Positions 1-64,000 of a DNA stretch of 64,000 nt are shown here, in pieces (position 1 is the stretch's first letter; each line of letters starts with the position of its first letter). The notes beneath the pieces were generated by a model that saw nothing but the letters and a program-made list of their open reading frames with translations, had not been told where the DNA came from and made no database searches. The stretch is from Colwellia sp. RSH04 (GTDB lineage: Bacteria > Pseudomonadota > Gammaproteobacteria > Enterobacterales > Alteromonadaceae): the NCBI RefSeq assembly GCF_003545765.1, contig NZ_QXIO01000005.1, forward strand, positions 186,001 through 250,000, written 5' to 3'. The position numbers and the translations under genes are program-made.

Positions 1-10
1 TTATCCGTCC

Positions 11-40
11 AGATAATAGAAAGCCAGATAATAGAAAGCC
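11..40. repeat. 15-bp tandem duplication beside a terminator
   Basis: The unit AGATAATAGAAAGCC occurs twice head to tail (11-25 and 26-40). The last bases of the second copy form the left arm of the terminator at 35-68, so the first copy looks like a duplicated piece of that arm. Confidence 0.8.
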
Positions 41-68
41 ACCTAATAGTTTATTTAGTGGCTTTTTT
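35..68 (+). terminator. Rho-independent terminator of an upstream + strand gene
   Basis: Perfect 8-bp stem AAAGCCAC (35-42) / GTGGCTTT (58-65) running into a T tract. It has the polarity of a + strand terminator, so it most likely ends a gene lying left of the window. The minus-strand ycgB ends nearby at 111, but the A tract on its side is short. Confidence 0.65.
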
Positions 69-110
69 AATTAATGTGTCTCATCTTAATATGTATATTG
101 TACTGAAGTG

Positions 111-1721
111 TTAGTTGGTTTGTTTCTTTTGCTCAGGGCAGCTAGCAATGATTTGATCAACACCTTCTTTATCTTCTTGAATTATTTTTACATCAAACTG
201 CCATAAAAAGTGTAAGTGCTTTAAGACTTCATTTTTTGAATCACCTAAAGCCACATCATTATGTGGTGTATAGCGTAAAGTTAATGCGCGATCGCCTTCA
301 ATATTTGCATCGATAATTTGAATGTTAACCTCTAAATTACTTAGGTTATATTGATTTGCTAAATTTTCTCTTACTTTTTTATAACCTTGTTCATTATGAA
401 TCGCACCAATTTCAACAAAGTTATTCTCACTATCGTCGTGTATGTGAAATAATTTAAAATCTCTAATGAGCTTAGGTGATAAATATTGGCTAATAAAGCT
501 TTCATCTTTAAAATTTTCCATAGCAAAATGAACGGTATCTAACCAGTTACTGCCCGCTATTTCAGGGAAATATTGTTTATCTTCATCAGTTGGCTCTTCA
601 CAGATACGGCGAATATCCATAAACATATTAAAACCTAAGGCATATGGGTTTATACCTGAATAATAACGACTGTTATATTCTGGTTGGGCGACTACACTAG
701 TGTGACTATGTAAAAACTCGATCATAAACTTATCAGTCACTAAACCTTCATCATATAAGTGATTTAATATAGTGTAATGCCAAAAACACGCCCAACCTTC
801 ATTCATCACTTGCGTTTGTTTTTGAGGATAAAAGTACTGTGATATTTTTCGGACAATACGCACTATTTCACGTTGCCAAGGTTTTAACAACGGTGCATTT
901 TTCTCAATAAAATAGAGAATGTTTTCTTGTGGCTCAGTAGGGAACTTATAGCGCTTTTTACAGTCTGATTTTTCTGCTTTAGGTAATGTTCTCCATAACG
1001 AGTTTACTTGTGATTGTAAGTATTCTTCTCTTTCCTTTTGGCGCTTTAACTCTTCATCAAGTGATATTTTTTGAGGCCTTTTATATCGGTCAACGCCATG
1101 ATTCATTAACGCATGACACGCATCAAGCGTAGCCTCAACCTCGCTAATACCATATTTAAGCTCACAATCTGCAATATAGTTTTTTGCAAAGAGTAAATAA
1201 TCAATAATAGAGCTAGCATCGGTCCATGCCTTGAACAAATAGTTTCCCTTAAAAAATGAATTGTGACCATAGCAAGCATGTGCCATTACTAAGGCTTGCA
1301 TGGTCATGGTGTTTTCCTCCATTAAATATGAAATACAAGGGCTAGAATTAATGACAATTTCATAAGCTAGCCCCATTTGACCTCGTTTATAATTTTGTTC
1401 TGTTTGAATGAATTTTTTACCAAATGTCCAGTGACTATAACCTATTGGCATGCCAACACTTGCGTAAGCATCCATCATTTGTTCTGCGGTAATGACTTCA
1501 ATTTGGTTAGTATAAGTATCTAATCTGTAGTGTTTTGCAACTCTGGCTATTTCTTTTTGGTATAAGTCGAGCGATTCGAAGGTCCAATCAGAACTGTCAT
1601 CGAGAGGTGGACGGTTATTAACCTTTTCTTTAGCTTTTTTCTGGGTGCTGCTGGCTGTCTTTTTATGCGTTGAATTTTTTTCAACCGGTTTATTACTATT
1701 GTTATGTGTTGATGTCGCCAT
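111..1721 (-). CDS. ycgB: SpoVR family protein YcgB
   Basis: 536-residue SpoVR-like protein, co-linear with E. coli YcgB (about 510 aa) through recognisable blocks such as DWTFESLDLY, SVGMPIGYSHWTFGKKF and MVMAHACYGHNSFF-like segments. The extra length is a Lys/Thr/Ser-rich N-terminal tail of about 35 residues. The family is cytoplasmic, and its biochemical role is poorly defined; it is linked to stationary-phase and sporulation-type stress. It is the last gene of a yeaG-yeaH-ycgB run on the minus strand, 17 bp after yeaH, with an AGGA-type ribosome site before the ATG. Family assignment is firm; molecular function is unknown. Confidence 0.95.
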   Translation of the reverse strand: MATSTHNNSNKPVEKNSTHKKTASSTQKKAKEKVNNRPPLDDSSDWTFESLDLYQKEIARVAKHYRLDTYTNQIEVITAEQMMDAYASVGMPIGYSHWTFGKKFIQTEQNYKRGQMGLAYEIVINSSPCISYLMEENTMTMQALVMAHACYGHNSFFKGNYLFKAWTDASSIIDYLLFAKNYIADCELKYGISEVEATLDACHALMNHGVDRYKRPQKISLDEELKRQKEREEYLQSQVNSLWRTLPKAEKSDCKKRYKFPTEPQENILYFIEKNAPLLKPWQREIVRIVRKISQYFYPQKQTQVMNEGWACFWHYTILNHLYDEGLVTDKFMIEFLHSHTSVVAQPEYNSRYYSGINPYALGFNMFMDIRRICEEPTDEDKQYFPEIAGSNWLDTVHFAMENFKDESFISQYLSPKLIRDFKLFHIHDDSENNFVEIGAIHNEQGYKKVRENLANQYNLSNLEVNIQIIDANIEGDRALTLRYTPHNDVALGDSKNEVLKHLHFLWQFDVKIIQEDKEGVDQIIASCPEQKKQTN

Positions 1722-1738
1722 ATTATCACCTATTCCTT

Positions 1739-3016
1739 TTACGCTGCATTTTGAGTGTTTTTCTTAAAAAGCTCTCTAAATACAGGGTATATATCATCGA
1801 CTGATTTGATATGTTGCATCGCAAAGTTTGGATTAGCTTCAGCCACTTGTTGATAATGTTGCCAAAGCGTTTGGTGAGCACGTTGTGTTATTTCAATATA
1901 ACTAAAATACCGACTTCTTGGCAGGATATTTTGTTCTAACAACGTCTTGCAGCGTGGGGAGTCGTCAGCCCAATTATCACCATCAGAGGCTTGTGCACCG
2001 TAGATATTCCACTGGCTTTCACTGTAACGCTCATTAATTATTTGATTCATTAACTCCAAGGCACTAGAGGCAATAGTGCCGCCAGTCTCTTGAGAGTAGA
2101 AGAAGTCATGCTCATTTACTTCTTTTGCTTGAGTGTGATGGCGTATATAAACCACATCAATATTTTCATAGGTTCTGCTTAGAAATAAATAGAGTAAAAT
2201 ATAAAAGCGCTTGGCCATTTCTTTAGTTGCTTGATCCATAGAGCCAGAAACATCCATCAAGCAAAACATTACCGCTTTTGAAGTCGGAACCGCTTGTTTT
2301 GCATAATTTCTAAAGCGTAAATCAAAGGTATCTATAAAAGGTACTTTAGCTATTTTACCTTTTAACTCTTTGATTTCTTGTATTAACTGTCGTTCTTCTT
2401 GGATATGATCAAGCTTATCATTTTGTAAGGTAGCTAGCTTTTGTTCTAAGTCTTTAAGCGCTTTTCGTTTACTTGAAGTCATTGCTATTCTACGAGCAAT
2501 TGAGCCTTGTAAAGATTTAACAATATCAATATTAGAGGGAACACCTTCTGCGCAATAACCAGAACGAACGGTTTTATATTCTATTAATTTATCAAGTTGA
2601 TTTTTCTCTAAATTGGGCAATTCAAGGTCTTCAAAAAGCAGGTTTAAATATTCGTCTTTAGAGATAGAGAAAGTAAAATCATCTTCACCTTCGCCGCTAT
2701 CACTTGCATCACCTTGTCCTGAACCTTGACCTTGTTGCTTAGGAGGTCTTGGTATTCTATCGCCAGAGCAAAATTGATCATTGCCGGGGTGAACTCTGTC
2801 TTTTGTACCGCCGCTACCTTGATGAAACACAGGCTCAGATAAATCCTTCCTTGGAATGACTATATTTTCGCCAGATTCAATATCAGTTACACCGCGCTGA
2901 TTAATTGCATCAGAGACAGACTTTTTAATCTGATTTTTATAGCGTCGTAGAAAACGCTGACGGTTGACAGTACTTTTATTTTTACTGTTTAGCCGTCTAT
3001 CAATAAAGTTAGCCAT
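1739..3016 (-). CDS. yeaH: YeaH/YhbH family (DUF444) VWA protein
   Basis: 425 aa, close to E. coli YeaH (427). The N-terminus is basic ([15 protein letters not shown]). A low-complexity Gly/Gln/Ser/Asp segment lies around residues 80-110. The C-terminal half is a von Willebrand A-like domain with a MIDAS motif (DVSGSMD) at about residue 253. Such proteins are thought to be adaptors for the partner AAA+/kinase YeaG. A canonical AAGGAG site sits just before the ATG. It lies between yeaG and ycgB in one probable transcript, with an 11-bp hairpin in the spacer upstream of it. Confidence 0.95.
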
Positions 3017-3036
3017 ATTTTCTCCTTTTCTCTTTT

Positions 3037-3070
3037 TTATTCAACAACGTATTAGTACCTTGTTGAATAA
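3037..3070 (-). repeat. Inverted repeat in the yeaG-yeaH spacer
   Basis: 11-bp perfect stem (3037-3047 with 3060-3070) and a 12-nt loop, read on the minus transcript between the yeaG stop and the yeaH ribosome site. On that strand it is followed by A residues, not T residues, so it does not look like a terminator. An mRNA stability or processing hairpin is more likely. Confidence 0.6.
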
Positions 3071-3109
3071 CTTGCTGCTGCATTGTCTAAACAATGAAAG
3101 AGAAACAGC

Positions 3110-5044
3110 TTAAGAAGATTTTCTCACACGTAAATACCACTCCGACAATAATCTAACTTGTTTTTGGGTATAGCCTTTACTCATCATACGTTCAACAAAA
3201 TCATCATGTTTTTGCTGATCGTCAGCAGAGGTTTTCGCGTTAAAGGAGATAACAGGTAATAAATCTTCAGTGTTTGAGAACATTTTCTTTTCAATCACAG
3301 TGCGAAGTTTTTCATAACTCGTCCACGCAGGATTTTTGCCGTTGTTATTTGCTTTGGCACGTAAAACAAAATTAACAATTTCATTTCTGAAATCTTTTGG
3401 ATTACTTATTCCTGCGGGTTTTTCAATTTTTTCTAATTCTTCATTTAAGGATTGGCGATCAAATAACTGTCCTGTTTCGGTATCACGATATTCTTGATCT
3501 TGAATCCAGAAATCAGCATAAGTTACATATCGATCAAAGATGTTTTGACCGTATTCAGAGTAAGACTCTAAATACGCTGTTTGAATTTCTTTACCTATAA
3601 ACTCAATGTACTGCGGTGTTAAATACCCTTTAATAAACTCTAAATATCGATCGGTTGTTTCTTTAGGTAATTGCTCACGTTCAACTTGTTGTTCAAGTAC
3701 ATAAAATAGATGAACAGGGTTGGCAGCCACTTCACCGCTATCAAAATTGAATACGCGCGATAATATTTTAAAAGCAAAGCGCGTTGATAAGCCTGACATA
3801 CCTTCATCAATACCTGCGTAATCTTTATATTCTTGAAATGATTTTGCTTTTGGATCCGTATCTTTTAATGTTTCACCGTCATACACACGCATTTTTGAGT
3901 AAATGCTTGAGTTGTCAGGTTCTTTTAAGCGTGATAACACTGAGAACTGTGCTAGCGTTTCTAGGGTATCAGGTGCACATTGTGCATTTTTCAATTCACT
4001 GTGTTCGAGTAGCTTTTTATAAATATTAACTTCTTCAGAGACACGCATACAATAAGGTACTTTGACAATATAAACACGGTCTAAAAACGCTTCATTATTT
4101 TTATTATTTCTAAAGGTTTGCCATTCTGACTCATTCGAATGCGCTAATAAAATGCCATTAAAAGGCAGGGCTGATAGGCCTTCAGTAGGGTTGTAATTAC
4201 CTTCTTGTGTTGCGGTTAATAATGGATGAAGCACTTTAATAGGTGCTTTAAACATTTCAACAAACTCCATTAAGCCTTGGTTTGCTCTACATAAAGCGCC
4301 AGAATAACTATAAGCATCAGCATCATTTTGCGCATAATGTTCTAGTTGTCTTATATCGACTTTACCCACTAATGCTGAAATATCTTGATTGTTATCATCA
4401 CCAGGCTCAGTTTTTGCAATAGCAATTTGATCTAAAATAGAAGGATATACTTTAACCACTTTAAATTGAGCAATATCACCTTTAAATTCGTGAAGTCGCT
4501 TAGCGGCCCAAGGTGAAATAATATTGTTTAGATAGCGCTCAGGAATATTGTATTCATCTTTTAAAATTTTACCGTCTGAATGCGCATCAAAAAGGCAAAA
4601 AGGGTGGTCGTTTACAGGGCTTCGTTCACCATTAGCACTGAGGACGTATATAGGCTCTTGCTGCATTAATGCTTTAAGTTTCTCTGCTAAAGATGATTTA
4701 CCACCACCAACAGGGCCTAATAAATAGAGAATTTGTTTTTGTTCTTCTAAACCCTGAGAAGCATGTTTTAGGTAGGCAACAATTTGCTCTATGGCTTCTT
4801 CCATACCATAAAAGTCTTCAAAAGCAGGGTAACGATTAATGACCCGATTAGAAAAAATGCGACTCAACCTAGGGTCTGTTGCGGTATCAACTGGTACAGG
4901 CTCGCCAATTGCTGAAAGTAAACGTTCAGATGCGCTGGAATAGGCAAGTTTATTATCTTTACAGATAGCTAAAAACTCTTGCAAGCTAAACTCTTCCTGT
5001 TGAGCTTGTTCATAACGCGCTTGATAATGTTGAAATATACTCAT
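3110..5044 (-). CDS. yeaG: PrkA-type AAA+ serine kinase YeaG
   Basis: 644 aa, the same length as E. coli YeaG. It has an N-terminal PrkA AAA+ domain with the P-loop GPVGGGKSS at residues 110-118 and a C-terminal PrkA kinase-like domain. I place the start at 5044 (MSIFQHYQARYE), four codons inside the longer reading frame, because a perfect GGAGG lies 5 nt before this ATG and the E. coli protein begins at the same point. In enterics YeaG/YeaH act in nutrient-stress and stationary-phase adaptation. It is the first gene of the yeaG-yeaH-ycgB operon, preceded by a 400-bp non-coding region that should hold the promoter. Confidence 0.96.
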   Translation of the reverse strand: MSIFQHYQARYEQAQQEEFSLQEFLAICKDNKLAYSSASERLLSAIGEPVPVDTATDPRLSRIFSNRVINRYPAFEDFYGMEEAIEQIVAYLKHASQGLEEQKQILYLLGPVGGGKSSLAEKLKALMQQEPIYVLSANGERSPVNDHPFCLFDAHSDGKILKDEYNIPERYLNNIISPWAAKRLHEFKGDIAQFKVVKVYPSILDQIAIAKTEPGDDNNQDISALVGKVDIRQLEHYAQNDADAYSYSGALCRANQGLMEFVEMFKAPIKVLHPLLTATQEGNYNPTEGLSALPFNGILLAHSNESEWQTFRNNKNNEAFLDRVYIVKVPYCMRVSEEVNIYKKLLEHSELKNAQCAPDTLETLAQFSVLSRLKEPDNSSIYSKMRVYDGETLKDTDPKAKSFQEYKDYAGIDEGMSGLSTRFAFKILSRVFNFDSGEVAANPVHLFYVLEQQVEREQLPKETTDRYLEFIKGYLTPQYIEFIGKEIQTAYLESYSEYGQNIFDRYVTYADFWIQDQEYRDTETGQLFDRQSLNEELEKIEKPAGISNPKDFRNEIVNFVLRAKANNNGKNPAWTSYEKLRTVIEKKMFSNTEDLLPVISFNAKTSADDQQKHDDFVERMMSKGYTQKQVRLLSEWYLRVRKSS

Positions 5045-5056
5045 AACTACCTCCAA

Positions 5057-5461
5057 AAAAGTGGAAAGTTAATTAATGTATTCCACTTACTAAGTTAGAT
5101 AAATTAAGCCAAGAATATTAAATATTGAGCTTTGTTATTCCAAGGCATAAACATACCTGCCATATTCTAAGGTTAGTTGTTTAAACTCATTTTGCTAATA
5201 AAAAAAGGTAAATAAATTGTAACTTTAACTAAAAAAAGTTACATGAGATCAATTGATTAATTAATGAATATTGCCTAGAGGGTTCTAGGGGGGGGATCAT
5301 ATTTATATAGATAAAATGAGAAAAGTTGTTAAAAGTATTGAAAATTACGTGGTGAGTTTGGATTGTTGAAAAATAAAAAAAATCGCAATAGATTAATGAT
5401 CGATTGCGATGTTTTAACTAAACTAAATTCTAATTTGAATTGAGTTTTATGGCGCTAGTCT
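5057..5461. other. Non-coding region upstream of yeaG
   Basis: About 400 bp between sodB and yeaG, both minus strand. It contains the sodB terminator (5374-5410), a G8 homopolymer (5288-5295) and otherwise AT-rich sequence. The yeaG promoter must lie here. I looked for a sigma-54 -24/-12 element and found none with correct spacing. No gene is visible. Confidence 0.6.
5374..5410 (-). terminator. Rho-independent terminator of sodB
   Basis: Minus-strand hairpin: ATCGCAAT (from 5410 down to 5403) pairs with ATTGCGAT (5389 down to 5382), followed by a T tract (the A run at 5374-5381 on the + strand). It lies about 50 bp past the sodB stop. Confidence 0.75.
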
Positions 5462-6043
5462 CTATGCAAAATTCTTACTTGCAAAATCCCAGTTAGCTAG
5501 TTGCCAAAAAGCCTCTAAATAATTTGGGCGTAAGTTTCTATAATCAATGTAATAAGCGTGTTCCCATAAATCGACAGTGATTAACGGTGTTACACCTTCA
5601 TCAGTTAATGGTGTTGCAGCATTTGATGTGTTAACAATAGCTAAACTACCATCGGCATTTTTTACTAACCAAGTCCAGCTTGAGCCAAAGTTGTTAATTG
5701 CACTGTCTGTAAATTTAGCTTTGAATTCGTCGAAACTACCAAAGTTGCTATTAATAGCGGCTAATAAATCACCACTTGGTTCACCACCACCGTTAGGGCT
5801 TAAGCTATGCCAGTAGAAAGTGTGGTTCCAAATTTGTGCAGCATTATTAAATACACCAGCAGATGAAGTTTTTACGATATCTTCTAAAGATTTCCCTTCA
5901 AATTCAGTACCTTTAATAAGTCCATTAAGCTTAACAACATAAGTATTATGATGCTTTGAATAATGAAAAGATAACGTTTCTGCTGAAATATGTGGCTCTA
6001 ACGCATTTTGTTCGTAGGGTAGTGCCGGTAATTCGATTGTCAT
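5462..6043 (-). CDS. sodB: Superoxide dismutase [Fe]
   Basis: 193-aa cytoplasmic Fe/Mn-type superoxide dismutase. Metal ligands are visible at H27 (SFHYSKHH), H74 (NHTFYW), D158 and H162 ([12 protein letters not shown]). Gln70 in [13 protein letters not shown] is the glutamine position typical of iron enzymes. The length matches the family (192-193 aa). It is divergent from grxD across a 234-bp intergenic region and is followed by its own terminator. Confidence 0.97.
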
Positions 6044-6202
6044 TATGCTCTCCTAGTCTAAGATATTGCACACCCATATGTAAGAAAGGGGTGTGTTTTA
6101 TATAAAACTTGAGTAAAATACTCAGGTATTACCATTATATAGGTATTACTTAGTTAACTATCAAGTAGAATTTTTAAAAAATTTGCTAAATTCTAGCAAC
6201 TG

Positions 6203-6254
6203 ATTGTATTGGTTATGTTGAAAACGTAGTTTACGTCACCATAACCAATACAAT
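6203..6254. repeat. 15-bp perfect inverted repeat upstream of grxD
   Basis: ATTGTATTGGTTATG (6203-6217) and its exact reverse complement (6240-6254) flank a 22-nt loop, which itself holds a short ACGTA/TACGT pairing. The right arm ends 23 nt before the grxD start. No T tract follows, so it is not a simple terminator. It could be a leader hairpin or a regulator-binding site in the sodB/grxD divergent region. Confidence 0.75.
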
Positions 6255-6277
6255 TAGCATTAATTATAGAGGTTATC

Positions 6278-6607
6278 ATGGATACAATTGAACGTATTAA
6301 AGAGCAAATTAGTGAAAACTCAGTTTTATTATATATGAAGGGTTCTCCTAAATTACCAAGCTGTGGTTTTTCATCACAAGCATCTCAAGCACTTATTTCG
6401 TGTGGAGAAAAATTTGCATACGTTGATATTTTACAAAACCCTGATATTCGTGCCGAATTACCAAAGTATGCTGATTGGCCTACGTTCCCTCAATTATGGG
6501 TTGAAGGTGAGTTGATTGGTGGTTGCGATATTATTTTGGAAATGTTTCAACAAGGCGAATTACAAACTATTGTAAAAGAAGCCGCAGAAAAAAGTTCAGC
6601 AGAGTAA
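6278..6607 (+). CDS. grxD: Monothiol glutaredoxin (Grx4 family)
   Basis: 109 aa with the CGFS active-site motif (PSCGFSSQA) and the WPTFPQLWVEGELIGGCDI block that binds glutathione. Grx4 proteins carry glutathione-bridged [2Fe-2S] clusters and take part in Fe-S delivery in the cytoplasm. A GAGG ribosome site precedes the ATG. The neighbours sodB and a peroxiredoxin make this an oxidant-defence cluster. A strong inverted repeat lies in its leader. Confidence 0.97.
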   Translation: MDTIERIKEQISENSVLLYMKGSPKLPSCGFSSQASQALISCGEKFAYVDILQNPDIRAELPKYADWPTFPQLWVEGELIGGCDIILEMFQQGELQTIVKEAAEKSSAE

Positions 6608-6707
6608 TTGAATTTTTAATATCTGCCACAATACATACTATAAGTATAAATAGTCGCGCGTAAGCGTAAGTAATAATTTATTATTCAATAAGAAAATGGA
6701 GCAAAGA

Positions 6708-7313
6708 ATGAGCGTATTAGTTGGTCGTCCAGCACCAGATTTTACTGCAGCAGCAGTATTAGGTAGTGGTGAAATTGTAGATAGCTTTAACTTAACTGAA
6801 GCAATTAAAGGTAAAAAAGCGGTAATTTTCTTCTACCCATTAGATTTTACTTTTGTTTGTCCTTCAGAGTTATTAGCATTTGATCACCGTTTTGAAGAGT
6901 TCAAAAGCCGTGGCGTTGAAGTGATTGGTGTTTCAATCGATTCTCAGTTCTCTCACAATGCGTGGAGAAACACACCGGTAAACGACGGTGGTATTGGTCA
7001 AGTACAATACACGTTAGTTGCTGATGTTAAACATGATATTTGTCAAGCATACGATGTAGAGCACCCAGAAGCGGGCGTGGCATTTCGTGGTTCTTTCTTA
7101 ATTGATGAAGAAGGTAACGTTCGTCACCAAGTTGTTAACGATTTACCATTAGGTCGTAACGTTGATGAAATGATCCGTATGGTAGACGCTTTACAATTCC
7201 ATCAAGAGCATGGTGAAGTATGTCCTGCTGGTTGGAACAAAGGCGATAAAGGTATGACAGCGTCACCTGAAGGTGTTGCTTCTTATTTAACTGATAATGC
7301 TGACAAATTATAA
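6708..7313 (+). CDS. Typical 2-Cys peroxiredoxin (AhpC/Prx1 type)
   Basis: 201 aa from the ATG at 6708, which has GGAG 6 nt upstream; an in-frame ATG four codons earlier overlaps that ribosome site and is unlikely to be used. The peroxidatic Cys51 is in DFTFVCPSEL and the resolving Cys172 in GEVCPAGW, so this is a typical dimeric 2-Cys enzyme. It reduces hydrogen peroxide and organic peroxides in the cytoplasm, probably with thioredoxin, since no ahpF is adjacent. It ends at a strong terminator. Confidence 0.93.
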   Translation: MSVLVGRPAPDFTAAAVLGSGEIVDSFNLTEAIKGKKAVIFFYPLDFTFVCPSELLAFDHRFEEFKSRGVEVIGVSIDSQFSHNAWRNTPVNDGGIGQVQYTLVADVKHDICQAYDVEHPEAGVAFRGSFLIDEEGNVRHQVVNDLPLGRNVDEMIRMVDALQFHQEHGEVCPAGWNKGDKGMTASPEGVASYLTDNADKL

Positions 7314-7341
7314 TTATTGATATAGTTTGTTATCTATGAAT

Positions 7342-7367
7342 AAAAAAACCGCGTAAGCGGTTTTTTT
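7342..7367. terminator. Bidirectional terminator between the peroxiredoxin gene and rnt
   Basis: A run of A, then CCGC-GTAA-GCGG, then a T7 run. The perfect stem with an A tract on one side and a T tract on the other can serve both convergent genes. Confidence 0.9.
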
Positions 7368-7435
7368 GTGTCTGCTAATTTAATATCCTGTCAGAGTTAT
7401 ATTTGAGATTTATTTTTACAGGTTATTTACAATCT

Positions 7436-8131
7436 TTATTCACTGGGCTCTATGGCTAATGGCCAACCACCTAATGCTTGCCATTTGTTGACTATATGAC
7501 AAAACAGCTCAGCTGTTTTTTCTGTATCGTACAAGGCACTGTGCGCTTCGCTATTATTAAAATCTATTTCAGCAGCTTCACAGGCTTTTGCTAGCACTGT
7601 TTGTCCTAAGGCAAGACCTGATAGTGTCGTAGTATCAAAACTTACAAAGGCATGGAATGGGCTTCGTTTAATTGCACATCTTGCTGTTGCTTCATTTAAA
7701 AAACCTAAATCAAAGGCAGCATTATGAGCAACAATAATTGCGCGTTGACAACCGGCTAATTTCATTTTTTTTCTAACCAGTTTAAATAACGTTTTTAGGG
7801 CGTCTTTTTCATCAACGGCCCCTCTTAAAGGGTTAGATGGATCAATACCAGTAAACTCTAATGCTGCAGGCTCTAAATTGGCTCCTTCAAATGGATTGAT
7901 ATTGAACTGAATGGTTTCATCAATAGAAAGCTCACCTGATTGCTCGTCAAGACACAACATAGAAGCTGCTAATTCAAGTAAAGCATCTGTTTTTGCATTA
8001 AAACCTGCTGTTTCAACATCAATGACTACAGGGAAATATCCTCTAAAACGTTTCGAAAAAAGCGGTTTCTTTTCAGTTGGATCGTTTGGTGATGACGTTG
8101 AATTTTGTGTTTGATCGTTATTTTCAGACAT
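7436..8131 (-). CDS. rnt: Ribonuclease T
   Basis: 231-aa DEDD-family 3'-5' exonuclease. The ExoI motif is [21 protein letters not shown], ExoII lies around [12 protein letters not shown], and ExoIII is [14 protein letters not shown] (DEDDh type). RNase T trims 3' ends of tRNA and other stable RNAs. The acidic/polar N-terminus (about 25 residues) is longer than in E. coli. It is convergent with the peroxiredoxin gene. Confidence 0.95.
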
Positions 8132-8431
8132 GGATTAATCGTAGAACTTAATTAGGTTACAGCAAGGGCTAATTATTACAGATATTCATTATAAAAACGA
8201 GCTACAATAAAAACACAATAAAGAAATACTATAGCGATGTATATAAAGTATATATTGCGTAGCAAAAATGTACCGTGATTATTAACTTGATTTAGGCTAT
8301 TAGCCTGCTTTAGATAAAACAAGAATTATTTGTAATAAACTGCTAAAGTTATTTTATTCTAGGGCGATAAATTGTACATAACCCTAAATGCTGCTTTTAT
8401 AATAGTTGCTAACTAATATTGTGTCATCTTT
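8132..8431. other. Divergent intergenic region rnt/motY
   Basis: 300 bp between rnt (minus) and motY (plus). It holds the sigma-28 promoter listed separately. No further gene or RNA is recognised. Confidence 0.6.
8344..8370 (+). promoter_or_regulatory. Sigma-28 (FliA) promoter for motY
   Basis: TAAAGTTA (8344-8351), 11-nt spacer, GGCGATAA (8363-8370). The enteric FliA consensus is TAAAGTTT-N11-GCCGATAA, so one mismatch occurs in each half and the spacing is exact. Transcription would begin near 8378, about 55 nt before the motY start. The position and the flagellar identity of the gene support each other. Confidence 0.85.
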
Positions 8432-9334
8432 ATGAAAAATATTCTAAACACTGTGAATAGCTTTTTATCTACCAGTATCGCTGTAGGCATCTGCTCGCTA
8501 GCTCTATCGTGTGACGCCAATGCGGGTATTCGTCAATACCGAGCTGATCTTGAAAATTCACAATGGCAGCTTGCTAACAATTCTCGCTTACAATGTACTC
8601 TAGCGCATCAAATCCCTAATTATGGTGAAGCAAAATTTTCAGCTAAAGCAAGTCGCAAGCTCAATATGGAGTTTGAATTAGATATGATGCTTTTGCCTGA
8701 TAACTACTCTTTAGCCGAAGTCAGAAGTGTCGCGCCAAAATGGCAGCCAGGTAAGGGAGGCAGAAGCTTAACAAATATGCAACTGCATAAGCACTTTAAT
8801 CCAAGCCTGCCTAAAAAAGTCGCGTGGACTATGCTGAGTGAACTTGATCAAGGCATGAGCCCAACATTTTATTATAATGATTGGTACAGTGACCAAGATA
8901 AAATATCGGTTGGTCTATCGACTGCTCGCTTTAAAAAGGCTTATCAACAATTTGTCGGTTGTGTTGGTAATTTACTCAATTATAGTTTTGATGATATTTC
9001 TTATACAGTACTTAATTATCAATCAAGTAGTGATAAATTCACTAAAGCGTCACAAAGACGGATTGATATGATACGAGAATATTTAAGTTTAGATCCTGAG
9101 CTTGAGTTAGTCTTAATTGATGCATACTCAGATAGTTATGGCGGACGTTGGTCAAACTTGAAGTTGTCGGAACGTCGAGCAGCTAAAATACGCGATTATT
9201 TTGTTAAAAATGGTATAGATGCGAGTCGAATTGAGGCAAAAGGCTATGGTGAGAAACGCCATATATCGTCAAATAGTACAACGTTAGGTCGAGGTAAAAA
9301 CCGACGCGTAGTTATTCAAATGCAAAAACCATAA
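8432..9334 (+). CDS. motY: MotY, flagellar T-ring protein
   Basis: 300 aa with an N-terminal signal sequence (cleavage near SCDANA-G, residue 31), an N-terminal MotY-specific domain (residues 32 to about 170) and a C-terminal OmpA/MotB-like peptidoglycan-binding domain (ELVLIDAYSDSYGGRWSNLKLSERRA, then KGYGEKR). MotY forms the T ring that anchors PomAB-type Na+ stators of polar flagella in vibrios and relatives. No other flagellar gene is adjacent, as is common for motY. The sigma-28 promoter upstream fits late-class flagellar expression. Confidence 0.9.
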   Translation: MKNILNTVNSFLSTSIAVGICSLALSCDANAGIRQYRADLENSQWQLANNSRLQCTLAHQIPNYGEAKFSAKASRKLNMEFELDMMLLPDNYSLAEVRSVAPKWQPGKGGRSLTNMQLHKHFNPSLPKKVAWTMLSELDQGMSPTFYYNDWYSDQDKISVGLSTARFKKAYQQFVGCVGNLLNYSFDDISYTVLNYQSSSDKFTKASQRRIDMIREYLSLDPELELVLIDAYSDSYGGRWSNLKLSERRAAKIRDYFVKNGIDASRIEAKGYGEKRHISSNSTTLGRGKNRRVVIQMQKP

Positions 9335-9343
9335 ACTAAACTA

Positions 9344-11281
9344 TTAACGATAAGTATTGGTACAGTTTCTTCCATGTTGTTTTGATGAGTACATGGCGTT
9401 ATCTGCATCGGCGAGTATGTCAGTTAAATCTTCGCCTGAAATATTTACATCACTAACGCCAAAACTTGCGCTGATTCGGCTCTTTAAACCAAGCGCTGCA
9501 TAATCTATTAAGTTAATAGCACGACGACACTTCTCGGCCACATCTTCAGCCATGGTTAAATCGAAATCAGGCAAAATGATAGCAAACTCTTCCCCACCTA
9601 AACGGCCGAGTAAATCTTGGTGACGCAATTGCGCTTTACAAGTATTCGCTACTTCTTTTAGTACCTTATCACCCATTGCGTGGCCAAAGGTATCATTAAT
9701 CTGCTTAAAATGATCTAGATCGAAAATAATACATGAAAGGGGATGCTGATATATCTTTTGTTCTTTAAGTAACATATTGGCTAACTCAAAAAAATGTCCT
9801 CGACTATTAACGCCTGTTAAATGGTCAATGTTTGCTAGTTGTTTGAGCTTTTGTTGCGTTAGCCAAGAATTGTATACCCAAGAAGATCCAAGTGTCAGTA
9901 AGCCGACCAAAATCATAACAATTAATATAATAGTTTGTTCTTTTTCTTGTGCTATTTCATGTTGTGTTTTTAAAAATATATTGGTTTTGTTTAATAGCGA
10001 AATTTTATTATTATTCTCAATATCTTTATGTTGTACTAATTGAAAAGTTAGGTGTTTTTCTTGCGTGGTAATTATTAATTCACTGTTTACCGCATCATAT
10101 AGCTTATGGTACTCAAGCGCTTGGTGGAAGTTCCCCTCTAGTTGCGCTGCTTGAAATAAGATTTTATATACCTTTTTTCTATCTTTTAAAGAACTACTTT
10201 CTTTGAAAAGCATTTTTGCTTTAATTGCGTATTTTTTTGCTTTGGCAATTTGATTTTTTTGCCAAAAAACTTCAGCAAGAAGTCGATAACTGCTGCTAAT
10301 AAGTGGGTTGTAATTTGTTGCATTAATTTTTTCTATATAAGGTTGAACAGCATTTAAAGCCTTGTTAGTTAATTTACCCTGCAAGTATTTTGTTGCTTGG
10401 TAAAGTCTAATGTAGCCTAAAAATATTGCTTCGTTAATATCTTTACATGCATCAATTCCTTCAAAAAAATCAGCTTCTTTTAATAACAAACTATTACTTT
10501 TTAGCTTAACTTCTAGTTGTAATTTTTTTGAAATACAAATATTGCGAGGAGAAATACTATCTTTCAAAACCTGTAAACTGTATTGGTAAGCTAAGTCGTA
10601 TTGCTCTAATTTAATATAAAAATCAATTACGGTCATCAACCCTAATTGTTTATAATATCGAGTAATTTTAAAGTCTATTTTTGATAACGTATCTAGTTGC
10701 TTTAAACCATCTCGCCACCTTTTTTGCTCAGTGTATAAATTTATTAAGCTGTAAGTAGCGCGATATTTAAGGGTGTTACTAGCGTCACTCTCTATAAGCG
10801 ATAATAATAGAGGCTCAACTTGCTGGTAATCTCCTTGAAAGCCCCATTGAATAGCCGTTAAATACGTTAAATAGTGTCTTTGTTCTACCGTTAAAAAGGC
10901 CTGTTTTTTTAGTTTATCCAGCAAGCTTTTGCTTACAGGGTTGTTACTACTGCGTAAATTATTGGCTTTATTTAGCATTGCATCTATATCTTGCTCAGTT
11001 AATGCTCGTTCAGAAATGACTTTGTTATTTGGAGTGACCTGAACGTTATTAGTGGTAACCAGTGCATTTACTTGAGGTACTGAAAAGAAACAGAGTAATG
11101 CTACCTGAAAATAAACGTTACTTAAAAGGGGACGCAACAGTTTGCTTAATAGGTTTGCTGTTGAAGTATCAAGTATTATTGAGCTGTTTAAAAAACTCTT
11201 TAAATGCTTCTTTAATAGTGTAATCAATATCGTAAATGTGTTCATCTGTGTTAAAACATTTAAAAAGTAGTTTTTATGCAT
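9344..11281 (-). CDS. TPR-GGDEF diguanylate cyclase (paralogue 1)
   Basis: 645 aa. The N-terminal hydrophobic segment (about residues 53-75) acts as a signal or anchor. TPR-like helical repeats fill about residues 90-420. One membrane segment follows (TIILIVMILVGLLTLGSSWVY, about 450-470), then a C-terminal GGDEF domain with an intact GGEEF signature and an inhibitory I-site RHQD five residues before it. It is therefore predicted to be an active, product-inhibited c-di-GMP synthase with a periplasmic TPR sensor. It starts 7 bp after its paralogue ends, so the two are co-transcribed. Confidence 0.9.
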   Translation of the reverse strand: MHKNYFLNVLTQMNTFTILITLLKKHLKSFLNSSIILDTSTANLLSKLLRPLLSNVYFQVALLCFFSVPQVNALVTTNNVQVTPNNKVISERALTEQDIDAMLNKANNLRSSNNPVSKSLLDKLKKQAFLTVEQRHYLTYLTAIQWGFQGDYQQVEPLLLSLIESDASNTLKYRATYSLINLYTEQKRWRDGLKQLDTLSKIDFKITRYYKQLGLMTVIDFYIKLEQYDLAYQYSLQVLKDSISPRNICISKKLQLEVKLKSNSLLLKEADFFEGIDACKDINEAIFLGYIRLYQATKYLQGKLTNKALNAVQPYIEKINATNYNPLISSSYRLLAEVFWQKNQIAKAKKYAIKAKMLFKESSSLKDRKKVYKILFQAAQLEGNFHQALEYHKLYDAVNSELIITTQEKHLTFQLVQHKDIENNNKISLLNKTNIFLKTQHEIAQEKEQTIILIVMILVGLLTLGSSWVYNSWLTQQKLKQLANIDHLTGVNSRGHFFELANMLLKEQKIYQHPLSCIIFDLDHFKQINDTFGHAMGDKVLKEVANTCKAQLRHQDLLGRLGGEEFAIILPDFDLTMAEDVAEKCRRAINLIDYAALGLKSRISASFGVSDVNISGEDLTDILADADNAMYSSKQHGRNCTNTYR

Positions 11282-11288
11282 GAAGTAA

Positions 11289-13211
11289 CTACCTATAAAC
11301 GTTTACACAGTTTCTGCCATGATGCTTAGAAGAGTACATTGCACTATCCGCATCGGCTAATAACCGTGTAAAATTATAATCAACTTGTTCAGTGCCGCTT
11401 ACGCCAAAACTTGCGGTAACAGCTGTGTTTATCCCGATTTCTGCAAAACTTATACTTGCAACGGCAGTTAAGCATCTATTTGCAATATCTTCAGCTACCA
11501 GTAAAGTACATTCGGGCAAAAGAATAGCAAATTCTTCACCACCAATTCTTCCTATAAAGTCGTTCGGCCTGCAGATATGCTTACATGTTAAACTGACTTG
11601 TTGTAATACGGTATCACCAGCAATGTGACCAAATTTATCATTTATGCTTTTAAAATGGTCTAAATCAAACATGATACAACTTACAGGTTTTTGAACAGCT
11701 TGGCACTGCTCTAAAGCTTGTTGTCCTTGTACAATAAATTGAGCGCGAGTATTTACCTGTGTTAAATAATCGTATTCAGTTAATAATTTTAGTTTTTGTT
11801 GAGTAAGCCAAGATTTGTAGCCCCAAAAAAATAAGGTGATTAACAGCACAATTAATAAAATAATCAGTAATAAATGATTACCTTCTTGTTGCTGAGTTAA
11901 ATGTTGCGTGCTTGAAAATATACTGTTTTGTTGGCTAATGCGCTTTATTTCTTCTTTTCTTTGGTAGTCACTTTGTTTTGCTAATTGAAAAGCTAATTGT
12001 TTCGCTTGTTCTTCATCAGCAACCTTTTGTTTTACTTTACTGTAAAGTCGGTGGTATTGAAAAGCCTGCTCAAACCTACCTTGTCTCTCAGCAAGTTGTG
12101 ATAATAATTTATAGGTAATAATGCTTTGCTGAGTATCTGCTAGTCGTGGTAGTTTCTTTTGCGCTAAAGTAATATATTTTTCAGTATTAGCAATATCCCC
12201 TTGTTGCCAATACGCTTTTGCAATTAAGTTATAAGTAAGGTTAATTAATGTAGGAAAGTTAGTTGTAATAACCTCATCTATATTAGGCAATAATAATGTT
12301 AGTGCTCGTTCAGCTTGTTGATTAAATAAATCTAATTCGGCTAAATAGCTACGTAAAAGGTTTGTTATCAAGGGTTCATTTGCTTGATGACAAAAACTAA
12401 TACTTTTACTTATGTGCTCTATTAATGTTTCAGTATTTAAAATGCCTACTTGTTCAGACTTTGTTAACAACAACCGTAAATTTACTAGCGCATATTGTTG
12501 ATGAATGAAACAAGTATCTCGTATATCAGTAATGTCACTTTGTTTGACTTGTTCTAAATAATGAAGTGCCTCTTGATATTGACCAAGTTGATTAAAAAAA
12601 GCTGTAACAGTGATTAAAGCACCTTGTGCTAGTTTTTTATCATCGGCATTGTTGATTAAATCAATGAGTTTTTGAATGTGCAACAAGCCTTGTTCCCACT
12701 GTTGTGTAATTGAAAAAACAGTGATTAATGTTTCATGGGCTCTAAGTCTTAATTGTGGTTGTTGACTCGTTTTTATTAATTGCTTAAATAACGGGATAGC
12801 TGCTTGATAATTTGCACTAAATGTAAATTGGTAGGCACGTAAATAAGTGAGGTATTCTTTTTGCTGTTTAGATAACTGATTAGCTTTACTGTGCAGGTAA
12901 CTAATTATATTGACTGACAATTGATTATGACTACTTCGCTTATCATCGGCTTGTTGTAATAAATCATCAAATGACGAATTAACAAAATCAATGTTTGAAC
13001 TGTAGATATTACCAGACTCTATACTTTCAGCTTGGTTTGTACTCACGAATAGTTGAGCGTGTGTTTTTGACGTAAAAACAAGCATTAAGATTAACAAAGC
13101 GCTAATTTTAAGATGTTTTTTTACAAAAAAAGTAGACAGTATAGATGCAGTTAAACTGCTAGTACTTATTATTGAATAGGAGGTTACAGTGTGTAATTGC
13201 CAGAGGGGCAT
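11289..13211 (-). CDS. TPR-GGDEF diguanylate cyclase (paralogue 2)
   Basis: 640 aa with the same layout as the downstream gene: N-terminal hydrophobic segment ending near THAQ, TPR-like periplasmic region, one membrane segment (LLLIILLIVLLITLFFWGY) and a GGDEF domain with GGEEF plus the I-site RPND. Shared phrases (FRRSSN/DKRSSHNQ region, SWLTQQKLKLL, DADSAMYSSKHHGRNCVNVYR) show a tandem duplication. The TPR regions have diverged most, which suggests different input signals. The start is uncertain because no strong ribosome site is visible. Confidence 0.9.
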   Translation of the reverse strand: MPLWQLHTVTSYSIISTSSLTASILSTFFVKKHLKISALLILMLVFTSKTHAQLFVSTNQAESIESGNIYSSNIDFVNSSFDDLLQQADDKRSSHNQLSVNIISYLHSKANQLSKQQKEYLTYLRAYQFTFSANYQAAIPLFKQLIKTSQQPQLRLRAHETLITVFSITQQWEQGLLHIQKLIDLINNADDKKLAQGALITVTAFFNQLGQYQEALHYLEQVKQSDITDIRDTCFIHQQYALVNLRLLLTKSEQVGILNTETLIEHISKSISFCHQANEPLITNLLRSYLAELDLFNQQAERALTLLLPNIDEVITTNFPTLINLTYNLIAKAYWQQGDIANTEKYITLAQKKLPRLADTQQSIITYKLLSQLAERQGRFEQAFQYHRLYSKVKQKVADEEQAKQLAFQLAKQSDYQRKEEIKRISQQNSIFSSTQHLTQQQEGNHLLLIILLIVLLITLFFWGYKSWLTQQKLKLLTEYDYLTQVNTRAQFIVQGQQALEQCQAVQKPVSCIMFDLDHFKSINDKFGHIAGDTVLQQVSLTCKHICRPNDFIGRIGGEEFAILLPECTLLVAEDIANRCLTAVASISFAEIGINTAVTASFGVSGTEQVDYNFTRLLADADSAMYSSKHHGRNCVNVYR

Positions 13212-13308
13212 AAAAACTCAGGATAAAGGTTAACGTTAAATTAGCGAAAAAATTACATTGAACATAGTGGCACAACATATCATGCCACTTAATTTAAAAA
13301 ATTACTGA

Positions 13309-13593
13309 CTAGCTGACAGCTAAACTTTTTTCTTCGGTGCTATCTGGTTGCTCTTGTTCATCGTCATCGTCATCTTCATCAGGTGTGCGAATAATATTAC
13401 ATTTGATTAAAGTATTTAATTCAAGAACATCTGATAAAGATTGTACGTTTTTACTGGCAATTAATGCTTTAAGCGTATCGTTGATATCAGCTTGCTCAAT
13501 TTGCGCTAGTATTAATTTTGTATCGTTTAGAGAAGCGTCACTGGCTAATTGTGATAATAATTCGATGATATTACTGGTTTGCTGATTTGTCAT
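13309..13593 (-). CDS. Hypothetical protein with acidic tail
   Basis: 94 aa, not recognised. The first 65 residues look helical (MTNQQTSNIIELLSQLASDA...), with a single Cys. The C-terminus is a strongly acidic stretch (DEDDDDDEQEQ). No signal peptide or membrane segment is seen. It stands alone between the GGDEF pair and the GNAT gene, with AAGG upstream of the ATG. Coding is supported by a ribosome site and a codon pattern like its neighbours; function is unknown. Confidence 0.65.
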   Translation of the reverse strand: MTNQQTSNIIELLSQLASDASLNDTKLILAQIEQADINDTLKALIASKNVQSLSDVLELNTLIKCNIIRTPDEDDDDDEQEQPDSTEEKSLAVS

Positions 13594-13706
13594 GATAACC
13601 TTCCGTGCAAGTAAAATGATTAGGGTAAAAAATGCATTAATTACACTTAGATTGTTGCTGATCTCACGGGTTAAGTCTAGTGATTATTTTGATGTTTTAT
13701 TGCGCT

Positions 13707-14297
13707 TTAATAAACAATTTTACTTTTTTCTATCGTTTCAATTCGCATCTCATCATAGATGAACTTTCTTTCTTGATTTTGTTGTAGCTCATCATAAATA
13801 AACCCAAGTTTTTCACTTATTCTTTGCATTGCGGTATGCTTTTGATGAAAACGGATATTGATAGCATCACAAGGTATCAATTGAAAAACCTGCATAATTA
13901 ACGCGCTTAATACTTGTGTAGCAATACCATTTCCACTTATATGCGGTTTTAGCATGATGCCAATTTCAGGCAAGGGTAATGTATTTTTACCTATTTTTGT
14001 ATATAAAACGACAAAGCCGATATCGTCATTATTCTTTGTTTTAACCTCTGTACATGTTTTGTATGATTGATTTGCTTGAACAGCCCAAGTGTAAAAGCCT
14101 GAGTGAGTGTTATTGTTTTTCTTAACAAAGGACTGATGTATTTTCAATGCGCTTTGTGCACTTTGAACTGGCTCAATAAAATGCATGGCTTTTTTGTTGG
14201 TATAGAGGGATATAATTAAGGCTTGATGTTGCTCACTAATAGGCGTGAAGATAAAGCCTTCACTGGTAAACGCTTTAATGCTTGGTAATGGAAGCAT
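13707..14297 (-). CDS. GNAT family N-acetyltransferase
   Basis: 196 aa of the RimJ/RimL-like GNAT type. The N-terminal FIFTPISEQHQALIISLY resembles the substrate-side strand of these enzymes. The acetyl-CoA site is in EIGIMLKPHISGNGIATQVLSALIMQVF (the R/Q-x-x-G-x-G/A loop appears here as HISGNGIA). The C-terminal AMQRISEKLGFIYDEL matches the usual N-x-x-S-x-x-x-L-E-K-x-G-F helix. The acceptor substrate is unknown. Confidence 0.8.
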   Translation of the reverse strand: MLPLPSIKAFTSEGFIFTPISEQHQALIISLYTNKKAMHFIEPVQSAQSALKIHQSFVKKNNNTHSGFYTWAVQANQSYKTCTEVKTKNNDDIGFVVLYTKIGKNTLPLPEIGIMLKPHISGNGIATQVLSALIMQVFQLIPCDAINIRFHQKHTAMQRISEKLGFIYDELQQNQERKFIYDEMRIETIEKSKIVY

Positions 14298-14337
14298 GAT
14301 AATACCGTTTGAAATTTCGGTATGGGCTAGGGGATAA

Positions 14338-14372
14338 TATAAGCAGCTAACTCAGACATTAAGCTGCTTATA
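14338..14372. repeat. Hairpin between the 14399 gene and the GNAT gene
   Basis: 11-bp perfect inverted repeat (TATAAGCAGCT at 14338-14348, complement at 14362-14372) with a 13-nt loop. It lies just past the stop of the minus-strand gene ending at 14399, but the following T tract is poor, so terminator activity is uncertain. Confidence 0.5.
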
Positions 14373-14398
14373 AAAAAGCATGAACCTTAAAGTATCAG

Positions 14399-15037
14399 CT
14401 ATTCTTCGTTTGCTTCGACTAATACATCGACTTGTCGCTGATTACCTTGTTGAGAAATAACCACACGCATTTTTTGAGCATTTTGTTGATAATGCAATGT
14501 TAGTCGACCACGTTTGCGCTCTTGTGATAATGCTTCACCATAACTTTGCTGATAAAAAGCAATCACTTCCTCTTCACTGTAAAGGGTAAAAAAGTTAAGA
14601 ACTGCAGGTAATTCTACGGTTAAGTTGGCGAAAACTTTGGCATTATCGATCACTGGAATGTAATTGTTTTCATAATCACGATGAAGTGGGATAGGATCTC
14701 CAACGTTGCTAAGTTCAGTGCTTTCTTCGGGCTCTGTTATTGGAGCACTTAGTGCAACTTTAGGGACATTAACTTCCTCGACATCAGTGATTTTAGGTAT
14801 GTCTACTTTGGTTTGTTCTGGTTTAGCTTCTTCAGGCTTTTCTGGCTGCTCTGGTACTGTTTCTTGTAAATTATACTTTTCAGGTAATTGAAGTAAGCTA
14901 GATTCATCAACAGTATTTGCTTGTGAAACAGTTGAAATCGTTAATGCACAAACGATTGGTAATATTGATAAGTGAGATATTTTTTTACCTAAGTTGGCCT
15001 GGCATTTAACACCTTGTTTTGATTTCATTTTAGCCAT
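14399..15037 (-). CDS. Exported hypothetical protein with Pro/Glu-rich linker
   Basis: 212 aa, not recognised. A signal-peptide-like segment (LSILPIVCALTISTVSQA, residues about 23-40) is followed by a Pro/Glu/Lys-rich linker (about 50-110). A compact C-terminal domain (about 115-210) contains FFTLYSEEEVIAFYQQSYGEAL and ends in beta-rich sequence. The linker probably spans the periplasm. An internal Met at residue 4 is an alternative start. It stands alone, divergent from nothing and upstream of the GNAT gene on the same strand. Confidence 0.75.
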   Translation of the reverse strand: MAKMKSKQGVKCQANLGKKISHLSILPIVCALTISTVSQANTVDESSLLQLPEKYNLQETVPEQPEKPEEAKPEQTKVDIPKITDVEEVNVPKVALSAPITEPEESTELSNVGDPIPLHRDYENNYIPVIDNAKVFANLTVELPAVLNFFTLYSEEEVIAFYQQSYGEALSQERKRGRLTLHYQQNAQKMRVVISQQGNQRQVDVLVEANEE

Positions 15038-15222
15038 TTCCTTTAAAGTTCATCTACTAGTTATTTTAATATACATGCTTTTTGGCGGCATGGCGACAAT
15101 CGCATGAGAAAAACTCAACAATTGTCTGATAGTTCAGCGGTTTGATTAGTTTTTAAAAAATAATTGTACAATAAAAAATTAGTATGCACGGGCATGATAT
15201 TTTAATACCTATTTTCACCTGT

Positions 15223-15990
15223 TTAATAAATGTCTTTTTTATAATGATCTACCCACATTGCCGTTGCTCCACATATTGCAACAGGCATAACGACCAAATT
15301 AATAATTGGAATCATAGAAAAAACAGCGACAGTCATACCAAAACTATAACTCAAGCCTTGCTTTTGTTTTAAAGCATTTTTCATTTGAGCAAAAGGGATC
15401 TTGTGATTATCAAAAGGGTAATCTTTATATTGTATTGCCATCATCCATGAAATAAATAAAAACCAAATGACTTGGCCAATTACCGGTAAAACCCACAGGA
15501 GAATAAAAAAACCAATCGCGCGAGGTAAATAATACGCTAGTTTTTGCCATTCTCGTCCTAGTGTTCGAGGAATATCTTTAATAACGTCTATAGCATTACC
15601 TTGAGGAACACCTTGGTTAGATAAAATTCCCTCTATTTTTTCTGACAATAATCCATTGAAAGGAGCCGCTAGCCAATTAGCCGCGGTGCTAAAAATAAAC
15701 GAAAATAAAACTAATACAGTTACTACGGCCAAAGGCCATAATACGACATCTAGCCAGTCTAACCATGAAGGTAACCAATCCATAAGGCTTATCATATAGT
15801 GCTCAAGTTGAATGAACATAAAATAAAAAGCGACACTAAATAAAATAATGTTAATAGCTAGTGGTATGAAGACAAATCGACGTATGCCTTTTTTTCTAAT
15901 TAATTCAAAACCTTTTATAAAGTAACCGGCTCCGCTTTGAGCGAAAGTTTGAGGTTGAATATTCGTTTGACGATGTGTAGGCGATGTCAT
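15223..15990 (-). CDS. cysZ: Sulfate transporter CysZ
   Basis: 255 aa, the usual length for CysZ. Opening GAGYFIKGFELIRKKGIRRFVFIPL and the long hydrophobic segments match the family; the NWLAAPFNGLLSEKIEG and PREWQKLAYYLPRA-type blocks are characteristic. CysZ is an inner-membrane sulfate channel feeding cysteine synthesis. It is divergent from zipA; the cysZ/zipA-ligA arrangement is conserved in gammaproteobacteria. Confidence 0.93.
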   Translation of the reverse strand: MTSPTHRQTNIQPQTFAQSGAGYFIKGFELIRKKGIRRFVFIPLAINIILFSVAFYFMFIQLEHYMISLMDWLPSWLDWLDVVLWPLAVVTVLVLFSFIFSTAANWLAAPFNGLLSEKIEGILSNQGVPQGNAIDVIKDIPRTLGREWQKLAYYLPRAIGFFILLWVLPVIGQVIWFLFISWMMAIQYKDYPFDNHKIPFAQMKNALKQKQGLSYSFGMTVAVFSMIPIINLVVMPVAICGATAMWVDHYKKDIY

Positions 15991-16164
15991 GGTTGTTTTT
16001 ACGCTAAGCTATTGAAAATACATCAGGGAGTATAAAACTGTGTTACAACTTTTTACAGTACTAACTTGTTACAAAATGCCAAGGATTCTGATAAAGTTAC
16101 TTGCTAATATATTTGGTCATACCCAAAGCAATAGATCATCACATTGAGTAAACAGGCTTAAGCA

Positions 16165-17337
16165 ATGGAAGACAATTTCAGAAACGCATTAATTATTCTC
16201 AGCGGCATTGTTATCGGGGCTATTTTTGTTCATGGATTGTGGACAATAAGAAAACAGAAAAACCCCTACAAATTAAAAACAAGCAAACAAAAAATTGATC
16301 CAATAGACAGAAGTTTTGATGGTTCTGGTTTTGATCAAGATGGCGTCGGTCAGGTTAAAGTCTTAAAACCAGAGTCGGATGAAAATACTGATAAATCATC
16401 TGTTAATTTAACGAGCACTCAAAATATAGCTCAAGCGATTAACAAAGCGGATCTCGATTCTGTAAAATCAGAACAGCAAGTCTCTGAAGTGTCTGACGTG
16501 GATGTTGTCAAAGAAGAATATTTGAGTAGCATGCGGGAAGCGCAAGTTTCATTACAAGAAAATCAGCAAGTAAATAACGAAAGCATTGATAGTATTGATA
16601 AAACTGAACGTATTTCACGTGATGATTTGTTTGCGCAAGAGAGCTCTGTTAAACCGTATAGCAATGATGAGTTAGGCGATGATATAACCCAAGTTGAAAA
16701 GGCAGAGCCTGTATATCAAGAGCCAGTCACTCAGGCTAAACCTGAAATGCAAATAAAGAAACCCTCAAGAAAAACGACTGCAAAATCAAAGTCAGCATTA
16801 AAGCGTAATCAAATGGAAATTAATTTTGGTGACGAATTAGCGACAGAAGATGATATGCCAAGTTTTTCGGCTTCAGAGCGTTCTTCTGCAACCGAAGCAC
16901 TTGAGCCACAGGTTATTATACTGTCGGTTGTCATGCCGCAAGGTCAGCAAATGTTTGGTGCAGCGTTACTGCCATCATTACTAACCTTGGGAATGAAATA
17001 TGGCGAGATGAATATATTTCATCGTCATCAAGACAACGCAGGTAATGGTGCTGTTACTTTTAGTTTAGCGAACATGCTTAACCCTGGTTCATTTGATTTA
17101 GATAGCATGGAAACATTTGCTACTCAAGGGGTTAGTTTATTTATGACCTTACCAAATGCGGGCGATCCATTTAGTGTTTTTGAGCACATGTTGTCTGCGG
17201 CGAAGCAGTTAGCGCAAGAGTTTAATGCACAACTGTTAGATGATAAGCGTAATGTGATGACTAAACAAACAGAGCAACATTATATGAGCAGAATAAGAGA
17301 GTTTGATCGCAAAAGCCGAATTGCTTTAGCAGAATAA
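16165..17337 (+). CDS. zipA: Cell division protein ZipA
   Basis: 390 aa. A short N-terminal membrane segment (ALIILSGIVIGAIFVHGLW, residues 8-26) is followed by a basic stretch, a long acidic/Gln-rich linker and a C-terminal FtsZ-binding domain (about residues 250-385: VIILSVVMPQGQQMFGAALLPSL..., FHRHQDNAGNG, MTLPNAGDPFSVFEHML). ZipA tethers FtsZ to the inner membrane. It lies directly upstream of ligA as in E. coli. Confidence 0.96.
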   Translation: MEDNFRNALIILSGIVIGAIFVHGLWTIRKQKNPYKLKTSKQKIDPIDRSFDGSGFDQDGVGQVKVLKPESDENTDKSSVNLTSTQNIAQAINKADLDSVKSEQQVSEVSDVDVVKEEYLSSMREAQVSLQENQQVNNESIDSIDKTERISRDDLFAQESSVKPYSNDELGDDITQVEKAEPVYQEPVTQAKPEMQIKKPSRKTTAKSKSALKRNQMEINFGDELATEDDMPSFSASERSSATEALEPQVIILSVVMPQGQQMFGAALLPSLLTLGMKYGEMNIFHRHQDNAGNGAVTFSLANMLNPGSFDLDSMETFATQGVSLFMTLPNAGDPFSVFEHMLSAAKQLAQEFNAQLLDDKRNVMTKQTEQHYMSRIREFDRKSRIALAE

Positions 17338-17360
17338 CGCTTAATTTTACTTATATTTTT

Positions 17361-17389
17361 AAGGCTACTGATGCAGTAGCCTTATTTTC
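17361..17389 (+). terminator. Terminator after zipA
   Basis: 10-bp perfect stem AAGGCTACTG / CAGTAGCCTT (17361-17370, 17374-17383) with a 3-nt loop and a trailing ATTTTC. Confidence 0.75.
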
Positions 17390-17416
17390 ATCCCCCTAAT
17401 GAAATCGCTATATTAG

Positions 17417-19524
<2,108 letters not shown>

Positions 19525-19525
<1 letters not shown>

Positions 19526-19860
19526 TGCCTGTTGTAATTATGGAGTTTTTGACTGATATAGGTCAGTGGTTCAGACCTTATCAATATCAAACAGCGTTAG
19601 CGATTATTGCGACTTTATTAGTACTATTTGGTAATGAAATTAATAAAGCGGTGAAATCTTTAGTGGTTAAGCAACACTTTTTAGTACGAACTATAGTGTT
19701 CGTTTTAGTGTGTGCATTTGGTTATGGTTTATTAACGGTTTGGTTAACGAGCTTATTAGCAGCGCAGCTCGCAAAAATTCCTACACCATATATTGTGCCT
19801 GTAGTCTTTATCTCATTTTTTTGTATGGGAATGTATGCTCAAAAACAACGACATATATAA
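19525..19860 (+). CDS. DUF3392-like inner-membrane protein
   Basis: 111 aa with three hydrophobic segments (ALAIIATLLVLFG; TIVFVLVCAFGYGLLTVWL; PYIVPVVFISFFCMGMYA). The pattern LTDIGQWFRPYQYQ ... VRTIVFVLVCAFGYGLL resembles the DUF3392 family, which I recall lying downstream of ligA in related marine bacteria. It overlaps the ligA stop by one base; an internal ATG at 19540 is an alternative start. Function is unknown. Confidence 0.75.
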
Positions 19861-19899
19861 GGTTAGTTGCTTGTCACTTTACGACAATATTCAGTTAAT

Positions 19900-20340
19900 T
19901 TATAACACAACATAAACGGCGTAAACAAAGGTTAAACAAGGTAAAGGCAATAATACAAAGAACAATGTTGCTTCACACCATTCAATGGTTTGGTAAAATT
20001 TAAGCCAATAGCTTGCTTGTTTATTGGTATTAACTTCTTTTCGTGCTTGATTCTTTGAAGGCAAATGCAAAAAGAAAAATATAAATGCCCCTATCACGAG
20101 GGCTTGTAATCCAGAAAATAAAATAAGTAAGCTGACGAGTATTAAAAGATCAGGCGTCGAACTGGTAATTTGTGTTTGTATTATGACAAAAAAACTAAGC
20201 AGGGCTGCACTCCATAGCAATAATCGCCAACGAAAATTTGCTATATGTTTAGCAATTGTGTGAAAAGTGTGTGGTGAGAAATATAACTTCATGAGATAAG
20301 TATAACGACTAAACGTTTTGAAGTAACCTCTTGCTCGCAT
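19900..20340 (-). CDS. Hypothetical membrane protein
   Basis: 146 aa, not recognised. Three to four hydrophobic stretches are seen (WRLLLWSAALLSFFVIIQ; LLILVSLLILFSGLQALVIGAFIFFFL; CEATLFFVLLPLPCLTFVYAVYVVL). Neither candidate start (20340, or an internal ATG at 20292) has a strong ribosome site. It lies convergent with the ligA-linked gene and downstream of nhaC on the same strand. Confidence 0.7.
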   Translation of the reverse strand: MRARGYFKTFSRYTYLMKLYFSPHTFHTIAKHIANFRWRLLLWSAALLSFFVIIQTQITSSTPDLLILVSLLILFSGLQALVIGAFIFFFLHLPSKNQARKEVNTNKQASYWLKFYQTIEWCEATLFFVLLPLPCLTFVYAVYVVL

Positions 20341-20387
20341 AAGTTACTTCATTGATATGATTGGCTGCTTAAATAAGTGTAAGTCAG

Positions 20388-21725
20388 TTATTTGGTCATT
20401 CGCCAAAAAGCAAAACCAGCAATAAAGAATAAAATAATCGGGTAAATGGCATGCATAGCAACGGTTAATGGTGAAATATTTAATGTTGCACCAAGCAATA
20501 ATGCTTGTGCGCCATAGGGCAATAAACCTTGGTTAATACAGGCGAAAATATCAAGTAAACTCGCAGATTGTGCAGGCGTTAAATCTCCATCTTGACTTAA
20601 TTTCTTTGCTGTTTCACCAGTAACAATGATTGATACGGTATTATTTGCGGTAAAGAAATTACAAATAAAGGCAAGGCCAGCAATACCTATACCAGCGGCA
20701 CGTTTTTTATTGTTAGGACTAATTTTTTGTGAGCGTTGCTCAATTGACTTAGTTAATGCCGCTAACCCCCCTTGGTTTTTAACTAACTCACTTAACCCCC
20801 CAATAAATAACGATAAAATAAAGATATCTTGCATATTTGCAAACCCTTTATTGATATCGTTTATCCATACAGTAACTTGGTATCCATTAGAAAGCATACC
20901 TATTCCAGCAGCTAGAATGATGCCAAGAGTCAGTACAACAAAAACATTCACACCAAGTAAGGCAAGCACTAAAATAACGACGTAAGGCAAAAGCCCAACA
21001 AGTGCAGCTTCTGAATCAACTTGATAAGGAGCACTTTCGCCAATAATAATGAAAATGATTAAGCAAATGATCGCCGCTGGTACTGCAAACTTAAAATTCA
21101 CACGAAATTTGTCTTTCATGTGTGCACCTTGACTGCGTGTAGATGCTATAGTCGTGTCTGAGATAATGGATAAATTATCACCAAAAATAGCGCCAGAGAT
21201 TAAACAACCTGCGACAACAGCACCGTCGAGTTGAGTTGACTCAATAAGACCTAAAGCAACAGGGGCTATAGCTGCAATAGTTCCCATGGATGTTCCCATG
21301 GCGGTAGATAAAAAAGCGGCAACAATAAATAAACCTGGAAGCAGCAAGTAATCAGGGAACACAGCTAATCCAAGTTGTACACTCGCATCAACACTTCCTG
21401 TTGCTTTCGCAACAACAGCAAAAGCGCCTGCAAGTAAATAGATCACACACATGGTAATGATGTTGCTATGGCCTGCGCCTTTAATAAACTGACTAACCTG
21501 TTCTTCAATGGTACTTTTACTGACACGTTTTCCAAGATATATAGCGACAAAAATAGCGGGGATTATCGCAATACTGGCAGGCAGTTGATAAAAAGCAAAA
21601 TCTACCCCTTGTAAAGTAAGCACTATTCCTGTGCCTAAAAATAAACATAAGAATACGGCAAAAGGTAATAGGGCTAATAAACTTCCCGAAATAGTGCTTT
21701 CAGGTGATTGAGTCGTTAACGACAT
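20388..21725 (-). CDS. nhaC: NhaC-type Na+/H+ antiporter
   Basis: About 445 aa from the ATG at 21725, which has GGAG at good spacing; 25 further in-frame codons upstream lack a ribosome site. It is a polytopic membrane protein of the NhaC/ion-transporter superfamily, with ISGAIFGDNLSIISDTTIASTRSQGAHMKDKF as the clearest family signature, and ends in TLNISPLTVAMHAIYPIILFFIAGFAFW. It is probably a Na+/H+ or substrate/Na+ antiporter at the inner membrane, which fits a marine host. NhaC homologues also include malate/lactate exchangers, so the substrate is not certain. Confidence 0.85.
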   Translation of the reverse strand: MSLTTQSPESTISGSLLALLPFAVFLCLFLGTGIVLTLQGVDFAFYQLPASIAIIPAIFVAIYLGKRVSKSTIEEQVSQFIKGAGHSNIITMCVIYLLAGAFAVVAKATGSVDASVQLGLAVFPDYLLLPGLFIVAAFLSTAMGTSMGTIAAIAPVALGLIESTQLDGAVVAGCLISGAIFGDNLSIISDTTIASTRSQGAHMKDKFRVNFKFAVPAAIICLIIFIIIGESAPYQVDSEAALVGLLPYVVILVLALLGVNVFVVLTLGIILAAGIGMLSNGYQVTVWINDINKGFANMQDIFILSLFIGGLSELVKNQGGLAALTKSIEQRSQKISPNNKKRAAGIGIAGLAFICNFFTANNTVSIIVTGETAKKLSQDGDLTPAQSASLLDIFACINQGLLPYGAQALLLGATLNISPLTVAMHAIYPIILFFIAGFAFWRMTK

Positions 21726-22014
21726 GTAGATCTCCAAAGGAAGGTATCGTGATAAACCATGATGATAAGTTTTTATTGTTATTATTTTTCGAGCAATCAT
21801 TATAGAAGTATATGTTGCTTTGTCAATGTAGATGTATAGATGGCTAAATGAGTTTTAAGTCTCTACTCATAATAAATCACTGAAGTGCAATAACACAGTA
21901 TTTGGCTTAAACCGAGTTAGTTGAAATAAACTGTTTTTCCTACTACAGACTGCTGAACATTTATGCTAGAATCGCGACAATTTTTTAAACTATTAACTAA
22001 TGAATAGAGTAATT

Positions 22015-22635
22015 ATGTCTGATAATAAATTTGAAAGCATTGAACAACGTGTAAGTTACGGAGTAGGTCGTCAATTAGGTGATCAATTACGTAATAATCC
22101 TTTTAAAGATTTTGACGTTGCCGCAGTACAAGCTGGTATTGCAGATGCTTTAGCTAATGCTGTTAGCCAAGTTTCTGAAGAAGCACTAAGTGAAGCTTTT
22201 TCTGTTGTATCACAAAAACTACAAGAGAAAGAGCAAGCAATGGCTAAAGAAGCAGCCGCTGAAGGTGAAGCTTATTTAGTAGAAAATGCTAAGCGTGATG
22301 AAGTTACGGTAACTGAGTCTGGTTTGCAATTTGAAGTTATCGTAGAAGGTGATGGCGAAAAACCAACAGCAGATAGCACGGTAAGTGTTCATTATCACGG
22401 TACGTTCACTAACGGTGACGTTTTTGATAGCTCAGTTGAACGTGGTCAGCCAGCAGAGTTTCCTGTTAAAGGCGTTATTGCAGGTTGGACTGAAGCATTA
22501 CAATTAATGACTGAAGGTTCAAAATATCGTTTAACTATTCCTTATAACCTTGCGTACGGTGAGCGTGGCTCACAGGGTGCTATCCCTCCATACGCAACGT
22601 TAGTATTTGATGTTGAATTATTAAGCATCAAATAA
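22015..22635 (+). CDS. fklB: FKBP-type peptidyl-prolyl isomerase FklB
   Basis: 206 aa from the ATG at 22015 (MSDNKFESIEQRVSYGVG). A helical N-terminal dimerisation domain (1 to about 90) is followed by an FKBP domain (about 110-206) with VSVHYHGTFTNGDVFDSS, EFPVKGVIAGWTEALQLM and YGERGSQGAIPPYATLVFDVELL. It resembles E. coli FklB (FKBP22). It catalyses cis/trans prolyl isomerisation. The upstream in-frame ATG at 22000 overlaps the likely ribosome site. Confidence 0.95.
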   Translation: MSDNKFESIEQRVSYGVGRQLGDQLRNNPFKDFDVAAVQAGIADALANAVSQVSEEALSEAFSVVSQKLQEKEQAMAKEAAAEGEAYLVENAKRDEVTVTESGLQFEVIVEGDGEKPTADSTVSVHYHGTFTNGDVFDSSVERGQPAEFPVKGVIAGWTEALQLMTEGSKYRLTIPYNLAYGERGSQGAIPPYATLVFDVELLSIK

Positions 22636-22646
22636 TCAGTGTTTTT

Positions 22647-22673
22647 AAAGCCCTCAATTGAGGGCTTTTTTTT
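22647..22673 (+). terminator. Terminator after fklB
   Basis: Perfect palindromic stem AAAGCCCTCA / TGAGGGCTTT with minimal loop and a T8 run. Confidence 0.9.
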
Positions 22674-22704
22674 GTCAAGAAAAAGTAATTAGATATAAAA
22701 ATTA

Positions 22705-23121
22705 ATGATAGAAAATATATTGCAGCAAACATTTAACACTTATATTGATGCATTGAAAAATTATCAATTAAAAGCATTTGCAAAGCACTACTTTATTCCT
22801 TGCACACTAAATACACCTGACAACCTTGTTTTTATAAAGTGTGAACAAAGTAGGGAGCAGGCCTTAAGTGATATTTTCTTGCAATTAAAAACAGAAAATA
22901 CCGCTAAGATTATTACCAAAAACCTTGGCTACCAAATCATTAGTGATTCTGTGATTATGGTCAGTGTAGATTGGTATTTTTTTGATGAAAACCAACAATG
23001 TTTTGCTGAGTTTACCGCTATTTATCATTTACTGTTAATTGATGGTAACTATAAGATATTTAATGTGATTTCTCATGATATTTCAAATAGCATTAAACTC
23101 GCTAATCGCTTTACCTTATAA
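22705..23121 (+). CDS. Hypothetical protein, possibly NTF2/SnoaL-like
   Basis: 138 aa, no signal peptide. The order of an N-terminal helical pair (LQQTFNTYIDALKNYQLKAFAKHYFIPC) and later strands (VIMVSVDWYFFDENQQCFAEFTAIYHLLLIDGNYKIFNVISHD) resembles the NTF2-like cone fold, often found in small-ligand binding or isomerase proteins. No catalytic residues can be assigned. It lies between fklB and dapB, 30 bp before dapB. Confidence 0.7.
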   Translation: MIENILQQTFNTYIDALKNYQLKAFAKHYFIPCTLNTPDNLVFIKCEQSREQALSDIFLQLKTENTAKIITKNLGYQIISDSVIMVSVDWYFFDENQQCFAEFTAIYHLLLIDGNYKIFNVISHDISNSIKLANRFTL

Positions 23122-23151
23122 CAGGCAATAAATAAATTTGTAGAGAAAAAA

Positions 23152-23958
23152 ATGAAAGTAAAAGTAGCAATTTTAGGCTGTAGTGGCCGTATGGGGCGTA
23201 ATCTTATTCAAGCTGCGCATGAACACCAAAGTATTGAACTTGTTGGTGGTAGTGTAAGAGAATCGTCTTCATTTGTTGATTTTGATTTAGGTGAGCTAGC
23301 GGGGATAGGGGCGATAGGTATTAAAACATCTACCCAGTTAACTGAATTAACGAATGCAGATGTGTATATTGATTTTACCAGTATTGAAACGACACTCGAG
23401 AATGTTCAGTGGTGTAATGAACATAATAAAGCCTTAGTGATTGGTACAACAGGTTTTAACGATGAGCAAGTCGAGCAAATTAAGAAAGCAGGTCAAACCA
23501 TGCCTGTTATATTAGCGCCAAACACCAGTGTTGGTGTAAATTTAATGTTTAAGCTTTTACAAGTAACCGCAAAAGCGATTGGCGACTATACTGATATAGA
23601 AATATTTGAAGCTCACCATCGATTTAAGAAAGATGCGCCATCGGGTACTGCAGTTAAAATGGGGCAAGTTATTGCTGATACCCTAGGTAGAGACTTAAAC
23701 AAATGTGCTGTTTACGGGCGTGAAGGCATTACCGAGGAAAGAAAGCAAGAAACAATAGGTTTTGCTACCGTTCGTGCTGGTGATATTGTTGGTGAACATA
23801 CTGCATTTTTTGCTGATTTAGGTGAGCGATTAGAAATTACGCATAAAGCAAGCTCTCGTATGACCTTTGCCTTAGGTGCTATGCGAGCCGCTTTTTGGTT
23901 AAGTGAAGCCGATGCAGGTTTTTATGATATGCAAGACGTATTAGGGTTAAAAGAGTAG
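23152..23958 (+). CDS. dapB: 4-hydroxy-tetrahydrodipicolinate reductase
   Basis: 268 aa. An N-terminal NAD(P)H Rossmann motif ([14 protein letters not shown]) precedes the conserved [20 protein letters not shown], whose His-His and Lys residues bind substrate. The [23 protein letters not shown] block is typical of DapB. It acts in the diaminopimelate/lysine pathway. It precedes carAB with a 318-bp gap, the usual order in Alteromonadales and enterics. Confidence 0.97.
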
Positions 23959-24276
23959 TAAGTTATTTTACTCAACTTTGAATAAGCTCTTTACATGGTT
24001 TTTACAAACTTAAGTATTGGTTTTGGTCGTTTGAAAACAAAAACATAAAAAAGAGCTAGTTTTTACATTTTTTACTAGACGAATGAGTGCTGTAAGCGTA
24101 AAATAAGTGGATTTTGTCAAAAATTAACCTTTCTTTATTGAATCGCTATGTTTTTGGCATTTTTTATGTGTGGGTTTTACTTCCTTAGGAAAATAGAATT
24201 TACACTAACGAATTATGCGCTTTTAGTGGTTACTTAGTAACTACTTATAAGATTCTTCTTCTTTTTGGAGGTTACA
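23959..24276. other. Leader and promoter region of carAB
   Basis: About 318 bp with no ORF. The carAB promoters should lie here, but I could not assign a convincing ArgR or PurR operator by eye. It is AT-rich. Confidence 0.5.
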
Positions 24277-25452
24277 TTGGCTATATCTGCTATTTTAGTA
24301 CTACAAGATGGTACTGTGTTTAAAGGCACCGCAATAGGTGCACAAGGATCGGCTGTTGGAGAGGTAGTTTTTAATACTTCAATGACAGGTTATCAAGAAA
24401 TTCTTACCGACCCCTCTTATGCAGAGCAAATAATCACATTAACTTATCCTCATATTGGTAATACAGGTACCAACCGTGAAGATAGAGAATCAGAAAGTAT
24501 CTTTGCTAAAGGTCTAGTGATTCGTGATTTACCTTTATTAGCAAGTAACTTCAGAAATGAGCAAAACTTAAGTGATTACCTTGTAGAAAATAATATTTTA
24601 GGTATTGCTGATATTGATACGCGCAAACTGACTCGTATTTTACGAGAAAAAGGTGCTCAAAATGGTTGTATTTTAACCATTGATGATAGCGGTGAAGCAA
24701 GCTTACAAACAGCACAAGATAATGCGTTGACTCAAGCAAAAGCATTCCCTGGTCTTAAAGGCATGGATTTAGCAAAAGTTGTTTCTACAAAAGAGCAATA
24801 CCAATGGACTGGTGGTAGCTGGACGCTTGATATGAGCAATGGCGATAACACAGGTACAGGTTTTACTAAACCTGATAGCTTTGATTTCCATGTTGTTGCT
24901 TATGACTTTGGTGCAAAACATAACATCTTACGTATGTTAGTTGACCGTGGTTGTAAATTAACTGTAGTACCAGCGCAAACTCCAGCAAGTGAAGTGCTAG
25001 CGATGAACCCTGATGGTATTTTCCTTTCAAATGGTCCTGGAGATCCTGCTCCGTGTGATTACGCGATTGCAGCGATTAAAGAATTTTTACAAACAGATAT
25101 TCCAGTATTTGGTATTTGTTTAGGTCACCAACTTCTTGGTTTAGCAAGTGGTGCAACAACCATTAAAATGAAGTTTGGTCATCATGGTGGTAACCACCCA
25201 GTTAAAGATCATGAGCGTGATGTTGTTATGATCACCGCACAAAATCATGGTTTTGCGGTTGATGAAAATAACTTACCAGAAAACTTAACAGTTACACACA
25301 ATTCATTATTTGATGGCACTATTCAAGGTATTCATCGTACAGATAAGCCGGCATTTAGTTTCCAGGGTCACCCTGAAGCTAGCCCTGGTCCACATGATGC
25401 CGCGCCATTATTTGACCATTTCATTGAATTAATTAAAAAGTATAAAGCTTAA
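24277..25452 (+). CDS. carA: Carbamoyl-phosphate synthase small subunit
   Basis: About 391 aa. I choose the TTG at 24277 because GGAGG lies 5 nt upstream and the protein then begins (M)[12 protein letters not shown], in register with E. coli CarA, which I recall also uses a TTG start. A further in-frame TTG at 24265 overlaps the ribosome site. The glutaminase has its catalytic Cys in [16 protein letters not shown] and later His and Glu in [13 protein letters not shown]. It supplies ammonia to CarB for pyrimidine and arginine synthesis. Confidence 0.95.
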
Positions 25453-25479
25453 TACAACCTATTAGAGAGACGAAAAACT

Positions 25480-28400
25480 ATGCCAAAACGTAATGACATA
25501 AAAAGTATCTTAATTTTAGGTGCTGGTCCTATTGTAATCGGTCAAGCGTGTGAGTTTGACTATTCAGGCGCACAAGCCTGTAAAGCACTTCGTGAAGAAG
25601 GCTATCGAGTTATCTTAGTTAACTCAAACCCTGCAACGATTATGACAGACCCTGAAATGGCTGATGCAACTTACATCGAACCAATTCACTGGGAAGTTGT
25701 TCGCAAAATTATTGAAAAAGAGCGCCCATGTGCTGTTTTACCTACTATGGGTGGTCAAACTGCACTTAACTGTGCGCTAGAGCTTGAATCAAAAGGCGTT
25801 TTAGAAGAATTTAACGTTGAAATGATTGGTGCAACGGCGGATGCTATTGATAAAGCAGAAGACAGAAGTCGTTTCGATAAAGCAATGAAAAACATTGGCT
25901 TAGAATGTCCTCGTGCTGAAATCGTTCATACTATGGATGAAGCACGAGAAACCGCTAAGCGTATTGGCTTCCCATGTATCATTCGTCCATCTTTTACTAT
26001 GGGGGGTACGGGTGGCGGTATTGCATACAACCAAGAAGAATATGAAGAGATTTGTACGCGTGGTTTAGACCTTTCTCCTACTTCTGAGCTATTAATTGAT
26101 GAATCGTTAATTGGTTGGAAAGAGTATGAGATGGAAGTGGTTCGTGACAAAAAAGATAACTGTATCATTATTTGTTCAATAGAGAACTTCGACCCTATGG
26201 GTATTCACACGGGTGACTCAATTACCGTTGCACCTGCGCAAACCTTGACAGATAAAGAATACCAAATTATGCGTAACGCTTCTTTAGCGGTATTACGTGA
26301 AATTGGTGTTGAAACAGGTGGTTCAAACGTACAGTTTGGTGTTTGTCCAGATACTGGCCGTATGGTTATTATTGAGATGAACCCTCGTGTATCTCGTTCA
26401 TCAGCACTTGCTTCAAAAGCCACAGGTTTCCCAATTGCAAAAATTGCTGCAAAACTTGCGGTTGGTTACACCTTAGATGAATTGTCAAATGATATTACTG
26501 GCGGTGCGACACCTGCTTCATTTGAACCAACAATTGATTACGTTGTCACTAAGATCCCACGTTTTAACTTTGAAAAGTTTGCTGGTAGCGAAGACAGATT
26601 AACCACGCAAATGAAATCTGTTGGTGAAGTTATGGCAATTGGCCGTAACCAACAAGAATCAATGCAAAAAGCATTACGTGGTTTAGAAGTTGGCGTAAAT
26701 GGTTTTGATCCTAAAGTTGATGTAACTCAGCCAGGTGCTAAAACTGAAATTATGCATGAGCTTCAAGAAGCTGGTGCAGACAGAATTTGGTATGTAGCAG
26801 ATGCATTCCGATTAGGTTTAACGGTAGACGATATCTTTAGGTTAACTAAAATTGATCGTTGGTTCTTAGTACAAATTGAAGATATTGTTCTAGAAGAAGC
26901 CAAAGTTAGCGAAGGTGGTTTAAAAGTATTAACACCTGAATACTTACGTAAGTTAAAACGTAAAGGTTTTGCTGATTCGCGTCTTGCTGATTTAATTGGT
27001 GTTGCTGAAGCAGAAATTCGTAAGAAACGTCATAATGCTGAAATATTCCCAGTTTACAAACGTGTAGATACCTGTGCGGCAGAGTTTAGTTCAGATACTG
27101 CTTATATGTACTCAACGTATGATGAAGAGTGTGAAGCACAGCCTACAGAGAATGACAAAATCATGATCTTAGGCGGTGGCCCAAACCGTATAGGTCAAGG
27201 TATTGAATTTGATTACTGTTGTGTACATGCGGCGTTAGCACTACGTGAAGACGGTTATGAAACCATCATGGTGAACTGTAACCCTGAAACAGTTTCTACT
27301 GATTATGATACGTCTGACAGATTATATTTTGAATCAATCACTTTTGAAGATGTCCTTGAAATTGTTCGTATTGAAAAGCCAAAAGGCGTTATTGTTCAAT
27401 ACGGTGGTCAAACACCACTTAAATTAGCACGCGCTTTAGAAGCGGCTGGTGTGCCAATTATTGGTACTTCACCTGATGCAATTGACAGAGCAGAAGATAG
27501 AGAGCGTTTCCAACAAGCGGTTGACCGTTTAGGTTTATTACAACCTGAAAATGCGACAGTGACGTCATTAGATGAAGCTTTAGCAAAAGCTGAAGCTATT
27601 GGTTTCCCACTTGTTGTACGTCCATCGTATGTATTAGGTGGTCGTGCGATGGAAATTGTTTATGATTTAGATGATTTACGTCGTTATATGACTGAAGCGG
27701 TAAGTGTATCTAACGATTCTCCTGTTTTACTTGATCACTTCCTTGATGATGCCATTGAAGTAGATATTGACGTGATTTGTGATGGTGAACAAGTGGTTGT
27801 TGGCGGTATTATGCAACATATCGAGCAAGCAGGTGTTCACTCGGGTGATTCAGCATGTTCTTTACCTGCTTATAGCTTAAGTCAAGAAGTTCAAGATGTT
27901 ATGCGTAAGCAAGTAACAGATTTAGCGTTTGAATTAGGTGTGGTTGGTTTGATGAATACTCAAATGGCCGTTAAAGACGACAAAGTGTACTTAATTGAAG
28001 TAAACCCACGTGCAGCACGTACCGTTCCATTTGTATCAAAAGCGACTTCTGTACCGTTAGCTAAAGTTGGTGCGCGTGTTATGGCGGGTAAATCACTAGC
28101 AGAGCAGGGCGTAACAGAAGAAACTATACCACCATTTTTCTCGGTTAAAGAAGTAGTTATTCCATTTAACAAGTTCCACGGTAGTGACCCGTTAGTTGGC
28201 CCAGAAATGCGCTCTACAGGTGAGGTTATGGGCGTTGGTGATACGTTTGAAGAAGCTTATGCAAAAGCTAACTTAGGTGCAGGCGTTTCAGTACCAAAAT
28301 CTGGTAGAGCGTTAATATCTGTACGTAATAGTGATAAAGAACGTGTCGTTGATTTAGCCAAGCAAATGGTGGCATTAGGTTATGAATTAGATGCAACTCA

Positions 28401-28698
28401 CGGTACAGCAATTGTACTAGGTGAAGCGAATGTTCCGGTACGTTTAGTGAATAAAGTTCATGAAGGTCGTCCTCATATTCTTGATAGAATTAAGAATGAA
28501 GAGTACAACTACATCATCAATACGACAGAAGGCCGCAAGGCGATTGAAGATTCTAAAGTATTGCGTGGCGGTGCATTGCGTTATAAAGTGGCGTACACTA
28601 CGACATTAAATGCTGCATTTGCAAGTTGCATGTCGCATGCCGCAGATGATAGAAATACAGTAACTTCTATCCAAGAGCTTCATAAGCGTTGTAAATAA
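25480..28698 (+). CDS. carB: Carbamoyl-phosphate synthase large subunit
   Basis: 1072 aa with two homologous ATP-grasp halves. Each half starts with a Rossmann-like preATP-grasp motif ([40 protein letters not shown]). A C-terminal MGS-like allosteric domain begins at about residue 940. Full family length. It forms carbamoyl phosphate from bicarbonate, ATP and ammonia from CarA. 27 bp downstream of carA. Confidence 0.98.
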
Positions 28699-28753
28699 AA
28701 GTTAATGTGCTGTACTTTTGAAAAATACAGCATTAATACATTGATGTAATTTT

Positions 28754-28779
28754 AAAAGTTGTTGTTAAGACAACTTTTT
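28754..28779 (+). terminator. Weak terminator between carB and greA
   Basis: 9-bp stem AAAAGTTGT / ACAACTTTT with a 7-nt loop and a short T run. It is AT-rich, so strength is doubtful. Confidence 0.5.
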
Positions 28780-28799
28780 CATTTAAGAAGAAGAATATT

Positions 28800-29276
28800 A
28801 TGAGTCAATATCCAATGACAGTTGAAGGCGCAGATAGATTGCGTGAAGAGCTAAACCATTTGAAGACAGTAAAGCGCCCTAGAATTGTTGCTGATATCGC
28901 AGACGCGCGTGAACATGGTGACCTAAAAGAAAATGCTGAATACCATGCAGCCCGTGAAGAGCAGGGTTTTTGTGAAGGTCGCATTCAAGAAATTGAAGGT
29001 AAATTAGGCAATGCACAGATTATTGATATTAAAGCTATTCCTAATAGCGGTAAAGTGATTTTTGGTACGACAGTAACCTTACTTAATATTGATACTGAAG
29101 TTGAAGTCACTTACCAAATTGTAGGTGATGACGAAGCTGATATTAAACAAAACCGTATTTCAGTAAATTCACCGATTGCTCGCGGTTTAATTGGTAAAAC
29201 TGTCGATAGCGAAATAGAAATTAAAACGCCAGGTGGCCTTGTTGAATATGAGATTGTTTCAGTAGATCACATTTAA
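28800..29276 (+). CDS. greA: Transcription elongation factor GreA
   Basis: 158 aa. The N-terminal coiled coil has the acidic tip that stimulates RNA polymerase cleavage ([35 protein letters not shown]). The C-terminal FKBP-like domain ends in [18 protein letters not shown]. It rescues backtracked RNA polymerase. Downstream of carAB as in E. coli relatives. Confidence 0.97.
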
Positions 29277-29299
29277 TCACTGCGACTACCACTCTTTTT

Positions 29300-29335
29300 A
29301 AAGGCCCTAAGCTGAAAAGCTTAGGGCCTTTTTAT
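29300..29335 (+). terminator. Terminator after greA
   Basis: 14-bp perfect stem (29300-29313 / 29318-29331) with a GAAA tetraloop, followed by TTTTTATTTTT. One of the strongest terminators in the window. Confidence 0.93.
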
Positions 29336-29446
29336 TTTTCGTTGTTTGCAATTAGAAGAATACCTGTTATATTTGTGATATCAAATTGATATCACCTTGT
29401 TTTTTTTTGTTGTTGGGGTGGTGTGGTTTTTAACTAGGAGTTGTTT

Positions 29447-30307
29447 ATGTCGAGTCAAGGTATGAAAGAAAAGAAGGGATTGTCACTTAATGGTTACGCT
29501 GCCTTTGTTGTTTTATTAGTTATCGTGGGGTATTTAATTGCTAACGTAGTTTCTGCACAAGTAGGGATTAGTACCGTAATTTTATTTATATTTACGATTA
29601 TTGCGCTACCAGGTTTTTTTGTCGTGCAACCAAACCAAGCGAAAGTGATGACTTTTTTTGGTAGTTATGTCGGAACGGTTAAAAATAGTGGTTTGCAGTG
29701 GACTATTCCATTTTTTCTTCGTAAAAATATTTCCTTAAGAATTCGCAATTTTGAATCAAACCAAATGAAAGTAAATGATAATCACGGCAATCCAATTGAG
29801 ATTGCCACAGTGGTAGTTTGGTCAGTAGATGATACCGCGGAAGCGGTTTTTGAAGTTGATGACTACATTAGCTTCGTCAATATTCAAAGTGAATCAGCCT
29901 TAAGAAATATGGCAATTAGTTATCCGTATGATCAACACGAAGGTGATGAAATCGCGTTAAGAAGCCATCCTCATGAGGTTTCTGAAGCGCTAAAAGGTGA
30001 GATACAACAGCGTTTAGAAAAAGCGGGTGTTAGAGTTCATGAAGCAAGAATTAGCCATTTAGCTTATGCGCCTGAAATTGCCAATGCGATGTTACAAAGA
30101 CAACAAGCTGCAGCAATTATTGCCGCAAGAAGTAAGATTGTTGATGGTGCCGTGGGCATGGTTGATATGGCGTTAAATCAATTATCTGAAAAACAAATTG
30201 TTGAGTTAGATGAAGAGCGTAAAGCAGCCATGGTAAGCAACTTGTTAGTGGTATTATGTAGTGATCAAAATACACAGCCTATCGTTAATGCAGGTTCACT
30301 TTATTAA
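29447..30307 (+). CDS. SPFH/Band 7 domain protein
   Basis: 286 aa from the ATG at 29447, 6 nt after AGGAG. Two hydrophobic N-terminal segments ([36 protein letters not shown]) precede an SPFH domain starting at [20 protein letters not shown]. The [22 protein letters not shown] segment matches the stomatin-like end. Such proteins scaffold membrane microdomains. It is followed by a small ribbon-helix-helix gene, a pairing I recall from many bacteria. Confidence 0.88.
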
Positions 30308-30333
30308 CATGATAAGCCTAACGGGAGATTATT

Positions 30334-30534
30334 TTGGCAGCTAAAAAGAGCTTTCCTTTAAGAATAAACCCAGAAGTGTTAGCAGCGATGCAACGTTGGT
30401 CTGATGATGAACTGCGTAGTTTGAATGCACAAATAGAGTATGTGCTAAGAAATGCTCTTGTAGAATCTGGCCGAGTAAAGCTAATTCAAAAAGTTGTTAC
30501 GCAAGTGGAAGAGACTGATCCAAAAAAAGAATAA
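30334..30534 (+). CDS. Arc-like ribbon-helix-helix protein
   Basis: 66 aa from a TTG start with GGGAG upstream. FPLRINPEVLAAMQRWSDDELRSLNAQIEYVLRNAL reads as an RHH DNA-binding fold: a short beta strand (FPLRI) then two helices. It lies 26 bp after the SPFH gene, so probably co-transcribed. Whether it regulates that gene or acts elsewhere is unknown. Confidence 0.8.
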   Translation: MAAKKSFPLRINPEVLAAMQRWSDDELRSLNAQIEYVLRNALVESGRVKLIQKVVTQVEETDPKKE

Positions 30535-30583
30535 CGTGTAAAGTTGAAGATAACACGCATTCTTAACACGAATGAAAACAAGA

Positions 30584-30625
30584 AAGGGGGATTAAACAAT
30601 ACTTTGTTCAATCCCCCTTGTTTTA
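30584..30625. terminator. Convergent terminator
   Basis: AAGGGGGATT (30584-30593) pairs with AATCCCCCTT (30610-30619), with an inner AACAA/TTGTT pair. It is followed by GTTTTATTT on the + side. It separates the RHH gene from the convergent subtilase. Confidence 0.75.
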
Positions 30626-30664
30626 TTTACGCGAAGTCATTGCGTTATGCAGGATTAAGCTTTA

Positions 30665-32644
30665 TTACTCATTCCACAAAATACGTAAAGCGGCATTATC
30701 AAAAGCGCTATAACCTCTTACTTTAATATAGTAGCGGCCACCTTCAGGGCTTAATACACAGGTTTCTTCATTACCTGCTGTTGATTCATAACAATCATTA
30801 TCTTCACGTGTGGGTAACGCGCCTTTTTTAACCCACAGATCAGCATCACCAGTGCCAGACCATGTTTGTACCCAAAGACCAGTAACGTTATTAGGCACAT
30901 CAGCCCAAAAGATTAACTCATCATTGTGCTCACCCGATAAATTCCAAACCGATTGACCATTTTGTAATTCAGTGCCGTTTTCTGGAGCAGGTTCACTATA
31001 TGTTGCTAATAATTCGACATTATCGTAAGCATTATAACCACGCACTAGTATTGAATACTCACTAGCTGCTGGTAAAGTACAGCTCTCGCTATTACCTGTT
31101 AACCAAGGACGGCAATCGTAGTTGTCTACACTGACATTACCACCTTGTTTTATATATAAGTCAGCATCTCCCGAACCACCATTAATGCTTACTGTTACCG
31201 TTTCAGCAGTTTCTGGTGCAGTTAAGCTCAAATATTGCAATGATTTTTCTTCGCCAGATATAAGTTGTGTTTGGTTCATTTCAAGCACGTTTGAATTTGG
31301 AGTATTCGTTTCAATAGCTTTGTTTACCGCTGCAAAAGCGTTAACCATGCCATGGCCACAAATAGGCTCTTGCGGTGTACAATCGAAGAAAGGACCAAAT
31401 TGATCCGCCGTTGATTTAATTATTTCTTCTACCTCATCAGGTGATAACGTCGGATTCTTTTCTAGCATCAATGCAACAACACCTGCTACATGAGGAGCAG
31501 ACATACTGGTGCCACTTTTATACCCATAATCAGCGAATAAAGGACCATCAGTACCGGTATTGATTGGGGCGATAATAGTGCTACCAGGCGCTACAACATC
31601 AACAACACCTAGCCATGGAGAGAAATTTGAATAACTGGCTTTATCACCCGTTGAATCAGTTGCAGCTACAGTGATAACCCCATGACAGTTGGCAGGTGAC
31701 TGATTTATGGCATCAGTATTATTATTACCCGCCGAGACAACAACGGTGGCACCTTGTTCACGAGCGTAATCAATGGCTGATTGGTAACTACCACACGAAC
31801 TTGTACCACCTAAACTCATATTAATAACTTTTGCGGGGTTATTATTGACAGGCAAACCGGGGATTTCTTTGCCAGCAGCCCAGTAAATACCATCAATAAT
31901 ATCTGAACGATAACCTGAATTACATTTACCTAAAACACGTACATGAAGTAAGTTAGATTCGGGTGCTATACCTACGGTTCCTACTTGGTTATCCATACTA
32001 GCGCCTATAATACCAGCGACATGAGTACCATGCCATGAACTTGCTTTACCTTCACAGTTTAAACCTGTTCCAGGGTCATGAGCATCAGAGTCTCTACCGT
32101 CACTATCATTGCTATAACTACTGTAGCTTATCATGTCATAACCATTGATAGAGCGTTCATCATAATCGGGGTGGTCAGTAAATCCTGAATCTAAAATAGC
32201 AACGTTTACACCATTACCGCGTGATAAATCCCATGCATCAATAGCATTAATACCTCTGGTATCATTGCCAATGCTATACATAGAATTAACATATGGATCA
32301 TTAGGAAGATGATGTGCGGTTACTAACTCATCTTCTTCAATCGAAATAACTTGGCCACTTTGTGCAAGATCGCTTTTAACTTGCTCTAATGATGTGAAGT
32401 CTCCCGCTTCAATCAAGAGATCGCCTGAAGCTAACTTTCTTTTATATTTTAAGTTGCTCTTACCTGAATGAACGATAGGAACAGTTTTTTTAACAGATTG
32501 ATCTTTAATCTTCTCGGTGGCTTTTAGCTTAACGATAAAGCGTTTAGCTGTTTCAGGTTGCTTTGTTTCTTTTGTTGAAGCAAATACCTGTTGTGGAGAT
32601 AAAACGGCTGCAATGGTGCTTGCGATAATTAATTTTTTAAACAT
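30665..32644 (-). CDS. Secreted subtilisin-family (S8) protease with two PPC domains
   Basis: 659 aa. A signal peptide (MFKKLIIASTIAAVLSPQQVFA) is followed by a propeptide of about 90 residues. The S8 domain has Asp152 (ILDSGFTD), His205 (HGTHVAG), Asn307 (SAGNNN) and Ser380 (GTSMSAPHVAG). Two C-terminal pre-peptidase domains (about 455-545 and 560-659), each with GDADLY/LW and a Cys pair, are usually removed on maturation. It is an extracellular protease for protein scavenging. Stand-alone gene with a long upstream region. Confidence 0.95.
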   Translation of the reverse strand: MFKKLIIASTIAAVLSPQQVFASTKETKQPETAKRFIVKLKATEKIKDQSVKKTVPIVHSGKSNLKYKRKLASGDLLIEAGDFTSLEQVKSDLAQSGQVISIEEDELVTAHHLPNDPYVNSMYSIGNDTRGINAIDAWDLSRGNGVNVAILDSGFTDHPDYDERSINGYDMISYSSYSNDSDGRDSDAHDPGTGLNCEGKASSWHGTHVAGIIGASMDNQVGTVGIAPESNLLHVRVLGKCNSGYRSDIIDGIYWAAGKEIPGLPVNNNPAKVINMSLGGTSSCGSYQSAIDYAREQGATVVVSAGNNNTDAINQSPANCHGVITVAATDSTGDKASYSNFSPWLGVVDVVAPGSTIIAPINTGTDGPLFADYGYKSGTSMSAPHVAGVVALMLEKNPTLSPDEVEEIIKSTADQFGPFFDCTPQEPICGHGMVNAFAAVNKAIETNTPNSNVLEMNQTQLISGEEKSLQYLSLTAPETAETVTVSINGGSGDADLYIKQGGNVSVDNYDCRPWLTGNSESCTLPAASEYSILVRGYNAYDNVELLATYSEPAPENGTELQNGQSVWNLSGEHNDELIFWADVPNNVTGLWVQTWSGTGDADLWVKKGALPTREDNDCYESTAGNEETCVLSPEGGRYYIKVRGYSAFDNAALRILWNE

Positions 32645-32965
32645 TGTTATGTACCTAAATAAAACGGAAAATTAACACTTAACTTTTTGCTAAGTGAACG
32701 TTTAGATGACATGTTCTTGATTTGAAATGTTTAAAGCCTGAATAGTGAGGTGAAAAATGTCACAACTCATCATATATAGACTTCCATTTCTATAAAAATA
32801 ATGTGCTTAAAAAAGCAGGGATATAATAAAGCTTTTGTTAGTATTATCAATTAATATCAAAGGGTTATAGATAAGGGTTGGTATGCGGATTATCTCGATA
32901 ATTAGCGGTGTAGAATGAGATAAGTAACCTAATAATTGGCCTGACGAGCAATAAGGAGCATAATT

Positions 32966-33019
32966 ATGCAATTACTAGTGAAAAAGAGAGTTAGAGTCTT
33001 TTGTTCTTCGGGAGAATGA
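32966..33019 (+). CDS. Possible 17-residue small ORF
   Basis: ATG at 32966, preceded by AAGGAG at 7-8 nt spacing, encodes MQLLVKKRVRVFCSSGE and a TGA stop. The + strand has no gene downstream (yhbY is on the opposite strand), so it is not a leader peptide for anything visible. It may be a genuine small basic protein, part of a small RNA, or chance. Confidence 0.3.
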   Translation: MQLLVKKRVRVFCSSGE

Positions 33020-33071
33020 AATGATATAACTGTTTGAATGCTATATTGCTTTAGTGCAATAAAAGGGTAAT

Positions 33072-33098
33072 AAAACCCTGCTATGAATTTAGCAGGGT
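33072..33098 (-). terminator. Terminator after yhbY
   Basis: Minus-strand stem ACCCTGCTA / TAGCAGGGT (33098-33090 with 33083-33075), then TTTTATT. It lies about 30 bp past the yhbY stop. Confidence 0.8.
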
Positions 33099-33126
33099 AG
33101 AAAGCATTGTAAATTGTTTAATTGAA

Positions 33127-33423
33127 TTAAACTTTTGGAATGCTAATTTTCTTTTCATCGCTTTGGCGATATATAATTAAGGTTTTACCGATAACTTGCA
33201 CCTTAGTTGAGTTAGTTTCACGGCAAATAGCTTCAACGATTAATGCTTTTGTTTCTCTGTCATCTGTTGGGATTTTTACTTTGATTAACTCATGATGATT
33301 AAGTGCATAATCAATCTCAGCGATAACAGCTTCAGTTAGTCCGTTGCTACCAAGTAATACGATAGGTTTTAGCGAATGCGCTAATCCTTTTAAGTGTTGA
33401 ATTTGTTTTTTATTTAAAGTCAT
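33127..33423 (-). CDS. yhbY: YhbY family RNA-binding protein
   Basis: 98 aa, CRS1/YhbY (CRM) domain: LNKKQIQHLKGLAHSLKPIVLLGSNGLTEAVIAEID, ending in VIGKTLIIYR. It binds RNA and associates with pre-50S ribosomal particles. Divergent from rlmE, with which it is linked in most gammaproteobacteria. Confidence 0.96.
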   Translation of the reverse strand: MTLNKKQIQHLKGLAHSLKPIVLLGSNGLTEAVIAEIDYALNHHELIKVKIPTDDRETKALIVEAICRETNSTKVQVIGKTLIIYRQSDEKKISIPKV

Positions 33424-33535
33424 TTGAAATATTTAACAAGTTGGCTTGAATTACGACTATTTTACCCTTATCTAGTGATTAATACTAATTTGTTAGACAA
33501 TTATTTGTTTAAGACCTTATCTGAGCAAAATAAGC

Positions 33536-34165
33536 ATGAGCAAGAAAAAGCATACGGTTAGCAGTCAGCGCTGGCTTGATGAACATTTTGATGATGAGTA
33601 CGTTAAAAAAGCGCAAAAATTGGGTTTGCGATCTCGTGCAGTTTTTAAAATTGAAGAGATTAATATCAAAGATAAATTGATTAAACCGGGCATGAAAGTG
33701 GTCGATTTAGGCGCAGCGCCCGGTGGTTGGTCTGAATATGCTAGTAAAGTAGTCGGCGATAACGGACAAGTTGTTGCTTGTGATATTTTGCCTATGGATG
33801 CCATTGCGGGGGTTGATTTTTTAGAAGGTGATTTTCGAGAGGAAGCCGTCCTCGATGCTTTATTAACGCGTATTAATGGCAAGAATATTGATGTGGTTAT
33901 GTCTGACATGGCTGCTAATATGACGGGCAATGAAAGTGCCGATTCAGCTCGCAGCATGTATTTAGTAGAACTTGCGTTAGACATGTGTAGCCATGTATTA
34001 AAACAAAATGGCGCTTTTGTTGTTAAGGTGTTTCAAGGCGCAGGTTTTGAGCAATACATGAAAGAAGTACGTGCTGTTTTTAAAACGGTTAAAACACGTA
34101 AGCCTGAATCTTCTAGAGCACGCTCTAGAGAAGTATACCTAGTAGCAACAGGTTATAAAGGTTAG
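33536..34165 (+). CDS. rlmE: 23S rRNA 2'-O-methyltransferase RlmE (FtsJ)
   Basis: 209 aa. The SAM-binding motif is [15 protein letters not shown], the acidic DMAANMTG segment follows, and the catalytic Lys residues sit in [11 protein letters not shown] and FVVKVFQG. It methylates U2552 in the ribosomal A loop. Upstream of ftsH as in E. coli. Confidence 0.97.
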
Positions 34166-34311
34166 TAACCGAATTAACGCTAAGTGTAACTAGTTGTTAA
34201 TGACCACTAAAGTTAAATAGCGACAGGGCTTAATTTATAGTAGATTAGGCGCTATAATTTTAAATATATTTTTAATGAAAATTTTAATCAGTACCAAAAG
34301 AGGTCATTAAG

Positions 34312-36288
34312 TTGAGCGATATGGCAAAAAATCTTATTTTATGGTTAGTTATTGCGGTTGTTTTAATGAGCGTATTTCAGAGTTTCTCTCCGAATACCGC
34401 AAATGAACAACAAATGGACTATACGCGCTTTATTCAGGACGTTCGCCAAGGGCAAATTCGTGAAGCTAATGTTGATAGAAACGGCGTTATTACCGGTGAA
34501 AAACGAAGTGGTGAAGCCTTTGTTACGGTAATCCCAGGTGGTTATGATGGCGACTTAATTAACGATTTAGTTAAGCAAGGCGTTCGTGCTCAAGGCAAAT
34601 TGCCTGAAGAAACAAGCTTTTTAACGACAATTTTTGTGTCTTGGTTCCCTATGATCCTCTTGATTGGTGTATGGATTTTCTTCATGCGTCAAATGCAAGG
34701 TGGCGGCGGCAAAGGCGCTATGTCTTTTGGTAAAAGTAAAGCTCGCCAGTTAAACGAAGAACAAATCAAAACAACATTCACTGATGTTGCAGGCTGTGAT
34801 GAAGCAAAAGAAGAAGTTGCTGAATTAGTCGATTATTTGCGAGAGCCAACTCGTTTTCAAAAACTCGGTGGTCGTATTCCTTCAGGTATATTATTAGTTG
34901 GCCAACCAGGTACAGGTAAAACCTTATTAGCTAAAGCAATTGCGGGTGAAGCGAAAGTACCATTTTTCACTATTTCAGGTTCAGATTTTGTTGAAATGTT
35001 TGTTGGTGTTGGTGCATCGCGTGTTCGTGATATGTTTGAACAAGCGAAAAAAGCTGCGCCTTGTATTATCTTTATCGATGAGATTGATGCCGTAGGTCGC
35101 CAACGTGGTGCGGGTATGGGTGGTGGTCATGATGAGCGAGAGCAAACATTAAACCAAATGTTAGTCGAAATGGATGGCTTTGAAGGTAATGAAGGCGTTA
35201 TTGTTATTGCGGCAACTAACCGTCCTGACGTACTTGATCCTGCCTTATTAAGACCTGGTCGTTTTGACCGTCAAGTCACTGTAGGCTTACCAGACATTCG
35301 TGGTCGTGAACAAATTCTTAAAGTGCACATGCGCAAAGTACCTTTAGCCGATGATGTTAAAGCTTCTGTTATTGCTCGTGGTACACCTGGTTTTTCTGGT
35401 GCTGATTTAGCTAACTTAGTCAATGAGGCCGCTTTATGGGCCGCTCGAACTTCACGTCGCTTAGTTGGTATGCATGAATTCGATAAAGCGAAAGATAAGA
35501 TTATGATGGGCTCAGAGCGCCGTACTATGGTAATGAGCGAATCTGAAAAAGAAATGACAGCTTATCATGAAGCAGGTCATGCCATCATTGGTCGTTTAGT
35601 GCCAGATCATGATCCCGTATACAAAGTAAGTATTATTCCTCGAGGTCGTGCTCTAGGTGTTACTATGTACTTACCAGAGCAAGATAGATTTAGTCACTCT
35701 AAACAACATTTAGAAAGTAATATTTCATCATTATATGGTGGGCGTATTGCTGAAGATGTAATTTATGGTGCAGATAAAGTTTCTACAGGCGCATCAAATG
35801 ATATCGAGCGTGCAACCAATATTGCCCGTAAAATGGTAACCCAATGGGGTCTATCTGAAAAAATGGGCCCTATGTTATTTGCTGAAGAAGAGGGTGAAGT
35901 ATTTTTAGGTAGAACGTCTGCTAAATCACTTCATATGTCTGATGAGACAGCAAAGCTTATTGATGAAGAAATAAAAGCGGTTGTTAATCGTAACTATGAG
36001 CGAGCAGAAAACTTAATTAAAGACAATATGGATATTCTTCATGCGATGAAAGACGCGTTAATGAAGTATGAAACTATTGATGCAAACCAAATTGATGATT
36101 TAATGGAGCGTAAAGAAGTACGTGCCCCTTCTGATTGGGAAGACAATGATGACAAGTCTGACTCTAACTCAACCAGTGGTAATGCATCAGCCGAAAAGAA
36201 AGATGAAACTTCTGCAAACACAACAGAAGCGAGTGATGATAAAGCAAGCCCAGATTTATCTGAACATAAAGGCGATAGCCCAAGTTAA
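34312..36288 (+). CDS. ftsH: ATP-dependent zinc metalloprotease FtsH
   Basis: 658 aa. Two membrane segments ([36 protein letters not shown]) flank a periplasmic loop. The AAA+ domain has Walker A GQPGTGKT and Walker B FIDEID, and the protease domain has Zn motif HEAGH. I keep the TTG at 34312 as start because AGAGG lies 8 nt upstream; the ATG at 34321 (E. coli-like MAKNLILW) would be 17 nt away. The acidic/Ser-rich C-terminal tail is variable in the family. It degrades membrane proteins, sigma-32 and LpxC in E. coli. Confidence 0.97.
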
Positions 36289-36311
36289 TTTTATCTAAAT
36301 TAAGTCTATTT

Positions 36312-36346
36312 AGCCCCGTTGTTTATTAAATAACGGGGCTTTATTT
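36312..36346 (+). terminator. Terminator after ftsH
   Basis: AGCCCCGTT (36312-36320) / AACGGGGCT (36332-36340), followed by TTATTTTA. Confidence 0.85.
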
Positions 36347-36397
36347 TATCTGCTATTTTTTACGTTGTTTATACGTGTTAGTTAAAGAGTAAATATT

Positions 36398-37231
36398 TTG
36401 TCATCAATGTTACTAAACAAAATTTTAAATCAAACTGCTCCTGCTCAAGTGATGGGTATTTTAAATGTGACCCCTGACTCGTTTTCAGATGGTGGGAAAT
36501 ACACTCAAACCGACAAGGCTATTTCGCAAGTTGCTATGATGATAGAGCAGGGAGCAACCATCATCGATATTGGTGGTGAATCGACTCGACCAGGTGCGGC
36601 AGAAGTGAGTGAAAATGATGAACTTTCACGCGTTATTCCTTTGGTTAAGTTAATTAAAGCGCACTTTGATGTGCTTATTTCTGTAGATACCAGTAAAGCC
36701 GAAGTAATGGCTGAAGCAATTAATAGCGGCGCTGATATAATTAATGATGTTCGAGCATTACAAAATGATAATTGCTTAGAGGTTATAGCAAAAAGTAATG
36801 TTCCAGTATGTTTGATGCATATGCAAGGCTTACCTAGAACAATGCAGAATAATCCACAATATGAAAATCTAATTGATGATATAATGTTGTTTTTTCAGCA
36901 ACGTATTAATGTTTGCCAACAAGCAGGTATTGCGAAAGAGAGAATAATTATTGACCCTGGTTTTGGTTTTGGTAAAACTTTGAAGCAAAATTATCAATTA
37001 TTAGCGCACTTAAGCCAGTTTAAATCATTGGGCTTGCCAATACTCTCTGGGACATCACGTAAGTCAATGATAGGTAATCTACTAAATAGAGATGTTGAAC
37101 AACGCCTCGCAGGTAGTTTAACCACAGCAATTATTGCTGCACAACAAGGTGCTAATATCATACGTGTTCATGACGTTGCTGAAACCGTTGATGCAATGAA
37201 AGTGTTATTAGCTCTAGAACAAAACGTATAA
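36398..37231 (+). CDS. folP: Dihydropteroate synthase
   Basis: 277 aa. The pterin and pyrophosphate loops are MGILNVTPDSFSDGG and DIGGESTRPGA, with DVRAL and the C-terminal SRKS/IIRVHDV block also present. It joins p-aminobenzoate and pterin pyrophosphate in folate synthesis. The start may be TTG 36398 or ATG 36407; neither has a strong ribosome site. Located between ftsH and glmM as in E. coli. Confidence 0.96.
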   Translation: MSSMLLNKILNQTAPAQVMGILNVTPDSFSDGGKYTQTDKAISQVAMMIEQGATIIDIGGESTRPGAAEVSENDELSRVIPLVKLIKAHFDVLISVDTSKAEVMAEAINSGADIINDVRALQNDNCLEVIAKSNVPVCLMHMQGLPRTMQNNPQYENLIDDIMLFFQQRINVCQQAGIAKERIIIDPGFGFGKTLKQNYQLLAHLSQFKSLGLPILSGTSRKSMIGNLLNRDVEQRLAGSLTTAIIAAQQGANIIRVHDVAETVDAMKVLLALEQNV

Positions 37232-37344
37232 TCGAGTCTATAGCTCGAACAACAAATATTAATAAATTTTTAACGCACTATTTTCTATTTCACTTTGCAT
37301 GCGTATTTAAAGTGAAAGATATAAAAAGATAAAAAGGAAACACT

Positions 37345-38682
37345 ATGTCTAATCGTAAATATTTTGGTACCGATGGTGTACGTGGCCTAGTTGGTCAATA
37401 CCCTATTTCACCAGAGTTTGTTATGAAGCTTGGTTATGCTGCAGGTAAAGAACTTGCTGCACAAGGAACTAAAAAAGTATTAATAGGCAAAGATACCCGT
37501 ATATCGGGTTACATGCTTGAATCAGCCCTTGAGGCTGGCTTTTCTGCTGCCGGCATTGATATAGGTTTATTAGGACCAATGCCAACACCGGGTATCGCTT
37601 ATTTAACAAAAACTTTTAGGGCGGAAGCCGGTATTGTTATTAGTGCTTCGCATAATCCTTTTTACGATAACGGTATAAAGTTTTTCTCTCAAGATGGGGA
37701 AAAATTACCTGACGATGTAGAGCTTGCGATAGAAGCACAACTTGATGAACCAATGGGGTGTGTAGAGTCTGCTCATTTAGGTAAAGCAACCCGAATTGCT
37801 GATGCTGCTGGTCGATACATTGAATTTTGTAAAAGTAATTTTCCAAGTCAGTTATCATTGCAAGGCATTAAAATGGTGGTAGATTGCGCTAACGGGGCAA
37901 CTTACCATATCGCACCCAACGTATTCAGAGAATTAGGTGCTACGGTTATTGAGTTAGCAACATCGCCTAATGGCACAAATATTAATGATGGTTGTGGTGC
38001 AACATCTATGGATATGATCAGCAAAGCGGTTGTTGAACATGAAGCGGATTTAGGTGTAGCTCTTGATGGTGATGGCGACCGTTTAATGATGGTTGATCAT
38101 ACAGGTCATGTTATTGATGGTGATGAAGCAGTATATATTATTGCTTGTAACGATTTGAAATCAGGTAATTTATCTGGTGGTGTTGTTGGCACTCTAATGA
38201 GTAATATGGGCTTAGAACTTGCGCTTGCTGATTTAGATATACCATTTGCTCGCAGTAATGTTGGCGATAGATATGTTATGGAAATGCTAAGAGAAAAGGG
38301 CTGGAACTTAGGCGCAGAAAATTCAGGTCATATTATTAACTTAAATCACACATCGACAGGCGATGGTATAATTGCCGCGTTAAATGTACTAACAGCTGTA
38401 TGCCAAAATAATAAAACCTTATTTGAACTGAGACAAGGCATGACAATGTTGCCGCAAGTGCTAGTGAACGTAAGGTTTAATGGTGATTGTGATCCGTTAA
38501 GTGCAGAGAACGTTAAAGCAGAAGTTGAAAAAGTTAATGCAGTACTAACGGGCCGTGGACGAGTATTATTGCGTAAATCAGGTACTGAACCATTAATTAG
38601 AGTGATGGTTGAAGGCTCTGATAAAGATGAAGTAACACGTTTAGCGAATCAAATAGCCGAACAAGTTAAGCAGGTTAAGTAA
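37345..38682 (+). CDS. glmM: Phosphoglucosamine mutase
   Basis: 445 aa. Active-site Ser102 is in [15 protein letters not shown], the metal loop is DGDGDR, and the sugar/phosphate loops are GAENSGHI and [15 protein letters not shown]. It converts glucosamine-6-P to glucosamine-1-P for peptidoglycan and LPS precursors. An AAGGAAA ribosome site precedes the ATG. Confidence 0.98.
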
Positions 38683-38760
38683 CCATTAATAAAGCTAATT
38701 GCCTATTTTAGTCGCAAGATCATAGCTTAGCCTTATTATTTGTTTGAAAAGCATACAAAT

Positions 38761-38798
38761 AGCAAAAGATATCACGTTATTTACTTGTATCTTTTGCT
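38761..38798. repeat. Hairpin in the glmM-tpiA spacer
   Basis: 11-bp perfect inverted repeat AGCAAAAGATA / TATCTTTTGCT with a 16-nt loop. No T tract follows. A competing pairing (ATACAA with TTGTAT) overlaps the left flank and the loop. Confidence 0.55.
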
Positions 38799-38851
38799 TA
38801 GGTTAGTTAATATCTCGCGGCTTCATTTTGGCAATGGATCGAGGAATAAAC

Positions 38852-39622
38852 ATGACAAGACGTACAATTGTTGCTGCTAACTGGAAAATGAATGGAAATT
38901 CAGCACTAGTTAATACTATGGTTACTGGTTTAAGCAATATTGAACTGGCTGAAAATGTTGATGTTGTTATTTGCCCTAGCTTCCCATATTTATCAGAGCT
39001 TAATAACGAGTTAAGCAAAGTAAATTTGGCAAGTAACCTTTTTATTGGTAGTCAAAATGTTAGTGAGCACGACAGCGGTGCTTTTACTGGTGAAGTTTCA
39101 ACACATATGTTGAAAGATTTATCAGTAAAATATGTTATTGTAGGGCACTCTGAGCGCAGAAGTTTATATAAAGAGACGTCAACGCAAGTTGCTCACAAAG
39201 TAAATGCAGCACTTAAAGCAGGCCTAACACCAATACTGTGTATCGGTGAAAGTGAAAGCGAACGTGCAACAGAGCAAACAGAAACAGTTTTAGCTTCTCA
39301 ATTACAACCGGTAATCGATGAAGTAGGTATAGAAAAATTTGTTGATGTGGTTATTGCCTACGAACCCGTTTGGGCTATCGGCACAGGTAAAACGGCATCA
39401 AGCGAAATGGCGCAAGAAACTCACCAGTTTATTCGCCAGTTTTTGGCACAAAGTAGCGAGCTGGTTTCAGCGAAAGTGCCGTTATTATATGGTGGTAGTG
39501 TTAATGCTACTAACTGTGAAGATTTATTCGCACAAGCAGATATAGACGGTGGTCTTATCGGCGGTGCAAGTTTAAAAGTTGAGCAATTCTCACCGATTTG
39601 CTTAGCAGCTAAAGGAAAATAG
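38852..39622 (+). CDS. tpiA: Triosephosphate isomerase
   Basis: 256 aa from the ATG at 38852 (MTRRTIVAANWKMNG), with GAGGA upstream; longer in-frame starts overlap this site. Catalytic Lys in NWKMNG, His in VGHSERR, Glu in AYEPVWAIGTG, phosphate loop GGSVNA. Glycolytic interconversion of DHAP and glyceraldehyde-3-P. Confidence 0.98.
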   Translation: MTRRTIVAANWKMNGNSALVNTMVTGLSNIELAENVDVVICPSFPYLSELNNELSKVNLASNLFIGSQNVSEHDSGAFTGEVSTHMLKDLSVKYVIVGHSERRSLYKETSTQVAHKVNAALKAGLTPILCIGESESERATEQTETVLASQLQPVIDEVGIEKFVDVVIAYEPVWAIGTGKTASSEMAQETHQFIRQFLAQSSELVSAKVPLLYGGSVNATNCEDLFAQADIDGGLIGGASLKVEQFSPICLAAKGK

Positions 39623-39624
39623 AA

Positions 39625-40032
39625 ATGTTGTATCAAGTATTAATTATTACATATGTAATTATTGCCTTAGCCTTAATTGGTTTAGTGTTAATCCAGCAAG
39701 GTAAAGGTGCTGATATGGGCGCATCATTTGGTGCAGGCTCTTCAGCAACAGTATTTGGCTCTGGTGGTTCAGGAAACTTCCTAACTTCTGCGACAACTTA
39801 CTTAGCTATCGGCTTCTTTGTTATCAGCCTAGTTTTAGGTAACTTAACAGCAAATAGAACGAAAGCCGTTGATGAGTGGAATGATTTAAGTGCGCCAGTA
39901 GCTGAGTCTGCTGTTGACGCTATTCCAACTGAAAGTGTTGAGCCAGCGAAAGAAGCCGCTGTTCAAAACACTGATGTACCAGCATCAGACGCACCTGCGA
40001 AAAAAGAAAACAACGGTGACGTTCCAAACTAA
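39625..40032 (+). CDS. secG: Preprotein translocase subunit SecG
   Basis: 135 aa with two membrane segments (VLIITYVIIALALIGLVLIQQGKGADMG; LTSATTYLAIGFFVISLVLG) and the characteristic GASFGAGSSATVFGSGGSGNFLT loop. A longer, Ala/Glu/Pro-rich C-terminal tail is present. It starts 2 bp after tpiA and lies upstream of tRNA-Leu, as in E. coli. Confidence 0.96.
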   Translation: MLYQVLIITYVIIALALIGLVLIQQGKGADMGASFGAGSSATVFGSGGSGNFLTSATTYLAIGFFVISLVLGNLTANRTKAVDEWNDLSAPVAESAVDAIPTESVEPAKEAAVQNTDVPASDAPAKKENNGDVPN

Positions 40033-40061
40033 TATTTTACAATAGTTTGATAAGTTATTAT

Positions 40062-40147
40062 GCGGATGTGGCGGAATTGGTAGACGCGCCATCTTGAGGG
40101 GGTGGTGAGCTATGCTCGTGTGGGTTCAAGTCCCACCATCCGCACCA
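40062..40147 (+). tRNA. tRNA-Leu(GAG)
   Basis: 86 nt including encoded CCA. Acceptor stem GCGGATG / CATCCGC, D-arm with GGAATTGGTAGAC, anticodon stem CCATC/GGTGG around the loop TTGAGGG (anticodon GAG), long class-II variable arm and T-arm GGGTTCAAGTCCC. The secG-leuU order matches E. coli. Its 3' end is the likely integration site for the following island. Confidence 0.97.
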
Positions 40148-40150
40148 CTA
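40125..40150 (+). repeat. Left att-like repeat (3' end of tRNA-Leu)
   Basis: The segment AAGTCCCACCATCC-GCACCACTA at the tRNA 3' end recurs imperfectly at 48318-48338, with one substitution and one missing base. See the island finding. Confidence 0.6.
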
Positions 40151-40171
40151 CTAGGTTCTACAAGAACCAAT

Positions 40172-40217
40172 AAAAACCGGAAAGCCTGATAAAGATAAGG
40201 TTCTCCGGTTTTTTTAT
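40172..40217 (+). terminator. Terminator after tRNA-Leu
   Basis: AAAAACCGGA (40172-40181) / TCCGGTTTTT (40204-40213) plus a T run. Confidence 0.8.
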
Positions 40218-40336
40218 GCATTGATTAAACAGGTATATGTAAAGATAGGCCATTATGCGAAAGGGAAGTCTTGATTCAATGAAGATACTTTTTTGGATTA
40301 AGATAGTCTTAAATTGATAATACAGGAAGTAATTTT

Positions 40337-41071
40337 ATGTTTACTTGGATGATGGGGCTTTATTGTGCGATTGCTGCAGCTGGTTACTTAGCTATTGTAA
40401 AGTATGAGCTTGATTTTAGTGTCGAAGAGTTGGGAAGTGTAATTAAATTTATTGCTGCTCACCTTTTGCTTATGGTTTTGGCGCTACTTTGGCCTTTGGT
40501 TATTCTTGCGGTAATTTTAAATTTTATATTTCCTCACTTGTTTAAAGAGTCTTCAATTTTGGGTGTGAATGGAGCAATTCAAAGCGCTCAGGAAGAAATG
40601 GAAGATTTGAGGGCAAGCCCGCCTTACTGCACTAATACAATACTTTTTTATAGTGAGTTAAGTAGAAGTGAATTGAAAGGGAAGTTTTATTTTTCTGCAT
40701 TAGATGCTCTGCAAGCTGATAATTTAAAAAATGTTACAGGTGAAGTGAGTCGACTTAATCAAGAGCCAATCATCAAAAAGTGGTTGTTAAACAGAAATGA
40801 AGCTGACAGTACACCTGTATCTGTTCCAGCAGAACTAGATCGATTTGAATTTATCGCGTTAGATTTAATAAAAGCGGGTAAAGGAGAAGTTATATGCCCA
40901 GAATGCGAGCAAAAATATTCCAACAACTTACTTAAAGTAATCGATGATGAATTCGGTGTAGGTTGGAACGGTATTCAAATATCCTGCCCTCAAGAACACT
41001 TACTATTTTATCCTCTTACTATGCATATTATGGGGATTCCTTCTTGGCTAACAAAGGAAGAAAGTAACTGA
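40337..41071 (+). CDS. Hypothetical membrane protein with C-terminal Zn-ribbon-like motif
   Basis: 244 aa, not recognised. Two N-terminal hydrophobic segments (MMGLYCAIAAAGYLAIV; FIAAHLLLMVLALLWPLVILAVILNFIF) are followed by a soluble region. The C-terminal part has CPECEQKYSNN ... ISCPQEHLLF, where three Cys and one His could bind a metal. It is the first gene of the island after tRNA-Leu, with AGGAAG upstream. Island context suggests an accessory or defence role, but there is no direct evidence. Confidence 0.75.
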   Translation: MFTWMMGLYCAIAAAGYLAIVKYELDFSVEELGSVIKFIAAHLLLMVLALLWPLVILAVILNFIFPHLFKESSILGVNGAIQSAQEEMEDLRASPPYCTNTILFYSELSRSELKGKFYFSALDALQADNLKNVTGEVSRLNQEPIIKKWLLNRNEADSTPVSVPAELDRFEFIALDLIKAGKGEVICPECEQKYSNNLLKVIDDEFGVGWNGIQISCPQEHLLFYPLTMHIMGIPSWLTKEESN

Positions 41072-41349
41072 TTTTTTTATTCTATTGATAAATATTAGTC
41101 TACTAACACTACTAGTATTTTATGGGTAAAATATTTTATTTAAGGTAAGATAGTTTACAAATAAATTAGAATAAGCAAACGGATTGTGCATACACTGCTA
41201 ACTTGACTCGGCAATCGAGATCTTGAAAACATGTTGCAGGAACAAAACGCTGCCATTGTTACGCTTACTACACAAACAACAGCCCCTATTGATTAAATTG
41301 TCATGCTTGCAAATAAAGATGAAAACAAGTGAGGTAAGTTTAACGTTTT
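41072..41349 (+). other. Non-coding gap in the island, with a possible decayed ORF end
   Basis: No intact gene. One frame reads LGNRDLENMLQEQNAAIV and ends TTQTTAPID at a stop (41207-41296), which resembles the tail of a protein without its body. It could be a deletion remnant. The promoter for the 41350-46413 gene run should also lie here. Confidence 0.35.
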
Positions 41350-41709
41350 ATGAAAAAGCGTATGACTATGATTAATAGACCAGCTCAAGATATTCAAGTT
41401 TATCGCACTCATATCAATAGCCCTATTGACCGCAAACTTTTTCTAGGCTTACAAGAAGCTGATGCTTATAATTTAGGTAATGAAGAACGTGTAAAAGATG
41501 AAGTTGATTTTCTATATGTGCTTAAAGAACGCAGAACCATGATCTACACTTACCTTGCACTGAGTCGCAAAGGGCAAGGACCAAAAGATGAAGACCGCCA
41601 ACTTATTCTACAAACACTATTCAGACCAAGTACAACCGATATGCTTAAAAATGACCAAGGTCCAACCCAACTAGTCGATATGATCAATCGATTTTCACCA
41701 AAGAGCTAG
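41350..41709 (+). CDS. Small hypothetical protein of the mcrBC operon
   Basis: 119 aa, not recognised. Basic N-terminus (MKKRMTMINRPAQ), then mostly helical sequence (DRKLFLGLQEADAYNLGNEERVKDEVDFLYVLKERRTMIYTYLALSR). No signal peptide. It ends 11 bp before the M15-like gene, which has AGAGGAAC upstream, so the run 41350-46413 is one probable operon. Confidence 0.75.
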   Translation: MKKRMTMINRPAQDIQVYRTHINSPIDRKLFLGLQEADAYNLGNEERVKDEVDFLYVLKERRTMIYTYLALSRKGQGPKDEDRQLILQTLFRPSTTDMLKNDQGPTQLVDMINRFSPKS

Positions 41710-41720
41710 AGGAACAAAGA

Positions 41721-42368
41721 ATGTCTAAACATCAAGTGGTAAAATTAGATGAACTAGTGCGTACTCGTTTATCAAAACACTTTTTCTTACGCGACTTTCT
41801 CTTTTCAGAAACAGCTTCGGTTCATGGTATTAATAACATCCCTGTTGATATTGAATTGACAGTAGCAGCAGGTACTCAGTTGTGTGAACAAGTGCTTGAG
41901 CCTATTCAAGACACATGGGGGCGTATTCATATTCGTTCTGCTTTTCGTAGCTGTGAAGTAAACCAACTTGGTAATGAGTTGGGCGCTAATTGCGCTAGCA
42001 ATGAAAAAAATTACGCAGGTCATATTTGGGATAGACGCGATGATAAAGGTTTTATGGGTGCTACCGCTTGCATCGTTATTCCTTGCTATTTGGATTACTT
42101 TGAAAAAACAGGCGATTGGACCTCATTGGCATGGTGGATCCACGCCCATATTCCAGCCTATAAGCATATGTACTTTTTCCCAAGTTTATGTGCCTTCAAT
42201 ATTTCATGGTACGAAGATGAAAGCGCTCCTAAAAGCATTAGTTCGTATATTACCGATCCAAATACGGGTCATAAAAAGCGCATTTTAACCGCAGGCGTTG
42301 AAAGTGAGTATTATCGAGATATTCCACTTTTTGAACGTTATGCAGCATGTAAAAAGTTTATAAAATAA
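41721..42368 (+). CDS. Possible peptidase M15-like protein of the mcrBC operon
   Basis: 215 aa, no signal peptide. HFFLRDFLFSETA, then IRSAFRSCEVNQLG and GHIWDRRDDKGFMGATACIVIP recall the M15 (D-Ala-D-Ala carboxypeptidase-like) pattern of S-x-x-R-S...N...H-x-x-x-x-x-D/G-x-A. The position where a second Zn-binding His is expected (FNISWYEDE) has Tyr, so catalysis is doubtful. It is 13 bp before mcrB. A cytoplasmic M15-like protein in a restriction operon is unusual; the assignment is tentative. Confidence 0.6.
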   Translation: MSKHQVVKLDELVRTRLSKHFFLRDFLFSETASVHGINNIPVDIELTVAAGTQLCEQVLEPIQDTWGRIHIRSAFRSCEVNQLGNELGANCASNEKNYAGHIWDRRDDKGFMGATACIVIPCYLDYFEKTGDWTSLAWWIHAHIPAYKHMYFFPSLCAFNISWYEDESAPKSISSYITDPNTGHKKRILTAGVESEYYRDIPLFERYAACKKFIK

Positions 42369-42381
42369 TGGAGTATTAATA

Positions 42382-44169
42382 GTGGCAAATGACAACACCA
42401 AGTACTTATTTAATGGTAATAGTTATGGTAAAGGCCGTTTAGTGCATGCTGTAGTAAAACAGTTTATTGAAAAAGAACAGCCAACAATAGAGCAACTGAA
42501 AACAGCCTTTCCGAAAAGCTTACAGGGTAGTATTGGCGTTTTTCATACACAACACGAATATGACAAAAGAAAGCAATCTTCAAATGACAACAAAGAGCGC
42601 TTTTTTATCAAAGTAGCTGACTTGCTTACCGTTGGAGGTGAAGGAATAGTCGTTTGTATCGAGTGGGGAAAAGGTAACATTGAATTGTTTGTTGAGCATG
42701 CACTCAAACTAGGCTTCGACATTAAGGTAGAACCCCCAGTACTCTGTGATGAAGAAATTATTAAACAGTTTCTCCATAAACCTGCATTTAAAAAAAATTA
42801 TCAAGCTTGGTCAGATGATGTATTAAAAGCATTTTGTGACTTCATGCGTTATACCCACCAATCGGGTTTAGATATTTATACCAATAACATGAAAACAGGC
42901 GACTCCATCCGCATTGGGCGCAAAGGAAATACTCATCAAATCGCCAAAGAAGTATTTACCACTATTGAACCATGCAAAAATAAAGTGAATTACGCTCAGC
43001 GTTATAGGCACAGAGATGATTATCTAATCTATGAACTAGATAATGACGTACTTACTGAATTAAAAGCGGTAGGCGATATGGCAGCGTTTAACCAAGAACA
43101 CCCCATAACAAGAACTCCTTATTGGCCTAGTGATTACTCAGAGCCAGCCTTATCAGATGTTGAAGCTAATATTTGGAAAGTATCCCTGAGTCCTTCAACC
43201 TTTACCAAAGAAGAGCTAGTTTGGCTTGAGCAAAATCAAGTGGTAACTGTTCATAAAAATACAGGTAATGGTAGCGCGAATAATTTTCGCGATATCAAAA
43301 TTGGCGATATTGTATCTATTGGACATGGAAATACTGTATTTAGACTGGTTAAAGTTATATCTGATATTACCTATGAGGGAGACTCTCCGTTTAATGACGA
43401 ATGGTTAATGCGAAAGTATGAGTTAATTAAAGGCTTAGAGAAACCAGTGAAATATAAGGGTGAAAATAAGCGCTGGTCACCAAGATACCCTGGGACATCG
43501 TGGCAAGTTCCAAAAAAAGAATTTAGGATGTTTGAAAGGGAAATACTTAAGCCTTATTACCAACTGACCCTTGAAGAGCTTGGCTTGGATACAAACCAAC
43601 TTAACAAACCTGAAGCAGAGAACCAAACGGTGCAAGCCATGAATAATACATCACTTAATCAAATACTATATGGTCCACCAGGCACTGGTAAAACCTACCA
43701 CTCAATTCAAGCTGCGGTGAAAGCGGCAGAGCCAGAGGTATATTGCGAACTTGGTATAAACGAAGAGTTAGGCACTTCACAAGAACAACGCGAGGTGCTA
43801 ACTCAGCTTTATAAAGATTTATTTGATGCTGGACGCATTAGGTTTGTCACTTTTCATCAGAGCTATGGATACGAGGAGTTTGTTGAGGGGTTAAGCGCTA
43901 AAACTGAAGGTGACCAATTAAGCTATTTTGAAAAAGATGGTGTTTTCAAAAGTATTTGTGATGACGCTAAAGCATTTCGTGTAGCAAAAGTTGGGCAGAT
44001 ATCAGATAGCTTTGATGAGCGTTTGCAAGTGTTTGCTGAACACTTAGCTGAGTCTGAAACAGGTGTTCAAATTGAAACGCTTAGTAAAAAACTTATTTTA
44101 CCATTACAGATGTTACTAATAACACTATTCGGTTTGATAAGAGCAAAGGTAACTCAGTTCACACTTTGA
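42382..44169 (+). CDS. mcrB: McrB N-terminal part (frameshifted): DNA-recognition region and Walker A
   Basis: 595 aa from a GTG start. The N-terminal 130 residues are unrecognised. A middle segment (about 270-390: WKVSLSPSTFTKEELVWLEQ ... IKIGDIVSIGHG) looks like an EVE/PUA-type modified-base reader. The AAA+ domain begins with Walker A GPPGTGKT (residues 431-438) and FVTFHQSYGYEEFVEGL. After residue 569 the sequence stops matching McrB; the -1 frame continues it without interruption into the next ORF. Thus the ATPase is split by a one-base loss in an A6 tract (44086-44091). The last 26 residues here are out-of-frame. Confidence 0.85.
   Translation: MANDNTKYLFNGNSYGKGRLVHAVVKQFIEKEQPTIEQLKTAFPKSLQGSIGVFHTQHEYDKRKQSSNDNKERFFIKVADLLTVGGEGIVVCIEWGKGNIELFVEHALKLGFDIKVEPPVLCDEEIIKQFLHKPAFKKNYQAWSDDVLKAFCDFMRYTHQSGLDIYTNNMKTGDSIRIGRKGNTHQIAKEVFTTIEPCKNKVNYAQRYRHRDDYLIYELDNDVLTELKAVGDMAAFNQEHPITRTPYWPSDYSEPALSDVEANIWKVSLSPSTFTKEELVWLEQNQVVTVHKNTGNGSANNFRDIKIGDIVSIGHGNTVFRLVKVISDITYEGDSPFNDEWLMRKYELIKGLEKPVKYKGENKRWSPRYPGTSWQVPKKEFRMFEREILKPYYQLTLEELGLDTNQLNKPEAENQTVQAMNNTSLNQILYGPPGTGKTYHSIQAAVKAAEPEVYCELGINEELGTSQEQREVLTQLYKDLFDAGRIRFVTFHQSYGYEEFVEGLSAKTEGDQLSYFEKDGVFKSICDDAKAFRVAKVGQISDSFDERLQVFAEHLAESETGVQIETLSKKLILPLQMLLITLFGLIRAKVTQFTL
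44086..44091 (+). other. Frameshift site in mcrB (A6 tract)
   Basis: Codons read AGT AAA AAA CTT. One extra A, or a -1 slip, would give SKKTYFTITDV and continue in frame through RFDKSKGNSVHTLSVK into the downstream half. This pinpoints the lesion to the homopolymer. Confidence 0.8.
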
Positions 44170-45056
44170 GTGTAAAAACCTTAAAAGCTGTATATAACCA
44201 AGAGAAAGAAATTAAAGGTGGCTTGCAACCATACTACGGTGCGTTGATTGAACATTTAAGTCATACACAAATAACCCAAACAGAAAATCAGATAGAACGA
44301 AAAAACTTTGTATTGGTTATCGATGAAATTAACCGAGGTAATATTTCTAAAGTTTTTGGTGAGTTAATTACGTTAATTGAACCGTCTAAACGTTTAGGTC
44401 AAAAAGAAAGCCTTGAAGTTGTTCTACCTTACTCAGGTGAAAAATTTTCTGTTCCCGACAACCTCTATATTATCGGCACCATGAATACGGCTGATAGGTC
44501 GCTTGCTTTAATGGATACTGCGCTTCGCCGCCGCTTTGATTTTGTTGAAATGATGCCGGATTACAAAGTACTGCATAATGAAGAAAATCAGCCGTACAAA
44601 ATTGAAATTGAAGGTTACGAAATTGACTTGGTGCTTCTATTGAAAACACTTAATAAGCGTATTTTAGCTTTATATGACCGAGAACATGAGCTTGGCCATG
44701 CCTTCTTAATAGCTGTTGTAAAAGAAATAATAGCTGATAGGCATGAAGCAGCACTATACGAACTGGCTAATTGCTTTCAAAATAAAATTATTCCTTTGTT
44801 GGCTGAGTACTTTTTTGAAGATTGGCAAAAGATACGTTTAGTACTTGGTGATAATCAGAAACCCAAAGCCTACCAACTTATTAAACAGTCAGATATAGAT
44901 TATGAAGTGCTATTTGGTGATAGCGATGAAGTGACTGACTTTGCTGATGATGCGCAGGACTTTACGCTAATAGATAATAACTCAAAGCTTTGGAAGCAGG
45001 CTCTTACCTATATAGGCATGTATAAAGCAAGTCAATTACCTAAGGATGAGGACTAA
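44166..45056 (+). CDS. mcrB: McrB C-terminal part (frameshifted): Walker B and sensor region
   Basis: 296 aa nominally starting at a TTG that overlaps the stop of the previous ORF by 4 bp. It carries the remainder of the McrB AAA+ module: Walker B FVLVIDEINRGNISKVFGEL and the McrB signature IGTMNTADRSLALMDTALRRRFDF. Upstream in the same frame, coding sequence matching McrB continues back to about 44092, so the apparent start is an artefact of the frameshift. On its own it lacks Walker A and cannot bind nucleotide normally. mcrC follows after 10 bp. Confidence 0.85.
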   Translation: MSVKTLKAVYNQEKEIKGGLQPYYGALIEHLSHTQITQTENQIERKNFVLVIDEINRGNISKVFGELITLIEPSKRLGQKESLEVVLPYSGEKFSVPDNLYIIGTMNTADRSLALMDTALRRRFDFVEMMPDYKVLHNEENQPYKIEIEGYEIDLVLLLKTLNKRILALYDREHELGHAFLIAVVKEIIADRHEAALYELANCFQNKIIPLLAEYFFEDWQKIRLVLGDNQKPKAYQLIKQSDIDYEVLFGDSDEVTDFADDAQDFTLIDNNSKLWKQALTYIGMYKASQLPKDED

Positions 45057-45066
45057 TTGACGCAAC

Positions 45067-46413
45067 ATGATTAAGGGATTAAAACGTTTAAAGACGACTA
45101 ACGTAACAGTATTTGAATATGGACTGTTAAGCTCTAGCGCTAAGGCAGTTAAAAAAGATCATGTAGAAGCAATTACGCATGACGCTTTTGAGTATTTAAA
45201 AAAGTGTTGTTTATGCGACGAATCAGAGTCACGTTTTTTAAAACTAAAAATTGCACACGGCATGGAAGTGCTACAAGTTCAAAATTATGCTGGTGTTTTT
45301 TTATGCCCAGATGGTACTCAAATTGAAGTGCTGCCTAAAGTAGCAAAAGTTAACAATCAAGAAAGCGCAGCCAAGGAAGCTCAACAGTCTCTATTGATGA
45401 TGCTTAAGTCACTCAAACAGTTTCGCCATATTGAAACTGAAGTCGCGAGTATTCAAAAGCAGAAAATGCCCTTGATGGAGATTTTTATTTCTCAGTTTTT
45501 AAATTCAGTGAATGGCCTCATTAAGAAAGGAATCAGAAGTGACTATGTTCGAGAACAAAGCAATAACACCTTTTTAAAAGGTAAGTTGCTTCATACCCAA
45601 CAACTAAAACACAACTTTATTAATCGTCACAAGTTCTATGTAGAGTATGACGCTTATTTAGTGGATAGAGCGGAAAACCGACTCATTCATTCAGCTCTTA
45701 AGTCAGTCGCCTCATATACTAGTGTTAACAAGAGTAAAAAGCTATCTCAGGAACTGCTTTTTGCTTTTGAAGAAGTGCCTCTAAGTACAAACTACAAGAA
45801 TGATTTTTCTAGTGTAAAAGTTCAGAGGGGCATGCAACATTATGAAGTGCCGTTAAGTTGGGCAAGGCTTGTATTGGAGGGCTATTCACCTCAGTCAATG
45901 CTAGGTGAGAATAATGCTTATTCGTTGTTATTTCCGATGGAGGCCGTGTTTGAAAGCTTTGTTGCTAAGTACTTAAAGAAACATCTGCCACCGTCATTGA
46001 AGGTATTATCTCAAGTTCAGTCTAAATCGTTAGTAAGTTATGGCGATAAAAACTATTTTCGTTTGAAGCCTGACCTTTATGTAACAGAGCTAAAAGTTGC
46101 GCACACTGTTTTAGATACCAAGTGGAAGTTAATAGACCAGAACAAATCAGCAGGAAAAGATAAGTTCGGCTTATCGCAAAGCGACTTTTATCAAATGCTT
46201 GGCTATGGACACAAATATCTTGAGTCTACAGGTAGCTTAGTACTGATATACCCTAAAACCGAAAGTTTTGATAAACCATTTGAGCATAGCTTTAATTATG
46301 ATGACGACAGTAAATTAAAACTTTGGGTCGTGCCTTTTGATGTAAGCCCTAATAGAAATGATAATAACGGTGAACGAATCGATTTAGCCTTTATTGGTAT
46401 TAATAAAGGCTAG
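45067..46413 (+). CDS. mcrC: McrC, nuclease subunit of type IV McrBC restriction system
   Basis: 448 aa. An N-terminal McrB-interaction region is followed by a C-terminal PD-(D/E)XK nuclease: KPDLYV at about residue 336 and DTKWK at about residue 350, then a YQMLGYGHKY helix. McrBC cleaves DNA carrying methylated or otherwise modified cytosines. The gene itself is intact, but activity depends on McrB, which is frameshifted here. Confidence 0.92.
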   Translation: MIKGLKRLKTTNVTVFEYGLLSSSAKAVKKDHVEAITHDAFEYLKKCCLCDESESRFLKLKIAHGMEVLQVQNYAGVFLCPDGTQIEVLPKVAKVNNQESAAKEAQQSLLMMLKSLKQFRHIETEVASIQKQKMPLMEIFISQFLNSVNGLIKKGIRSDYVREQSNNTFLKGKLLHTQQLKHNFINRHKFYVEYDAYLVDRAENRLIHSALKSVASYTSVNKSKKLSQELLFAFEEVPLSTNYKNDFSSVKVQRGMQHYEVPLSWARLVLEGYSPQSMLGENNAYSLLFPMEAVFESFVAKYLKKHLPPSLKVLSQVQSKSLVSYGDKNYFRLKPDLYVTELKVAHTVLDTKWKLIDQNKSAGKDKFGLSQSDFYQMLGYGHKYLESTGSLVLIYPKTESFDKPFEHSFNYDDDSKLKLWVVPFDVSPNRNDNNGERIDLAFIGINKG

Positions 46414-46620
46414 AGAATTATTTGTAATAATATGCATAGCTAAGGTGATTTAAATTGAATAAAGATATAAATTTTTATCTTCAGGCATTTTCTTGTGTTC
46501 TAGTTTATTGATCTTAAGATTATTTTCTTTTTTTTTTAATGGTATAACTAATGCTATCAGTTAAGTTAGTTTCATATAGATAAGTGTCTTTTGACGAAAT
46601 GAAGGGGTAATTATTTTGAT

Positions 46621-46648
46621 GAACAATGAACAATGAACAATGAACAAT
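46621..46648. repeat. Heptanucleotide tandem repeat (4 copies of GAACAAT)
   Basis: Four exact copies of GAACAAT, flanked by partial units, 47 bp upstream of the start at 46695. Seven-base units outside a gene can vary in copy number and change promoter spacing. Confidence 0.9.
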
Positions 46649-46694
46649 GAAAATTTAAAAATATCAAATTTCGTAGATAGAGGGAGAAGTAAGG

Positions 46695-48110
46695 ATGAGT
46701 TATATTGAATCTGCCGTTCGAGGTTCAAAAAGGATTGAAGCAATTCTTCGTGATGGGTTTGATGCTAAAGGGAAAGGGTTGCATGAATACTTAAGTGATG
46801 TTGAGCATCGTATTCCAATAGATATTGTTCGTAAAGCAAGGTTTATAGCGTCAGTACGTAATAAAGTAGTTCACCAAGATGAAGAAATCTTCGATATTGA
46901 CGAGTTTAATCAGTCAGTAGAAATTGTGGTTACAAACCTAAGAAGTTTGCTGGCGCAAGAAAGAGTTGAAAAAGAAAAGCAACAACAAATTAAATTAGCG
47001 ACGCACCCTCATTTATCATCTGCGCCAAGTGGTAGTTATAATGGTTGGAAAGATGCTGCTTTAGCTATGGTTTTAGTTATTGCGGGGCTAATTATAGCTG
47101 TAGTTAATTTACAAAACAAAAACAAAGAAAACTTTAAAAGTTACTTTATAAAAAAAGAGGAACTAAAATGGAATTCAGGCAAAGAAGCTGAAAAACGTAA
47201 TGAACTGGAAATGAAATTATCCGCTCAAACAATAGAGCTAGCTTCTTTGAGGAAACAATTAACAGAAGCTAATTCAGAATTAGAAACTATAGAGGTGGTA
47301 TTGTTGAAGCAAGCACAGCAACGATTAAACTTACTGGGCTATAATACGGGTACCCCTGATGGAGTGATAGGGCCTTCAACATTATCCGCAATACGTGAAT
47401 TTAAAAGTAAAAATGGCTTAACTAAAAGTGAAAAATTAACTATTTCTGATTACTCATTTTTGATGTCGGATAAAGCTCAAGCGAGTTCACATGAGTCTTT
47501 GCTAGAACAAGCACGTAATTCAGAGCATGAATATAAACAAGCTCGTCGAGATATATCGATGAATCTTGTAGATGTTTTAAAAAAACATACGAAAATTGAG
47601 CTTGGTAAACCTGACGTATCTACCGAGGTTGATGGTAGTTATAGTGTCAGAGTTCCTGTATCGTGGGAAATTCCTGAACAGAAAGTTCTGTCAATTCTTA
47701 ATAAATATTTCAATTCTTATAAAGGACAGCCTTTGTCCCTTACATCAGAGTTTACGAGCTCTAATAGTAACCGTATTAAGATAAATGAGCGCGATGTAAA
47801 GTCATCCAGTTCAAAAAAAACATTTAGCAGTAGGTTATTTAAAGATCTTCAAAAGTTTGAGGTGAATATAGAAGTGTCTCTAGGGGGAAAAATTTCTCGG
47901 TTAGTGATCGCGGGAAATGTTTCTTGCCATGTTAGTTGCAATCATACAAAGAACAAAGGGGATTCATGGCTTATTCAGGTGAATGGAAAGCCTGGTGAAA
48001 ATACTATTAGTATTAACCAAGAAACTCCTGTTGTTATAAAAGGGCTAACAAAAACTGAGCTTTTAAGTGGAGGTTTGCCTGTTGCTCATATTCGCAAGCA
48101 AACTATTTAA
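46695..48110 (+). CDS. DUF4145-like / transmembrane / peptidoglycan-binding fusion protein
   Basis: 471 aa. N-terminal 95 residues (SKRIEAILRDGFDAKGKGLHEYLSDVEHRIP ... IASVRNKVVHQDE) resemble DUF4145-type domains. A membrane segment (ALAMVLVIAGLIIAVVNLQ, about 121-139) and a coiled coil (about 155-200) follow. A peptidoglycan_binding_1 domain (AQQRLNLLGYNTGTPDGVIGPSTLSAIREF, about 205-240) precedes an unrecognised C-terminal 200 residues with two close Cys (VSCHVSCNH). Topology predicts a cytoplasmic N-domain and periplasmic wall-binding part. Last gene of the island; GAAGTAAGG precedes the ATG. Confidence 0.8.
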   Translation: MSYIESAVRGSKRIEAILRDGFDAKGKGLHEYLSDVEHRIPIDIVRKARFIASVRNKVVHQDEEIFDIDEFNQSVEIVVTNLRSLLAQERVEKEKQQQIKLATHPHLSSAPSGSYNGWKDAALAMVLVIAGLIIAVVNLQNKNKENFKSYFIKKEELKWNSGKEAEKRNELEMKLSAQTIELASLRKQLTEANSELETIEVVLLKQAQQRLNLLGYNTGTPDGVIGPSTLSAIREFKSKNGLTKSEKLTISDYSFLMSDKAQASSHESLLEQARNSEHEYKQARRDISMNLVDVLKKHTKIELGKPDVSTEVDGSYSVRVPVSWEIPEQKVLSILNKYFNSYKGQPLSLTSEFTSSNSNRIKINERDVKSSSSKKTFSSRLFKDLQKFEVNIEVSLGGKISRLVIAGNVSCHVSCNHTKNKGDSWLIQVNGKPGENTISINQETPVVIKGLTKTELLSGGLPVAHIRKQTI

Positions 48111-48317
48111 TTTATTGTTTTGAATATTGAAAAGTACTTCCTAATTTCAGAGAAAGCATTGTTTAGGAAATAGATATTTAGCGAAGATCACTATTAACTA
48201 AATTTAAGCAGACGATATTTCTATATGAGTTTTTATTTATGTAACACCAAGTGTAACACTTTGGGTTTTCTGTTTAATTAAATTTACTTTAAAACAGTCG
48301 GTTACTGATTTTGATTG

Positions 48318-48338
48318 AGTCCCCCCATCGCACCACTA
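48318..48338 (+). repeat. Right att-like repeat (degenerate tRNA-Leu 3' end)
   Basis: GAGTCCCCCCATC-GCACCACTA copies the tRNA-Leu 3' end AAGTCCCACCATCCGCACCACTA with one A-to-C change, one deletion and a changed first base, in the same orientation about 8.2 kb downstream. This is the usual signature of a tRNA-integrated element boundary, now eroded. Confidence 0.6.
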
Positions 48339-48359
48339 AACTTAGACAAAAGAATTACT

Positions 48360-48391
48360 AAAGGCCCGTTTCGTAAAGAAACGGGCCTTTT
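48360..48391. terminator. Terminator at the island's right edge
   Basis: AAAGGCCCGTTTC / GAAACGGGCCTTT, 13-bp perfect stem, loop GTAAA, then T residues. Before integration it probably lay behind tRNA-Leu; it can also terminate the convergent gene at 48458. Confidence 0.85.
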
Positions 48392-48457
48392 CGTTTAACT
48401 CATTGGATGTTTTATTCTGACTTAATAACTCATTCTTGTGTTTGTAGTGTGTGATGA

Positions 48458-49141
48458 TTAATTTTGAACGTTATTCTTTAATAAGAAAAAGCCCATACAA
48501 ATAAACCATATGATCTGACACAGACCAAAGGCTTCTTTAATACCAGGAATAGTCTGCATAAGAGTGCATATACCAAGCAAACCAACCAATAGACCGAAGA
48601 AACTAAGAGGTTTCGCTATTTGTAATGTTTTTAACCCATATAAGCTCAGAATGAATACCCACATACCGCCAACAAATTCGATTCCCCCACCTAAACTGTC
48701 AACTACTGTGCTGTAAGCAACAAATAACATCTCGGCATGCGGACTCCCTTGTAAAAACAATTTCACCATTGTATTCATGCCAACTAACGCTATCATGCCT
48801 GAGCACATCATTAACACCACCCAAATCAAGCCAAAAGCGCTTGCAACGTTAAGTAAGTGGTGAGACTCTGCTTTTAAACGGCTATGAGTCGCTTGAACTG
48901 ATACTAACAGTAAGCTCCCAAATAATAGGTAGCCAATAATGTAACCGAGCGACAACAAGGACTGTTGTGAGACTATATAGGAAACTTTATCGACGACATG
49001 ATCAGACTGAGGGAATGTAAGAAAGATGCCAAAAACTAAGAACATACCGATGTAGCAAAGTGGCATAGAGAAATAGGTTACAGCCCCCCATCGCATAAGT
49101 GAATAATTTGACGAATTATGGTTAGTTGTCTTTTGGTGCAT
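48458..49141 (-). CDS. Polytopic membrane protein, DUF4386-like
   Basis: 227 aa with six or more hydrophobic segments (FSMPLCYIGMFLVFGIFLTF; LLSLGYIIGYLLFGSLLLVSV; VASAFGLIWVVLMMCSGMIALVG; LSFFGLLVGLLGICTLM). SLGGGIEFVGGMWVFILSLYGL and the general layout recall the DUF4386 family; I am only moderately sure. It is divergent from an AraC-type regulator (211-bp gap), which probably controls it. Confidence 0.75.
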   Translation of the reverse strand: MHQKTTNHNSSNYSLMRWGAVTYFSMPLCYIGMFLVFGIFLTFPQSDHVVDKVSYIVSQQSLLSLGYIIGYLLFGSLLLVSVQATHSRLKAESHHLLNVASAFGLIWVVLMMCSGMIALVGMNTMVKLFLQGSPHAEMLFVAYSTVVDSLGGGIEFVGGMWVFILSLYGLKTLQIAKPLSFFGLLVGLLGICTLMQTIPGIKEAFGLCQIIWFICMGFFLLKNNVQN

Positions 49142-49361
49142 GATTATGGTTCTTCTATAATTAACAGTTCAACTTAGGCGTTATTGTAGGGTATCCGTGT
49201 CTTAATTCGTCTTTTCTATTTAACAAAGACACGTTTACGTTAAATAGTGACCCTGAATTGTTTGTTCGAGCCTAGCTTTAATAATTATAATCAATACGTG
49301 GCGAAGACAAAGTATGAAAACATTGTGCTACTATAGAACTATGTAGTTTAGAGTGTTTTTT

Positions 49362-50498
49362 ATGATTGACGTTTTTATATCGATGATGGCAATTTCTATT
49401 GCTATCTTTACGTTGTTACTGCTTACTTTTCAAGCGCCATCACCGTCTAAAAGCACATTAATGCTTGTGTTGTTGTGTTTACTTTTCTTATCATTCGGCC
49501 CTATTGTTTTTGCGTTCATTCCAACACTAAAGCAACTTTATATTAGTGCGCTTCCATTACTGTTTTTTACGCTGTTGCCTGCATTATGGTTTTATCATGA
49601 GGCATTGATTGCAGAGGGACATTGGTTTTGGCAGTGGAGTATGTGGAAGCATTTCACTCCATTACCAGCTGCTTTGTTACTCGGTATCGCCATTTTTTTA
49701 CTGTCGAGTACTACGTTTAATGAGATGTTCTTTTCTGATTATGTAGGTGATGAACTATGGGTAAGTATTCTTTCTATTGCTTTCTTTGTTGCTGTAATGG
49801 GTTGGTGCTTATTGAGTTTTATATATGTTGTAAAACTTTTGTTACGTACAGCGCACTATAGGCAGCGGTTAAAAGAGGTGTACTCAAATGAGCAGGGGAA
49901 AAGTCTTAATTGGCTAAGCGGTACCTTGTTACTTATCATTTTTACTTGGATTTATGCGCTAACGGCGCTAGTTTTTGGTGACACATTGAATAATATTGGC
50001 TTGTCTGAAACAGGTGTACTGTTGCTACTTATGGGGATTGTATGGATTATATCTGCTAATGGGTTGATTCAGCGCCCAGGGTTTGAAGAATCGTCTCTTC
50101 CTGAACAGGCATCGCAACCTCAACACAAGAAAACGTATGAGCGTTCGGCATTAACAGATATCGATTTATTAAATATTGCTGAAAAATTAACCGTTGCAAT
50201 AAATAGCGACAATGCTCACCTTGAGCACGACTTAACATTAGCTAAACTCTCAGCATTAATTGGTGAGCAACCGCAATATGTATCACAGACATTGTCACAG
50301 CACCTAAATACAACATTTTTTGATTTTATTAACTTTGCTAGAATTGACGATGCAAAGCTCATGCTGATTGAAAGTAACAAATCGGTTCTTAATATATCGC
50401 TTGAAACGGGGTTTAATTCACGTTCATCTTTCTATAAAGCGTTTAAGCAATTTACTGGTTTAACACCTAGTCAATATCGAAAAACACAAAGTTCATAA
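49362..50498 (+). CDS. Membrane-anchored AraC-family transcriptional regulator
   Basis: About 378 aa from the ATG at 49362 (an in-frame GTG lies three codons upstream). The N-terminal 230 residues hold about seven hydrophobic segments. The C-terminal 110 residues form an AraC HTH domain: LTLAKLSALIGEQPQYVSQTLSQHL and the second helix pair ISLETGFNSRSSFYKAFKQFTGLTPSQYR. Such membrane-bound AraC proteins sense signals through the membrane part. The likely target is the divergent membrane-protein gene. Confidence 0.88.
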   Translation: MIDVFISMMAISIAIFTLLLLTFQAPSPSKSTLMLVLLCLLFLSFGPIVFAFIPTLKQLYISALPLLFFTLLPALWFYHEALIAEGHWFWQWSMWKHFTPLPAALLLGIAIFLLSSTTFNEMFFSDYVGDELWVSILSIAFFVAVMGWCLLSFIYVVKLLLRTAHYRQRLKEVYSNEQGKSLNWLSGTLLLIIFTWIYALTALVFGDTLNNIGLSETGVLLLLMGIVWIISANGLIQRPGFEESSLPEQASQPQHKKTYERSALTDIDLLNIAEKLTVAINSDNAHLEHDLTLAKLSALIGEQPQYVSQTLSQHLNTTFFDFINFARIDDAKLMLIESNKSVLNISLETGFNSRSSFYKAFKQFTGLTPSQYRKTQSS

Positions 50499-50916
50499 CG
50501 ATAGCTTTTAATGCTGCTTATGTAGATTTGTTCACATCAACCTTCTGTATACCTATTCGAAAAATTTAAACTGGTCTATTAACGGTCAACAAAATACAAC
50601 TATATAAAAGCAATATAGTTAAGTGATTTTTCTAATTATCTTTACGGCTTGATGAACTTTGTTTGATTATTGAGCTGATAGATAATACCTCTTTAATCAA
50701 GGCAAAGGTTGTGAAGTTTAGTTGGCTAAATCAGTAGCTTTTCCCACAAACTAAAGAGATTTCATCTCAGCCATTTAGGCAATAGCTATTTTTAACACTA
50801 GCATATTCGTATTCACTTATTTGGAACAACCAAACTTTGTTCATACTGTTTTACTATTGATAAAAATAGCTCATTGCTAGAAATGTAAGCAAAGATCAAT
50901 ATACCTTAATAGAAGG
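50499..50916. other. 418-bp gap downstream of the AraC gene
   Basis: AT-rich sequence between two convergent genes. No ORF, RNA gene or clear terminator was found in it. Confidence 0.5.
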
Positions 50917-52701
50917 CTAATTCATTGCAAATGAAAAGTTATAGTTTTTAAAGCTACAGTAGCCTTTTACAGTTTCACCAACTTTAATTGCACCGTAACC
51001 ACTCTTTGCGTTTGAGCTTTTTTCGACATTGACATGAATTTTGTGATTATTCCAACTGTCACTAGCATTATAACGTTGAGAGTTACTTCTACACAGTACT
51101 TCAGTCAATGTTTTAAATTTATCACCCGTAAAAATGCTAGTAATATTGTCTGGTATTTTTATTGACTCTTGTGCAGGTTTTTTCCACTTAGCTATGTTGA
51201 TTAATAATTTTTGCTCAGAAATAGTCGCAATATCTCCATAAGTCATATAGTGAATACTCGTTTTACTTTTATCTTTAGGCTGGGCTTTGGTGAGTTGTTT
51301 ATTTTCAATGATAAATACACCGCCTTGACCTATGACCTCCATTAATGGTGAGTTGTCGGCGGAGTTTTTCACAATAAGCGCCGTTGCTTCATCAACACCA
51401 AAAGCGAACGAAGCTTTTGTATCTAATAAAAGTTTTGCAAGACGGCCTTGTCGACCTCTTTCAGAAAAGTGTGTATCCATAATTCCCCAATGAAATAGTC
51501 CTAAACCACCCGTTGAGTTAAACGTTAAATCATTATTGAGAATATCTTTTGGGCAAGTTTCAGACTTTTGACAGCCCTCTGTCGGAAGGATATCCCCCTT
51601 GCTTCCTCGAATAATTGCTGTATTACTTTGGCCGTTAGTAATCATTACGGTTTTGTTTTTATTAAACTCTCCACCAGACATTACTGCGGTACCTGCACTG
51701 GTGCCACCAATAATAAGCTGATTATTTTTGAGTTTTTCTTTAATAATTTGTAATGCTTTACTGTCTGAGCCATCTGCATTTTTAAAAGCTTTAACCGTAA
51801 GAGATTGATCCCCTCCGTTTATAAATATGCCATCAGCTTGAGATATAGCGTTGTTTATTGAAGCGGGTAATAAGCAAGCTTCTAATTGCTTTGCAGTTAA
51901 ATCAGGATAAATAAGCTCTCTATTAACAGAGCCTTGAATTTCAGCTCTTACCTTAGGGATATTTTTACACACCTCATCACGAGAGCCAGTTTGTTGCATT
52001 AAAGCATTAAGCGTAGCATCTAGCGGTAACCAGTTTGCGTTAGCACCTGCTTGGTTGAATGCTGTTTGATAGAAGTCTGCTGCTTCAAAAGGGTCTCGTG
52101 CAGAAGCTGTCAGCACAATGACGTTAGGGGATTCATTGTTACTTATCTTTTTAGCATGAGTAACAAATTCATGATAGATTTGAGTAGAAAATACATTCTT
52201 AGAATTAGCTAAATCAACATATTCTTTCAAACGCTCGCCAGTTTTATTATTAATTACTTTTTGTTCTAAACAATCTAGCAAAGTATAATATTCACGATCA
52301 CTCAATTGCCTAATAATTTGCTTTCTATCATATTTTTTTAGTCTTGTTTTTAGGCTTTTTAAAGAAACAGCGTCTTGTTCATTTTGGAAAGTAGCTCGCT
52401 TTAAAAGTTTAACTACATTATTTTTAGTCGCTTCTCCTGAGTCACTTTGCCAATTTTCTTTAACTAAATGAATGGATTTTGGGTCAATTTTATATCGATT
52501 GCCTGTTTTTATTGTTTTTATTGTTTTTAATGCGCTCATTTCTTTTAACGCATTATTATTACAGTTATTTTTGGCTATTGATGTGCAGGTTTTTAAGCCT
52601 CCACCGACGAGGAATAATACGCCAGCGTCTTTTGTGTTTTTTGCGTAAGATGGCGGCGTTATCAGCGAAGATAGCATTAAAATAGTGGTTATTCGTTTCA
52701 T
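50917..52701 (-). CDS. Secreted cyanophycinase-family peptidase (S51)
   Basis: 594 aa from the ATG at 52701, where a signal peptide begins (MKRITTILMLSSLITPPSYA). Cyanophycinase signatures: LFLVGGGLK (29-37), NGGDQSL (295-301), nucleophile Ser335 in GGTSAGTAVMSGG and His411 in DTHFSERGRQGRL. Between the first strand and VIVLTASARDP (from 194) there is an insertion of about 150 residues, and beyond about 510 a C-terminal extension; both are absent from the 270-aa cytoplasmic CphB. The family cleaves cyanophycin to beta-Asp-Arg. Divergent from a TonB receptor and near an IadA homologue. Confidence 0.88.
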   Translation of the reverse strand: MKRITTILMLSSLITPPSYAKNTKDAGVLFLVGGGLKTCTSIAKNNCNNNALKEMSALKTIKTIKTGNRYKIDPKSIHLVKENWQSDSGEATKNNVVKLLKRATFQNEQDAVSLKSLKTRLKKYDRKQIIRQLSDREYYTLLDCLEQKVINNKTGERLKEYVDLANSKNVFSTQIYHEFVTHAKKISNNESPNVIVLTASARDPFEAADFYQTAFNQAGANANWLPLDATLNALMQQTGSRDEVCKNIPKVRAEIQGSVNRELIYPDLTAKQLEACLLPASINNAISQADGIFINGGDQSLTVKAFKNADGSDSKALQIIKEKLKNNQLIIGGTSAGTAVMSGGEFNKNKTVMITNGQSNTAIIRGSKGDILPTEGCQKSETCPKDILNNDLTFNSTGGLGLFHWGIMDTHFSERGRQGRLAKLLLDTKASFAFGVDEATALIVKNSADNSPLMEVIGQGGVFIIENKQLTKAQPKDKSKTSIHYMTYGDIATISEQKLLINIAKWKKPAQESIKIPDNITSIFTGDKFKTLTEVLCRSNSQRYNASDSWNNHKIHVNVEKSSNAKSGYGAIKVGETVKGYCSFKNYNFSFAMN

Positions 52702-52740
52702 TTCTCTAGTTTCCAAAAATTGAGTGTTCGGCAAAAACAT

Positions 52741-53106
52741 TCAACATTAAAAGTTAAAATACTGTTGACAACCAATTACGACAGCGGTATTTATAAATAA
52801 GCAAATTTTAAAAGAGTTTGCGGCAAACAAACTTTTTTATGAAACGTTAGGCAACCAAGACCTTTTATATATGTACAAGAAAGCATTCGCACTTACAACA
52901 TATACTTATCAAAACTACTATCTTTCGGAGTGGTTTGACGAGTAAACACTAGAAAACAATTATTTTGTTTTCTGGACGTTAGATCTCGTTTTCTATCCAT
53001 CCACACAATTCAAAAATTATTTTAGCTCTTTATCCAAAGTGACATTTGTCTTTATGGCATTGTTTATTTTGGTTATGTTAAATTTATAAAATCTGAGAAT
53101 TAAATT
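52741..53106. promoter_or_regulatory. Divergent control region of the S51 peptidase and TonB receptor genes
   Basis: About 400 bp (52702-53106) between the two divergent starts, with no ORF. It contains a 23-bp palindrome (52952-52974) and a terminator-like hairpin (about 52811-52837: AGTTTG / CAAACT and T6). Promoters for both genes should lie here. Confidence 0.6.
52952..52974. promoter_or_regulatory. Candidate operator palindrome
   Basis: AGAAAACAA-TTATT-TTGTTTTCT is a perfect 9-5-9 inverted repeat 132 bp before the TonB receptor start. A similar half-site (GTTTTCTA) occurs again at about 52989-52996. The size and symmetry fit a dimeric regulator site, plausibly for the LysR protein at the end of the locus, but this is inference. 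Confidence 0.5.
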
Positions 53107-56034
53107 ATGAAAGTTATTAAGCCTTCGTGTCTAGCTATGGCTGTTTGCAGTACTTTGCTGTCGCCAATTTATGTAAATGCTGCTGAGCAAAATGCCAGTG
53201 ATGAAAAGTCAGTTGAAAAAATAGTCGTTACCGGAAGTCGAATTAAAGGTGTTGACCTTGAAGGCAAGCAACCGCTTGTTGTCATTGATGCTGATGATAT
53301 TCGAAAGTCTGGAGCAACAAGTGTGTCAGAGTTGATGAGACAAATTAGCCAAACTCGTGGTGGTGAAGGTTCATTTAGCACAAGTGAAAGTGGTGCTACG
53401 TCAACATCTACGCCTGCTGGACAAGCAGCTGCATCGTTGAGAGGTTTAGGGCCTTCTTCTACGTTAACCTTGATTAATGGAAGACGCGTGGCCGCTAGCT
53501 CGTTTGCTTCTGGTACTCAAAACTTTGTCGATGTTAACAGTATTCCATTAGCTGCTATTGAAAGAATTGAAGTGCTAGCAACTGGGGCGTCAGCCATTTA
53601 TGGTGCTGATGCCGTTGCCGGTGTTATCAACTATATTTTGAAAAAAGACTACCAAGGTGCAGAGCTTAACCTGTCATACGGAAATAGCTTTGAATCGACC
53701 AATGAAGGAAAAATGAATGTAAACCTTGTATTAGGTACAGATTTAGCTGGTGGAAATTTAACAGTCTTTGCAGATTACTATAAGCGTGATGCATTTAGTG
53801 CCCAAGATAGAGACTTTACCAGAACACCATCTTTAGTTAATTCTTATTCATATTTACCTAAAGATACGCCAAATATTTATTATTATTCTGCTCGCTCAGG
53901 TAACGAACTAGGTAACCCTGATTGTAAGTCTGAATTTGTTACCACTGAGTTTGGTGAAGATATTTGTGCTTATTATCGCAATGAAGATGATATGTTAAAC
54001 AGCGACTTAGAAACAGCATCCTTAGGTTTCATTTACTCAAAAGAAATTGGTGATTTGGTTTGGGATACCGATTTTTTTTACTCTCACAGTGACTCTCAAG
54101 CAATCTCTGCTCCTGCTGCGATTAACCAGGTTGATGATAGTGAAGGTCCTTGGGCGAATGAAACTTCATTAGCTGTTTTTTCTGATGAAGTTCGAAACGA
54201 TTTACTCGATCAAATGTATATAGATCCATACGATACTATTGCTGGACGTGAATTATGGGGCTTTAGATATGATGCTCGTTTTGGCACGCCAAGAACAGTC
54301 GAGGTTCAAACTAATGCGTTACGCATAGTGTCAGGCTTATCAGGTGATATTGGTGAGTGGGAGTGGGAATCTGCCGTCACATTATCAAAATCAGAGTCTG
54401 AGCAAAAAGCGAGTGCAGGTATCTATAATCGCTACAAATATCATGCGTTACTTTCAGGTGAATTATGCAGTGATGGTTCAATTGCAGATTATAATCAAAG
54501 CAGTGATAACCTTTCGTGTGGTGCTGGTGATTTACTTGCTATGTATAACCCTTTCTTAGCGGGAGATAGTGCAAATAATGATTTACTAGCAATGTCTCAA
54601 GAAATACCTACCCGTGATGGTGAAAGTACCGTATATGGTTGGGATGCAAGAGTGTCGGGTGACTTATTTGAATTTAATGATCAAATCATTAGAGCCGCGT
54701 TTGGTATTGAAGCAAGAAAAGAAGAGATTACCGATATTCCATCACTAAATGCTCGAGCTAGAGCTGAAAATGAATATTTAGTGGATGTCTTTGGTTTTGG
54801 TTCTAGTTTATCTGAAGCTGACCGTTTCCAATGGGGTATGTTTGCTGAATTAAACATACCACTTAATGATATCGTAGAGCTTCAATTAGCTGGTCGCTAT
54901 GATGATTATGATGACTTTGGCGATACCTTTAACCCTAAAGTAGCTATTACAGTAAGACCCATTGACGAGCTAATTCTAAGAGCCTCTTGGTCTACGTCTT
55001 TCAGAGCGCCGTCGTTAACACAAGCTGGGGTTAAATTAAGAACAACGACTGCAACATACGACTGTGGTGCAAACCAATCAGTGGCTGATTTATATTGTGA
55101 AGGGGCAGGCGATCAAAGAAGTCCTAATGTATTAGAGCTTGGTAACGCAAATCTTCGTGCAGAGGAGTCGGAATCTATCAGTGTTGGTTTTGCTTATAGT
55201 CCGACAGATAATACAACTTTGACTGTTGATTATTGGAATTTTCAGCACGATGGATTAGTTGATACCGATATGACAGGCGCATTAGCTAGTGCAACGAATG
55301 ATGCTTCTTTAAGACATTGTGGCATAGTCCCTGAGGGAGAAACAGGGATTTCATATGAAGAAGACTTATGCTTAGTGAGCGATATTAATGGTTTAACCAT
55401 TGAAGACGATGGCGCTAACTTATCTGAAATTTTAGATGCATGGGTTGACTTTGATGACCCTCGATATGCTGAGTTACCTTTGTATCGTGATCATATTATT
55501 CAGCTAGAAAATACAGGTGAACAAAATGTATCAGGTGTAGATTTAAGTTTCGTTCACAGTGTTGTATTTTCTCAAGGTGAACTCAGCTTTAGTGTAGATG
55601 CAACACATTACCTTGAATTCGAACGTAATAAAGCTGGCTCATTCGAACTTGAGGAGTTAATTGGCACATGGCGATATCCTGAAAATATTGCTATGGCGAG
55701 AGTCGCTTGGTCTGGTGACGCTTTTTATACCAGCTTAACGGTAGATTATACAAGCGAGTATCAAGATGACATTGAAGGTTTGAAAAATCGACAAATCGAA
55801 GAGATTGATGAACTAGGTTTTCTTGATGAAAATGGGCAGCGAGATGTCGATTCTTGGTTAACGGTTCGAGCAAATATTGGTTATGATTTTGAAAATATGA
55901 ATATTAATTTTACAATCAATAACTTGTTAAATGAAGAACCACCAGTGGCTTACGGTTCAAGTCGAGGGTTTGATTCATTAAACCATGATGCTTTAGGTGC
56001 TAATTATCGTTTATCAATGACTTATTTCTTTTAA
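53107..56034 (+). CDS. TonB-dependent receptor 1 of the beta-aspartyl peptide locus
   Basis: 975 aa. Signal peptide MKVIKPSCLAMAVCSTLLSPIYVNA; TonB box-like EKIVVTGSRI; plug domain (about 45-165: VSELMRQISQTRGG ... LINGRRVAASSF ... IERIEVLATGASAIYGADAVAGVINYI); then a 22-strand barrel ending in YRLSMTYFF. Large receptors of this type import peptides or oligomers across the outer membrane. It is divergent from the S51 peptidase and upstream of the transporter and dipeptidase genes, so cyanophycin fragments are the best guess for substrate. Confidence 0.92.
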   Translation: MKVIKPSCLAMAVCSTLLSPIYVNAAEQNASDEKSVEKIVVTGSRIKGVDLEGKQPLVVIDADDIRKSGATSVSELMRQISQTRGGEGSFSTSESGATSTSTPAGQAAASLRGLGPSSTLTLINGRRVAASSFASGTQNFVDVNSIPLAAIERIEVLATGASAIYGADAVAGVINYILKKDYQGAELNLSYGNSFESTNEGKMNVNLVLGTDLAGGNLTVFADYYKRDAFSAQDRDFTRTPSLVNSYSYLPKDTPNIYYYSARSGNELGNPDCKSEFVTTEFGEDICAYYRNEDDMLNSDLETASLGFIYSKEIGDLVWDTDFFYSHSDSQAISAPAAINQVDDSEGPWANETSLAVFSDEVRNDLLDQMYIDPYDTIAGRELWGFRYDARFGTPRTVEVQTNALRIVSGLSGDIGEWEWESAVTLSKSESEQKASAGIYNRYKYHALLSGELCSDGSIADYNQSSDNLSCGAGDLLAMYNPFLAGDSANNDLLAMSQEIPTRDGESTVYGWDARVSGDLFEFNDQIIRAAFGIEARKEEITDIPSLNARARAENEYLVDVFGFGSSLSEADRFQWGMFAELNIPLNDIVELQLAGRYDDYDDFGDTFNPKVAITVRPIDELILRASWSTSFRAPSLTQAGVKLRTTTATYDCGANQSVADLYCEGAGDQRSPNVLELGNANLRAEESESISVGFAYSPTDNTTLTVDYWNFQHDGLVDTDMTGALASATNDASLRHCGIVPEGETGISYEEDLCLVSDINGLTIEDDGANLSEILDAWVDFDDPRYAELPLYRDHIIQLENTGEQNVSGVDLSFVHSVVFSQGELSFSVDATHYLEFERNKAGSFELEELIGTWRYPENIAMARVAWSGDAFYTSLTVDYTSEYQDDIEGLKNRQIEEIDELGFLDENGQRDVDSWLTVRANIGYDFENMNINFTINNLLNEEPPVAYGSSRGFDSLNHDALGANYRLSMTYFF

Positions 56035-56056
56035 TTAATGACTATTACTTAATAGC

Positions 56057-56095
56057 AGTGCTAAGTGAAAGCCATTGAGCTTTCGCTTAAGCACT
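56057..56095. repeat. Hairpin between receptor 1 and the transporter gene
   Basis: AGTGCTAAGTGAAAGC pairs with GCTTTCGCTTAAGCACT (one bulge, one G-T pair), loop of 6 nt. No T tract follows. It may lower or stabilise part of the transcript between a highly expressed receptor and the downstream transporter, as intergenic hairpins often do. Confidence 0.55.
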
Positions 56096-56145
56096 ATACT
56101 GAGAATATTCTCTAACCATTATTTACATAAAGAAGTAACGTTATA

Positions 56146-57651
56146 ATGACTATAGAAAAAAGCGATAACTCGCCATTAGACAAGACGACTCAGCCATCTA
56201 CAAACTTAGTGTCTGAAAAGTCGATGCCTGATGCCTTTGTTATTTTATTTTTTATTGTGATGTTAGCTGCTATTGCGACACACTTTATTCCTGCAGGCTT
56301 CTACCAAGTAGAAGTTGACCCTCTAACAAATAAGACAACGTTAATTGCTGATAGTTTCCAGTTTGCTGAGCAAAGTGATGGTGTGCCCTTATTTGCAGAG
56401 CAGGGCAACATTGGTTTCTTGAATTTTGCTTTTGAAGGCATGGTTTCTGGAGATAAGTGGGGATCAGCGATTGGCGTCATGATGTTTATTATTTTAACGG
56501 GTGGCGCCTTTGGCATTATTATGCAAACGCGCGCCATTGATAATGGCATTATGGCATTAATCACAAAGACTCAAAAAATGGAACAAGCTTTCATTCCTAT
56601 TTTGTTTGTTTTGTTTTCATTTGCTGGCGCTATTTTTGGTATGGGAGAAGAGGCTATTGCCTTTTGTATTGTCCTTTTGCCCTTAATGCGCGCTATTGGT
56701 TATGACGGTATCACCACGGTGCTAGTCACTTATGTTGCAACCCAAATTGGTTTTGCAACCTCTTGGATGAACCCTTTTAGTGTTGCCATAGCACAAGGTA
56801 TTGCCGGTTTACCTTTAATGTCGGCTTTAGAGTTTCGGGTTGGGTTATGGAGCGTTTTTACGTTATTGGGTGTTGTTTTTACGATGCGATATGCAATGAA
56901 AATAAAACAAAACCCAAGCTTATCTCCTTGTTTTCAATCGAAAGAGCATGTTCAGAACACTTCACAACATTCAATAAAATATAGTCGAGTCGATACTTTA
57001 CTGCTGTGTACTTTTCTATTGGGGATTGTTTGGGTTATATGGGGAGTTATTGCTCGAGGTTATTATATTCCTGAAATCGCAAGCCAGTTTTTTACTCTGG
57101 GTTGTGCTATTGGCATCATTGCTGTCATTAGTAAGCGGTTGACTATGAATGAAGTAGCTGATGCATTTAAATCGGGCGCGAAGGATTTATTACCTGCAGC
57201 AATGATTGTGGGTATGGCAAAAGGGATCGTGATTATTCTTGGTGGAGATCAAGCCTCTGAACCCTCGGTGTTAAATACGGTTTTGTATTATGCAGGTCAA
57301 TTATTAGCCGAATTACCTCAGACGGTATCTGCCGTGTGTATGTTCCTCTTTCAATCGATATTTAATTTTTTTATTGCGTCAGGTTCGGGGCAAGCAGCAT
57401 TAACAATGCCCATTATGGCGCCTTTGGCTGATATTATCGGTTTGCAACGTCAAATTGCTGTATTGGCTTTTCAGCTCGGTGACGGCCTAACAAATATTAT
57501 TATTCCGACCTCAGCAGCACTTATTGGCTGTTTAGGTGTCACGAATATTGATTGGTTTGTCTGGGCAAAATTTATATGGCGTTTCATGTTGTTATTAGCA
57601 AGTGTTGCAATTGGTTCCATGGTTTTAGCTGTAGTTATCAATGTAACGTAA
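56146..57651 (+). CDS. YfcC-family inner-membrane transporter
   Basis: 501 aa with about 12 membrane segments. IPAGFYQVEVDP near residue 50, the GGAFGIIMQTRAID motif, GMGEEAIAFCIVLLPLMRAIGYD and the C-terminal IASGSGQAALTMPIMAPLAD are YfcC/DcuC-like. Members of this group carry arginine/ornithine or dipeptide-like substrates. Nine bp before iadA, so co-translated as a unit; an uptake role for beta-Asp dipeptide or arginine is inferred from this. Confidence 0.85.
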   Translation: MTIEKSDNSPLDKTTQPSTNLVSEKSMPDAFVILFFIVMLAAIATHFIPAGFYQVEVDPLTNKTTLIADSFQFAEQSDGVPLFAEQGNIGFLNFAFEGMVSGDKWGSAIGVMMFIILTGGAFGIIMQTRAIDNGIMALITKTQKMEQAFIPILFVLFSFAGAIFGMGEEAIAFCIVLLPLMRAIGYDGITTVLVTYVATQIGFATSWMNPFSVAIAQGIAGLPLMSALEFRVGLWSVFTLLGVVFTMRYAMKIKQNPSLSPCFQSKEHVQNTSQHSIKYSRVDTLLLCTFLLGIVWVIWGVIARGYYIPEIASQFFTLGCAIGIIAVISKRLTMNEVADAFKSGAKDLLPAAMIVGMAKGIVIILGGDQASEPSVLNTVLYYAGQLLAELPQTVSAVCMFLFQSIFNFFIASGSGQAALTMPIMAPLADIIGLQRQIAVLAFQLGDGLTNIIIPTSAALIGCLGVTNIDWFVWAKFIWRFMLLLASVAIGSMVLAVVINVT

Positions 57652-57660
57652 AGGATATTT

Positions 57661-58827
57661 ATGAAGTTAATTAGAAATGCTCAAGTGTTTTCTCCAAAGT
57701 CACTTGGTCAAATGGATGTATTAATTGCAGGAAATAAAATTATAGCAATTGAACGTGATCTATCAGAGTTTTCCAACCAGTTTGTTGATGAAATTGATGC
57801 TAAAGGGCAGATTTTAACGCCTGGTTTTGTGGATTCTTTAGTGCATATTACCGGTGGTGGTGGCGAAGGTGGCTATGCGACTAGAACGCCAGAAATGAAT
57901 ATTGAAGAAGCGTTTATTGGTGGTGTTACCACGGTAATTGGTGCTTTAGGGACTGATGCAGAAACCCGAAGTCTAGAGAACTTGTTAGCTAAAGCATATG
58001 GGCTTGAAGAGCAAGGGCTTTCGGTTTATTGCTACACAGGCTCTTATCATTTTCCAATGGGGTCCATTACTGAGTCAATTAAGCGTGACATTATGTTAAT
58101 TGAGCGATTTATTGGTGTTGGAGAGGTCGCTATTGCCGATCATCGTAGTTCACAGATGAGTGTCAGCGAGCTTTCACGAGTTGCTTCTGAAGCACGCGTG
58201 GCAGGAATGCTTTCTGGTAAAGCAGGCATCGTTAGTATCCATGTGGGTGATGAAGATGAAAAACTCTCTTTACTAACACAAGTTGTTGAGCAATCTGATA
58301 TTCCTGTTAAACAATTTTATCCGACTCATATCAATCGGAGTAAAGCGTTATTAGAAGCTGGCATTTTTTATGCTGAACAAGGCGGAATGTTAGATTTTAC
58401 TACTAGTACAACAGAGCAAATTATTGAGCAAGGCGAAATACCAGCAGCTAAAGCACTCGCTTTAGCGTTAGAAAAAGGTATCGATGTCGCTCAATTAACC
58501 ATGAGCTCTGATGGTAACGCTAGCTTACCTACCTTCGATAATAAAGGGCAATTGATTGAACTTGAAGTTGGCAGAGTCAGCAGCTTGCATCAATCCATGG
58601 TTGACGCAGTGCTAATTCATCAAGTACCGCTAGAATTAGCATTAGCAAGTATTACTCAATCACCTGCTGCTATTTTATCCTTAAAAAACAAAGGGAAGGT
58701 AAAAGTAGGTATGGATGCTGATATTAATTTGCTAGATGCTGAAACACTTAAAGTGCAAGCAGTTTTCGCGAAAGGTCAACAGGTTGTTAAAGATGAAAAC
58801 GTGTTAATTAAAGCACCATATAGCTAA
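57661..58827 (+). CDS. iadA: Isoaspartyl dipeptidase (IadA family, altered metal site)
   Basis: 388-aa amidohydrolase aligned over its length to E. coli IadA. Conserved: GGGGE (Glu69, alpha-amino binding), Tyr129, DHRS, His194 (SIHVGD), His223 and Arg226 (PTHINR), Asp284 (SSDGN). Changed: the HxH metal motif is L-V-H (Leu60, His62), and the carboxylated Lys position is Glu155 (GVGEVAIADHRS). It cleaves beta-Asp-X dipeptides in the cytoplasm; in this context beta-Asp-Arg from cyanophycin is the likely substrate. AAAGGA precedes the ATG. Confidence 0.88.
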   Translation: MKLIRNAQVFSPKSLGQMDVLIAGNKIIAIERDLSEFSNQFVDEIDAKGQILTPGFVDSLVHITGGGGEGGYATRTPEMNIEEAFIGGVTTVIGALGTDAETRSLENLLAKAYGLEEQGLSVYCYTGSYHFPMGSITESIKRDIMLIERFIGVGEVAIADHRSSQMSVSELSRVASEARVAGMLSGKAGIVSIHVGDEDEKLSLLTQVVEQSDIPVKQFYPTHINRSKALLEAGIFYAEQGGMLDFTTSTTEQIIEQGEIPAAKALALALEKGIDVAQLTMSSDGNASLPTFDNKGQLIELEVGRVSSLHQSMVDAVLIHQVPLELALASITQSPAAILSLKNKGKVKVGMDADINLLDAETLKVQAVFAKGQQVVKDENVLIKAPYS

Positions 58828-59010
58828 CTCATTTTTTAGTTAAAAAAGATACGTTTTAATTCATCTCTAAGTTGAATTATTAAATGAAAATAATCACGAC
58901 CAAATCTTAAAGGGGAGGGTTGTCTAAATTTTGTTAAACCTTTAAGACAGATAAAACTATAAATACAAATAAAAACAAAAAAACATCAATACAATATTGA
59001 GGAAGTAAAC

Positions 59011-61449
59011 ATGAAAACATCGAAAAAAGAATACTTTAAAAAAACGGCATTATGCCTTGCGATCTCAACAGTAATTTCGTCGCCTAGTGTGGCCTTTGCT
59101 GAAGAAGTTGAGGCGAAAATTGAGGGTATCGAAAGAATTAATGTTACTGCTTCTCGACGAGTATCGAGTATTCAAGAAGCACCAATGAATATTACTGCGT
59201 TAGATAGCGACGTAATGAAAGATCAAAACATTACCGCTGCTGAAGATGTGGCAAGATGGGTGCCTGGTTTAACCATCTCAGATCAAGGTGGGCGTGAAGG
59301 GGCTTCTATTATTGTTCGTGGTTTAAATACCAATTCATCAGAACGAAGTGCTGATGGTGGAACTGTTGCAACTTATCTTGGTGAAATGCCATTTAACGCA
59401 GATCTGCGTTTAACCGATATTGAAAGAGTCGAAGTTTTAATCGGTCCTCAGGGAACGTTATATGGTGCAGGTACCCTAGGTGGTGCTATTCGCTATATGT
59501 TAAAGCAACCTGAGCTTGATATAACTGAAGGTGAAGTTACAGGTGATATATTTACGTTAAGTGAAAGTGAAGGCACTGGAGCAGAAGCGGGGCTTATTTT
59601 TAATACTCCTATCATTGAAGATGTATTGGCGGTTAGGGCAAGTGTTAATTATTTTGATACACCAGGTTATGTTGATTACACGCATGTGGTGAGAGAGCCA
59701 GGAGTGTCGCTTCCTGATCCTGACTGGAGTAATGAAGCAGCCATTAATGAAAACTTAAAGAGTGTTGCCGATGTAAACGACGAGCAAATTACTACAGCTC
59801 GACTATCTGTTCGTTGGCAACCAACAGACTGGTTTGATAGTACGTTGAATTATTTCTATCAAAAACAAGAAAATGGCGGTAACTCAATTGTTCAGCATAA
59901 CACCATCAATAACGCTAATGGTATTGCCAACAGAATTAATGAATATGATTCTGCTTATCGTGTGGAAGAGCCAAATGAGAAAGAAGATGATTTACTTAGT
60001 TTAGAGCTTAAAGCCGATTTAGGTTTTGCTGAGTTAGTTTCTGCATCGGGGTGGTCTAGTTATGACCAAGTTGGTCAACGAGATCAAACCGATCTTCTCT
60101 ATGATATTTGGAGCGGCTACGCAGACTTTCCTTCATTTGTTGCCTATACCCGAGATACTGGCGTTGAAGATAGCTTTACGCAGGAAATTCGTTTAGTGTC
60201 ACAAAGTGATTCAGCTTTAAGTTGGATTGTTGGCGGCTATTACAACAATACAGAGAGTTCATCAGATGATAGAGAATATACGCCAGGTTTAACTGACTAT
60301 TGGGGTGGCGGTATTCCCAATGTTGAGAAAGATCTTGAGTATATTGCGCTTAGTTCATCTGAGGTAACAGAATCTGCTCTGTTTGGTGAATTGTCTTATC
60401 AAGTAAACGATAAGTTGAGTTTAACCGTTGGAGCAAGATTTTATGAATATGAAATCACTTCAAGTTCAGGCTCTGCTACGCCATTATATTCAGGAGATTT
60501 TGAAGAGTTAGATCAAATTGAATTTGACCACTCTAAAGCTGAAGATGACGGTAATTTATTTAAGTTCAATGCAAGTTATCAATTATCTGAAGATATGTTG
60601 GCATATTTTACGGTCAGTGAAGGTTTTAGGATTGGTGGTGCAAATGGTTTAAAAGACTGCCCAGATGAATTACCCGAGCAACAAATTGTTTGTGCACTAC
60701 CTAATGAAGTTGGTTATGAGCCAGATACCACAACGAACTATGAGTTAGGTTTTAAGAGCACTTGGTTAAGTAATAGAATTCATTTTAATGCAGCTGTATT
60801 TAATGTTGATTGGGAAGATGCACAAATAGCTGCTGTTTCAGTGAATGGGCAAGAGAACATTACGTCTAATGCCGGTGCCGCTAATTCCAAAGGTACCGAA
60901 ATATCAACAAGAGCAATGCTGACAGACTCTATCATAGCTTACGCAACATACTCATACGCAAAGGCTGAACTCACTGAAGATGCACCTTATTTATTTGGCG
61001 TGAAAGATGAGCAGGGGACAGCGCTTCAGGATTACTACGATGGCAGCAAAGGCGATCGTTTACCGGGTGCACCAGAGCATCAGTTTTCTTTAGGTGTTAG
61101 TTATGAAGCAGAGGTTTTCGATGATAAAATGCTTATTATTAACTACGGTTTAACAGCGCAAAGTGATGTGTATAGTAAAGTGGGCTTAAAGGCTGATGGT
61201 GAAATACTTTCAGGTTACGCTTTGAATAATATATCGGCGAAACTTGAAGGTGGAGACTGGTCTGCAACATTGTATATTGACAATATGTTTAACAAACATG
61301 CAAAAACATCAGTACGCCGTGATAAATCATGGGCTGGAATGGCGAAGTTTGAACAAGAAAACCGAGCGCTTCCAGAATTACAGCGTGTGTATGGCCATTA
61401 TGTGACTAAACCTTTAACCGTAGGTGTAAAATTTAATTACGTTTTTTAG
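59011..61449 (+). CDS. TonB-dependent receptor 2 of the locus
   Basis: 812 aa, different subfamily from receptor 1. Signal peptide through SSPSVAFAEE; TonB box-like IERINVTASRRVSSIQEAP; plug with IIVRGLNTNSSERS ... IERVEVLIGPQGTLYGAGTLGGAIRYM; barrel ending in TVGVKFNYVF. GAGGAAG precedes the ATG. Receptors of this subtype commonly sit before a TPR-sulfotransferase gene in marine gammaproteobacteria and sphingomonads, as here. Substrate not assignable from sequence. Confidence 0.92.
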   Translation: MKTSKKEYFKKTALCLAISTVISSPSVAFAEEVEAKIEGIERINVTASRRVSSIQEAPMNITALDSDVMKDQNITAAEDVARWVPGLTISDQGGREGASIIVRGLNTNSSERSADGGTVATYLGEMPFNADLRLTDIERVEVLIGPQGTLYGAGTLGGAIRYMLKQPELDITEGEVTGDIFTLSESEGTGAEAGLIFNTPIIEDVLAVRASVNYFDTPGYVDYTHVVREPGVSLPDPDWSNEAAINENLKSVADVNDEQITTARLSVRWQPTDWFDSTLNYFYQKQENGGNSIVQHNTINNANGIANRINEYDSAYRVEEPNEKEDDLLSLELKADLGFAELVSASGWSSYDQVGQRDQTDLLYDIWSGYADFPSFVAYTRDTGVEDSFTQEIRLVSQSDSALSWIVGGYYNNTESSSDDREYTPGLTDYWGGGIPNVEKDLEYIALSSSEVTESALFGELSYQVNDKLSLTVGARFYEYEITSSSGSATPLYSGDFEELDQIEFDHSKAEDDGNLFKFNASYQLSEDMLAYFTVSEGFRIGGANGLKDCPDELPEQQIVCALPNEVGYEPDTTTNYELGFKSTWLSNRIHFNAAVFNVDWEDAQIAAVSVNGQENITSNAGAANSKGTEISTRAMLTDSIIAYATYSYAKAELTEDAPYLFGVKDEQGTALQDYYDGSKGDRLPGAPEHQFSLGVSYEAEVFDDKMLIINYGLTAQSDVYSKVGLKADGEILSGYALNNISAKLEGGDWSATLYIDNMFNKHAKTSVRRDKSWAGMAKFEQENRALPELQRVYGHYVTKPLTVGVKFNYVF

Positions 61450-61472
61450 GGATTAACTCCCGTTCTGTTTCA

Positions 61473-61502
61473 ACTTCCCCCTTTAATAGGGGGAGTTTTA
61501 TT
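61473..61502 (+). terminator. Terminator-like hairpin overlapping the ribosome site of the next gene
   Basis: ACTTCCCCCT (61473-61482) / AGGGGGAGT (61488-61496), then TTTTATTTT. The right arm contains the AGGGGGAG that serves as ribosome site for the TTG start at 61503. Confidence 0.7.
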
Positions 61503-63092
61503 TTGAGTGTTTTAAACGATATGACCCCTAAGCAGTTACATGCAAAAGCAGTAGAAGCATTAAATCATCAGAATATAAAGCAAGCCCATGCGTACCTAGT
61601 GCAGTTAGTTAAACTTGTGCCTGATCATGCTGACGGTTATTTTTTGCTCGCGATGGTAAATATCAATGTTGGACAACTTGTTAAAGCAAGTAAACTAATT
61701 GAAAAAGCATTAAGTTTTAATGATCTTATAGAGTACAGAGCGCATTTAGCTAAATGTTATGCCTTAATGGGCAAGCTCACACAAGCGAAAAGTTGTATTG
61801 AGAAGGTTGATGTAAAAAATATTAGCAAGGCATTAACCGCTGATACCATAGGGGTTGTTCTTAGTCGCATAGGGCTTCATGAACGCGCAATAGTCTTTTT
61901 TCAACAGGCGATAAAAATTGATAGCAGTAATGCAGATTATTTTTATAATTTTGGTGTGTCGAGTAAATTTTTAGGAGATTTACAGCAAGCTAGAATAGCC
62001 TATGAAAAAGCGATTGCTATTAATCCGATGCAAGTAGCTGCGCATTTTGCTTTATCTGGGTTAGGTCAGATAACTTCGCAAAGTAATCATATTGACCGTT
62101 TATTAACACTAAAGCGTCAGCCATTAAACGCTGATGAACAGTTATATATTGGGCATGCTCTGGCAAAAGAATATGAAGAGATAAATGATTATGATCAGGC
62201 GTTTTATAGTTTACTGTATGCTAAAAAGGCCAAAAGTAAGCAAGTAGGCTCTACTCGTTCTCGAGATAAAAAAATGTTTAATCAGCTTTATCAGTATATT
62301 GACTCGGGTCGACTAGAACAGAAAAAGGGGGTTGTTGATGACTCGCCAATATTTATTGTGGGTATGCCTAGAACCGGCACTACTGTCGTTGAGCGAATGT
62401 TAACCCGTCATGAAGAAGTTCACTCAGCAGGCGAACTCCATGATTTTCCTTTGTTAACCAAACAATTGAGTGAAGAAAATAGCCCACACTTACTAAATGA
62501 TGATGTTTTACGTGCAGCAGAGCGCATAAATTATGAACTATTAGGCAAAACATACATTCAAAAGGCAAAGTCAGTTGCTAATTGCCCATCGAAGTTTGTC
62601 GATAAATTGCCATTAAATGTGCTTTACACGCAACTAATTTTGACTGCATTACCGAATGCTAAAATTATTTGTTTAGAAAGAGAACCTTTAGATACCATTA
62701 TGAGTAATTTTAGGCAACTATTTGCGTCAAACTATTCTTTGTATCACCACAGCTTAGATATCAATGACTTATGCCGTTTTTATATGCAGTTCAAAAAGCT
62801 AATATCAATATATCAAAATAAATACCCTAATAACTTCATCAAAATAAGCTATGAGCGACTCGTTGAATCACCTCGTGTTGTTGGAGAGGAGGTATTTAAT
62901 TTTTGTGATTTATCTTGGCAAGATGATTATGCATTAATTGAGAACAATCATCGCCCTGTTGACACTGCTAGTGCTATTCAAGTAAGACAGCCTATAGTAA
63001 GTAGTAATATTGGCAACTGGAAGCATTATAAAAATCACCTTGAAGAAATAAAGAACTCTTTACTTACTGAGAATTATAACCTTAATAAATAA
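61503..63092 (+). CDS. TPR repeat-containing sulfotransferase family protein
   Basis: 529 aa from a TTG start (ATG 61521 is an alternative). Residues 1 to about 230 are TPR repeats (HADGYFLLAMVNINVGQLVKAS; IGLHERAIVFFQQAIKIDSSNADYFYNFG). From about 280 a sulfotransferase domain starts with the PAPS-binding loop FIVGMPRTGTTVVERML and later CLEREPLDTIMSNFRQLF and KISYERLVESP. No signal peptide, so cytoplasmic. Receptor-linked TPR-sulfotransferases are common but their acceptor is unknown. Confidence 0.88.
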   Translation: MSVLNDMTPKQLHAKAVEALNHQNIKQAHAYLVQLVKLVPDHADGYFLLAMVNINVGQLVKASKLIEKALSFNDLIEYRAHLAKCYALMGKLTQAKSCIEKVDVKNISKALTADTIGVVLSRIGLHERAIVFFQQAIKIDSSNADYFYNFGVSSKFLGDLQQARIAYEKAIAINPMQVAAHFALSGLGQITSQSNHIDRLLTLKRQPLNADEQLYIGHALAKEYEEINDYDQAFYSLLYAKKAKSKQVGSTRSRDKKMFNQLYQYIDSGRLEQKKGVVDDSPIFIVGMPRTGTTVVERMLTRHEEVHSAGELHDFPLLTKQLSEENSPHLLNDDVLRAAERINYELLGKTYIQKAKSVANCPSKFVDKLPLNVLYTQLILTALPNAKIICLEREPLDTIMSNFRQLFASNYSLYHHSLDINDLCRFYMQFKKLISIYQNKYPNNFIKISYERLVESPRVVGEEVFNFCDLSWQDDYALIENNHRPVDTASAIQVRQPIVSSNIGNWKHYKNHLEEIKNSLLTENYNLNK

Positions 63093-63196
63093 TACCATTC
63101 TGCATAAAGAAGTAACCTTATAGAATGACATAGGCGAGGTTTAAAGGCTTATATTTCATTGGTTTACAGGCATAAGTCAAAGGCTCAATTTAATAA

Positions 63197-64000
63197 ATGA
63201 ATATAGAAACAAAGTGGTTGAAAGATTTTATCGTATTATCTGAAACGTTAAATTTTTCAAGAGCATCAAAATTAAGGTTTGTTACTCAACCAGCTTTTAG
63301 TCGTCGAATTAAAGCGTTAGAGAGTAATATAAACTGTGAGCTATTTAATCGAGGCACACACCCCGTTGCGTTAACAGAAAAAGGTTTGGCATTTAAAGCA
63401 ATTGCTTCAAAAATGTTAACTGAGCTTGAAGAGGGCATTTCGCGATTAAATGAAAATAATCATTGTTCCTTACCCATAAAATTTGCCACTACTCATACTT
63501 TATCTACCGGGATATTCCCCCTTATTGCTCAACATTTATCGGGTTTTGAACCGAATGTTTCTACGGAATTAAAAATTGCTGACTCTGATGATTGCATTGA
63601 CATGTTAGCGAACAACACTTGTGACTTTCTTCTCTCTTTTAGTGACCCTGAATTAGAGGTAAAGAAAAAAGATTCGCTTTTTATTGGAAAAGTTAGGCTG
63701 CTACCTGTTTGTATTCCTAATAAAGAAGGCGAACCACTGCACAACTTAACTCAGAGTAGTCACTCAATACCGTATTTAGCCTATCAAGCTAATATTTACT
63801 TAGGAAGAGTGGTAAATAATTTAATTGCTAATAATTTGATGAAAGTTAATGTAGTAAAAAGGTTAGAGTCATCCATGGCTGATAACTTAAAAATGATGGC
63901 AATTAAAGGTGTTGGTATCGCTTGGATACCTGAATATAGTATTCAAGAAGCCCTTAAAGATAAATCTTTGGTTATTTGTGGTGATAAAGAATGGCAACCA
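63197..64000 (+). CDS. LysR-type regulator, HypT/YjiE-like (truncated by window end)
   Basis: First 268 codons, open at the right edge. The opening NIETKWLKDFIVLSETLNFSRASKLRFVTQPAFSRRIKALE is an LTTR HTH and matches E. coli HypT (YjiE, NIETKWLYDF...) in the parts I recall; GVGIAWIPEYSIQEAL also matches HypT (GIAWLPEYAIQ). In E. coli, yjiE is next to iadA. The last 30-40 residues lie beyond the window. Probably regulates the beta-aspartyl peptide locus. Confidence 0.88.
   Translation, partial: MNIETKWLKDFIVLSETLNFSRASKLRFVTQPAFSRRIKALESNINCELFNRGTHPVALTEKGLAFKAIASKMLTELEEGISRLNENNHCSLPIKFATTHTLSTGIFPLIAQHLSGFEPNVSTELKIADSDDCIDMLANNTCDFLLSFSDPELEVKKKDSLFIGKVRLLPVCIPNKEGEPLHNLTQSSHSIPYLAYQANIYLGRVVNNLIANNLMKVNVVKRLESSMADNLKMMAIKGVGIAWIPEYSIQEALKDKSLVICGDKEWQP

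Follow-up and report, generated by a model that had tools for sequence, protein, structure and literature searches.

The window analysed here, 64,000 nucleotides from Colwellia sp. RSH04, carries an S51-family gene (S51a) facing away from genes for a TonB-dependent receptor (TBDT1), a YfcC-type transporter, an IadA-family dipeptidase, a second receptor (TBDT2), a TPR-sulfotransferase and a LysR protein, which raises the question whether these genes jointly serve the use of cyanophycin, as a sequence-only reading had proposed. All seven genes have the positions and families that this reading gave them, save for its HypT label of the LysR protein (Table 1). It had overlooked a leader ORF of 24 codons upstream of TBDT1, a second S51 gene (S51b) outside the window and a change in the metal motif of IadA. 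Judging from the sequence evidence, we consider it probable that S51a and the leader-TBDT1-YfcC-IadA unit scavenge external cyanophycin, with the leader likely acting as a ribosome-arrest sensor that switches the operon on.

Table 1. Features of the locus, with positions in the window
Feature	Position	Strand	Basis
S51a, cyanophycinase-like, 607 aa, predicted secreted	50917..52740	-	PF03575 above cut-off, TIGR02069 below cut-off
Promoter-like pair TTGACA - 17 nt - TATTTA, before leader	52765..52793	+	read by eye
Leader ORF, 24 codons + stop, MYKKAFALTTYTYQNYYLSEWFDE, ends YLSEWFDE-stop	52871..52945	+	conservation, constraint
Hairpin just 3' of leader stop	52949..52975	+	fold z of spacer
TBDT1, TonB-dependent receptor	53107..56034	+	plug and barrel above Pfam cut-offs
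YfcC-type inner-membrane transporter	56146..57651	+	NF008611 666 vs cut-off 500
IadA-family dipeptidase, Leu type	57661..58827	+	TIGR01975 459.6 vs cut-off 331.25
TBDT2, accessory TonB-dependent receptor of this lineage	59011..61449	+	behind iadA in G000, G037, G038, L024
Terminator-like hairpin, TBDT2/sulfotransferase gap	61472..61497	+	computed scan
TPR-sulfotransferase, accessory, paired with TBDT2	61503..63092	+	adjoins TBDT2 in 14/14 genus genomes with TBDT2
LysR	from 63197, runs beyond window end		complete copy in L004

The S51-TBDT1-YfcC-IadA unit recurs at 80 related loci in 21 named genera, where S51 is accompanied by YfcC in 74 cases and by TBDT1 and IadA in 67 cases each; since the sequences are related, these counts overstate the number of independent events. 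The grouping is more than chance, because it recurs in these loci amid differing flanking genes and in several gene orders. The co-occurrence search bears out the core of the grouping that had been proposed, and the core unit is kept in relatives, where a neighbourhood that is not conserved had been named as grounds for refutation. TBDT1 is absent from some loci of the unit, and five loci (L069, L079, L080, L083, L094) hold YfcC and TBDT1 without IadA; L028 and L073, which show the same combination, are cut by contig ends and stand outside the five. No replacement gene for IadA was found in the five, two of which have a same-strand neighbour at that site (HlyD-type in one, beta-lactamase-fold in the other), while three have no same-strand gene there. 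Across the whole genome no cphA scores above cut-off, the best cphA-model score being 103 against 850 bits. The locus therefore shows the clustered cyanophycinase, isoaspartyl dipeptidase and transporter without cphA1 that define a "cyanophycin utilization locus", a published term (Ben Hania et al., as quoted in PMC10206079, excerpts), with S51a below the equivalog cut-off; the scavenging clusters described in those excerpts likewise lack cphA.

How far the S51 protein can be called a cyanophycinase depends on more than family membership. S51a scores 34.9 bits against PF03575 (cut-off 23.9). Neither it (105.5) nor S51b (73.1), the product of a second, predicted-secreted gene outside the window that is preceded by the leader core, reaches the TIGR02069 equivalog cut-off of 126.6 bits, and we therefore name both cyanophycinase-like. 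Nine residues that make up the catalytic set and pocket of cyanophycinase, with roles as given in PMC3235067 (excerpts), are invariant in 80 of 80 S51a relatives; S348, H424, E451, Q312, D422, R428, R430 and R433 of S51a are also present in S51b. With the CphE extracellular cyanophycinases of Pseudomonas, S51a shares the Ser/His/Glu set, the Gln, the Asp and the Arg-x-Arg-x-x-Arg pocket as well as a Thr where CphB has Gln, but CphE has 419 residues (1260-bp gene) against 607 in S51a with its added segments and conserved cysteines (PMC3235067, excerpts). In a fold search with the AF2 model of S51a (pLDDT 88.5), matches 1-9 to the predicted fold are cyanophycinases (TM by target 0.70-0.73), ahead of dipeptidase E. 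The S51a N-terminus, judged by eye, is hydrophobic after codon 14. Microcin resistance has reportedly been attributed to S51 in one study.

These features weigh on an alternative that we regard as unlikely, namely that the locus serves not cyanophycin but isoaspartyl peptides that arise as proteins age or deamidate, with S51a a general aspartyl/isoaspartyl peptidase and IadA a promiscuous dipeptidase. IadAs from cyanophycin clusters are promiscuous (PMC10206079, excerpts), the TIGR02069 cut-off is missed by both S51 proteins, and genus g43 combines IadA and leader without a clear cyanophycinase; yet the complete conservation of the cyanophycin pocket and the ranking of the fold matches favour cyanophycin, and the leader-paired importer of g43 is of the Lys/Arg/Orn type and therefore points to basic side chains.

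The dipeptidase is altered at its metal site. Leu60 replaces the first His of the HxH motif, as Leu does in 65 of 65 locus IadAs, and the binuclear ligand set is incomplete; lacking that His, the protein is here called a sequence relative of IadA. The neighbours of 37 Leu-type IadAs were read, and 14 of these IadAs lack both S51 and YfcC in their vicinity. A mononuclear IadA site was not found in print by a literature search that had most subscription journals outside its reach. By annotation, YfcC is an antiporter for basic amino acids rather than an importer of peptides. Since beta-Asp-Arg is small enough for porins, the need for TBDT1, which some loci do without, is unexplained.

Whether the unit extends to TBDT2, the sulfotransferase and LysR as integral parts of one cyanophycin locus, as the sequence-only reading had it, is answered by their distribution, and we hold this larger system to be improbable. 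The pair stands behind iadA in three of the four S51a-bearing genomes of the genus (G000, G037, G038; in G037 and G038 contig ends cut the locus and put TBDT2 on another contig than S51a), ArgR is also there in G038, and a close TBDT2 (68% identity) follows iadA in one wider locus, L024. The remaining 79 wider loci have no close TBDT2, however, and none of the 80 has the sulfotransferase; G014 carries the core unit without the pair, 11 other genomes of the genus carry the pair alone without S51a, and a terminator-like hairpin divides the two genes. TBDT2 and the sulfotransferase, adjacent in all 14 genomes (own window included, and one of two copies read in one genome), are thus an accessory pair. 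LysR occurs, weakly, in one of the 80 loci, and the full protein scores 191.3 against the NF007488 HypT equivalog cut-off of 301, so the proposed HypT-like regulator is dropped. The proposed cyanophycin and beta-aspartyl dipeptide uptake locus is supported by the conserved gene set, the nine cyanophycinase residues and the lack of cphA; HypT is not supported, and TBDT2 and the sulfotransferase are supported only in part.

The leader ORF is under strong protein-level constraint: its synonymous fraction of 0.807 was reached by none of 500 column permutations. Its ATG lies exactly 24 codons 5' of the stop in all 92 distinct ORFs, and the stops are TAG in 64, TAA in 28 and TGA in none, that is, all RF1-readable, whereas TGA ends 150 of 842 ORFs of at least 200 aa in leader-bearing loci. 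No Pfam, NCBIfam or Rfam family matches it above cut-off, and the peptide was not found in print within the same reach of the literature. By conservation alone, it has the form of an arrest leader, a short ORF 5' of an operon and conserved to the stop codon.

The distribution of the leader follows the operon closely. Every one of the 74 loci with YfcC or TBDT1 has it, and the four leader-less loci also lack YfcC, TBDT1 and IadA. In 1,608,244 bases there are 79 copies, for which the first labelled gene downstream is TBDT1 (67), YfcC (10), S51b (1) or a contig end (1); in L064, one of the ten YfcC cases, tblastn places TBDT1 between leader and YfcC. The 4.15 Mb genome holds the leader core twice, 5' of TBDT1 and 5' of S51b, and the leader precedes TBDT1 in all four S51a-bearing genomes of the genus and S51b in five of five S51b-bearing genomes of the order sample. 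Of 394 genomes of the order, 35 match the core pattern, with 39 matches in all, and 31 of 36 inspected matches are full leaders and five chance; because the reversed-pattern control gave 23 matches, the short core alone proves little and the LSEW context carries the weight. The leader was found in none of 365 genomes outside the order and in no viral contigs. In g43 (L210) it stands ahead of genes for a binding protein of the Lys/Arg/Orn type and a Leu-type IadA, S51 matches there being weak only, and it is missing from five order-sample loci with Leu-type IadA and YfcC and without TBDT1 (L142, L145, L146, L150 and L162, the last on a contig of 4.8 kb).

A leader rich in Tyr, Phe and Trp and placed as a short ORF 5' of an operon has the classical layout of an attenuator that gauges charged tRNA (e.g. 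Tyr, Phe, Trp) through aromatic codons and needs no nascent-peptide ligand; the best Rfam match is Thr_leader, at 19.5 far under its cut-off of 55, with no Rfam leader family at gathering. We give this explanation little credence, as conservation peaks at LSEW-D/N-E up to the stop and not at a single-codon run, S51b leaders lack most Tyr yet keep LSEWFD, and intrinsic terminators 3' of the leader are rare (9 of 92). A small trans-acting peptide (signal, chaperone or modified peptide) would also account for the protein-level constraint but is very improbable, given that each operon has its own leader copy on the same strand (median gap 143.5 bp), also within one genome and before each half of the L074 operon, where TBDT1 and yfcC-iadA are split, and that no recurrent maturation genes occur in the clusters examined. 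The leader is best read as an arrest leader of the TnaC/SpeFL kind, with putative stalling and a putative ligand.

The RNA around the leader gives a mixed picture. Just after the stop, the fold z is -1.41 against -0.07 for the control, with z below -1 in 67 of 101 cases and in 14 of 101 upstream controls, so the hairpin is not universal; alignment folding gave no shared RNA structure for it. In the window, the fold z of the 161-nt spacer is -2.33. Post-stop RNA has a C-minus-G of +0.092 against -0.002 upstream and is higher in 81 of 92. The promoter-like stretch before the leader is also seen in L022; the computed scan did not list the pair because its rule requires the second hexamer to end in T.

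From the conserved gene set and from the constraint, placement and specificity of the leader we infer the following route. Predicted-secreted S51 would release beta-Asp-Arg from cyanophycin, either extracellularly or in the periplasm, TBDT1 would bring the product or short oligomers over the outer membrane, YfcC would move beta-Asp-Arg over the inner membrane, and cytoplasmic IadA would hydrolyse it to Asp and Arg. A cytoplasmic product, most likely beta-Asp-Arg, may stall the nascent ...YLSEWFDE at the RF1-type stop codon, and the stalled ribosome would then cover C-rich or hairpin RNA just downstream, shielding it from Rho, so that RNA polymerase continues into TBDT1-yfcC-iadA. This last step is modelled on TnaC (Trp) and SpeFL (ornithine), likewise short ORFs before operons (TnaC also has 24 aa), in which the ribosome stalls at the stop codon, Rho gains access just downstream and SpeFL blocks RF1 (PMC8429421, PMC7815308, excerpts); the putative arrest leader here is unrelated in sequence and tied to cyanophycin and beta-aspartyl genes. 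More tentatively, and with rather less confidence, a new arrest-leader family (...YLSEW[F/W][D/N]E-stop) might sense beta-Asp-Arg across Alteromonadales, its regulon comprising TonB receptor, YfcC, Leu-type IadA, secreted cyanophycinases and an Arg-type ABC importer, with this IadA a separate clade having an altered, probably mononuclear metal site.

The novelty claimed by the sequence-only reading holds in part. Published cyanophycin utilization loci also cluster cyanophycinase, iadA and a transporter, lack cphA1 and are read as serving external scavenging, but the present locus differs in its TonB receptor and YfcC, its large S51 with extra segments, its Leu-type IadA, its conserved leader and a further cyanophycinase-like gene that has its own leader in this genome (PMC10206079, excerpts). 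A TonB-dependent receptor near a cyanophycinase gene, with cyanophycin proposed as its substrate, is in print for Citromicrobium sp. JLT1363, a single example for which the accessible text mentions no IadA, YfcC or leader (PMC3400609, excerpts). CruR, encoded upstream of the TonB receptor BfrG in Bordetella, also precedes a receptor operon and acts via Rho-dependent termination, but is a copper sensor of 145 residues that has CXXC and RAPP motifs and is unlike YLSEWFDE (PMC9426467, excerpts). The leader regulon and the Leu-type IadA appear new. If our reading is right, they would allow the use of cyanophycin by marine bacteria to be recognised from the genome, link orphan TonB receptors with a substrate, and set the Leu-type IadA of scavenging loci apart from the His-type beside a cyanophycin synthetase.

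Control of the unit by ArgR, considered as a candidate, gains no support from the intergenic sequences: across 60 S51a//TBDT1 intergenic regions the best ArgR-like box scores 7.28 on average, against 7.30 after shuffling, which shows no enrichment, and the S51b-AspA gap is at chance level too. Among the 80 loci AspA occurs once (39%) and ArgR never, and neither lies beside S51b in G281 and G403. AspA and ArgR adjoin S51b in this genome, and in G038 an ArgR 63% identical to that of this genome lies directly behind the sulfotransferase.

Gene reading and family profile searches recovered all seven genes that the sequence-only reading had assigned to the locus, at the positions it gave them (table). 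The closest solved relatives of the cyanophycinase-like protein S51a by sequence are cyanophycinases, and these also take ranks 1-9 among the structural matches of its AF2 model (pLDDT 88.5), followed by dipeptidase E. Nine residues of S51a (Q312, S348, D422, T423, H424, R428, R430, R433 and E451) are invariant in 80/80 relatives and recur in S51b, a second S51 protein beyond the window; they correspond to the residues that PMC3235067 assigns to catalysis and to the pocket in CphE and CphB, including the CphE-type threonine. Cysteines 52, 60, 258, 289 and 396 are present in all 80 relatives, cysteines 390, 550 and 595 in 79, 77 and 70 of them. Against an identity as cyanophycinase counts the TIGR02069 score, which lies under the cut-off. 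The genome itself holds no cyanophycin synthetase above cut-off and has three ArgR matches.

Coordinates of the features discussed (L004, the same contig running past the window end)
Feature	Coordinates	Strand	Remarks
McrBC-like restriction genes	42382-46413		first protein apparently split over two overlapping reading frames (by-eye reading)
AraC-type regulator	49353-50498		hydrophobic N-terminal half; upstream of S51a
S51a	50917-52740	-	607 aa
Leader ORF	52871-52945		MYKKAFALTTYTYQNYYLSEWFDE-stop
TBDT1	53107-56034	+	TonB receptor
YfcC	56146-57651	+	transporter
IadA	57661-58827	+	dipeptidase family
Leu codon for first His of IadA HxH	57838-57840		
TBDT2 and TPR-sulfotransferase	59011-63092	+	pair conserved in the genus, mostly away from the cyanophycin unit (L240, L241, L243-L253)
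LysR	from 63197		interrupted by window end
Next 14 kb of contig	L004		propeller-GGDEF sensor, small family-3 binding protein, S51b, aspartase-like lyase, ArgR paralogue
S51b	L004:8871-10265 (contig C42:253873-255264)		beyond window; 464 aa, PPC and S51 domains
Leader of S51b	L004:10347-10430		LSEWFDE
Aspartase-like lyase and ArgR paralogue	L004:10750-12707		divergent from S51b

Related loci were sought with an alignment of 22 S51a homologues and taken with 10 kb flanks from named genomes; the best 80 of 166 relatives, with 21 genera named in their titles, were scanned by tblastn with 13 proteins, the counts being lowered by contig ends that truncate some loci. The proposed co-occurrence of S51, TonB receptor, YfcC and IadA is borne out: YfcC occurs in 74 of the 80 loci, TBDT1 and IadA in 67 each. 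Most commonly S51a is divergent from TBDT1-yfcC-iadA; all four genes lie on a single strand in some (L050, L054, L056, L062, L098), and in L074 yfcC-iadA is separated from TBDT1. In four Shewanella loci YfcC is 75-77% identical and TBDT1 only 32-33%, so that the receptor slot is retained and filled by another receptor. The flanking genes vary from group to group. The GGDEF sensor was found in 11 loci (weakly), the binding protein in two, S51b, the aspartase-like lyase and LysR in one each, and the sulfotransferase, AraC and ArgR in 0/80.

TBDT2 and the sulfotransferase, likewise counted as part of the locus by the earlier reading, keep that place only in part. Within the genus, full-length S51a occurs in 4/39 genomes (with weak partial matches in four more) and TBDT2 in 14/39. 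The pair follows iadA directly in the three genomes holding both (our own, G037 and G038), stands on its own in the 11 with TBDT2 and without S51a, and is missing from the unit in G014; across the 12-19 kb read in each of those 11 (one of two copies in G035), no IadA, adjoining TBDT1 or leader lies near it. By tblastn TBDT2 occurs in 5/80 loci, one at 68% identity and four at 22-32%. In the window a strong terminator follows TBDT2. The pair is therefore an accessory of this lineage (TBDT2 also of L024), outside the core unit. In G038 an ArgR, 63% identical, lies directly behind the sulfotransferase (L241:7350-7805). The LysR protein scores under the HypT cut-off, and its description as HypT-like is not upheld.

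The view that the system is undescribed holds for some of its elements. A "cyanophycin utilization locus" of cyanophycinase genes, iadA and a transporter has been published and is quoted in PMC10206079, which gives clustering in 45/52 genomes with cyanophycinase and dipeptidase and without cphA1. Three further papers describe a TonB receptor near a cyanophycinase gene in Citromicrobium, with cyanophycin as suggested substrate (PMC3400609), and record cyanophycinase genes in Pseudoalteromonas tunicata and Thalassotalea (PMC2536512, PMC7564069). With every part's function predicted, we class the cluster as a TonB-based variant of this known scavenging locus. The literature searched held no report of the leader peptide or of the Leu-type IadA described below; the new element is the conserved leader with its predicted regulon.

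The IadA of the locus scores above the TIGR01975 cut-off and carries Leu60 in place of the first His of the HxH motif aligned from five solved IadAs (metal ligands as identified in PMC10206079). This Leu is found in 65/65 aligned locus IadAs, with nine other checked sites retained. Amidohydrolases with one metal exist, and the Leu-type enzyme may have a mononuclear site. In a sample chosen independently of S51 (197 genomes of the order), 42 genomes yielded 45 IadA genes, 38 of Leu type and 7 of His type, and a tree of 102 sequences separates the types with support 0.99. A short S51 protein adjoins 4/7 His-type IadAs; HMM scoring of one of these proteins (L164) identifies it as a canonical cyanophycinase (270 vs cut-off 126.6 bits), and its neighbour as a cyanophycin synthetase (1137 vs 850 bits). 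Among 37 Leu-type IadAs with neighbours read, S51 and YfcC are nearby in 20, YfcC only in 3 and neither in 14. In genus g18 (L151, L155, L160), by-eye reading places a Leu-type IadA behind apparent amino acid ABC importer genes, without leader.

A k-mer count found GAGTGGT (either strand) in 53/59 divergent intergenic regions and pointed to a short ORF of 24 codons. Its pattern, LSEW[FW][DN][EN]-stop, constrains the last codons only and is present in 74/74 loci holding YfcC or TBDT1. Among the six others it is absent from L021, L042, L084 and L087, while L020 carries it in front of S51b and L063 at the end of a contig. In all, 1,608,244 bases contain 79 copies; the first labelled gene downstream is TBDT1 for 67, YfcC for 10 and S51b for one, the remaining copy running into a contig end, and the median gap is 143.5 bp. 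In L064, counted under YfcC, tblastn places TBDT1 in the gap. Despite the pattern's short reach, each of the 92 distinct ORFs opens with ATG at codon 1 and is free of internal stops. Synonymous changes make up 81% of the codon differences in codons 17-24, a share reached by 0/500 column permutations (mean 23%, maximum 58%). Stops are TAG in 64, TAA in 28 and TGA in none, compared with TAA 536, TAG 156 and TGA 150 for ORFs of at least 200 aa in the 80 loci; the leaders are mutually related, so that these counts are not independent events. No family in Pfam, NCBIfam or PHROGs matched the peptide (a single Pfam hit, E 0.076 with L022, is read as chance), and Rfam gave nothing over cut-offs.

The 18-base leader core occurs once in the window (0 in 100 shuffles). 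The 4.15 Mb genome has two copies, one preceding TBDT1 and the other S51b, and no control matches. Across 394 genomes of the order, 35 hold 39 core matches, compared with 23 for the reversed pattern; of the 36 inspected (G165, G258 and G266 left out), 31 are full leaders and 5, lacking LSE, chance. One batch of 26 full leaders comprises 15 before TBDT1, 1 before YfcC, 2 before S51b and 8 in genus g43, the last sharing one peptide and followed by a binding-protein-sized gene in 6 and no called gene in 2. In one of these (L210, G325) the leader precedes a lysine/arginine/ornithine-type binding protein and a Leu-type IadA; this and other g43 genomes combine both with ABC genes, and cyanophycinase-model hits there are weak. 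S51b, found in 5/394 genomes, has an LSEWFD leader in 5/5, two ending LSEWFDL. Leaders also recur within genomes: each half of the split operon in L074 has one, a second receptor in L038 and L048 has a second one 5' of it, and G403 has three, which head S51b, a TBDT1-YfcC-IadA-S51a operon and a further TonB receptor (1130 aa; L208:4331-8077, with no other unit gene within the 16 kb read). All four S51a-bearing genomes of the genus have it before TBDT1. In the order sample it is present in all 18 loci with S51a, TBDT1, YfcC and Leu-type IadA, in 0/7 His-type loci and in none of 5 with Leu-type IadA and YfcC and without TBDT1; outside the order, a 27-base pattern matched 0/365 genomes.

The 42 nt 3' of the leader stop fold with a mean z of -1.41 against shuffles (67/101 below -1), compared with -0.07 (14/101) for an upstream control stretch; the spacer in the window has z -2.33. 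Alignment folding of 26 sequences recovered no common hairpin. C-minus-G over the 60 nt after the stop is +0.092 vs -0.002 upstream, higher in 81/92, and intrinsic terminators are rare (9/92). According to PMC8429421, TnaC, also of 24 residues, stalls with Trp at its own stop codon, masking a rut site immediately 3' of it; SpeFL senses ornithine and blocks RF1. By analogy, the RF1-only stops, the constraint reaching the stop and the C-rich RNA behind it are consistent with such a scheme, in which the peptide would arrest at its stop codon on ligand and cover a downstream rut-like RNA. Judging from the features common to the leader-headed operons, the candidate ligand is a beta-aspartyl dipeptide whose side chain is basic, or the Arg released from it. 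We favour beta-Asp-Arg, since this dipeptide is specific to cyanophycin and, once carried in by YfcC, would be in the cytoplasm; we rate Arg or one of its derivatives almost as likely.
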